Notes under the pieces: generated by a model
Seen by the model: the letters and a program-made list of their open reading frames with translations, nothing else
Database searches by the model: none
What the model was told of the DNA's origin: nothing
Assembly (NCBI GenBank): GCA_012520195.1
Contig: JAAYOS010000079.1
Span: 1-39,187 of the forward strand
Direction: 5' to 3'
Origin: Clostridiales bacterium
GTDB taxonomy: Bacteria > Bacillota > Clostridia > Oscillospirales > JAAYOS01
Length of the DNA: 39,187 nucleotides
Shown here: positions 1 to 39,187 of the stretch, in pieces
Layout of the letters: each line of letters begins with the position of its first letter
How positions within the stretch are numbered: the stretch's first letter is position 1
Made by a program: the position numbers and the translations under genes

Positions 1-272
1 CCGCCGGCAACAGCATCAGCACCAAAATCACATAGAGGTATAAATAGAGCGTCGACCTTTGCTGAACTGAACTTTTCTGTAATATCAGGTACCACCCCTG
101 GATCTGACGCTATCCCGTTTTCGCAAAGGTCATCGATATCAACAACCCGCAAAATATCTAGGTTTAGAGATGATATCACTCCCATCAATTTGTCCTTTTG
201 ACCCTTTGCAGCCTCCATAGATAGAAATGCGCGCTTTATCGGTGCTATACCGATGGTAATGGTTCTTTCCAT
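1..272 (-). CDS. L-fucose/L-arabinose isomerase-like protein, N-terminal part (truncated by window edge)
   Basis: Reverse-strand reading from CAT at 270-272 gives MERTITIGIAPIKRAFLSMEAAKGQKDKLMGVISSLNLDILRVVDIDDLCENGIASDPGVVPDITEKFSSAKVDALFIPLCDFGADAVAG, open to the window edge; resembles the N-terminus of the FucI/AraA-like isomerase family; same strand as the kinase gene. Confidence 0.65.
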   Translation of the reverse strand, partial: MERTITIGIAPIKRAFLSMEAAKGQKDKLMGVISSLNLDILRVVDIDDLCENGIASDPGVVPDITEKFSSAKVDALFIPLCDFGADAVAG

Positions 273-286
273 AATCAGCCTTCCTC

Positions 287-1753
287 TCAGTAAAGATCTT
301 TAACTCGATGGTACAGCCCCGTAAACATCTGAAACCGATCATTATACAGCTCGATAAACTCAGTCCTAGGTTTTGACTCCTCTGCAGGTGAAAGGGCGGT
401 TCCAGCCTGGCTGAGGCTTTCATAGACACCTGCACCGACAGCAGCTGCAAGGGCGACCCCTCGTGAAGTCACACCACTGGGTATAGTTGTAACCGACCAT
501 GTACGGACATTGAATATATCGGCCATCATCTGTCGCCAAAGCTGTGAACTTCCGCCACCACCAATGATGCGTATATCCTTGATAATCCTTGTCTCACGAT
601 AGACATCCAGAATACTTCTGAGAGCAAGCGTCACTCCTTCAAGCGTCGCCCTCAGGAAGTGAGCTCTACTGTGCTCCGTTCCGATGTAGAAGTAGACTCC
701 CCGGGCTTTTGTGTCAAAAATAGGTGAACGCTCGCCTTCCAAGTAAGGTAGGAAGACTAATCCGTCTGAGCCTTCAGGCGCTTTGGCCGCAATTCGGTTA
801 AACTCATTGACATCACTTACCCCAAATAGGCTGCTTGCCCACTCAATGCACTTCCCTGCTGTCTGTGTTGTACCGTATACTCCTACACCTTCACCGTCCA
901 AAGCTGGGAGGTTAAAGAGCCTCGCTGCGCCGTCAAAGACAGGAGTTGGCGAGTTGTAGCTCAGCCAAGCAGTCGTTCCCAGCGAACAGTACATCTCACC
1001 GGCTGCGATTCCGGCACCCGCATTTGCACACGCTCCGTCCCCTCCACCTGTTATGACTGGGATTCCGGCCTTGAGTCCGAGCAAAGCCGCAGCCTCTCTG
1101 TTAAGCTTTCCCGCTATCTCTGTACCGCGTCTAAAGACAGTTATTTTCCCCGGATCTATAACTAGCTCAATAAATACGTCTACAAGGGGTTGCTTTGTAT
1201 TAATATCCATCAAATGTGCGTGTGCGCCGTCTGAGTAGTCACCGGTATCGATATTGCCGGTAAGTTTTGATGTTATGTAGTCTTTTGATTGTAAGAACTT
1301 TGCTGTTTTTTCATATACATCAGGCTCATTAGCCTTGATCCAGAGTATTTTGGCAAGTGAACTCTGAGCATTAAGTATATTTCCTGTTCGGCTATATATC
1401 TCGTCTCTCCCTATTGAATCAGCAATTATCACTTCCTCGTATGTAGAGCGTGAATCCGAATGCAGCATTGCAGGTCGAAGAGGCTCTCCGTTTGCGTCTA
1501 CAGGAAGACATCCAAGCATGTGACCGCCAGTACCGATAGCCTCAACTTTTACTGCATACTCTGGATTGCGTTCAAACAGCTTCTTTGTTGTAATACAAAC
1601 CCCTTCCCACCAGGAGTAAGGATTTTGCTCGGTATGTAAGCACTCTGCGTCATGCGGATAATCAAAATTGGCGAATGAAACAATATCCCCCAGCTCATTG
1701 ACCAGTGTCGATTTTACCGAGCTAGTACCCACGTCATAAGCTAGAAATAACAT
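287..1753 (-). CDS. FGGY-family carbohydrate kinase (xylulokinase-like)
   Basis: ORF 488 aa; N-term LAYDVGTSSVKSTLV phosphate-binding motif, GTGGHMLGCLPVD, ITGGGDGACANAGAG, C-term IRIIGGGGSSQLWRQMMADIF typical of FGGY kinases. Confidence 0.9.
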   Translation of the reverse strand: MLFLAYDVGTSSVKSTLVNELGDIVSFANFDYPHDAECLHTEQNPYSWWEGVCITTKKLFERNPEYAVKVEAIGTGGHMLGCLPVDANGEPLRPAMLHSDSRSTYEEVIIADSIGRDEIYSRTGNILNAQSSLAKILWIKANEPDVYEKTAKFLQSKDYITSKLTGNIDTGDYSDGAHAHLMDINTKQPLVDVFIELVIDPGKITVFRRGTEIAGKLNREAAALLGLKAGIPVITGGGDGACANAGAGIAAGEMYCSLGTTAWLSYNSPTPVFDGAARLFNLPALDGEGVGVYGTTQTAGKCIEWASSLFGVSDVNEFNRIAAKAPEGSDGLVFLPYLEGERSPIFDTKARGVYFYIGTEHSRAHFLRATLEGVTLALRSILDVYRETRIIKDIRIIGGGGSSQLWRQMMADIFNVRTWSVTTIPSGVTSRGVALAAAVGAGVYESLSQAGTALSPAEESKPRTEFIELYNDRFQMFTGLYHRVKDLY

Positions 1754-1806
1754 TTCCCCCTCCTTTATCCCCTATAAACTCCCAATAACCCTAATACCCC
1801 TTCAGG

Positions 1807-2736
1807 TCAGTTATCGTACACTTTGGCCCCGTGTGATTTTAGCAGCCTGTACCACTCTTCTTTTTGACCGGGTTTTGGTGGCTCATACTCCTCTTGAACG
1901 CTAAGCCCCATGCGGGTGCTCTTTGAGGCTGCAAGTCTGTGGTATGGCAGCAGCTCGACTCCGAGCAGGTTCGGCATTTCCTTCGTCAGATCGGCTATCC
2001 CTTCGAAGTGGTCATCCCGGTCGTTTAGCCCCGGAATTATCGGACAGCGAAGTAGTATTGAAGCACCAGTCTGATATAGCTTTCGCAGATTTTCCATCGG
2101 AAGATCCATGCTGACGTTGGTAAAAACCTTGTGGAGTTCAGGGTCGGTCTCCTTAATATCGAACAAAAACAAATCGACATGCTTTATTAGTGACTCAAAG
2201 ACCTTAAACGGGGCATAACCGCTCGTCTCTATTGCAACATTGATCCCTTCCTCTTTCGCCGCCATGGCTAGTGCCAATGTGAACTCTGGTTGCATAAGAG
2301 GCTCGCCTCCGGAGAGAGTCATCCCTCCTCCGCTTGGACCGTAATATTTTCTGTCGCTCAGAACATCGTTTATGACTTCTCTGACTGTAACGTCACGCCC
2401 CACAAAGCTTAGCGCACCTGCTGGGCAAACCTCCAGACAGAGACCTCTGAGAGAACACCTAGAATGATCGACCACATGCTTTCCCTCGACTATTGCGTGC
2501 ACATTGCATACTGCCGTACAGGCACCACACCCGATGCATTTGTTCTCGCTGTACGAGAGATGGACCTGGCTCGATATTCCCTCGGGATTATGGCACCATA
2601 AGCAGCGCAGGGGGCAACCCTTAAGAAACACTGTCGTACGTATGCCCGGACCGTCATGCACGCAAAAGAACTGGATGTCGAATATCCTGCCGGTCACATC
2701 AAGGGGGATTTTCCTGACCTCTTTTTGCTTATTCAT
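1807..2736 (-). CDS. Glycyl-radical enzyme activating protein (radical SAM, PflA-like, with ferredoxin insert)
   Basis: ORF 309 aa; radical SAM CxxxCxxC (KGCPLRCLWCHNPEG), two 4Fe-4S clusters (CIGCGACTAVC; CSLRGLCLEVCP), GGMTLSGGEPLMQ motif; next to a glycyl radical enzyme gene. Confidence 0.95.
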   Translation of the reverse strand: MNKQKEVRKIPLDVTGRIFDIQFFCVHDGPGIRTTVFLKGCPLRCLWCHNPEGISSQVHLSYSENKCIGCGACTAVCNVHAIVEGKHVVDHSRCSLRGLCLEVCPAGALSFVGRDVTVREVINDVLSDRKYYGPSGGGMTLSGGEPLMQPEFTLALAMAAKEEGINVAIETSGYAPFKVFESLIKHVDLFLFDIKETDPELHKVFTNVSMDLPMENLRKLYQTGASILLRCPIIPGLNDRDDHFEGIADLTKEMPNLLGVELLPYHRLAASKSTRMGLSVQEEYEPPKPGQKEEWYRLLKSHGAKVYDN

Positions 2737-2759
2737 ATTCTAAACTCCCAACCGGCTCG

Positions 2760-3818
2760 TCAATCCCAGGTCAATATAACCTTTAGTACTTCGCGCCTTT
2801 CAAGCATTTTGATCGCCTCGGCACACTGCTCGACCGGCATGACAGCATCGTAGAAATCGCTTGCCTTCAACGTTCCGTCGAGCATCATTTTCACGATAGT
2901 ATCGTGTGTGCGGTGTTCGCGGTAGGGGTAGCTCATGATATGGACGCAAACATTATTGGGCAGATCGTAGAGGTCCAAAGTACTCTTGCCTTCGGGGAGC
3001 ACCCCGTAAACACAGACCTTGCCACCGGGCTTTAGAAACCTGGCACCGCGCAGAATTACATCGGTACTGCCCACAGCATCGATAACCATATCGAACTTGT
3101 GATCTTTTAGGAGTTCCTCCGGATTCTCATTGTGCGAGTTTATAAGTACATCGGGTGAGGAGACCTCTTTTATACGCTGCAGACGGTTGTTATGGTGTCC
3201 AATCACCACAACAGAGTTTACATTGTATGACCTGAGCTGCAGTGATAGTCCCATCGACACCACACCGTCACCAAAGATGAGGATATCCATGCCTTCCTTT
3301 ACACCAAAATTGTGAAGTGCACTGTAGTTTTCCTTAAAGGTCAGCATCATTGCCGCATCGACAAAGGAGATTTTATTCGGGAACACCTTTGTTAGATAGT
3401 CAATTTCTTCAAACCTTGTGAACATACCGCCACCGCTTACGCCGTCCTCTTTCATTGCCCTGATGTCTGTTGCGGTCAAATACTCCGCCATCTGGCCATA
3501 ACTGCTAGTGTATTTACTTCCGCCGTTGCGCATCATTGCAGGAAGTGGACTGACTACCCGGTCGCCTACTTTTAGATATCTGACCTTATCACCTAACTCC
3601 ACAATCTCTCCGACAGCCTCGTGCCCCAAAATTGTGGGGTACTTGAACTTGAAGAAATCTGATTCAGGATGCTCGTGATGAACGATTTTTAGATCGGTAC
3701 TACTGCAAATGCCGCATGCCCGGACTCTTACAAGCGCCTGATATTCTCCTATATCCGGCATTGGAACGTCTGTTACCATCTCCACTATGTTTGGTTCTAT
3801 AACTGCAACAGCTCTCAT
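2760..3818 (-). CDS. Zinc-type alcohol dehydrogenase-like (MDR superfamily) oxidoreductase
   Basis: ORF 352 aa; ACGICSSTDLK, GHEAVGEIVELGDKV, KVGDRVVSPLP motifs; no four-Cys structural zinc lobe after GDRV. Confidence 0.9.
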   Translation of the reverse strand: MRAVAVIEPNIVEMVTDVPMPDIGEYQALVRVRACGICSSTDLKIVHHEHPESDFFKFKYPTILGHEAVGEIVELGDKVRYLKVGDRVVSPLPAMMRNGGSKYTSSYGQMAEYLTATDIRAMKEDGVSGGGMFTRFEEIDYLTKVFPNKISFVDAAMMLTFKENYSALHNFGVKEGMDILIFGDGVVSMGLSLQLRSYNVNSVVVIGHHNNRLQRIKEVSSPDVLINSHNENPEELLKDHKFDMVIDAVGSTDVILRGARFLKPGGKVCVYGVLPEGKSTLDLYDLPNNVCVHIMSYPYREHRTHDTIVKMMLDGTLKASDFYDAVMPVEQCAEAIKMLERREVLKVILTWD

Positions 3819-3845
3819 GAGTATCCTCCATACATTTATATTCTT

Positions 3846-6260
3846 TTATGCAGTCGAGTAGGCAGTGCGCGATATGATTTCATCCTGCATTTTATCGTCA
3901 AGATAGATGAAATACTCACAGAATCCTGCTATCCGCACTACCAGATTCCGATAGGCGTATGGATTCTTCTTTGCCTCTATGAGCTCCTCAGGCTTGACAA
4001 AGTTGATCTGTATCTGGGGTCCTCCTCGCTCAAGGTATGTCATAAGCAGGCTTTTTAGCGCCGCTACTCCACCCTTGGTGCTGAATAGAGAAGCGGTAAC
4101 TTTTAGGTTTGTCGCTAGTGCTCCATTCAGATACTTATAGTCCAATTTCAGTAGACTGTTTAGCAGATGGGTCGGACCATGCGTATCATGCCCCTGAACA
4201 GGACCCAAACCATCACTTATCGGCTGGCCCTTTTTGCGTCCATCAAGTGTTGCTCCGGTTACCTCGCCCAGGCTCGTCGCCTGAGTGTAGCTAAAGAAAC
4301 TGTTTACATACTTCTCTTGGAGTGTCCCATCATTTAGGTCGTTAACTGCATATGTAAACGTGTTGAACATTTGGGCAGCAAGGTCATCCACCCACTCAAT
4401 GTCATTGCCGTAGTGGGGTATACTCTCTTTGATATATCGACGCAGGGGCTCCTGTCCCTCGTAATCGGCTCGAACGATGTCTATCAGTTGATCCAAGCAA
4501 TATCTACCCGAATCAAAAACAAGGGTTTTTATCGTTGCAAGAGAATCCGCAGTATTCGCCAGTCCTGAGCCTGTCAAAGGAATATGTCCCGGAATTGCTG
4601 CCCCGCCCTGGAACATATCCTTACCCTTTTCAAGGCAGCCGTCGATCCATACTGAACCAAACGCGTCATACCCGCGCGTATGCATAAAACGGTAGTCGGC
4701 CGAAACCTTTCGTTGACCTACCGCAATTCTGATTCGCTCGAGCATGAGCTCAATCAATTCATCAAAAGATTCTATGCGGACCTTTCCTGCTCTATACTCA
4801 TCGAGAATTTCATCCAGTAGCTGGGAGTAGGATATGAAGCCGTTAGGCACAATTAGCCATCCGGCAGAACCGTCCGCAATGAGTGTCTCAACGCATCCCA
4901 TATTGTAGTAGTTGCACGCGTTCTCTGGCGAGTGACCGAGGTCGAGAAAGACCTTCATCCACGCATCGGCGTTGTACAGCTGTGGCATACCAAACCCAAG
5001 CTTAATGGTCTCCATTGCCTCATCCATCACCCACTCGGGCGACTTTGTGGGCGAAACTTGAAGAGAGATGTTAGGATACGGCAGCCTAGTGACCCTGGCT
5101 GCGGCAAGGCACACCTTTGTGAACTCATTTGCCGTACTTTCACCTTTGGCATCTAATCCGCCTAAAGCCATACTCTGTACAGTACGCATCTTGGGCTCGT
5201 TGCATTTCAAATAAAGCATGCAAACAAGATCCCTTGCTTCATCAAAAGTAATTCGGCCAAGTTCGATATCTCTCCTATAGAACGGATACATATACTGATC
5301 AAACTTCGCAAAGCTAAGTGCTGAGCCAAGTCCGGTATTCGCAATCAAATGAGTCAGCCACACCAGTTGTATAGCTTCCCGGAATGTCTCCGGTTTCTCC
5401 GTCGATACCTTGTCGATAATTTCGGCAATTTCGCGCAGTTCCTCGGATCGCACTGGATCTTCCTCAGTCTTTGCTGCGCCTAAGTACGCTTTAGCATATC
5501 TTTTCATGTATCGTATCGCTGCCTCGATAACGATTTTGCAAGCTGTATAGAACTCCTGTTTTTCCGGATCATCCTTTGATTCTTCAAGTAAGTTTTTTAT
5601 CTGCTCAAGTACTGCGGCATATCCCGTATTGATCGCTCTGCCGTAGTTTAGGTTCAAGTGATTAGCAGCCATCCACGGTAAACCGAGTACTCTTTTCATG
5701 ACGTCTTCGCCGTAGTCGAACTGGAATCTGTTTTCCAATACCCTTGCGATTTCATAGCCCTCAATGCGATCGTCATCCTCGTATTTTGACTGAGTCTCCT
5801 TAATCAACTTCTGCAAGGTCAAGTAATCGACATTGGCGTCGTAGTGGTCGCGCGCCATCAGTGCAAAGCGCGATTTCCCCATAGGTGCTGCACCGTACAC
5901 TGAGGTTTCAGCATTGCGGCCGCGCCCATAGAAGTGCACTGGCTCTTGAGCCTCTTCCGGGGGATTTATGTATTCCTCTACGAATTGTTCTGCTTGAATA
6001 AGCAAATCGCTGTACTCGCGGTGAACAGGTTCGACAGGCCACATCCCCAGTATTGAACCTCCCAACAGCTCATGGGGAAACACCTCAAGTTCAACATTGT
6101 CGAGCAGGTATTCCATCGCTCTCGCCCGCCGTATTTGCTTCGGCTGTCCTTCTGTCTCCTTCAACGACTCAGCAATCAGCGGGTAAAAAGTAGTCCTCCT
6201 GACACCCGCATCCATCATGGCTTCAACTTGACGTTTAATTTTATATATACGGTCTTCCAT
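3846..6260 (-). CDS. Glycyl radical enzyme (pyruvate formate-lyase-like superfamily; substrate unassigned)
   Basis: ORF 804 aa; active-site Cys loop NYYNMGCVETLIADGSAGW and C-terminal glycyl radical motif VVRIAGFCEYFIYLDDKMQDEIISRTAYSTA; N-term KETEGQPKQIRRARAMEYLL. Confidence 0.95.
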   Translation of the reverse strand: MEDRIYKIKRQVEAMMDAGVRRTTFYPLIAESLKETEGQPKQIRRARAMEYLLDNVELEVFPHELLGGSILGMWPVEPVHREYSDLLIQAEQFVEEYINPPEEAQEPVHFYGRGRNAETSVYGAAPMGKSRFALMARDHYDANVDYLTLQKLIKETQSKYEDDDRIEGYEIARVLENRFQFDYGEDVMKRVLGLPWMAANHLNLNYGRAINTGYAAVLEQIKNLLEESKDDPEKQEFYTACKIVIEAAIRYMKRYAKAYLGAAKTEEDPVRSEELREIAEIIDKVSTEKPETFREAIQLVWLTHLIANTGLGSALSFAKFDQYMYPFYRRDIELGRITFDEARDLVCMLYLKCNEPKMRTVQSMALGGLDAKGESTANEFTKVCLAAARVTRLPYPNISLQVSPTKSPEWVMDEAMETIKLGFGMPQLYNADAWMKVFLDLGHSPENACNYYNMGCVETLIADGSAGWLIVPNGFISYSQLLDEILDEYRAGKVRIESFDELIELMLERIRIAVGQRKVSADYRFMHTRGYDAFGSVWIDGCLEKGKDMFQGGAAIPGHIPLTGSGLANTADSLATIKTLVFDSGRYCLDQLIDIVRADYEGQEPLRRYIKESIPHYGNDIEWVDDLAAQMFNTFTYAVNDLNDGTLQEKYVNSFFSYTQATSLGEVTGATLDGRKKGQPISDGLGPVQGHDTHGPTHLLNSLLKLDYKYLNGALATNLKVTASLFSTKGGVAALKSLLMTYLERGGPQIQINFVKPEELIEAKKNPYAYRNLVVRIAGFCEYFIYLDDKMQDEIISRTAYSTA

Positions 6261-6498
6261 ACCTGGACCCCCTGTCTTTTCGTGTAAATATATCTATCCC
6301 AGGCTAATATCTATTCTTGTAAATAAAGTCTATACTGTGCTTGTGCACAATTCAATGTCAGAATATCTAATGAAATGTATCATAATGACAGATATATTAA
6401 GCGTAGACTCGATGCAAAAACTCAATGTGTTAACTAAAGTGCGTTACTCAAACATGTAGCTCAATATGCTACTTAGATGCTCGACCACAATGTTGAGA

Positions 6499-6546
6499 TA
6501 AAAAAAGTGCAACCACCAGAACTGTGATTGCAGATCTTGGCTGCAC
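6499..6546 (-). terminator. Rho-independent terminator downstream of spoIVA
   Basis: Minus strand reads GTGCAGCCA...TGGTTGCAC then TTTTTTT; 9-bp stem followed by a T run, just past the spoIVA stop. Confidence 0.75.
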
Positions 6547-6583
6547 CATATAGTAAAAAGAACATAGCAGACATGTGCTGCTA

Positions 6584-8062
6584 TTAAAGTATTATGCAGA
6601 TAAGCCCGCCGCTGCCCTCATTGATGATACGCTGAAGGGTCTCTCTCAGCTTGGAGCGGGCATCCTCCGGCATTCTTTTGAGCTTGCTGTGAAGCCCTTC
6701 GCTGACAAGATCGTTTAAGGACTTGCCGAATATGTTCGACTGCCATATCTCTGCAGGATTCTCCTCAAACTCACTGAGAAGATACTTAATGAGGTCTTCA
6801 GACTGTTTTTCACTGCCCACAATGGGGGAGACCTCTGTCTTTATGTCTGCACGCAGCATATGCACAGATGGGGCAGACGCCTTCAGCCTCACGCCATACC
6901 GGCCACCATGCCTGACAATCTCAGGCTCCTCAAGGGTCAACTCATCCGAAGTCGGCATCACAATGCCATACCCCTCTCGCCGCACCTCCTCGAGCGCCTT
7001 TTCCACCTTGTCATATTCCCTCTTAACAACCGAAAGCCTGCACAAGAGGCTCATCAGGTCACCGTCATCCGACACAGAGAATCCTGTCTGCTCAGCAAGA
7101 GTTCTATAGAAGAGCTCTCGAGGTAGCTCCACAGAAGCAACAGCAATACCGGCACCCATATCGATGCCCCCTACCTTGACACCCATTATCGTGTCGCAGG
7201 AACGCATTGCCTCAATGGCACTACTAACATCGCGGACGCGCCTCATGCCCTTTGCGCCCTTAAGCATCGCCTCGTATAGTTCTTTCTTGATGGGGTGCGT
7301 CTCACTGAGTGCTTCCACCCATGGTGGAAGGAATAGGCCAAGCTCTCTTATCGGGAACTCCATCAGTACTCCCCGGATTATCCTCTCGACGTCCTCCTCC
7401 TCAATGACGAGGCAGTTTGCCGTCATACATGTCACATCGTATTTCTCTCTTATCTCGGCGGCTGCTGCCTGGGCACGGGGTGAATCGGGGTACGCTGAGT
7501 TTACAAGGACAAGAAAGGGCTTACCCAGTTCCTTCAGCTCATTTATCACTCTCCCCTCAGGTACAATATAGTCCTCCCTAGGAATATCGGTGATAGATCC
7601 GTCGGTAGTAACCACGATACCTATCGTCGAATGCTCTTCGATGACCTTGCGGGTGCCGATTTCAGCGGCCTCCATCAGAGGGATCTCATAGTCGAGCCAC
7701 GGCGTCCGGACCATCCGCGGAAGTTCGTCCTCGAACTGCCCTATGGCCCCGTCGACCATATATCCCACACAGTCGATGAGCCGTACCTGCAGGTTCTCTC
7801 CGCCCGCAAAGGTGATATCTACAGCCTCCTCCGGAACAAACTTCGGCTCGGCTGTCATGATGGTCCTTCCTGAACCACTCTGGGGCAGTTCATCCTGAGC
7901 ACGCTGACGCACATATGCGTTTTCAATACGCGGAATTACCATCGTCTCCATAAATCGCTTGATAAACGTCGATTTTCCGGTGCGCACCGGTCCTACAACG
8001 CCGATGTATATGTCGCCGTCCGTCCGCTGCGCTATATCCTCATAAATTGTGCGGTTCTCCAC
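6584..8062 (-). CDS. spoIVA: Stage IV sporulation protein A (coat morphogenetic ATPase)
   Basis: ORF 492 aa; IYEDIAQRTDGDIYIGVVGPVRTGKSTFIKRFMETMVIP, Walker A GPVRTGKST, QDELPQSGSGRTIMTAEPKFVP, highly characteristic of SpoIVA. Confidence 0.97.
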   Translation of the reverse strand: MENRTIYEDIAQRTDGDIYIGVVGPVRTGKSTFIKRFMETMVIPRIENAYVRQRAQDELPQSGSGRTIMTAEPKFVPEEAVDITFAGGENLQVRLIDCVGYMVDGAIGQFEDELPRMVRTPWLDYEIPLMEAAEIGTRKVIEEHSTIGIVVTTDGSITDIPREDYIVPEGRVINELKELGKPFLVLVNSAYPDSPRAQAAAAEIREKYDVTCMTANCLVIEEEDVERIIRGVLMEFPIRELGLFLPPWVEALSETHPIKKELYEAMLKGAKGMRRVRDVSSAIEAMRSCDTIMGVKVGGIDMGAGIAVASVELPRELFYRTLAEQTGFSVSDDGDLMSLLCRLSVVKREYDKVEKALEEVRREGYGIVMPTSDELTLEEPEIVRHGGRYGVRLKASAPSVHMLRADIKTEVSPIVGSEKQSEDLIKYLLSEFEENPAEIWQSNIFGKSLNDLVSEGLHSKLKRMPEDARSKLRETLQRIINEGSGGLICIIL

Positions 8063-8074
8063 TCCTATTCCCCC

Positions 8075-9607
8075 TTATCTTCTTTTCGGAATCAGCAGCA
8101 GCTCATCCGGATTTGGTTCATCCCCGGGTTCAAGGTCATTTGCAGCTCTGATATCAGCTTCAGCAGAATTATATCTCTTTGCCATCGACCACAAGCTCTC
8201 GCCCCTTTGAGGGTACTTAAGTACAACACTTGGACGCAGCGGAGCATCCTCACCGTACGGCTCCAGCCTGGCCGAATGCACTGCGAAGATATTTCTCCTT
8301 CGCGTTGCCTCCAAGTCAAAGCAGGCATCGAACCGAACCTCCGCCCCACTTATCGCCGCAGCACTGAAGGCCTCCGAAGCTGACGCTACTCTCACCCTAC
8401 AGCCGGACCCATCGGGCGCTTCGCTCCTTACCGAAACAGGCAGTCTGCGTGACGCGTGATATATGCCGCCATCCTCCGCCACATACAAAATTCGTACATC
8501 CGCAGTGGTCTCGGCACGTATGAAGCCCTGTTCCCTTGAAACTGTGGGCTCTTCAAACAGCACCTCCATGTCGAGAACATACCTGACAGGAGTGTCGGTC
8601 TCTACAGTATCACGTATCGTCTGCCTCTTTGTCTCCAAATCAACAAGCTCGGTAAACTCGTATGGGCGGGAATCCACCACGCTCCTCATCGACGTGCTGT
8701 AAAGGTCGGCTATCGTCTCAAGCCTTTTGGGGGCATACGCACTGAGCTGCGCCTCGATATCGGCACTTACAGAAAGTATCCTTCCTCCCGACTCCCCGTT
8801 CAGCTCTACCGAGACGTTCTCCGGCTGCAGCCATATGAAGCATTGCGCACCCTCCGTAAGTCCGTCTGCTTCAATGATCTGAGAAAAAGGCAACTCGATT
8901 TGTGATGTAAAAACGTCGTTACCGGGACCCCTCCCCTTACACAGGAGCTTTATCGAGAGCGTTGCCTTAAATATCACTTTTCTCCCCACAATGTTGTACT
9001 CTCCGGAAGTTGTCTTGCAGCTCCACTTAAGTATTTCAGCGGCCGGGGGATTGGAGGATGACATCTCAAGCTCATCAGATATTGCAAAAGATTTTGTCTT
9101 AGCCGCGCAGGGCATCCGCACAAGGTAGCTCTGCTTGAGAAGCTGCACGTCTTCACGGCCGACTGCGTTTACGTCTGTACATAGGGAGAAGCTCCTCTGA
9201 TCAATGGATCGGGCATCGATCCGTACGGTTGTACGCACGAGAACTTTTCTCGGATTTATCGTCCGGCTGTCGATCGACTGCAATTCGACGCTGCAGAGTA
9301 GAACCCCTCTGCTCTCCGGGTTCATCTCGAATTCGTGCGTAAACGGAATTGAAAGCGTAAGATGCTCAAGCCCCTCCCCGCTTTCGGGGACATAGATTAC
9401 ACTTGCCCGTACCGTGCCCGTCACTATGAGTCGGCTCTCCCTCATCTCCCTTGTGTTGATCATCGCTACACCATGACTTTCAACAATCCTTAATATGTCG
9501 GGCAGTGCATCCGGCACAATCGCATCATACATCTCTTCGCGGGTGCCCGTCATATCCAATCCGGTATCATAAAAAACATAGCTTTCTTTTCTAAGCTCCA
9601 ACTCCAT
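8075..9607 (-). CDS. sipL: SipL-like spore morphogenesis protein (DUF3794/SPOCS repeats plus C-terminal LysM)
   Basis: ORF 510 aa; repeated SPOCS/DUF3794-like segments and C-terminal LysM-like VLKYPQRGESLWSMAKRYNSAEADIRAANDLEPGDEPNPDELLLIPKRR; directly upstream of spoIVA with a 12-nt gap. Confidence 0.8.
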   Translation of the reverse strand: MELELRKESYVFYDTGLDMTGTREEMYDAIVPDALPDILRIVESHGVAMINTREMRESRLIVTGTVRASVIYVPESGEGLEHLTLSIPFTHEFEMNPESRGVLLCSVELQSIDSRTINPRKVLVRTTVRIDARSIDQRSFSLCTDVNAVGREDVQLLKQSYLVRMPCAAKTKSFAISDELEMSSSNPPAAEILKWSCKTTSGEYNIVGRKVIFKATLSIKLLCKGRGPGNDVFTSQIELPFSQIIEADGLTEGAQCFIWLQPENVSVELNGESGGRILSVSADIEAQLSAYAPKRLETIADLYSTSMRSVVDSRPYEFTELVDLETKRQTIRDTVETDTPVRYVLDMEVLFEEPTVSREQGFIRAETTADVRILYVAEDGGIYHASRRLPVSVRSEAPDGSGCRVRVASASEAFSAAAISGAEVRFDACFDLEATRRRNIFAVHSARLEPYGEDAPLRPSVVLKYPQRGESLWSMAKRYNSAEADIRAANDLEPGDEPNPDELLLIPKRR

Positions 9608-9638
9608 TGTCTACACTCCTCCCGCGCTCCAATAAACG

Positions 9639-9665
9639 CTGACATGTTCATTATGATAAATATGC
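9639..9665 (-). promoter_or_regulatory. Possible sigma-E-like promoter for sipL-spoIVA
   Basis: Minus strand GCATATT (9659-9665), 12 nt, CATGTCAG (9639-9646), resembling a relaxed -35 KMATATT / -10 CATACAnT; spacing is one or two nt short. Confidence 0.3.
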
Positions 9666-9689
9666 ACGGGAAAGATGGATATGCTTTAA

Positions 9690-9721
9690 AATGAGAAAAG
9701 AACTGCATATTTGCAGTCCCT
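9690..9721 (-). terminator. Rho-independent terminator downstream of the spoVM-like gene
   Basis: Minus strand AGGGACTGCA AATA TGCAGTTCTTTTCTCATTTT; perfect 6-bp core (ACTGCA/TGCAGT) extendable with G-U pairs, then T-rich. Confidence 0.6.
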
Positions 9722-9769
9722 CTCAGTCGCTGTAGATGCTTAACAGACGTTGATAGTTGCCAGAACTGC

Positions 9770-9850
9770 TCAGTCCGGCCGCTTTATACCAAACAACTTT
9801 TTTAGTATCCCTCTCAAGAACTTCGGGGGCTTAAATATTAACACCTTCAT
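9770..9850 (-). CDS. spoVM: SpoVM-like 26-aa sporulation peptide (not in supplied ORF track)
   Basis: Reverse-strand translation MKVLIFKPPKFLRGILKKLFGIKRPD* ; 26 aa like B. subtilis SpoVM as recalled (MKFYTIKLPKFLGGIVRAMLGSFRKD), sharing MK....K.PKFL.GI.....G; upstream GGAAGG-like RBS; lies upstream of sipL-spoIVA. Confidence 0.85.
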   Translation of the reverse strand: MKVLIFKPPKFLRGILKKLFGIKRPD

Positions 9851-9864
9851 CAAGTCATCCCTTC

Positions 9865-10023
9865 CTACCACCTGCAAGCAAGAAGACCAACGGCAATCAT
9901 CCCTAAGCCCAGAAACAGAAGCAAAAGCCAGGGCGGACAAATAAGTGTTAGCACTATTCCTACGCCGAGAGCAATAAGTACTGCGCCCAAGGACTTACCG
10001 CGCATGGTTTTCCCGCCTTTCAT
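9865..10023 (-). CDS. Small hydrophobic membrane protein, 52 aa
   Basis: Reverse-strand translation MKGGKTMRGKSLGAVLIALGVGIVLTLICPPWLLLLFLGLGMIAVGLLACRW*; stop 14 nt before the spoVM-like start; two hydrophobic segments around a PPW turn. Confidence 0.65.
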   Translation of the reverse strand: MKGGKTMRGKSLGAVLIALGVGIVLTLICPPWLLLLFLGLGMIAVGLLACRW

Positions 10024-10038
10024 CCCCTTATGTTACAT

Positions 10039-10067
10039 TATATAGTGCGGACGGGAAATCTGTGCAA
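10039..10067 (-). promoter_or_regulatory. Candidate vegetative-type promoter upstream of the 52-aa/spoVM-like genes
   Basis: Minus strand TTGCAC (10062-10067), 17 nt, TATATA (10039-10044). Confidence 0.4.
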
Positions 10068-10254
10068 TAAAATTACTAGTAGCCCTTTCTACATATATAT
10101 GTTTGAGCCCTTCATTTGTATGAACGTTATATTTTTGCGCCTAATCGTTTTTTAATCAAATTCTAATCTTGGAGCCATTCTGTTCTAATAATTGGGTGAT
10201 ATTATTAGAGCACAAACAAGATATCCCGTCTACTAAGGTCTGACCGGAATTTCG

Positions 10255-10292
10255 GTTGAGCTTGATATTTATTGTTGAGCTTGATATTTATT
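10255..10292 (+). repeat. Perfect 19-bp tandem duplication in the leader of the DUF4342-like gene
   Basis: GTTGAGCTTGATATTTATT twice head to tail (10255-10273, 10274-10292), directly before AAGGAGG. Confidence 0.95.
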
Positions 10293-10305
10293 AAGGAGGC
10301 ACACT

Positions 10306-11178
10306 ATGAGCAGAAAGTACACCCTTGAAGAAGTTGAGTATATCCGGACGAAAGCAAATGTTACATATGACGAAGTGATCGCATTGCTTGACGCATATGA
10401 GGGCGACGTAGTCCGGGTGATGGCCGAACTGGAGCGCGCTGGCAAGCTACACTCGAAGAGCTCCTCTGAAAAATCCTTCGGAGTGACACTGAAGGCACTT
10501 CTTCGCAAAGGCTACGAAAATCGCATGGTCGTTAGGAAGGGCGACAGGACAATTGCAAACTTTTCGATCATATTCATGTTGGTTGCACTATGCTTTGCTT
10601 TCCATCTAACGATTCCTGCCCTTCTATTCGCAGTACTCTTTGGCTATAAGATCAACTTCAGGAAAGAAGAAGGCGCTGCAAAGGATTTTAGTGATATTAT
10701 CTACACCACAAAAAAGGCAGCGGAGTCGGTAAAAAACGAGTTTAGAAGTGATAGCACCAAGGATCAGGCGGATCAGGCGGACCAGGCTGAACAGGCTGAA
10801 CAGCCACAGAATCAAGAGCCTCAGCCTCATACAGGCAATGAGCAACAGGGCCAGGATCAGGGTCAGACGCAAGGTACCCAGCCCCGAACAGCTGACGTGC
10901 AACAGGGCCAGGCTCAAGTGCAAGCTCAAGACATGCAACCACATACTGCTAACCAGCAACAGGAGCAGGCACAGGTACAGGTCCAAGACACGCAACCGCA
11001 TACTGCTAACCAGCAACAGGAACAGACGCAGGTACAGGATACCCAGCCACACACACCTCCACAGCCAACACCGCAACCTAAGGCGCAGCCCAAGCCACAG
11101 CCCAAGCCACAGAGCGAAACATCAAACCCTAACCAGTATGCGCGACCTGACAAGGATGATGATATCATAATCGAGTAG
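10306..11178 (+). CDS. DUF4342-like (UBA-fold-like) membrane protein with Gln-rich repetitive C-terminal tail
   Basis: ORF 290 aa; N-term YTLEEVEYIRTKANVTYDEVIALLDAYEGDVVRVMAELERAGKL, hydrophobic segment FSIIFMLVALCFAFHLTIPALLFAVLFG, tail rich in Q/P/H; AAGGAGG RBS. Confidence 0.8.
   Translation: MSRKYTLEEVEYIRTKANVTYDEVIALLDAYEGDVVRVMAELERAGKLHSKSSSEKSFGVTLKALLRKGYENRMVVRKGDRTIANFSIIFMLVALCFAFHLTIPALLFAVLFGYKINFRKEEGAAKDFSDIIYTTKKAAESVKNEFRSDSTKDQADQADQAEQAEQPQNQEPQPHTGNEQQGQDQGQTQGTQPRTADVQQGQAQVQAQDMQPHTANQQQEQAQVQVQDTQPHTANQQQEQTQVQDTQPHTPPQPTPQPKAQPKPQPKPQSETSNPNQYARPDKDDDIIIE
10741..11118 (+). repeat. Imperfect in-frame repeats (about 51-57 bp) encoding PHTANQQQEQAQVQVQDTQ-like units
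   Basis: Successive units PHTGNEQQGQDQGQTQGTQ / PRTADVQQGQAQVQAQDMQ / PHTANQQQEQAQVQVQDTQ / PHTANQQQEQTQVQDTQ, preceded by DQADQADQAEQAEQ and followed by PQPKPQPKPQ. Confidence 0.85.
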
Positions 11179-11377
11179 CAGGAATTGCATAGCAGCTTTC
11201 ACTCTAGGGCAGAAGTCATTGCGGTGTAGCATGTATTCAGAAGCATCGAGCTTTCTAGAATAGCACTTCCTTACAAACTGAGTTTTATGATATACTTGCC
11301 TTAGGTGCAGGGATGTACTGTTCGCAGTTGCCAGCGGTACATCCCGCTCCAATGTAGTTTTGAAGGGAGTGGATTTG

Positions 11378-12052
11378 GTGCACCGAATACTGATTGTCGA
11401 GGACGATGCCAGGATTTCTAGGTATCTACAACTGGAACTGGTCCACGAGGGCTACGAGGTAGAGACCGCCTTTGACGGACTTTCCGGACTTGACACGGCG
11501 CTTACAGGGAACTTCGACCTGATAATCCTTGATTTGATGATGCCGGGTATGAGCGGTATAGAGGTATGCCGCAGAGTCCGACGTGAGAGCGATGTCCCGA
11601 TTATCATTCTGACCGCGAAAGATGATATCTCCGATAAGGTAACGGGGCTGGACACGGGCGCAGACGACTACATGACAAAGCCCTTTGCGATTGAGGAGCT
11701 GCTCGCTCGTATCAGGGCCGCTCTCAAGAGGCGAAGCCCGATTCCCACAGAGGAGACTATTGTAATCGACATGCTCGAAATCAACCCTACAGGTAGGCAG
11801 GTATTTTATGACGGAGAACCTGTGGAGCTGACAAAGAAGGAGTACGACCTTCTGGAATGTCTAGCAAAGCACGAAAATGCAGTACTTACACGTAATCAAT
11901 TGCTTGATCGCGTCTGGGGATACGAATATTTGGGAGATACCAATGTTGTTGATGTCTATATCCGGTATCTTAGAGCAAAGCTTGATCAGAAGTATAATGT
12001 CAAGCTAATACACACTGTCCGCGGCGTTGGCTACACCCTCCGGGGTCGTTGA
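11378..12052 (+). CDS. OmpR/PhoB-family response regulator
   Basis: ILIVEDDARISRYLQLELVHEGYEVETA, LIILDLMMPGMSG, VPIIILTAKD, DDYMTKPFAIEELLARI; winged-helix C-term VDVYIRYLRAKLD...IHTVRGVGYTLRGR. Start chosen at GTG 11378 after GGGAG; ORF track extends to 11360. Confidence 0.93.
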   Translation: MHRILIVEDDARISRYLQLELVHEGYEVETAFDGLSGLDTALTGNFDLIILDLMMPGMSGIEVCRRVRRESDVPIIILTAKDDISDKVTGLDTGADDYMTKPFAIEELLARIRAALKRRSPIPTEETIVIDMLEINPTGRQVFYDGEPVELTKKEYDLLECLAKHENAVLTRNQLLDRVWGYEYLGDTNVVDVYIRYLRAKLDQKYNVKLIHTVRGVGYTLRGR

Positions 12053-12117
12053 TCCTTCGCTACTTGTTGATTCTTCGCTACTTGTTGATTCTTCGCTACT
12101 TGTTGATTCTTCGCTAC
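12049..12117 (+). repeat. 18-bp tandem repeat (about 3.8 copies) at the response regulator/histidine kinase junction
   Basis: Units TTGATCCTTCGCTACTTG, TTGATTCTTCGCTACTTG, TTGATTCTTCGCTACTTG, TTGATTCTTCGCTAC; each has TGA in the response-regulator frame (12050, 12068, 12086, 12104). Confidence 0.95.
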
Positions 12118-12136
12118 AGAGAGAGGCGGGTTAATT

Positions 12137-13426
12137 CTGAACGGATTACTTGGAAACATTCGGTTTTCACTGAGTCTGCGTATTGCGATTCGCTATTCGC
12201 TGTTTTATCTCGGTGCAGCAATCTCAGGAGCAATAATATTTACAGTGGCTTTTGGTGCAGCACTGGTACCCGAGTATATTGATGATATCGGAATTATAAC
12301 CGATTCCTATGCGAACACCGGAACTGCACACAATTCGGAGCTGGTTTCGGTTCGGATAATTGAGCCAGACGGTCGAATAGCTTACAACGGGATATCGCGC
12401 ACAGAACTAAGGCCTGTATACTTTTCGAATGGTAAGCTAAATATTGAATTTAGCAAAGTGGATGAGGATGGAACAACGTATCTCTATATTCTCAACTCGG
12501 GGAACTATTTAAGACTGTACTCTATCCTTTTGACAACGTTGGCAATCCTCTCGCTTTTGCACATTCTATCGATGCTCACCAGCCGCAAAAGGCTAGCGAG
12601 GTCGGTTCTTGTACCGATCAACGAGATGGCAGAGGCTGCCCGCAACTTATCCGCAAGCAATCTCGATATGAGAATCAACATTCTCGGAACCAAGAATGAG
12701 CTACGCGATCTGGCTTCGGTGATCAACGATATGCTGGACAGGATCGAATCCGCATACGAGAGCCAGAAGGCGTTTGTCTCTGATGCCTCGCATGAGCTGA
12801 GAACCCCGATTTCAGTTATCAGGGGCTATGCTCAGCTGCTCGAGAGGTGGGGTATGAAGGACCCCGAAGTTGCTGCAGAGGCGATAGCAGCCATATCATC
12901 GGAGACAGAGTCGATGCGTGAGCTGGTTGAAAAACTCCTCTTCCTAGCAAGGCACGACAAGAAGACTTTCAAGTTGGAGATGGAGACATTTGACTTGACA
13001 GAGCTCTGTCGCGAGCTTGTCCGTGACACTACCCTTATTGCACAGGACTACAGCATCCAGGAAGGCCCGATGCAGAACACTGCAGTTCACGCTGATAGGA
13101 GCGCAGTCAAGCAGGCAGTCAGAATATTTATCGATAACGCAATTAAGTACACTCCCAAAGGTGGAACTATAACAATCTCCTGTGAAGATATGGGCGACCA
13201 TGCCCGCGTTTCAGTCACCGACACCGGTCCCGGTATGACGAAAGAAGAAGCACGTCGTGCCTTTGACCGCTTTTACCGCTGTGACTCAGCGCGTACATCG
13301 CAGGTTGGCGGACACGGACTCGGCCTTTCTATCGCCCGTCTGATAGCATCATCTCACGGAGGAAAAATATCGGTCAAAACCGCTCCGGGCGAGGGTTCCA
13401 CATTCCGACTTCTACTGAATAAGTAA
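12137..13426 (+). CDS. Sensor histidine kinase (HAMP-HisKA-HATPase)
   Basis: In-frame extension upstream of the GTG at 12245 adds a first TM (LGNIRFSLSLRIAIRYSLFYLGAAISGAIIFTV); VSDASHELRTPISVIRGYAQLLERWG, FIDNAIKYTPKGGTITI, GPGMTKEEARRAFDRFYR, HGLGLSIARLIA. Start uncertain (CTG 12137 or ATT 12134 after GAGAGGCGGG). Confidence 0.88.
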   Translation: MNGLLGNIRFSLSLRIAIRYSLFYLGAAISGAIIFTVAFGAALVPEYIDDIGIITDSYANTGTAHNSELVSVRIIEPDGRIAYNGISRTELRPVYFSNGKLNIEFSKVDEDGTTYLYILNSGNYLRLYSILLTTLAILSLLHILSMLTSRKRLARSVLVPINEMAEAARNLSASNLDMRINILGTKNELRDLASVINDMLDRIESAYESQKAFVSDASHELRTPISVIRGYAQLLERWGMKDPEVAAEAIAAISSETESMRELVEKLLFLARHDKKTFKLEMETFDLTELCRELVRDTTLIAQDYSIQEGPMQNTAVHADRSAVKQAVRIFIDNAIKYTPKGGTITISCEDMGDHARVSVTDTGPGMTKEEARRAFDRFYRCDSARTSQVGGHGLGLSIARLIASSHGGKISVKTAPGEGSTFRLLLNK

Positions 13427-13731
13427 TTTATCAAGATTTTGCGCAGAATCTTCGGTTTTGTGTGGATTTCTCTCTGGAAAAATATCATACTCCGCATATT
13501 TATCTCATCGATGTGATATTTTTTTCCTTGAATTCACACATTACTCCGTTTTTTGCGCAAAATTCGCCGAATTTGCTTTTCGTATCGATATCCAAAGGTA
13601 TGCATGCAATGATCAAAATCGATACCACCAACTGTTATGGAAATATAGAAAATCTTAGTGCGAGTAGGATTTACCACATTCCCACAACACTGCTACTACT
13701 ACCTAAATGCATGCTAGCCAGTCAGAACATA

Positions 13732-13819
13732 CTTACTACTCCCTTACTACTCCCTTATCTCACCCTTAGCTCACCCTTAGCTCACCCTTAGCTCACCCTT
13801 ATCTCACCCTTAGCTCACG
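13732..13819. repeat. 11-bp tandem array, 8 units
   Basis: CTTACTACTCC x2, CTTATCTCACC, CTTAGCTCACC x3, CTTATCTCACC, CTTAGCTCACG, strict 11-bp period, in the intergenic region. Confidence 0.95.
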
Positions 13820-13934
13820 CTTATTACAGCGTTATTACGCTGTTTTGTGGCTAAAGTACGCCTGTACCGACCCAGACAATCGATAATGCGGCCATGTTCT
13901 TGGGAGTACACACTCCTAAATGCACGAAGAGCAC

Positions 13935-13988
13935 ATTCCAATTTGGAGAGGAAGTGCCTTCGAAGAGGAAGCATCTTCGAATTGGAAT
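13935..13988. repeat. Long imperfect inverted repeat upstream of the LTA-synthase-like gene
   Basis: ATTCCAATTTG (13935-13945) pairs with CGAATTGGAAT (13978-13988), with inner GGAAGTGC/GCATCTTC complementarity. Confidence 0.75.
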
Positions 13989-14165
13989 ATTTTTCAATTT
14001 CAAGTTCGACATCTATTGACATCTTTCTTGGAAGGTGACATAATTATTGTGCTAAACGCTAATAATGCACAAGGGGCGAGGTGCACAGTACTGTACTGTG
14101 ATTTTGAGAACCCGATTCCCTTTTGCTTTGTACGCAATATGAAAACCGAATGGTGATTTTAATAT

Positions 14166-16175
14166 ATGAATAGAGAAAAAACGTTACGCCGCACAGTCAT
14201 GTTCTTCTTTTTCCCGATATCTATTTTCTATATGGAGCTTATCGTCAAACTCTTCTGCTTCGGTTCGATCCTGAACAGGGGCTTTTTCTACACCCTTATC
14301 TTCGTTATCCCGATTGGCCTTTTCGTTGCAACACTTTGCTCAATCTTTCCGAGGAAGGTTAACCGGGTACTATCGATTATAATACTAGCAATCATCACGC
14401 TAGTTCACATGATACAGACGGTATATTATGAGATATTTAAAACATTCACCACCCTTTATTCGGTAACAGGTGTGGGAAAGATATTGCAGTTCTGGCAAGA
14501 TATTATCCTGGGCATTCTACATTCAATTATCCCTCTTTTGCTACTGTCTGTTCCGTTTGTGTTGTGGATATTTCTATCGAGGGGCATCATCCCTCTAAGC
14601 AGGAAGAAAGTTGTGCTCCCTCTGCTCTTAACTATCCTTACGCAGCTACTCGCTATTATCATCACATTGAACTCAACTTCCGGAGTACTCTCTATTAGAT
14701 ATCTATATAAAGACTCATTCGTCCCTAACCTGTCAATAGCAAACTTCGGAGTACTGACGACACTGCGACTAGACTTCAGGAATCTTATCGCACCAAATAT
14801 CCCTGAAGAACTCCTTCCCGATGACGAGCCGCCAACGCCTACGGTGTCTACATCGCAACCTCCCGGGACCACTCCGTCGCAGGAGCCCGCCACACCAAGC
14901 GTTGAACCATCCCCGGAACCAACGCCCATAGTGTACGGCGACAATGTAATTGAAATCGATTTCGATGCGCTTATTGCGAATGAGACCGACAGCACATTGC
15001 AGGAGATGCACGAGTACTTCGCAAGTGTTGAGCCGACTAAGAAAAATGAGTACACGGGCATGTTCGAAGGGAAGAATTTGATTTGGATCGTGGGCGAAGC
15101 ATTTTCGTCCTATGTCGTCGACGAGGATCTAACCCCGACGCTGTACAAGCTCTCAAACGAAGGCTTTGTGTTCAACAACTTCTATAACCCGGTATGGGGC
15201 GTCTCTACCTCAGATGGTGAGTATGTCACAATGACTGGACTGATTCCGAAATCGGGCGTCTGGAGTTTCTCTCGATCAGGAGATAACTATATGCCTTATG
15301 GTATGGGAAATATCTTGAGCAAGTCAGGATATTTATGCTTGGCATACCACAACCACGACTACCAATATTACAACCGACACATCTCACACCCAAACATGGG
15401 CTATGATTATAAGGGCTTAGGAAACGGTCTAGAGGTTAAGAAGGTTTGGCCCGAGTCCGACCTTGAAATGATGGAAAAGACCGTCCCGGAGTATATCGAT
15501 AGCGATCCGTTCCATGTCTACTATATGACCGTAAGCGGCCATCTCCGATACACATTTATAGGAAACTCCATGGCTTCGAAGAACCGAGAGTTCGTCAAGG
15601 ACCTGCCCTATTCAGAGCCAGTCCGGGCATATCTCGCATGTAATATTGAGCTTGATAGAGCAATGCAGCATCTGCTTGAGCAGCTGGACGAGGCCGGACT
15701 TACCGAGGACACAGTCATTGTGCTATCCGGTGACCACTACCCATATGGGCTAACCTATGAGGAACAGTGCGAGATTGCAGGGCATGAACTGGAGAAAAAT
15801 TTCGAGCTATACAAGAGTACTCTGATAATTTGGAGTGGCAGCATGGAGGAACCGATAGAAATTGATAAACCCTGTAGTGCACTCGATATATTGCCGACAT
15901 TGCTAAACCTGATGGGCATAGAATACGATTCGCGACTGCTGATGGGGCGTGACATCCTATCCGAAGCCGACCCTCTTGTGATATTTTCAAACCGTAGCTG
16001 GATAACTAATCTCGCAAAGTACAACTCAGTAACCGATACAGTTATCCCTAACGAAGGTACAACACTTGAAGATGGTTATGCACGTAAGGTGCTAGGTATT
16101 GTTAACAACAAGTTCAAATACTCCGCCAAAATTCTCGAAGAGGACTACTACGCACACGTTTTTGAAGAGGAATAG
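14166..16175 (+). CDS. LTA synthase family sulfatase / phosphoglycerol transferase
   Basis: ORF 669 aa; N-terminal multi-TM domain, Pro/Thr/Ser-rich linker, extracellular sulfatase domain with LIWIVGEAFSSYVVD, GVSTSDGEYVTMTGL, VIVLSGDHYPYG, CSALDILPTLLNLMGI. Confidence 0.9.
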   Translation: MNREKTLRRTVMFFFFPISIFYMELIVKLFCFGSILNRGFFYTLIFVIPIGLFVATLCSIFPRKVNRVLSIIILAIITLVHMIQTVYYEIFKTFTTLYSVTGVGKILQFWQDIILGILHSIIPLLLLSVPFVLWIFLSRGIIPLSRKKVVLPLLLTILTQLLAIIITLNSTSGVLSIRYLYKDSFVPNLSIANFGVLTTLRLDFRNLIAPNIPEELLPDDEPPTPTVSTSQPPGTTPSQEPATPSVEPSPEPTPIVYGDNVIEIDFDALIANETDSTLQEMHEYFASVEPTKKNEYTGMFEGKNLIWIVGEAFSSYVVDEDLTPTLYKLSNEGFVFNNFYNPVWGVSTSDGEYVTMTGLIPKSGVWSFSRSGDNYMPYGMGNILSKSGYLCLAYHNHDYQYYNRHISHPNMGYDYKGLGNGLEVKKVWPESDLEMMEKTVPEYIDSDPFHVYYMTVSGHLRYTFIGNSMASKNREFVKDLPYSEPVRAYLACNIELDRAMQHLLEQLDEAGLTEDTVIVLSGDHYPYGLTYEEQCEIAGHELEKNFELYKSTLIIWSGSMEEPIEIDKPCSALDILPTLLNLMGIEYDSRLLMGRDILSEADPLVIFSNRSWITNLAKYNSVTDTVIPNEGTTLEDGYARKVLGIVNNKFKYSAKILEEDYYAHVFEEE

Positions 16176-16221
16176 CATTTCTGAGTCATACTACTAAAAA
16201 ACTCTGAAAATCCGCCCATTA

Positions 16222-16261
16222 GAACAGGCCGATCCTAACTAAAGGATTCGGCCTGTTTTTT
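16222..16261 (+). terminator. Rho-independent terminator between convergent genes
   Basis: AACAGGCCGATCCT AACTAA AGGATTCGGCCTGTTTTTTT stem-loop with T run. Confidence 0.85.
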
Positions 16262-16283
16262 TGTCTTGTATTTCTGTTGAGCT

Positions 16284-16619
16284 CTACTCCCAAGTCTTCC
16301 AAACATCTGGACAATATCCTACGGTTGCGGCCTTGCCATTTCTGACAATCGGTGTTTTCAGCAGCCTTGGATCCTCCAGAACTTTCTCAAACTTGTCCTC
16401 CTCGTACGCTAAGTACTTAATGAGAGCTGCATCCTTTGATTTCTCATCTATGAGCTTCTCCAGACCTCCGACAGCCTGTACAACATTTTTAAGCTCTCCA
16501 CGACTCATCCCAAAACGCGGCAAATCAACTGATTGATATTTTATATTCCGTTCCTTGAAATATCGCTCCGCCTTCTTCGTATCAAAGCATTTGGACTTCC
16601 CAAATATCTGAATATTCAT
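16284..16619 (-). CDS. ArsC/Spx-family thioredoxin-fold protein
   Basis: ORF 111 aa; MNIQIFGKSKCFDTKKAERYFKERNIKYQSVDL and LLKTPIVRNGKAATVGYCPDVWKTW; single N-terminal Cys. Confidence 0.85.
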   Translation of the reverse strand: MNIQIFGKSKCFDTKKAERYFKERNIKYQSVDLPRFGMSRGELKNVVQAVGGLEKLIDEKSKDAALIKYLAYEEDKFEKVLEDPRLLKTPIVRNGKAATVGYCPDVWKTWE

Positions 16620-16838
16620 ATCTCAGCCTCCTGTCAACACGGTTTTTCCTAAGTAGCCCGTAATATATCCGAGTAGATATTTATCCTCAAAAAAGATAGC
16701 AATAACTAGGGTGCAATAAAATAAAATTTTGAATTTTTCCAATTTACCCCTTGCTGTCCATTTTATAGGACTATTGGCGTGGTAATCTATATTCACAAGG
16801 TGAAATCACCAAACAATTCCAGAAAAGGAGCAATCATA

Positions 16839-17417
16839 ATGACACAAATTGAGAAACTACTACACACCAAGAGTCTTATCGACAAGCTTGCCGAAGGAAT
16901 AAACCCCCTTACTGGACAGAAGCATGATGAGGATTGTCTCCTCAACGAGGCCAGCATCATACGTGGGTTTTTTCACGTCTCACAGGTTTTGGATCGCGTA
17001 ATCCAAAACGGTGGTGTTGTGGGCTATGGCCGCAAGCAAAATCTTAAGCCGTTTACTATTACGGCTGAGGAGAAGGCGAACATCCCTATCTCGGAAGAGC
17101 CCATCTCGGTAAGTGTCCTTGTCAGAAACATAAATTCTGTCACCGCAACTCTGTCAATGCGCAAACTTACAGCAACACAGGTCACTTCCTGGCTCGAGCA
17201 ATCAGGCTTTCTCTCTACCGTTGTAAACGCTGAGGGTAAGAACCAGCGTGTGCCTACCGATAATGCTGAACTAATAGGAATCAGTCAGGTGGAACGTATC
17301 AATGCCACTGGCGCTACCTACCTCATGAATCTCTACAACACGGAAGCCCAGCGCTTCATACTAGACAACCTCGACTCTATCATAGCGTCGGTACAGGACA
17401 AGGCAGCAACGCCTTGA
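16839..17417 (+). CDS. Conserved hypothetical protein, 192 aa
   Basis: ATG 16839 preceded by AAAAGGAG; MTQIEKLLHTKSLIDKLAEGINPLTGQKHDEDCLLNEASIIRGFFHVSQVLDRVIQNGG...; the longer ORF-track start (16779) lacks this RBS. Confidence 0.7.
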   Translation: MTQIEKLLHTKSLIDKLAEGINPLTGQKHDEDCLLNEASIIRGFFHVSQVLDRVIQNGGVVGYGRKQNLKPFTITAEEKANIPISEEPISVSVLVRNINSVTATLSMRKLTATQVTSWLEQSGFLSTVVNAEGKNQRVPTDNAELIGISQVERINATGATYLMNLYNTEAQRFILDNLDSIIASVQDKAATP

Positions 17418-17425
17418 GTCATCAC

Positions 17426-18184
17426 TCATTCCTCAGTGTCGAACAAAGCTACATCTAACTCGCTTATCTTCTTAAGAAAACTAATATCTTCTTCGGTAAG
17501 GCTTGCTTCTTTGAGCATGTCCGCTCTCCGCTTTGCAGTTCTTAACAGCGCCTGTTCGCGCCTCCACTTTTCAATATTGGCATGGTGACCAGAGAGCAAG
17601 ACTTCCGGCACTCGCCTCCCTCTCCAAACCTCGGGTCTTGTATACTGGGGGTACTCAAGTAGCCCATCCCAATGGCTCTCACCCTTGTAGCTCTCCTCAG
17701 AAGCGAGTACTCCCGGTATAAGCCTGCACACAGCATCGCAAACAGCCATCGCCGGGATTTCCCCGCCTGTGAGCACAAAATCACCTAGGGAAATCTCCTC
17801 GTCAACACATTCCTCAATGAAACGCTCGTCTACTCCCTCATAGTGACCGCAAACCAGAATCAGTCTTCCATACGTTGCAAGGCGCTTAGCATCCTCCTGA
17901 GAAAAGCGCTTCCCCTGCGGAGACATATATACGGTATGCGCTTCCCCTTCTGCTGCATTCTTTACATATTTCCAGCAATTATAGAGCGGGTCGGCATTCA
18001 TTATCATGCCAGTTCCGCCGCCGTAGGGGTAATCATCTACCTGCTTTTGCTTATTCAAAGTATAGTCACGGATATTGTGGGCTTTAATTGTTATAAATCC
18101 GCGATCCTGTGCCCGTCCGATTATGCTCATGTCCATAACAGTGGACACAGTGTCATCAAACAGGGTCAAAATGTCGATCCTCAT
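17426..18184 (-). CDS. trmD: tRNA (guanine-N1)-methyltransferase TrmD
   Basis: [79 protein letters not shown]. Confidence 0.97.
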
Positions 18185-18684
18185 GACTCCATCCCCTCAA
18201 TTATCTCGACCTCAACCAAATCCTTTTCGAGGTCTACCTTCTTTACAAAATCGGGGACTACCGGAATCATGTATCTTTTCTCACCCTGTACAACATAGAC
18301 ATCATTTGCGGGTAATGTTAAAACCTCAACAATAGATCCGATTTCTCCCAAATTCAAATCGAATACTCTGAGTCCAATGAGGTCCTGAATTAAATATCTA
18401 CCTTCCTCAACTTCGAAATCATCTCTGTCTATATAAACTGTCTTTCCTCTCAGGGCTATTGCGGACTCCAAGTCCTCAACACCTTCAAGGTAGCACAGAA
18501 CCACAGATTTGTGCACAGAAGCACTTTTTACGCGCACAGGTTTCCCATCTATGAAAAATCTTTCGAAATCACACAGAAACTCCGGTGTATCTGCCCAGGG
18601 CTGTATTCTTACAGCACCCTTGACACCGTGCGTAGTTGTAATTATTCCTGCCTCAAGATATTGTTTTCTTTCTTTCATTTCCAA
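18181..18684 (-). CDS. rimM: 16S rRNA processing protein RimM
   Basis: ORF 167 aa; [21 protein letters not shown] and [27 protein letters not shown]; overlaps the trmD start. Confidence 0.95.
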
Positions 18685-18736
18685 TCCCCGTCTAAAAACA
18701 GGCGCGGATTAACCGCGCCTGCTCGATCTTTCGTCA

Positions 18737-18967
18737 TTAGTCAACGATTTCTACAATAACCTTCTGACGCCCCTTCATAGCCGCTGCCTTAATAATTGAG
18801 CGGATGTCCCTGGAGGTGCGACCTCGGCGGCCGATTACCCTTCCCATGTCCTCTTGAGCGACACGGAGCTCCAATACTAGATTGTCACCCCTTGTTACTT
18901 CGGTGACAGAGACTTCGTCAGGGTTGTCCACCATACTCTTAGCAATGTAGAGAAGTAAATCCTTCAT
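18737..18967 (-). CDS. khpA: KH-domain RNA-binding protein KhpA
   Basis: 76 aa MKDLLLYIAKSMVDNPDEVSVTEVTRGDNLVLELRVAQEDMGRVIGRRGRTSRDIRSIIKAAAMKGRQKVIVEIVD; GRVIGRRG KH motif; start at 18967 (ORF track over-extends to 19069). Confidence 0.93.
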   Translation of the reverse strand: MKDLLLYIAKSMVDNPDEVSVTEVTRGDNLVLELRVAQEDMGRVIGRRGRTSRDIRSIIKAAAMKGRQKVIVEIVD

Positions 18968-18999
18968 GTTTGTAACCTCCATGGCACGCATACCCACTT

Positions 19000-19239
19000 T
19001 TACAGGATCTCCGCTTTTTTGAGCAGACTCCTTACAGTGTCGGTCGGTTGAGCGCCGTTCTTGATCCACTGTTTGGCACGTTCTCCGTCAATCTTGATTT
19101 CAGCCGGGTCGGTGAGGGGGTTATATGTGCCAATCTCTTCAATAAATCTTCCGTCGCGCGGCGAACGGCTGTCTGCCACAACTATACGGTAGAATGGTGT
19201 CTTCTTAGCTCCCATACGTCTTAGTCTTATCTTTACCAT
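19000..19239 (-). CDS. rpsP: 30S ribosomal protein S16
   Basis: [51 protein letters not shown], classic S16. Confidence 0.98.
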
Positions 19240-19423
19240 CTGTCATTCACCTCCTGTAATAGGATCTTATATACAAAGGAAATTTTGCTGCGGGAATGCC
19301 ACTAGCCAGTATTTTATCTGTTTGGCTATTTCCGCTGAACTATCATTCCGAAGTTCACGAAATGCTAAGTCCCAAATTGAGGTATACGAGGACTTCACGC
19401 AGAACTCTCATACTGAGGTTCTA

Positions 19424-20776
19424 TTACATAAACGGGAAAGCTCCGCCGCCTCTGGCAGCTCTTCTCGCCTTCCTGCCCATCTGGGGGCTGCTCATCTGTT
19501 TGACCATCTTCCTCATCATGTCGAACTGCTTTAGGAGTCTGTTGACGTCTTCAACCCTTGTCCCACTGCCTTTGGCTATGCGCCTTTTGCGACTAGAGTT
19601 CAGAATTGAGGGGTTCTCCCTCTCATCCTTTGTCATTGATAGGATGATAGCCTCTACCCGCGGCAGCGCCTTCTCATCAATGACCGCACCCTTAAGTGCA
19701 CCGGCGTTTACTCCCGGAAGCATTCCGATTACATCCTGTATTGGACCCATATTTTTCAACTGGTCCATCTGCTCGAGGAAATCCTCAAGGGTGAAGCGGT
19801 TCTGACGGAGCTTGCGTTCCAACTCCTCAGCTTTCTTCTCATCAAAGCTCTGCTCAGCTTTTTCTATGAGGGTCATAATGTCGCCCATGCCGAGTATCCT
19901 TGAGGCCATACGGTCGGGGTGGAATGGCTCGATTTGGTCAAGCTTCTCTCCAACTCCTGCGAATTTAATCGGCTTACCTGTAACCGCCTTTACCGAAATG
20001 GCTGCTCCGCCTCGAGCGTCACCATCCAGTTTTGTTAGCATAACACCGTCGATGTCAAGCTCCTCGTTAAAGGCCTGGGCGGCGTTTACTGCATCCTGCC
20101 CGGTCATGGCGTCAACAACGAGCATAATCTCGGTTGGGTTCAAAGCCTCCTTGATGCTGCGAAGCTCATCCATAAGAGCTTCATCAATGTGGAGTCTGCC
20201 TGCAGTATCTATTAAAAGCACGTCGTTTCCGTGGTCCTTGGCATGAGCAAGGGCAGCTTTGGCTATTTCAACAGGATTTCCCTGTCCCTGTTGAAACACT
20301 GGTATTCCCAGTTGTTCTCCCACTACCTCCAGCTGCTTAATAGCTGCCGGACGGTACACGTCACACGCCACAAGAAGTGGACGGCGACCATGGTTCTTCT
20401 TGATGTATGCAGCGAGTTTTGCTCCGTTAGTTGTCTTTCCTGCTCCCTGCAACCCAACAAGCATGATCACAGTGGGTGAACTGGAAGCAAACTTCAGCTT
20501 TTGGGTCTCGCCTCCCATAAGTGCTGTAAGCTCTTCATTAACTATTTTAATAACGGTCTGAGCGGGTGTAAGGCTCTCAAATACGTCTGAGCCGATTGCG
20601 CGTTCGGAAACCTTGGCCACAAAATCCTTTACGACCTTGTAGCTCACGTCCGCCTCAAGCAGTGACAGACGGACCTCCCTCATCGCTTCTTTTATATCGC
20701 TCTCCTTAAGCCGGCCTTTACCGCGCAGTTTCTTAAATGTTGTCGATAGCTTTTCGGTCAAGCCTTCAAATGCCAT
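19424..20776 (-). CDS. ffh: Signal recognition particle protein Ffh
   Basis: ORF 450 aa; GLQGAGKTTNGAKLA, DTAGRLHIDEALMDEL, TKLDGDARGGAAISV; M-domain at C-term. Confidence 0.97.
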   Translation of the reverse strand: MAFEGLTEKLSTTFKKLRGKGRLKESDIKEAMREVRLSLLEADVSYKVVKDFVAKVSERAIGSDVFESLTPAQTVIKIVNEELTALMGGETQKLKFASSSPTVIMLVGLQGAGKTTNGAKLAAYIKKNHGRRPLLVACDVYRPAAIKQLEVVGEQLGIPVFQQGQGNPVEIAKAALAHAKDHGNDVLLIDTAGRLHIDEALMDELRSIKEALNPTEIMLVVDAMTGQDAVNAAQAFNEELDIDGVMLTKLDGDARGGAAISVKAVTGKPIKFAGVGEKLDQIEPFHPDRMASRILGMGDIMTLIEKAEQSFDEKKAEELERKLRQNRFTLEDFLEQMDQLKNMGPIQDVIGMLPGVNAGALKGAVIDEKALPRVEAIILSMTKDERENPSILNSSRKRRIAKGSGTRVEDVNRLLKQFDMMRKMVKQMSSPQMGRKARRAARGGGAFPFM

Positions 20777-20786
20777 AGGATGCTCC

Positions 20787-21155
20787 TTATTCCTCGATTA
20801 GGTCTCGAACAGTTTCAATAATGTCGCGGGCCCTATCGTCAATTGCAATATTTGAATAGTTAGTAGCATTTATTCTCTTGATGTCCCCCGCCAATGTGAG
20901 AACCTTGTCAAGAGCATCATCAATGTCTCCGTATCGCTTATACAAGCCAAGTTTTTCTTCAAATTCAACCAGAATGTTGCGTGCCCTGACAATCGCATCC
21001 CGGACACCCTGTCTGGTTATGCCCTCGTTCTCTGCAATCTCGGCAAGGGATAGGTCGTGGTTGTAGTAGAGGTCGAAAAACTCCTTCTGTTTGTCGGTGA
21101 GCATATTCCCATAAAAATCAAAGAGTAATACCATTTCAATCGACTTTGCTTTCAT
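20787..21155 (-). CDS. ylxM: YlxM-family (UPF0122) HTH protein
   Basis: LLFDFYGNMLTDKQKEFFDLYYNHDLSLAEIAENEGITRQGVRDAIVRA; directly upstream of ffh. Confidence 0.93.
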   Translation of the reverse strand: MKAKSIEMVLLFDFYGNMLTDKQKEFFDLYYNHDLSLAEIAENEGITRQGVRDAIVRARNILVEFEEKLGLYKRYGDIDDALDKVLTLAGDIKRINATNYSNIAIDDRARDIIETVRDLIEE

Positions 21156-21340
21156 AGCTTTCCCCGGCCCTCCGATCTTCAGTTGTAAAGCAATCGCCTT
21201 TACATCGGTATACTACACTATTTTGCGCCTCTTGTCAAGAGAATTCGCTCCTGAATATTTGTCATATTTCAAGGCAATAATAGCATTTACTGACAAACTG
21301 TGGGCGTTCGATTCGATAAGAGAAACGGAGCATTTAGCAG

Positions 21341-24300
21341 ATGGCACTCATAGATATAAACAACCTGGAACTGTTTGCTGAAAATATCTCGGCAAACCTA
21401 TCCTCACCGATGGTTACAACTACTGCAAAAATAGGCCGATTACTGGCGAAAAATTTATCATACCTCAAGCACATATCCGACAAAATCGTGTCATTCAAAC
21501 CGCCAAATGGGAAGATGCCCAAGGAGTTCGAGTGGTTCATAGATAACCGGTATATCGCGGAGCGGGAAGGCCGCAGTGCGATGCTGACTCTGAAAAGAGC
21601 GGGCAAACTTCCGGCATCGCGTAAAGGCTACCCTAAGATATTTGGCCTAGCGGTGGCACTTGTGAGGTCGGGAAACGGCGGAGTAACCGCTGAACGCATC
21701 AGAATATTCCTAACTGGAGCTCAAAAAGCCGGGGCCTTTTCAGAGAAGGAGCTCTGGCTCTTTACTGTAATGTTGAAGGCGGCACTCGTATTCGAGCTTC
21801 AGAAGCTCTCCCGAAACTTTATGCCAATGATGCAGGAGTACGCCGGTAAAAAAAGTGGCATCTATTCCGCCGAACTTGAGATGGATTCGATCCGTTCGGA
21901 GGGCGGAACCCCACTGGCAACAATCGCTGAGGACGCGATGAAAGCCCAAAGTGAGCATTTGGAGATGTCAAATATCGCAGAGAATATATTCACATCTCTC
22001 CGGCTTCTTTCAACAGCTGATCTCCGAGAGATGCTCCACAGTCTCAGCGCGGTGGAGCAGATCCTCTGCAGCGATCCCTCAGGTATTTATCCGGTAATGG
22101 ACGAGGAGAGCCGCGCACAGTGCCGCAGGATTGTAAGCAGGTTGGCAAAGCGGAAACAAATGAGTGAGGCGAGTACTGCCGAAAAGGCAATATCCCTTTC
22201 AAGGGGGGCATCCGACCCGCTGATGCGCCATGTCGGGTACTATCTCCTGCGAAAGCCATTAGGAGAGGACCCAGCGACATGGCACCGCCCACTGTATTTT
22301 GCCATACTTTTTGCTCTTACTATTCTGTTTGCGCTTCTGGTCTTGCCCATCTCGGGCCCGGTAGCCACACTGCTATTACTCATACCTCTTAGCGGAGTCG
22401 CAAAGAACATCTGCGATACCCTTGCACTCAGGTTTCGCCACCCGGCTAGGCTACCCCGCCTTGAGTTGAGAGAAGGTATACCCGATGACTCAAAAACCTT
22501 GTGTGTCATATCAGTTCTGCTAACCGACAAAGAGGCCGGGAAAAGATATGTCTCCCTGCTGGAACACTATATGCTTGCCAATCGCAATGCTGGCAGCAAT
22601 CTTGTTTTCGGACTGCTTGCAGACTTGAAGGAGTCTGATATGCCATTTAACGAAGGGGATGCCGCCACCTTATCCGCCATCAAAGAAGAAATTGCGCGGC
22701 TAAACAGGAAACATGGCTGCAGATTCTTCTTCTTTATAAGAGACAGGGTGTATAACGCCTCTGAAAAGCGCTACATGTCCTGGGAACGCAAAAGGGGCGC
22801 GCTCATTGAACTATCAAGACTGCTCTCAAATAGGCGGTGCGGACTTCGCATTGAGTGCGGTGATCCTGAGGCTATAGGGCAAGTGCGCTATGTTATTACA
22901 CTCGATTCAGATACCCGATTAACTGTCGGCAGTGCTGCTGAGCTTGTCGGTACAATGCTCCACCCTCTCAATCGACCGCTGTATGATTCGGAAAGGCGCA
23001 TTGTGCGCGAAGGGCACGCCATTCTACAGCCAAGAATCTCAGTAGATCTAGAGGCCGCCTCAAAATCGTTTTTCAGCCGCGCAACCGCCGGGCTTGGGGG
23101 TACCGACCCGTACGGCAGTACTGTATCTGATCTGTATCAGGACCTATATGACGAGGGGATCTTTACAGGCAAGGGTATATTCGATCTAGAGATGTTCTCT
23201 CAATGTCTAGATAACCGCTTTCCGGAGAACAGAATTCTGTCGCACGACCTGTTAGAGGGCTGCTACCTTCGTGCAGGTCTGCTAAGTGACGTAGAACTTA
23301 CAGACGGCTTCCCGTACAAAGTAAGTTCATACTTTTCAAGGCTTCACAGATGGATCCGGGGTGACTGGCAGCTACTGCCCTGGCTGTTCAAAAAGGTCCC
23401 AGCCGAAAATGGGAAGATGGAAGAAAACCCGCTGAGCCCACTTTCAAGGTGGAAAATCTTCGATAACTTGCGCAGAAGCTTAGTCCCCGTGTTAACCTTT
23501 GCTGCAATACTGTGGGGAATATTATTCGACGGCTTATGGGCGGCCGCAGGTGTAGCTGTTGCAATCTCACTCTCCGAGCTCGCCCTGTCGGCAGCAGCAG
23601 CGCTGCTTCGCGGCGGATACGAACTAGGTAGCCGTTACCACTCTTCAATCATGTACGGTGTTCGCGGAAGCACAGTTCAGACAGTGCTCAGCATTATGCT
23701 CCTGCCTTACCGTGCTTTGGTTAGCCTGCATGCTATTATCACAGCACTTTACCGTATGTTCATCTCAAAGAGAAACCTTCTCCAATGGGTTACAGCTGAA
23801 CAGTCAGAAAAAATAGCTTCCGACAGCATCCTTGGCATCTACTACAAGATGGCATTACCCGTAGTATTTGGTGCAATAAGTATATTTGTATCAGATAAGA
23901 TTATTGCGGATATTCTCGGTTCGCTATGGGTCATATCTCCTCTGGTAAGTGCGCTAATAAGTAGGCCCACAAAAAAGAAAAAAGCAATATCAGAGCAGGA
24001 CGAGGCTTTTCTCAGGCGGCAGTCCGCATTGATGTGGGAGTACTTCGAGCATTTCCTGACGCCGGCAAACAACTTCCTCCCTCCAGACAACTGGCAGGAG
24101 CAGCCTGCAGTGGGCGTTGCCCGGAGAACTTCCCCTACAAACATCGGCCTTGCTCTTCTCTGCTGTCTCGCAGCACATGACCTAAACTTGGCAGGACTAA
24201 ATCATATCCTCGATAAAATCGAGCAGATGCTGAACAGTATCGATAAACTAAGGAAATGGCGCGGTCATCTTCTCAACTGGTACGACACATCAACACTGGA

Positions 24301-27300
24301 ACCTCTCTATCCAATGAATGTGTCATCGGTTGATAGCGGTAACCTTGCCGGTTGCTATATTGCACTAATCAGTGGACTGAATTGCCTTGGAACACCGCGC
24401 GCAGCTAATCTCGCTGAACGCATCAAAGCTATGCTTGACGAGATGGATTTTCTAGCAGTGTTTGATAAGGACAGAAACCTTTTCTATATAAGTGTAGATA
24501 TCGAAACAGAAAAACACTCTGAAAGCTGGTACGATCTCCTCGCCAGCGAGGCAAGACAGACAAGCTATATCGCCATAGCACGGGGATTAATAGATAAGAA
24601 GCACTGGCGAAGACTTGGCAGAGCGCTTGTCCAGAAGAATGGTTATTCGGGAATGGCATCGTGGACAGGCACGATGTTCGAATACCTCATGCCCAATCTC
24701 CTCATGCCAACCTATCCAAACTCTCTAATCTACGAGAGCCTCCGTTTCTGTGTCTACTGTCAAAAACTCAGAGGCGCCGCCTTCAAAATACCCTGGGGCA
24801 TCTCGGAAAGCGCATTTTTCGCGTTCGACCGTCAACTGAACTATCAGTACAAGGCCCATGGTGTCCAGCGGCTTGCCTTCAAACGTGGCATGAATCGCGA
24901 ACTAGTAATATCGCCTTACTCCACGTATCTTGCCCTTGAAGTTGAGCCCGCAGCATCAATCAAGAACCTGCGGCGGCTTGAAATGCTCGGCCTTGAAGGC
25001 CGATATGGACTATACGAGGCGGCCGATTTCACACCTACCCGGCAGGTCAGCGGGCACTTGTTCGAGCCTGTGATGTGCTTTATGGCACACCACATCGGTA
25101 TGAGCCTCATCGCCTGCGACAATCTCCTAAACGACAATGTTATGCAGAAGCGGTTCATGGCAGACGCGGAAATGGGCGCATTTGCCGAGCTGCTGCAGGA
25201 GCGGACACCTGTTGATGCAGTAACGGTGCGCGCTTCGTACAGCGAGGTGCCCGAAAAGCCCAAGCGGTCCACAGACAGTGAGTGGACCATGTCGCTTGCC
25301 GGCTTTAACACATTCGCCCCGCGCTGCCACCTCATTTCAAACGGGTCGTACTCGCTTCTGCTTACCAACACCGGGCTTTCACGCTCAATGGCCGATGGCA
25401 TTATGCTAACGCGCTTCGACGCCTCCCTTGCAGAAGGTGTCTGTGGCATATACTTCTTTTTGAAATCGGACAATGAAACACGCTCACTGTCGCCTGCACC
25501 TTTCTTTGACAGAGATGTCCAATATTCAGCCCAGTTTGATGAGAAGTCTCACAAGCTCCACGCCGACTTTGATGATATAAAGACATGCATAACTACATGT
25601 ATACCAAACAGAGACAAGTCGGAACTACGAGAGGTCAAGATCCAGGCTTCAACTGACTTTTCGGGGGAGCTTATCTGTTACTTCGAGCCGATACTGACAG
25701 AACATGATACACACCAGGCACATCCGGCCTTTTCTAAGCTCTTCTTGGAGACTAAAGCCACTCACAACGGCGTACTGGTGCGTCGCAGACCGAGAGTAGG
25801 AAGTGACTTCCTATATCTATCCTTCATCTGCTCGGTTGATGGTGCGAGCTTTTCCACTTCACGTGAGAAAGCGCTAGGAAGAGGCGGTTTCGACGAGATT
25901 GGACGGCTTGTAAATAAGCCGCTGCAACTATCGGAGGGCCCTGTTATCGACCCCTGTGTACTGGCAAAAGTGCCTGTAAGTATATTACGTGGAGAAAGTG
26001 CAACGATTCGCTTTTCTCTCTCTTTTGGCGAGAGCTCAGAGAGTGTAACAGCTGCAGCCGAAAGGACTTTGGCCATGCCCTACACTCAGGCATCTGGTCG
26101 CCCCGTCGGTGAGTATCGGAGACTAAAGCTCACGCACAGCGAAGTCAACACAGCTCTCGAGTATGCAAGAGAAGTAATATTCCTATCCCCCGGTAGACGT
26201 GAGCTCGCAAAATATATACTTCAGAGCCAAGGCGTTACGGATACCAACCGTAGTAACGGCACCAACCCTGCTGAGCTTAACCATGCAGATCAGACAGCTT
26301 TGTGGAAGTACGGCATCTCGGGCGATCTACCCATAATTGCAGCTGTCTGTGGAGCAGAAACCCCTCACGATGTAATATCTCGGACTATCAGGCAGCACCG
26401 TCTGCTTATGTTCGGTGGCATAAAATGCGATCTCGTACTGCTCTTTTCAGAAGGGAGTGACTACCGAAGGCCTGCACGCACTGCAGCTCTAGATCTAATA
26501 CGCGCAATCGGCGCCGAAAACACTCTATCCATACCAGGCGGAATCCACTTAATCGACCTTCTCCCCTCAGATGAAGACTTTGCTCTGATCGTGGCTTGCT
26601 CATCTGTACTCATAGACTCTACTGGTGAGGCTTCACTACGAGATAACTCAGCAGTTCACGCTCCCACATCGCCTAAACTGCTTGAGCTAAAGCAAAAATC
26701 CAAGGCCAGAATACCAGAGTCCACCAGCGGTAGAAACCTGCAATATCATGCAAACGGCAGTATTTCCTTTGAAGCGGGTGCTAATATGCTAGCCTCAGCA
26801 TGGTCAAATGTCATGTCCAACGGCGAAATAGGTTACATCGCTACCGACACTGGTAGTGGATATATGTGGCGCCTAAACGCAAGAGAAAACAGAATCAATG
26901 CTTGGACTAACGACACACTCGCAATCGAGGGCGACGAACGTATCTATCTCCAACTAAACTCAGGTACCGTTTCCGTCTTTGCCTCCGACGACTCGTTCCC
27001 GTGTACTGTAACGTACGGACCTGGGTATGCTGTCTGGGAGAAAAATATCGAGACCGGCACTATAACCACAACTGCTTTCGTCCACAAGGACCTACCCTGC
27101 CGTATGATAAAAATAACGTACAGTGGAGACGAAGATGCACGTCTAATATATTTCTCAGGACTTGTCATGGGCGACACCCCATCGCTTCGTAGGCATGTCA
27201 TTACTTTTGAGGACAACGGTAGCATACGGGCGACCAACCGCTATCACTCCACTTTCAAGGACCAGATGGTGTTGTTTTCATCAAACCCCGCATATGACAA

Positions 27301-28996
27301 GTTCACCTGTGACAGGACCGAAGCGTTATCGGGATCTCTCAAAGGCATCTGCGGTGCGGGGCTTGACCCCTGTGTGTGCTTTAGCGTACCGATGGAGGAA
27401 AAGAGCGTCGTCCTTCTGTGCGCTGCAGACAAAAATGATACCGATATGTCCGAATGCCTAGAACTCTTGGATTCCGACAAGTTCGACAGAGCTCTTCAGG
27501 AAACTGTGCAGTACTGGACGGTTGCGGTGACACCTGTAAAAATCAACACACCATCGCATGAGCTCAACAGATATATCAACGGGTGGGCTCTCTATCAAAC
27601 AATCGCATGCCGCATGCTCGCCCGCTCATCAATGTATCAGTCAGGCGGTGCATACGGGTTCCGTGACCAGCTGCAGGATTCGTGTGCTGCCCTAATATCA
27701 AATCCGGAAATTACGAAAGCTCAGATTCTTAGAGCTGCCGCCCACCAGTTTACCGAAGGTGATGTCCAGCACTGGTGGCACGCATCATACACTGAGGGCG
27801 AGGCCGGCAAGGGCGTCCGGACACGCTGCTCGGATGATCTGCTGTGGCTGCCATACACGGTGTATGAATATGTAGATAAAACCGGTGATCACGATATACT
27901 AGACATCCAGGTACCATTCCTCGTATCGGAGCCTTTGAAACCCGGCGAACATGAGAGATACTCGCCCGCATCGGTATCGGAGGAAACAGCTGATATCTAT
28001 AATCACTGTATACGTGCAATAGAGATGGCAATATCACGAGGTGTAGGCGACCATGGACTTGCGCTAATAGGCACTGGAGACTGGAACGACGGCTTCAACA
28101 TGGTAGGTGCTGAAGGTCGTGGCGAAAGTGTTTGGCTATCATGGTTTCTTTCAATCGTTCTCAGGCGATTCTCAAAGATTTGTATCAGTCGTGGAGATGA
28201 GGCACGAGCCACTCAATTCAACAATTACGCCGATGCGCTTGTAAAAGCTGCAGAAAATGCCTGGGACGGTAAATGGTACAGACGCGGATATTTCGACAGT
28301 GGTGCTCCATTAGGTTCGCACGAATCGGAAGAGTGCAAAATCGATTCGATAGCCCAGAGTTTCGCTGTACTCGCCGGAGCTGATAAGAAGCGATGCAAAA
28401 CGGCTCTCCAAAGTGCAGCAGAGCACCTCGTGGACCACGAAGTTGGCATAGCCATGCTGTTTAAGCCACCATTCCGCGACAGCAGCGAAAATCCCGGATA
28501 CATCATGGGGTATCTGGAAGGTGTCAGGGAAAACGGCGGGCAGTACACGCATGCGGCAATCTGGCTTGCCATGGCCTTCCTCGAGTACGGTCTGAACAAC
28601 GAAGGATTTGATATCCTGAACATGATCCTGCCCGCAACACACGATGAAAAAATCTATCGGGTTGAGCCCTATGTGCTTGCAGCAGATGTCTACTCAAATG
28701 AGCACCACAGAGGTCGCGGCGGATGGAGTTGGTACACAGGTTCATCTGCGTGGTTTTATCGTGTTGCAGTGGAGAACCTGCTCGGAATTGTTATCTCGAG
28801 TAAGGGGCTGCGCCTATCGCCAACAATACCCGACCATTGGGACGGCTACAGTGCTAGCGTCCGCTTTGGCAAGTCCCATTGGGAAATCGAGGTAACTCGC
28901 GATAAAAGACCTTCACTTTATGTGGATGGCATAGCAGTACCCGACCTCTCTGCTTTCGTCCCCCACGGCGTGCACAAAGTCAAATTATCGATATAG
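21341..28996 (+). CDS. Cyclic beta-1,2-glucan synthase-like protein (GT84 + GH94, NdvB/Cgs family), 2551 aa
   Basis: GT part: YVITLDSDTRLTVGSAAELVG, LHRWIRGDWQLLPWLF; multiple TM segments; C-terminal GH94 phosphorylase-like: GGAYGFRDQLQDSCAALI, HQFTEGDVQHWWH, ALIGTGDWNDGFNMVGAEGRGESVWLSWFL. Confidence 0.9.
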   Translation: MALIDINNLELFAENISANLSSPMVTTTAKIGRLLAKNLSYLKHISDKIVSFKPPNGKMPKEFEWFIDNRYIAEREGRSAMLTLKRAGKLPASRKGYPKIFGLAVALVRSGNGGVTAERIRIFLTGAQKAGAFSEKELWLFTVMLKAALVFELQKLSRNFMPMMQEYAGKKSGIYSAELEMDSIRSEGGTPLATIAEDAMKAQSEHLEMSNIAENIFTSLRLLSTADLREMLHSLSAVEQILCSDPSGIYPVMDEESRAQCRRIVSRLAKRKQMSEASTAEKAISLSRGASDPLMRHVGYYLLRKPLGEDPATWHRPLYFAILFALTILFALLVLPISGPVATLLLLIPLSGVAKNICDTLALRFRHPARLPRLELREGIPDDSKTLCVISVLLTDKEAGKRYVSLLEHYMLANRNAGSNLVFGLLADLKESDMPFNEGDAATLSAIKEEIARLNRKHGCRFFFFIRDRVYNASEKRYMSWERKRGALIELSRLLSNRRCGLRIECGDPEAIGQVRYVITLDSDTRLTVGSAAELVGTMLHPLNRPLYDSERRIVREGHAILQPRISVDLEAASKSFFSRATAGLGGTDPYGSTVSDLYQDLYDEGIFTGKGIFDLEMFSQCLDNRFPENRILSHDLLEGCYLRAGLLSDVELTDGFPYKVSSYFSRLHRWIRGDWQLLPWLFKKVPAENGKMEENPLSPLSRWKIFDNLRRSLVPVLTFAAILWGILFDGLWAAAGVAVAISLSELALSAAAALLRGGYELGSRYHSSIMYGVRGSTVQTVLSIMLLPYRALVSLHAIITALYRMFISKRNLLQWVTAEQSEKIASDSILGIYYKMALPVVFGAISIFVSDKIIADILGSLWVISPLVSALISRPTKKKKAISEQDEAFLRRQSALMWEYFEHFLTPANNFLPPDNWQEQPAVGVARRTSPTNIGLALLCCLAAHDLNLAGLNHILDKIEQMLNSIDKLRKWRGHLLNWYDTSTLEPLYPMNVSSVDSGNLAGCYIALISGLNCLGTPRAANLAERIKAMLDEMDFLAVFDKDRNLFYISVDIETEKHSESWYDLLASEARQTSYIAIARGLIDKKHWRRLGRALVQKNGYSGMASWTGTMFEYLMPNLLMPTYPNSLIYESLRFCVYCQKLRGAAFKIPWGISESAFFAFDRQLNYQYKAHGVQRLAFKRGMNRELVISPYSTYLALEVEPAASIKNLRRLEMLGLEGRYGLYEAADFTPTRQVSGHLFEPVMCFMAHHIGMSLIACDNLLNDNVMQKRFMADAEMGAFAELLQERTPVDAVTVRASYSEVPEKPKRSTDSEWTMSLAGFNTFAPRCHLISNGSYSLLLTNTGLSRSMADGIMLTRFDASLAEGVCGIYFFLKSDNETRSLSPAPFFDRDVQYSAQFDEKSHKLHADFDDIKTCITTCIPNRDKSELREVKIQASTDFSGELICYFEPILTEHDTHQAHPAFSKLFLETKATHNGVLVRRRPRVGSDFLYLSFICSVDGASFSTSREKALGRGGFDEIGRLVNKPLQLSEGPVIDPCVLAKVPVSILRGESATIRFSLSFGESSESVTAAAERTLAMPYTQASGRPVGEYRRLKLTHSEVNTALEYAREVIFLSPGRRELAKYILQSQGVTDTNRSNGTNPAELNHADQTALWKYGISGDLPIIAAVCGAETPHDVISRTIRQHRLLMFGGIKCDLVLLFSEGSDYRRPARTAALDLIRAIGAENTLSIPGGIHLIDLLPSDEDFALIVACSSVLIDSTGEASLRDNSAVHAPTSPKLLELKQKSKARIPESTSGRNLQYHANGSISFEAGANMLASAWSNVMSNGEIGYIATDTGSGYMWRLNARENRINAWTNDTLAIEGDERIYLQLNSGTVSVFASDDSFPCTVTYGPGYAVWEKNIETGTITTTAFVHKDLPCRMIKITYSGDEDARLIYFSGLVMGDTPSLRRHVITFEDNGSIRATNRYHSTFKDQMVLFSSNPAYDKFTCDRTEALSGSLKGICGAGLDPCVCFSVPMEEKSVVLLCAADKNDTDMSECLELLDSDKFDRALQETVQYWTVAVTPVKINTPSHELNRYINGWALYQTIACRMLARSSMYQSGGAYGFRDQLQDSCAALISNPEITKAQILRAAAHQFTEGDVQHWWHASYTEGEAGKGVRTRCSDDLLWLPYTVYEYVDKTGDHDILDIQVPFLVSEPLKPGEHERYSPASVSEETADIYNHCIRAIEMAISRGVGDHGLALIGTGDWNDGFNMVGAEGRGESVWLSWFLSIVLRRFSKICISRGDEARATQFNNYADALVKAAENAWDGKWYRRGYFDSGAPLGSHESEECKIDSIAQSFAVLAGADKKRCKTALQSAAEHLVDHEVGIAMLFKPPFRDSSENPGYIMGYLEGVRENGGQYTHAAIWLAMAFLEYGLNNEGFDILNMILPATHDEKIYRVEPYVLAADVYSNEHHRGRGGWSWYTGSSAWFYRVAVENLLGIVISSKGLRLSPTIPDHWDGYSASVRFGKSHWEIEVTRDKRPSLYVDGIAVPDLSAFVPHGVHKVKLSI

Positions 28997-29089
28997 CATT
29001 ACCCTTTATTTATTCGTGCACAGGGTGTATAATGTCAGAAGGAGCCAATCTGCGACCGCTCCAATCCTATTTTGTTGGGAGGTCTTCTG

Positions 29090-30148
29090 ATGAGCAACGC
29101 TATCACATTTCCGGGACTAGGCCTAAGTTTTGATATTCCGGAGGTTGCTTTCACTATTTTTGGACTCAGTATACGCTGGTACGGGGTTATCATCGCAATC
29201 GGATTCCTGCTGGCATTCATGTACGGGATGAGACGCAGCGAGGAGTTTGGATACAGCCAGGACGATCTGATAGATATGCTCTTTGTCGCAACTCCAGCTG
29301 GAATAATTGGTGCCCGCGCATACTATGTAATCTTCAACTTTGATTACTTTAGAGGAGACCCCGTAAGGATGTTGCAAATATGGACAGGCGGCCTTGCAAT
29401 CTACGGCGGAGTCATAGGCGCACTTATAGCGGCGGCTATAGTCGCGAGGATCAAGAAGATAAAAATTATGTCGGTATTCGATATCGCTGCTCTAGGCTTT
29501 CTCATAGGTCAGGCTGTCGGCCGTTGGGGAAACTTTGTTAACCGTGAAGCTTACGGTGTGATTACCGACTTGCCCTGGCGTATGGAGATATTTGACTGGT
29601 CACTTGCGAGGCGGGTTGCCGTTCACCCCGCATTCCTGTACGAATCTCTATGGAATACACTCGGCTTTGTACTTCTCCACTTTGCTTCCAAGCGCCGCAA
29701 ATATGACGGGCAGACATTTTGGACATATGTTGCGTGGTACGGTCTCGGCCGCGGCCTTATTGAGGGACTGCGGACCGACAGTCTGTACCTTTTCAGCACC
29801 AATCTTCGTGTCTCGCAGGTGCTTGGATTCGGATCATGTCTTGCAGCACTCATCATATTAGGTTACAACGCATACTTTAAGACACATGAACCTGAAGAGA
29901 TGCAGGTTGCACGTTACAGGGCAAAGCTTACCGCGGCTGGTAATGAAGGAGCCACTGATAATGGCGAAGCTGATACCGATGCCGTTCCTTATGACGCCGG
30001 GGAGCAGGTTGAAGACGTCGAGAGTGTTGAAGACGCTGAAGATATTGAAGACGTCGAGAATGTCGTGATGACAGTGAACGATAATGACGATAATTTAGAT
30101 GAACCACCTGGCATCACAGATACCAACATTGACGGTACAGATATCTAG
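29090..30148 (+). CDS. lgt: Prolipoprotein diacylglyceryl transferase with acidic C-terminal extension
   Basis: SIRWYGVIIAIGFLLAF, YGGVIGALIAA, GRWGNFVNREAYG, HPAFLYESLWN, GRGLIEGLRTDSLYL; RBS GGGAGG before ATG 29090 (ORF track starts at 29072). Confidence 0.95.
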   Translation: MSNAITFPGLGLSFDIPEVAFTIFGLSIRWYGVIIAIGFLLAFMYGMRRSEEFGYSQDDLIDMLFVATPAGIIGARAYYVIFNFDYFRGDPVRMLQIWTGGLAIYGGVIGALIAAAIVARIKKIKIMSVFDIAALGFLIGQAVGRWGNFVNREAYGVITDLPWRMEIFDWSLARRVAVHPAFLYESLWNTLGFVLLHFASKRRKYDGQTFWTYVAWYGLGRGLIEGLRTDSLYLFSTNLRVSQVLGFGSCLAALIILGYNAYFKTHEPEEMQVARYRAKLTAAGNEGATDNGEADTDAVPYDAGEQVEDVESVEDAEDIEDVENVVMTVNDNDDNLDEPPGITDTNIDGTDI

Positions 30149-30187
30149 TCTGGCGGTTCAGATACCAAGACTGACAGTTGAATACAA

Positions 30188-30219
30188 AGGGAGTGAACTG
30201 CTTTTTGCAGCCACTCCCT
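30188..30219 (+). terminator. Terminator-like hairpin downstream of lgt
   Basis: AGGGAGTGAACTGCTTTTTGCAGCCACTCCCT followed by AAAGTTTTATAT. Confidence 0.6.
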
Positions 30220-30302
30220 AAAGTTTTATATACAGATTTTATCAAACATCGATTCAAACATCGATTTTAAAGACGGTCTACACTTTTCCCGACAAGGACC
30301 TG

Positions 30303-30686
30303 TTATTCTGCGCTTTCAGCACTCTCATCGAGTACCTCCTGCACTATCAGATAATCCGCATGTATGTAAGCAATGCCTCCATCGTACTCGACCTGATGCC
30401 AATCCTCCGTGTAATACTCAGTAATAACTGTAAACTTCTCATTGGCATAGGCGCGTCCGATCACATCGTAGTTGGTTCCGGGACCGCTGCGGATATTTAG
30501 AAACGTGTCCACATCATAGACCGTTCCGATAAGTATATAAACCGGTTCTGGCTCAGGAGTGGGCTCCTCGATTATCTGAGGCTCCTCCGAAGGGGATACC
30601 GAAGTCTCCTCAGGCTCGTCCTTGCCGCATCCAAAAAGAGAAAAACTGAGACAGAGTATTAACAGTATGCTTATCCACTTATTCAT
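30303..30686 (-). CDS. Lipoprotein with bacterial SH3 domain
   Basis: MNKWISILLILCLSFSLFGCGKDEPEE lipobox; SH3b GTVYDVDTFLNIRSGPGTNYDVIGRAYANEKFTVITEYYTEDWHQVEYDGGIAYIHADYL. Confidence 0.85.
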   Translation of the reverse strand: MNKWISILLILCLSFSLFGCGKDEPEETSVSPSEEPQIIEEPTPEPEPVYILIGTVYDVDTFLNIRSGPGTNYDVIGRAYANEKFTVITEYYTEDWHQVEYDGGIAYIHADYLIVQEVLDESAESAE

Positions 30687-30855
30687 AAATATACAGAGCC
30701 CCCATTTGATTTCATATATTGTAACTATAGCACGAAAGACTGAAAAATTCCATAAATATGACAAATATTTATCTATTTGTTACCTTTTGTAATATTCCTG
30801 GAATTTTCTTCCCACGCCTCAACTTTGTAATGTTACCTTTATGGGTTCTCTGTGA

Positions 30856-30890
30856 AATTGTTAAAGAATATTTAATATTCTTTAACAATT
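30856..30890. repeat. Perfect 16-bp inverted repeat with 3-nt loop
   Basis: AATTGTTAAAGAATAT TTA ATATTCTTTAACAATT; no T tract on either side. Confidence 0.95.
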
Positions 30891-30956
30891 TATGTAATAT
30901 TCTTTGGTTACACTATAACTGCAGAAGTGAGTATTTTTCATCATTACCTCCTAGCA

Positions 30957-30988
30957 TATTGAGGTGGCAAAGCCACCTCAATTTTTTG
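30957..30988 (+). terminator. Terminator-like hairpin overlapping the amidase-gene stop codon
   Basis: ATTGAGGTGGC AAA GCCACCTCAATTTTTT: 11-bp perfect stem; T run on the plus strand; TGA stop of the minus-strand gene lies at 30978-30980 inside the stem. Confidence 0.7.
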
Positions 30989-31463
30989 TGTCAATTATGT
31001 GTACACATCGGTATGTATGGAAATCGTATGAAGCAACCGGACGATTATCCGAATCCATAGTGTGAGTCGCAATAAGTATCTTATCAAGTGTAGGTGGTAA
31101 TCCAACCTGTACAACAAACAAGCTGTGACTAAAAACGGTCCCGTCGAAAGATAACTGGATAATATCACCGGGCTCAACATCATAGATATTTGCTCTCATC
31201 CCGTATGGACCCGTCCCCTTGTTTCCTGTGAGAAAGTTATAGAGGTATTCAACGCCCGTCCATGCGGGCGCTTTATTATTGCCATCTATGTAATACCATC
31301 CATATGTCGGGGTGTAATTCATCTTTGCCCCACCGGCATGTATACACTGAGATATAAAATTGGTACAGTCGCCTCCGAACCTGTCGTAGTTCATGAACTT
31401 CGGATTTCTCGAGAATGCCCATCTATGTGCGTATGCAACCGCATCTGACCTTGAATATGCCAT
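30978..31463 (-). CDS. Amidase-domain protein (Amidase_6-like, NlpC/P60-like fold)
   Basis: MAYSRSDAVAYAHRWAFSRNPKFMNYDRFGGDCTNFISQCIHAGGAKMNY...GDIIQLSFDGTVFSHSLFVV...ATHTMDSDNRPVASY. Confidence 0.88.
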   Translation of the reverse strand: MAYSRSDAVAYAHRWAFSRNPKFMNYDRFGGDCTNFISQCIHAGGAKMNYTPTYGWYYIDGNNKAPAWTGVEYLYNFLTGNKGTGPYGMRANIYDVEPGDIIQLSFDGTVFSHSLFVVQVGLPPTLDKILIATHTMDSDNRPVASYDFHTYRCVHIIDTKN

Positions 31464-31589
31464 AAAACAACCTCCTCGCACTTGCTACACATTATATGTC
31501 GATTCTAAACATATTGTGAGGCGAGACAGAGCAATTGCCTGTCCCACCCCACGACGCGTCCACATAAATATTGCCGGCCTCACCTATTA

Positions 31590-31751
31590 CTACGGAATTA
31601 TGTCACTGATAGCAACGCCGATAGTTTTGATTGCTTTACCGGGCGCTGACCTCATCAACTTTTTCCTTGTTTTGGGACTTGTCATCATCCCGGCGGCAGC
31701 TCCGATTACTATACCTACGCCCACTCCTCTTACAAAAGAACCCATCATCAT
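31590..31751 (-). CDS. Small YtxH-like membrane protein
   Basis: MMMGSFVRGVGVGIVIGAAAGMMTSPKTRKKLMRSAPGKAIKTIGVAISDIIP; AAAGGAGG RBS 8 nt before the ATG ending at 31751. Confidence 0.65.
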   Translation of the reverse strand: MMMGSFVRGVGVGIVIGAAAGMMTSPKTRKKLMRSAPGKAIKTIGVAISDIIP

Positions 31752-31936
31752 AGATGTAACCTCCTTTTGGTTTGATTCCAAGCAAAAGTGTGCAGAATTA
31801 TTATTCCCAAAGTCACAGAGATATCACTTCCATATCATGACAATAAAACTCCACTAGCTTGAGGCAACTTTGAAATAATGTTATAATTGTTCCAGATGCT
31901 ACGAATTCATTAGGATTTATCGGGGAGGATAATTCA

Positions 31937-33076
31937 ATGACCAAAATAACAATAATTCGACATGCCGAGGCCGAAGGGAACCTCTATCGGCGTGTTCATG
32001 GTTGGTTCAACAGCAATATTACTCCCACTGGCAGAGCTCAGATACAGCGTCTAGAGGAGAGATTCCGTGATGATGTCGCTAATGGCATCAACTATGACGT
32101 CATCTACTCCAGCGATTTGATTAGGACCATGGAAACCGCAGGCGCCGTCTCGAGGGCTGCAGGCATCTCGATCATTCCTCACCCAGGACTACGTGAAATC
32201 CACTCCGGCGAATGGGAGGACCGTACCTGGGGGTACTGTTTCCGAAACTACAGTGAACTCCTTAATACTTACGCATCTCACCCCGAGTGGAAAATCGAGG
32301 GCGGTGAAAGCATAGAGACTCTTTACCGCCGCCTGTCCGATACCTTAGAGGAAATTCTCGCCGAAAATACCGGAAAATCTATCTGCATCGTCTCACATGC
32401 TGTGGCAATTCGCGCTCTTCTCTGTAGAATGAATAAAACCCCGACAAGCGAGTTTACATCTCTACCTGAGGTTGATAACGCATCGGTGACCTGTTATACC
32501 TATGACGGAAAAAATTTCAATGAAGTCTATGTCAATGACACATCCCATCTTGATGGCATTATCCCCTTGAGAGCGATACTTGATGGCCATGCGGGCCGAA
32601 GCGCACAACTATGGTTTAGATCTGTAAACCCCAAAGATGATCTGCACGTTGTAGAAGAGTTCTGGCGCGACTCTTGGAAAGCTGTACACGGCAACCTTTA
32701 CGGGTTTGATGGGCCAACAGTCCGTTCGGAGACGCGGCGTATGCTAAGGCTGAACCCAGATTCTGTGTGCTTTGCAATGCTCGATGACCAAGAGGTTGGC
32801 ATAATCGCCATGGACTCCGGCGACTTAACGATGGACGACTGCGGCCATATAAGCTTATTCGCTATCGCTCCTGAGTACCGAGGAAAGCGTCTTGCAGTTC
32901 AGCTGTTGGGACAGGCAGTCAGCTTTTATCGAACTCTCGGTCGTAAATATCTAAAACTCTATGTCGCTCCCGATAACCACAGAGCCATCCAGTTCTATAA
33001 GAAAAACGACTTTGTGGAAAAAGGTTATGGCCCCGGTATCCACGATAACCTCCTGGTTATGATCAAGAAAATATAA
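31937..33076 (+). CDS. Histidine phosphatase (PGM-like) fused to GNAT acetyltransferase domain
   Basis: N-term ITIIRHAEAEGN, LREIHSGEWEDR, ICIVSHAVAIRALL; C-term SVCFAMLDDQEVGIIAMD...ISLFAIAPEYRGKRLAVQLLGQAVSFYRTLG...LYVAPDNHRAIQFYKKNDF. Confidence 0.9.
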   Translation: MTKITIIRHAEAEGNLYRRVHGWFNSNITPTGRAQIQRLEERFRDDVANGINYDVIYSSDLIRTMETAGAVSRAAGISIIPHPGLREIHSGEWEDRTWGYCFRNYSELLNTYASHPEWKIEGGESIETLYRRLSDTLEEILAENTGKSICIVSHAVAIRALLCRMNKTPTSEFTSLPEVDNASVTCYTYDGKNFNEVYVNDTSHLDGIIPLRAILDGHAGRSAQLWFRSVNPKDDLHVVEEFWRDSWKAVHGNLYGFDGPTVRSETRRMLRLNPDSVCFAMLDDQEVGIIAMDSGDLTMDDCGHISLFAIAPEYRGKRLAVQLLGQAVSFYRTLGRKYLKLYVAPDNHRAIQFYKKNDFVEKGYGPGIHDNLLVMIKKI

Positions 33077-33273
33077 ATATCTCCCTAATATCTCTCCTAT
33101 GTCTCCCCTCCTAATTTCCCCAAATAATTGTCAGAATAATGCAGAATGTATAAATATATGTTTAAAATAAAATCTGTGTGCAATAATATGATTGTGATTT
33201 AAACATACTAATATGCATAAACATTCTCGAAGCGCAGCTTTCTTGCAAAGGGAATAATCAGGAGGAATATCAC

Positions 33274-33588
33274 ATGAAAAACAAACTGATGATTTGGGTC
33301 GCGGTGGTTACTCTGCTAGCCATATTATTACCGGGGTGCACTGTCACCGGATCCGTTCAGCCATCAGCGTCTCCCAAAACAGGAACAAGTCCCGGAGCCA
33401 CGACTAGCCCGGGCACAGGGGGAATGGAGAACGATGACGGGATAGTCGATGACGATGATGGGATAATCGATGGAGACGATGATGCAGGGGCAGGAGGCGG
33501 CAATGTGACCGTTTCGCCGGAAGCGTCTCCCGGAAATTCTCCCATAACCTCACCAATGACCTCTCCTTCACCATCACCCAAATCCTAG
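33274..33588 (+). CDS. Small lipoprotein with low-complexity Asp/Gly and Ser/Pro tail
   Basis: MKNKLMIWVAVVTLLAILLPGCTVTG lipobox; DDGIVDDDDGIIDGDDDAGAGG; SPGNSPITSPMTSPSPSPKS; AGGAGG RBS. Confidence 0.75.
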   Translation: MKNKLMIWVAVVTLLAILLPGCTVTGSVQPSASPKTGTSPGATTSPGTGGMENDDGIVDDDDGIIDGDDDAGAGGGNVTVSPEASPGNSPITSPMTSPSPSPKS

Positions 33589-33634
33589 CCTACAGGGCAT
33601 AAAAAAGATAATAAAAATTCTTCAACAACAATAA

Positions 33635-33664
33635 AGGGATGGGCATTTGCAGCACATCCCTTAC
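33635..33664 (+). terminator. Terminator-like hairpin downstream of the small lipoprotein gene
   Basis: AAGGGATGGGCATTTGCAGCACATCCCTT followed by ACATATTTTC. Confidence 0.45.
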
Positions 33665-33739
33665 ATATTTTCAACCTAAAACACATTGACTGTTGACAAA
33701 CCTCAACTGAACCTGTATACTCAAACGCAAGTTATTTTG

Positions 33740-34004
33740 ATAAAGGCAGTGAAGAGAAGAGTAGGTAAAGGGATACGGTCAGAGAGCCTCTGGTTGGTGT
33801 GAAGGGGTGCGGAGAACTTTACTGAAGATGGTCTTGGAGCCGCGTACCGACCGCTTTTTATAGCATAGGCTACGACGGGGGCGCCCGTTACAGTGCAGGA
33901 GTATGTTAGTACTCACAGAGGTCTATATCGCGAGGTATAGGCGAAACAAGGTGGTAACACGAAGTTTGATTCGTCCTTGATGTTTTTACATCAGGACGTT
34001 TTTT
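33740..34004 (+). ncRNA. T-box riboswitch (methionine, specifier AUG)
   Basis: Stem-I-like AGAGAGCCTCTGGTTGGTGTGAAGGGG; specifier ATG at 33828-33830 in CTGAAGATGGTC; T-box AAGGTGGTAACACGAAG (33948-33964); terminator CGTCCTTGATGTTTTTACATCAGGACGTTTTTT; located before metNIQ. Confidence 0.9.
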
Positions 34005-34034
34005 GTTGTCTATAGAGCAACTGCATGAAAGGAT

Positions 34035-35051
34035 GTGCCGGGAGTGCCAATTATAGAAATTAAGAACCTTAACAAAACCTTTGTAAAGGGTACCGATTCC
34101 TTTGTCGCCCTCGACAATATCGATCTCTCAATAAAGCGGGGTGAAATTTTCGGCATTATAGGGCTTTCCGGTGCTGGAAAGAGCACGTTGGTGCGATGTA
34201 TGAACCTTCTTGAAAAGCCCACCACTGGTAAGGTGATCGTTGACGGATTGGACATCACGACACTCTCAGAGCGCGAACTTAGGATCGCTCGCCAATCCAT
34301 AGGAATGATATTTCAAGAGTTTAACCTGCTGATGCAGCGCACAGCCCTTGAAAACATCTGCTTTCCACTCGAGCTAGCGGGTATAAGTCGAAGGGAAGCA
34401 AAAATTCGAGCACGAGAGCTGCTGGACATAGTCGGCATCCCAGAGAAGGAAAACTCATACCCCTCTCAACTTTCTGGAGGTCAAAAGCAGCGTGTAGCCA
34501 TTGCTAGAGCACTCGCAAATAACCCAAAGGTCCTTCTCTGCGATGAGGCGACAAGCGCGCTAGATCCTACTACCACACAGTCTATTCTAGATTTAATAAA
34601 GAAGTTGAACCGCGAGTTGGATGTCACAGTTGTAATAATAACGCATGAGATGAAGGTTGTAGAACAGATCTGCAATCGTGTGGCGATAATTGCGGACAGT
34701 AACATTGTGGAGGTAGGGGCTGTTGATGATGTGTTTCTGCACCCCAAAACCAGCGCAGCTAAAAAGCTTATATTCTCCAATAGCGATGCCACAGAGAAGT
34801 TCACAGGCAATGGCAAGTATCTCCGTTTGGTGTTTGACGGCGACTCAACAAATCGTGCGATTGTAGCCGAAATGATCCTCAAAGGCGGTAGTCCTGTAAA
34901 TATCGTCTTTGCAGATACAAAGACCATAGATGGAAAGGTGTATGGACACCTACTGCTTCAGCTACCGGACGATCCGAATGCTGTTGGCAAGATGCTAGAT
35001 TTTCTTGATGCTGAAAACATTACATACAGTGAGGAGGAATACGATGTTTAG
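34035..35051 (+). CDS. metN: Methionine ABC transporter ATP-binding protein with NIL domain
   Basis: IIGLSGAGKSTLVRCMNLLEKPTTG, LSGGQKQRVAIARALANNPKVLLCDEATSALDP, C-term NIL-like domain; downstream of Met T-box. Confidence 0.95.
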   Translation: MPGVPIIEIKNLNKTFVKGTDSFVALDNIDLSIKRGEIFGIIGLSGAGKSTLVRCMNLLEKPTTGKVIVDGLDITTLSERELRIARQSIGMIFQEFNLLMQRTALENICFPLELAGISRREAKIRARELLDIVGIPEKENSYPSQLSGGQKQRVAIARALANNPKVLLCDEATSALDPTTTQSILDLIKKLNRELDVTVVIITHEMKVVEQICNRVAIIADSNIVEVGAVDDVFLHPKTSAAKKLIFSNSDATEKFTGNGKYLRLVFDGDSTNRAIVAEMILKGGSPVNIVFADTKTIDGKVYGHLLLQLPDDPNAVGKMLDFLDAENITYSEEEYDV

Positions 35052-35706
35052 CACAGAAATGGTCAACTTAATGTTACAGGGACTAGTTGAAACTCTCTAT
35101 ATGACTATTTTCTCAACAGTCGCCGCGTATATCCTCGGCATGCCAGTTGGAATCCTTCTTGTCCTGACAGATAGTGATGGCATCAAACCAAATGCTGTAA
35201 TCAACAGGGGAGTCGGCGGTGTAGTAAATGTTTTGAGATCTGTACCATTTATAATTTTGCTTGTGGCTGTGATGCCGCTGACCCGCGCAATTGTGGGTAC
35301 ATCGATTGGATCGACAGCGACCATCGTTCCTCTGGTAATAGCGTCTGCGCCATTTGTTGCAAGGATGGTCGAGAGTTCAATAAAGGAGGTCGATCGGGGC
35401 GTAATTGAAGCGTCCCTATCTATGGGGGCATCCACATTTAACGTAGTTTGGAAGGTATTGATTCCAGAAGCGAAACCATCACTTATTACTGGTGCAGCCA
35501 TTGCTACGACTACCATTCTCGGATACTCCGCCATGTCCGGTTTTGTGGGTGGAGGAGGACTGGGAACAATAGCAATCAATTATGGGTACTATCGCTCTAG
35601 GACAGATATCATGTTAGTAATGGTTGTTATACTCGTCTTGATAGTACAAGTATTTCAGGAGATCGGCACCTGGATATCTACAAAGTGTGATAAGCGTATA
35701 AGATGA
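35044..35706 (+). CDS. metI: Methionine ABC transporter permease
   Basis: MFSTEMVNLMLQGLVETLYMTIFSTVAAYILGMPVGILL...EASLSMGASTFNVVWKVLIPEAKPSLITG; ATG 35044 with GAGGAGG RBS (ORF track starts at 35005). Confidence 0.95.
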   Translation: MFSTEMVNLMLQGLVETLYMTIFSTVAAYILGMPVGILLVLTDSDGIKPNAVINRGVGGVVNVLRSVPFIILLVAVMPLTRAIVGTSIGSTATIVPLVIASAPFVARMVESSIKEVDRGVIEASLSMGASTFNVVWKVLIPEAKPSLITGAAIATTTILGYSAMSGFVGGGGLGTIAINYGYYRSRTDIMLVMVVILVLIVQVFQEIGTWISTKCDKRIR

Positions 35707-35783
35707 ATGATTTATCTATAGTATTCTGATGTAAATAGCATGTTGATATCATTTAGTAACATTTAATTGCAAGGAGAATGATT

Positions 35784-36608
35784 ATGAAAAAAATCCTACT
35801 TATATTAACCGTTGCAGCGCTTTTATTGACACTATTCGCTGGATGTGCAAATAACGCAGATTCAGAGACAAACGATTCCAACACCATTGTTGTTGGCGCT
35901 AGCATCACCCCACATGCCGAGATTCTGGCCGTTGCTAAAGAAGTTTTGGAAGAACAGGGCATCGAACTAGAAATAGTTGAGTTCAATGACTATGTACAAC
36001 CTAACCTGAACGTTGAAAGCGGAGAGCTTGATGCAAACTACTTCCAACATCAGCCTTATCTAGACCAGTTTAACGCAGATAACGGTACCCACATCGTATC
36101 TGTTGCCTTGATCCACTATGAGCCTTTTGGAATATACGCAGGGAAAACCAAATCCCTTGAAGATCTTGCTGACGGTGCTACCATATCGATACCAAACGAT
36201 GGAACAAATGAGGCTAGAGCGTTGATGTTATTGGAGGCACAGGGGCTTATCAAACTGAAGGATGATGTCGGGTTCAACGCAACAATTCTAGATATCGAAG
36301 AAAACCCAAAGAATCTCATTATAAAAGAGCTTGAAGCAGCTCAGCTTACCCTTTCACTAAAGGATGTTGATTTAGCAGTCATCAATGGGAACTTTGCAAT
36401 TCAAGCTGGTCTAAACGCAAAAAAAGATGCTCTCGCCATTGAGGACGAAGCATCAATATCAGCTAAAACATACGCAAATGTTCTCTGTGTTAAGGAAGGT
36501 AATGAAAAGAACCCTGCAATAGTTGCTCTGGCAGAAGCGTTAAAAAGTGATAAAGTTGTTCAATTCATTGAAGAAAACTACGAAGGTGCTGTAGTGCCGA
36601 TCTCGTAA
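35784..36608 (+). CDS. metQ: Methionine ABC transporter substrate-binding lipoprotein
   Basis: LLTLFAGCANNADS lipobox; IVVGASITPHAEILAVAKEVLEEQGIELEIVEFNDYVQPNLNVESGELDANYFQHQPYLDQFN. Confidence 0.95.
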   Translation: MKKILLILTVAALLLTLFAGCANNADSETNDSNTIVVGASITPHAEILAVAKEVLEEQGIELEIVEFNDYVQPNLNVESGELDANYFQHQPYLDQFNADNGTHIVSVALIHYEPFGIYAGKTKSLEDLADGATISIPNDGTNEARALMLLEAQGLIKLKDDVGFNATILDIEENPKNLIIKELEAAQLTLSLKDVDLAVINGNFAIQAGLNAKKDALAIEDEASISAKTYANVLCVKEGNEKNPAIVALAEALKSDKVVQFIEENYEGAVVPIS

Positions 36609-36841
36609 ATAGCCAGAAAGTGCAATTGATCTGGCTAAACTGAAAGCACTTGTTACGTGCCAAATTGCCTCTGCAGTTGACTTTTTCTCTCAAACACGTT
36701 ATTATTTTCTTAGACTGTCAGCCGTATTTCGGCAGATAATCTGCTTGTATAACATTCAGATTATTGGCAAAACAAAGAATGTAAAGCACAAAGGCCAAAA
36801 GCGCACAATGGCTATGAAATCATATGAAGGGAGAAGTTCAA

Positions 36842-37378
36842 ATGGCAAATCTGAAAGGCAGTAGAACTGAGCAGAACCTGAGGGATGCCTTCTCAGGAGA
36901 ATCTCAAGCAAGAAACAAGTACACTTTCTATGCAAGCCAGGCAAAAAAGGAGGGCTATGAGCAGATAGCCGCGATTTTCCAGGAAACTGCAGACAACGAA
37001 AAAGAGCACGCAAAAATCTGGTTCAAGCAGCTCAGCGGTATTTCCAACACCATGGATAACCTAAAAGATGCCGCTGCTGGCGAAAACTATGAGTGGACCG
37101 AGATGTATAAAAACTTTGCTGAAGTAGCCCGTGAAGAGGGATTTGACGAGATTGCAGACCTGTTCGAGAAGACTGCAACTGTTGAGGCCCATCACGAAGA
37201 GCGCTACCTCAAGCTCCTTGCAAACCTCGAAAACGATATAGTTTTCAAACGCGGGGATAAAACACTCTGGATCTGCCGCAACTGCGGATACATCTACGAG
37301 GGTGAGGAAGCTCCAAACATTTGCCCACTCTGCGTACACCCCAAAGCGCACTTCCAGGTCTACAGTGAGGTCTTTTAG
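36842..37378 (+). CDS. rbr: Rubrerythrin
   Basis: [59 protein letters not shown]-term rubredoxin [29 protein letters not shown]. Confidence 0.96.
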
Positions 37379-37389
37379 TCATTGATATA

Positions 37390-37432
37390 AAGGGCAGCCG
37401 ACCTTTTGCTTATTGCTAAGGTCGGCTGCATT
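37390..37432 (+). terminator. Rho-independent terminator downstream of rubrerythrin
   Basis: GCAGCCGACCTT TTGCTTATTGCT AAGGTCGGCTGC then ATTTAACTTTGTTTT. Confidence 0.7.
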
Positions 37433-37573
37433 TAACTTTGTTTTGAAATCAGATACTTGCCAGTTCATGCACAGCCTGATTAATTGTTGTTATCTCAAAT
37501 TGTTATCATTTCAAACTGTTGTCATTTTAACCAGACCAACATGCAGAACGTGCTATTGGGCAGGCATAATCAG

Positions 37574-38224
37574 CTATATAGTCCATTCGCTGTGTATTAT
37601 CGCTACAAGCTTATTTCCTTTTTCTGTGGAGGTAAAGACAAGCTTTAGACTTCTCCAGTCGATGCCGCCATATTCCTCGCTGCCGGGAAAATGCATCTCT
37701 ACAAACTTGCTGTCGGGAAATACGTCCTTGACATTTTCTAGGGAATTCCCGATCCTAATTATTGTGTCGATTCCAATCATCGGGGCATTCAGGTAATCAG
37801 CATCGTACACAAATCTATCAAAATATCCTGACGGCGTCATCGATATCGGAGACCCCTCCCCGTCAAACGTGCCCCAGACATAGGTGTTGGTGCAGGTAGC
37901 AAATCCCTTTACATCCTCGGAAGTAAAGTGCATGTTTACCTCAAGTTCAACAGTCGAGTACGGTGTAAAATATACACCCACTTCAGGATGAATCCATCCA
38001 GCAAGAGTCGCATACTCGCGGTCCCGGATTGCTCCGAGAACTTCGTAAGCGTCCTTTAGGAGATCCTGATTGCTCTCCTGAGCATCAGTCTTCCCAGCCA
38101 TCACTGCCAACGACTTTTCCACTTCGGGTTTTGCACCCAAGTCTCGGCCCATTAACAAAAAGAATCCACTAGCTATCAGAACACCGCATAAAAACAGTGC
38201 CGTATACTTTAAAAAGTTTTTCAT
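37574..38224 (-). CDS. Hypothetical secreted/membrane-anchored protein, 216 aa
   Basis: N-terminal signal/TM anchor MKNFLKYTALFLCGVLIASGFFLLMG; soluble domain AYEVLGAIRDREYATLAGWIHPEVGVYFTPYSTVELE. Confidence 0.75.
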   Translation of the reverse strand: MKNFLKYTALFLCGVLIASGFFLLMGRDLGAKPEVEKSLAVMAGKTDAQESNQDLLKDAYEVLGAIRDREYATLAGWIHPEVGVYFTPYSTVELEVNMHFTSEDVKGFATCTNTYVWGTFDGEGSPISMTPSGYFDRFVYDADYLNAPMIGIDTIIRIGNSLENVKDVFPDSKFVEMHFPGSEEYGGIDWRSLKLVFTSTEKGNKLVAIIHSEWTI

Positions 38225-38473
38225 GAACTATTACCCTTTTTAGGGGTATCTCCTCTCGTTGAGCTACAATCAGTTTATTTTAATATGAATACAAGAATAT
38301 TACAACCGCATCAGGTTACAAAATAGTTAAAATTCAGTAACAAGCAATGGAATACCGAAGATAAAGGAACTCAAGGTCAACGGTAAGAAGACAACGGATA
38401 TTAGAGCAGTATATAATTCAATATATATAACAAAATATAGATAATATAGGCTAAAGAAACAGAGGTGCTACAG

Positions 38474-39187
38474 ATGTCAGAAAAGCAATATCATATCCAA
38501 TGCGGAATAGGCGATGTTGGCGGCTATTGCCTGCTACCCGGAGATCCCGGACGTGTGGAGGCCATTGCCTCTCTGCTTGATAATCCAGTTAAGATAGCAA
38601 CAAACCGCGAGTACACGACTTATACCGGCACCCTCTCTGGTGAAAGGGTTTCGGTGACATCCACAGGTATCGGAGGGCCTTCAGCAGCAATTGCGATTGA
38701 AGAGCTGGCAGCCATTGGTGTGCATACGTTTATTCGTGTCGGCACTACAGGCGGCATTAACATGAACGTAAAGAGTGGCGACCTCGTAATCGCCTCGGCT
38801 GCCATAAGGCAGGAGGGCACCGGACTTCATTATGCCCCGATTGAGTATCCCGCGGCAGCGGACTTCACCGTAACCCGCGCCCTGGTAGATGCGGCGGAAG
38901 AAATGGGACAGACATGGCACTGCGGCGTTGTCCACTGCAAAGATTCTTTTTACGGGCAACATTCGCCCGATCGCATGCCTGTAAGCTATGAGCTTCTGGA
39001 AAAGTGGGAAGCCTGGAAGCGGCTCGGCGTACTCGCAAGCGAAATGGAAGCTGCAGCACTGTACGTGGTAGCAAACTCGCTAGGAGTTCGCGCAGGCACC
39101 GTACTAAATGTAATCTGGAATCAGGAACGGAAGCTTGCAGGCTATCAGGAGCCCGATCATCATGATAATTCTGCAGCCATCAAATGC
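38474..39187 (+). CDS. udp: Uridine phosphorylase-like nucleoside phosphorylase (truncated by window edge)
   Basis: [84 protein letters not shown]; open to window end. Confidence 0.88.

Follow-up and report, generated by a model that had tools for sequence, protein, structure and literature searches.

A deeply separate glycyl radical enzyme clade in a sugar operon of a spore-forming anaerobe, with a candidate role in C-O bond elimination

Glycyl radical enzymes (GREs) rely on a radical-SAM activase that makes a glycyl radical, which is passed to a cysteine whose thiyl radical abstracts a hydrogen from the substrate. Decarboxylases, acyltransferases and fumarate-adding enzymes share this fold, and several GRE clades, once assigned, exposed unsuspected anaerobic reactions and nutrients such as choline, isethionate, hydroxyproline and anhydrohexitols. 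Which reaction, then, is carried out by a GRE that is encoded among sugar genes and belongs to no labelled class? This question is raised by one end of a 39,187-nt contig (G000:C173), analysed whole and hereafter called the window, from a host that is a spore-forming anaerobe. Five co-directional genes encode the GRE, an MDR dehydrogenase, the activase, an FGGY kinase and a fragment of an aldose isomerase (Table 1), with gaps of 27, 23, 53 and 14 nt from the GRE to the isomerase. This gene order, co-orientation and close spacing had been described in the original prediction and were found for all five genes. Base 1 of the window is the true contig end and cuts the isomerase gene.

Table 1. Features of the GRE locus in the window, with the evidence for each
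Feature	Position	Strand	Evidence or remarks
Glycyl radical enzyme (GRE), 804 aa	3846..6260	-	profile and PDB matches, motifs, tree
Zinc-type MDR alcohol/polyol dehydrogenase, 352 aa	2760..3818	-	profile and PDB matches
Radical SAM GRE-activating enzyme, 309 aa	1807..2736	-	over TIGR02494 cut-off
FGGY carbohydrate kinase, 488 aa, XylB-like	287..1753	-	profile match
FucI/SftI-like aldose isomerase, N-terminal 90 codons	1..272	-	homologues and joined ORF
Intergenic leader, spoIVA to GRE	6261..6583	-	two terminator-like hairpins, 6584-6564 and 6532-6508

The GRE contains the active-site loop Gly455-Cys456-Val457-Glu458, the GCVE motif already noticed in this DNA, in which Cys456 and Glu458 form the thiyl/base loop. 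The C-terminal glycyl loop RIAGF is located at 776-780, with the glycyl radical position at Gly779. The adjoining activase scores 323 bits against a TIGR02494 cut-off of 174 and retains CX3CX2C (C40, C44, C47) as well as ferredoxin-type cysteines; together with both loops, it places the enzyme, which is oxygen-sensitive, in the GRE superfamily. All residue equivalences and pocket claims made here are drawn from sequence alignment only; AlphaFold2 on the four closest sequences gave a mean pLDDT of 44.7. His201 aligns with His164 of GldA and His160 of HypD, Glu458 with Glu436 of HypD and Ser313 with a serine of PflD. In HypD, His160 and Glu436 are both essential (PMC7077986). The positions of GldA His281, Ser282 and Asp447 correspond to Ser/Ala, Ala and no aligned Asp, and the known diol-dehydratase recognition can therefore not be presumed.

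In a tree with seven labelled classes of reference (PflD, YbiW, CutC, HypD, HpfG, GldA and PD-dehydratase GREs), the enzyme was found in a separate clade with a support of 100/100 and a stem of 1.39, while IslA, HpsG, HPAD and IAD were compared with it by score only, outside the tree. It clustered inside none of the seven, so that the GRE, said to be unassigned when a phylogeny was first suggested, keeps that status. Its scores range from 681 to 1848 bits to clade members versus at most 311 bits to other GREs. Judged by sequence relationships, the clade is an uncharacterised, deeply separate branch of the known GRE family. It is also rare, being carried by the eight genomes found, with matches in 2/394, 3/391 and 1/399 of the order, class and phylum samples, own genome counted. 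Clade members come from MAGs, two of which are labelled Oscillospiraceae, and a scan of genome contigs returned only three relatives. A GRE on contig G476:C55 was placed as sister to the clade (support 95/90); it was kept out of the evidence because of its long branch.

The GRE scores far under the cut-off of every NCBIfam equivalog that it matched, for instance 427.8 bits against 678.2 for TIGR01774. In this way, choline TMA-lyase CutC (324.5 bits, TIGR04394 cut-off 1050), hydroxyproline dehydratase HypD (320.9 bits, NF043068 cut-off 1100) and the sulfopropanediol dehydratases HpfG and HpsG (345.9 and 299.3 bits, cut-off 1000 for NF048009 and NF048011) were rejected as assignments. Isethionate sulfite-lyase IslA was set aside by score only, as the solved structures 5ymr (222 bits) and 7kq3 (208 bits) matched less well than the best PDB match, GldA (1r8w, 314 bits). 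The window enzyme shares the Cys, Glu, Gly and His164 positions with the B12-independent glycerol/propanediol dehydratases GldA/GrpM. However, a glycerol/1,2-propanediol dehydratase was also rejected, given that the pocket residues His281, Ser282 and Asp447 are not kept and given the separate 100/100 clade outside GldA/PD-dehydratase, and the microcompartment and acylating aldehyde dehydrogenase of these systems are absent from the window locus. PflD and YbiW of E. coli are ring-opening GREs acting on 1,5-anhydromannitol-6-P and 1,5-anhydroglucitol-6-P, respectively (PMC12441222, review). The window GRE resembles them as a member of the eliminase family with Cys-x-Glu, a histidine at the GldA His164 position, the PflD serine and, as proposed here, sugar-derived polyol substrates. 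Nevertheless, it is only about 30-32% identical to them over the catalytic part, the window locus has neither the PTS nor the FsaA genes that adjoin theirs in E. coli, and an anhydrohexitol-6-phosphate lyase was rejected at 351 versus 1109 bits (NF007437) and by position outside both clades.

Among the partner genes, the MDR has sorbitol dehydrogenases as nearest solved relatives (73 bits). The family matches of GRE, activase and kinase are all well beyond chance level. The FGGY kinase gives 330 bits with XylB, and xylulokinase was rejected since 330.4 bits fall under the TIGR01312 cut-off of 380.25. The isomerase fragment alone gave no Pfam match and no credible PDB match, and its identity is drawn from homologues and from the joined gene. 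The remaining codons were found on contig C194 of the same genome (L078:5462-6608), and as they fit window base 1 in frame to give an ORF of 472 aa, we infer that the two contigs join there. The best NCBIfam match of the isomerase is SftI, but sulfoquinovose isomerase was rejected, the C-terminal part reaching 107.1 bits versus an NF048012 cut-off of 700. Isomerase relatives in genomes G023 and G014 adjoin class II ketose-phosphate aldolases, along with a PfkB kinase in G023.

After the isomerase, C194 encodes a single Gfo/Idh/MocA dehydrogenase, an ABC solute-binding lipoprotein, two weakly IolE-like TIM barrels and a cupin, weakly ureidoglycolate-lyase/DUF4867-like, inside which the contig ends. 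The sister species G008 has Gfo, solute-binding protein and TIM barrel in the same order, with 87% for Gfo and 75% for the solute-binding protein. The Gfo protein is weakly like the IolG, levoglucosan dehydrogenase and disaccharide 3-dehydrogenase models; these likenesses and those of the TIM barrels are far under equivalog cut-offs, and an LgdA-type levoglucosan dehydrogenase was rejected at 52.7 versus 650 bits (NF052479). Neither microcompartment shell proteins nor an acyl-CoA aldehyde dehydrogenase were present in the first 10 kb of the window or the next 6.6 kb, which agrees with the earlier reading of the window, and no aldolase was seen at the locus or over the same 6.6 kb. The leftward extension that had been recommended supplied a transport component, and a GRE-associated microcompartment (GRM) locus was rejected, since neither a shell protein nor an acylating aldehyde dehydrogenase is encoded in the window around the GRE or along C194.

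The GRE and its activase are present in all three lineages of the clade, and its loci were without a microcompartment in every stretch seen. An orthologue of the MDR (49% identical) adjoins the GRE of G476, and a SorE-like reductase takes its place in G537, G767 and G768, which suggests that a redox partner is needed beside the GRE. The carbohydrate genes differ between lineages and comprise GH38, ABC permeases and lipoproteins in G476, DeoR in G537, G767 and G768 with PfkB in two of the three (G537 and G768; none in the G767 region), and GalM (mutarotase) with a ManA-like isomerase at locus L003. Such genes occur at the GRE loci of every lineage, in line with the sugar/polyol context originally predicted. 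In the stretches read, no FGGY kinase and isomerase were found at the G476 and G537 GRE loci, and no Gfo/TIM genes were noticed around the GREs of G537, G767 and G768. Not every lineage that carries the GRE has the kinase, isomerase and Gfo/TIM genes, so the pathway may vary from one lineage to another.

Two further GREs of G476 each have one of the two best Gfo relatives (62-64%) at a distance of 7-11 kb. One locus includes three TIM barrels and a GH38 that is 67% identical to the GH38 beside the clade GRE; the other contains a nearer second Gfo and TIM barrels. By a rough, post hoc estimate, both relatives would be this near a GRE by chance in about 1% of cases.

With slightly better than even confidence, we propose that the GRE, within this sugar operon, is a C-O eliminase whose substrate is a sugar-derived compound (a polyol, a cyclitol or an anhydro-sugar) and whose redox partner is the MDR. 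This reading is based on the intact Cys-x-Glu and glycyl loops with an intact adjoining activase, on the distinctness of the clade from the seven labelled classes and on the alignment of His201 and Glu458 with the essential HypD residues. It also draws on the redox partner encoded in each lineage, on the carbohydrate genes of each and on the extended operon, whose Gfo, solute-binding protein, TIM barrel order recurs in G008. Against it, the fold serves other reactions as well, the positions of GldA His281, Ser282 and Asp447 are not kept, and several of the sugar genes are missing from some lineages. The genes with their order and motifs and the clade are observations; what type of reaction takes place, which way each step runs and what kind of substrate is used are what we infer. 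The activase would make the glycyl radical on Gly779, leading to a thiyl radical on Cys456 and to hydrogen abstraction from the substrate. Glu458 and His201 would help a polyhydroxylated compound of sugar origin to lose an adjacent C-O bond, giving a deoxy-carbonyl compound, and the MDR, of the sorbitol-dehydrogenase kind, would interconvert carbonyl and alcohol; elimination followed by the MDR step, the order given in the original prediction, is plausible. Uptake may be ensured by the ABC solute-binding lipoprotein, while the Gfo/Idh/MocA enzyme and the two TIM barrels may perform oxidation, elimination/hydration or epimerisation. The aldose isomerase and the FGGY kinase would provide a ketose phosphate for lower metabolism, and the pathway would run without a microcompartment.

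Other readings of the same genes have to be weighed. The enzyme types at the window (isomerase, FGGY kinase, dehydrogenase, GRE and activase) match those of fucose/rhamnose GRE microcompartment loci. In a variant of that route, the isomerase would give a ketose, the kinase a ketose-1-phosphate and an off-contig class II aldolase DHAP and an aldehyde, which the MDR would reduce to a diol that the GRE, as the equivalent of a propanediol or glycerol dehydratase, would finally dehydrate. The aldolases beside the G023 and G014 isomerase relatives, and the PfkB kinase in G023, are in its favour. Nevertheless, the clade and the GldA residues that are not kept argue against a diol dehydratase, the locus and the 6.6 kb beyond are without shell protein, CoA-acylating aldehyde dehydrogenase and aldolase, and the G476 and G537 stretches are without kinase and isomerase, making this variant decidedly improbable. 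The sulfonate part of the original prediction finds no support. A sulfosugar pathway, where the isomerase would be SftI-like and the GRE would use dihydroxypropanesulfonate, has an echo in the SftI match and in the cupin, as DUF4867 is present in sulfo-SFT loci. Yet the SftI, HpfG and HpsG scores are far too low, HpfG forms a clade to which the GRE does not belong, neither transaldolase, sulfoquinovosidase, sulfonate exporter nor other sulfonate gene was seen, and the largest DUF4867 cluster lies in non-sulfo aldose/ketose neighbourhoods. This pathway is very improbable; the unassigned GRE, the sugar/polyol context and the non-compartment part of the prediction stand.

An oxidoreductive (3-keto) route, in which the Gfo/Idh/MocA enzyme and the two TIM barrels split a glycoside or anhydro-sugar in the manner of LgdA/B1/B2/C, is considered unlikely. 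The freed aldose would enter the isomerase and kinase, and the GRE and MDR would take the aglycone polyol, cyclitol or anhydro-hexitol. The operon content and the likenesses of its proteins are consistent with this route, the Lgd pathway likewise combines one Gfo-type enzyme with a pair of the sugar-isomerase type (PMC7676230) and has ABC transport genes, and the G476 Gfo relatives lie near other GREs. However, the Lgd pathway has no GRE, the likenesses are all far under equivalog cut-offs, a single Gfo was seen on C194, and Gfo/TIM genes were not noticed around three relatives. Moreover, some co-location by chance is expected with the 56 Gfo candidates and about 20 GREs of G476. Slightly less probable still is that these GREs make up a new isofunctional class joining radical C-O cleavage to such a pathway in one operon, where the GRE and MDR would open or dehydrate the non-phosphorylated other half after Gfo/TIM cleavage of a glycoside, cyclitol or anhydro-sugar.

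Under the favoured C-O eliminase reading, a C-O bond in a sugar-like compound is probably cleaved by a route not yet described. A deeply separate, rare clade with a defined operon, activase and redox partner makes the substrate directly testable and, if the Gfo/TIM link is real, two separately studied carbohydrate-cleaving strategies would be joined. Finally, the two hairpins of the leader weakly suggest that the GRE operon may have its own promoter, with 9 terminator-like sites in 1-6700 versus 5.2 expected.

The five minus-strand genes named in the original prediction (GRE, MDR, activase, FGGY kinase, isomerase) were present in the claimed order, with intergenic gaps of 27, 23, 53 and 14 nt from the glycyl radical enzyme (GRE) to the isomerase. 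The window spans one contig from end to end (G000:C173, 39,187 nt), in a genome of 2.45 Mb that is 96% complete. Terminator-like hairpins lie between spoIVA and the GRE, and the two sporulation genes directly upstream of the operon (6584-9607) indicate that the host organism is likely a spore former.

Features of the GRE operon and its upstream neighbors
Feature	Location	Strand	Remarks
GRE	window 3846-6260	minus	first of five in transcription order, window's left end
Zinc-type MDR dehydrogenase	window 2760-3818	minus	second
Radical-SAM activase	window 1807-2736	minus	third
FGGY kinase	window 287-1753	minus	fourth
Isomerase, first 90 codons	window 1-272	minus	fifth, at contig end
spoIVA	window 6584-8062		upstream of GRE operon
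SipL-like gene	window 8075-9607		upstream of GRE operon, paired with spoIVA as sporulation genes
Gfo/Idh/MocA dehydrogenase (Gfo)	C194, downstream of isomerase	same
Solute-binding lipoprotein	C194	same	identified by sequence; no Pfam match
Two AP_endonuc_2 TIM barrels	C194	same	weakly IolE-like
Cupin	C194	same	slightly under Ureidogly_lyase and DUF4867 cut-offs

A complete isomerase relative from another genome (G023), used as a query against the same genome as the window, located the missing part of the isomerase at the end of a second contig, C194 (L078:1-6608). When window base 1 and C194 base 6608 were joined, a 472-aa frame without interruption was obtained, which aligns gap-free across the junction with the G023 isomerase and is 54% identical to it throughout; the insertion of one or two bases would disrupt the frame. 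As the two contigs share no sequence overlap, we infer the join within the isomerase gene rather than read it. C194 would add five operon genes downstream of the isomerase, namely Gfo, the lipoprotein, the two TIM barrels and the cupin. The order Gfo, lipoprotein, TIM is also kept in the sister species G008. A 2025 paper (PMC11968277) places the largest DUF4867 cluster mostly next to FGGY kinases and fucose-type isomerases; its authors speculate that these proteins may serve ketose metabolism as mutarotases or ring isomerases.

Relatives of the GRE are found in G008 (82% identity, L006 from G008 and L002 being counted as one genome owing to equal length and mirrored coordinates), L003 (75%), L004 (72%), G476 (53%) and G537, G767 and G768 (42-43%). 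A 45-protein tree included E. coli PflD and YbiW, Klebsiella CutC, Enterococcus HypD, a Fusobacteria HpfG, the glycerol dehydratase GldA and two microcompartment-associated GREs, while for IslA, HpsG, HPAD and IAD the comparison was by score, outside it. In the tree the six longest members cluster together (support 100/100), set apart by a stem of 1.39 substitutions per site, and join no characterized class there; the unassigned status originally given to the enzyme is supported. Bit scores were 681-1848 for clade members and at most 311 for other GREs. The clade is rare, since it is carried by 2/394 genomes of the order, 3/391 of the class and 1/399 of the phylum, own genome counted; most carriers are fragmented assemblies, but G537 is a single contig.

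The GRE carries the active-site loop Cys456-Val457-Glu458 and Gly779 within a RIAGFCEYF loop. The pair with its activase looks functional, because the activase sequence retains intact CX3CX2C and ferredoxin-like cysteines. The GRE scored well under the cut-off of every equivalog model matched, its top PDB match being glycerol dehydratase (314 bits). In the alignment, the GldA pocket residues His281, Ser282 and Asp447 correspond to Ser/Ala, Ala and no Asp. His201 aligns to GldA His164 and to HypD His160, which is essential in HypD (PMC7077986). Separately, the own assembly holds one PF02901 match only, and therefore no canonical pyruvate formate-lyase was seen.

Clade loci differ in content. 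L003 combines GRE, GalM mutarotase, MDR, ManA-like isomerase, activase and FGGY kinase, and G476 has GRE, MDR, activase, GH38, ABC permeases and two solute-binding-like lipoproteins. In G537 and G768, DeoR, activase and GRE are followed by a SorE-like reductase and a PfkB kinase (the DeoR and activase family scan covered G537); G767 shares the SorE-like reductase, but no PfkB gene was found near its GRE. With annotated SorE the SorE-like reductase shares 43% identity, and with the window MDR 25%, over part; reductase and MDR are not orthologues. Class II ketose-phosphate aldolases adjoin isomerase relatives in other genomes.

Beside the genes, motifs, clade, gene order and contexts observed here, a route may be proposed in which an imported sugar would be oxidized or rearranged by Gfo and TIM, isomerized and phosphorylated. 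The substrate of the GRE would be a polyhydroxylated compound derived from a sugar, from which the enzyme would eliminate water or an ether oxygen, and the MDR would act on the carbonyl product. The top argument from which we infer carbonyl chemistry is the recurrent, non-orthologous reductase beside the GRE. The simplest rival, a last-step diol dehydratase of the fucose/rhamnose type, is disfavored by the clade placement, by the pocket residues and by the lack of microcompartment genes near the GRE and on C194, and the sulfonate option of the original prediction is unlikely on scores.

A possible coupling of sugar oxidation to GRE elimination has a suggestive parallel in G476, where two further GREs, both very divergent, have the two best Gfo relatives (62-64% in one comparison, 63-66% in another) at a distance of 7-11 kb. 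On G476:C55 (L093:5744-17227), such a GRE and its activase adjoin three TIM barrels, Gfo and a GH38 that is 67% identical to the one beside the G476 clade GRE. On G476:C79 (L092:686-9261), a divergent GRE, without a GCxE loop by simple pattern, and its activase accompany a sulfatase and two TIM-barrel genes, one slightly under its Pfam cut-off; a second Gfo is closer to the GRE than the best relative. We estimate, after the fact, the chance of both relatives lying this near GREs at roughly 1%; coincidence is possible because Gfo and GRE genes are numerous in G476 (about 20 GREs, 23 PF02901 match places, in a 4.5 Mb assembly with 8% contamination). The levoglucosan pathway is a model for C-O bond cleavage by Gfo together with enzymes of the sugar-isomerase type, through successive oxidation, elimination, hydration and reduction (PMC7676230). 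That a module of this kind is coupled to a GRE is a novel but less likely reading.

A further GRE on G476:C1 (L079:3863-11197) stands beside an SftI-like isomerase, a glycerol-kinase-like FGGY kinase and an apiosidase-like hydrolase. On a Parabacteroides plasmid (L067:3771-13824), GRE and activase are near ROK kinase, ManNAc-6-P epimerase, DUF1080 and two Gfo/Idh/MocA genes.

Elsewhere in the window, a protein of 2551 aa (21341-28996) combines GH94 with glucoamylase-like domains and is similar to cyclic beta-glucan synthases. At 33740-36608, a T-box leader precedes genes for a NIL-domain ABC ATPase and an NlpA lipoprotein, which probably form a methionine importer controlled by tRNA.
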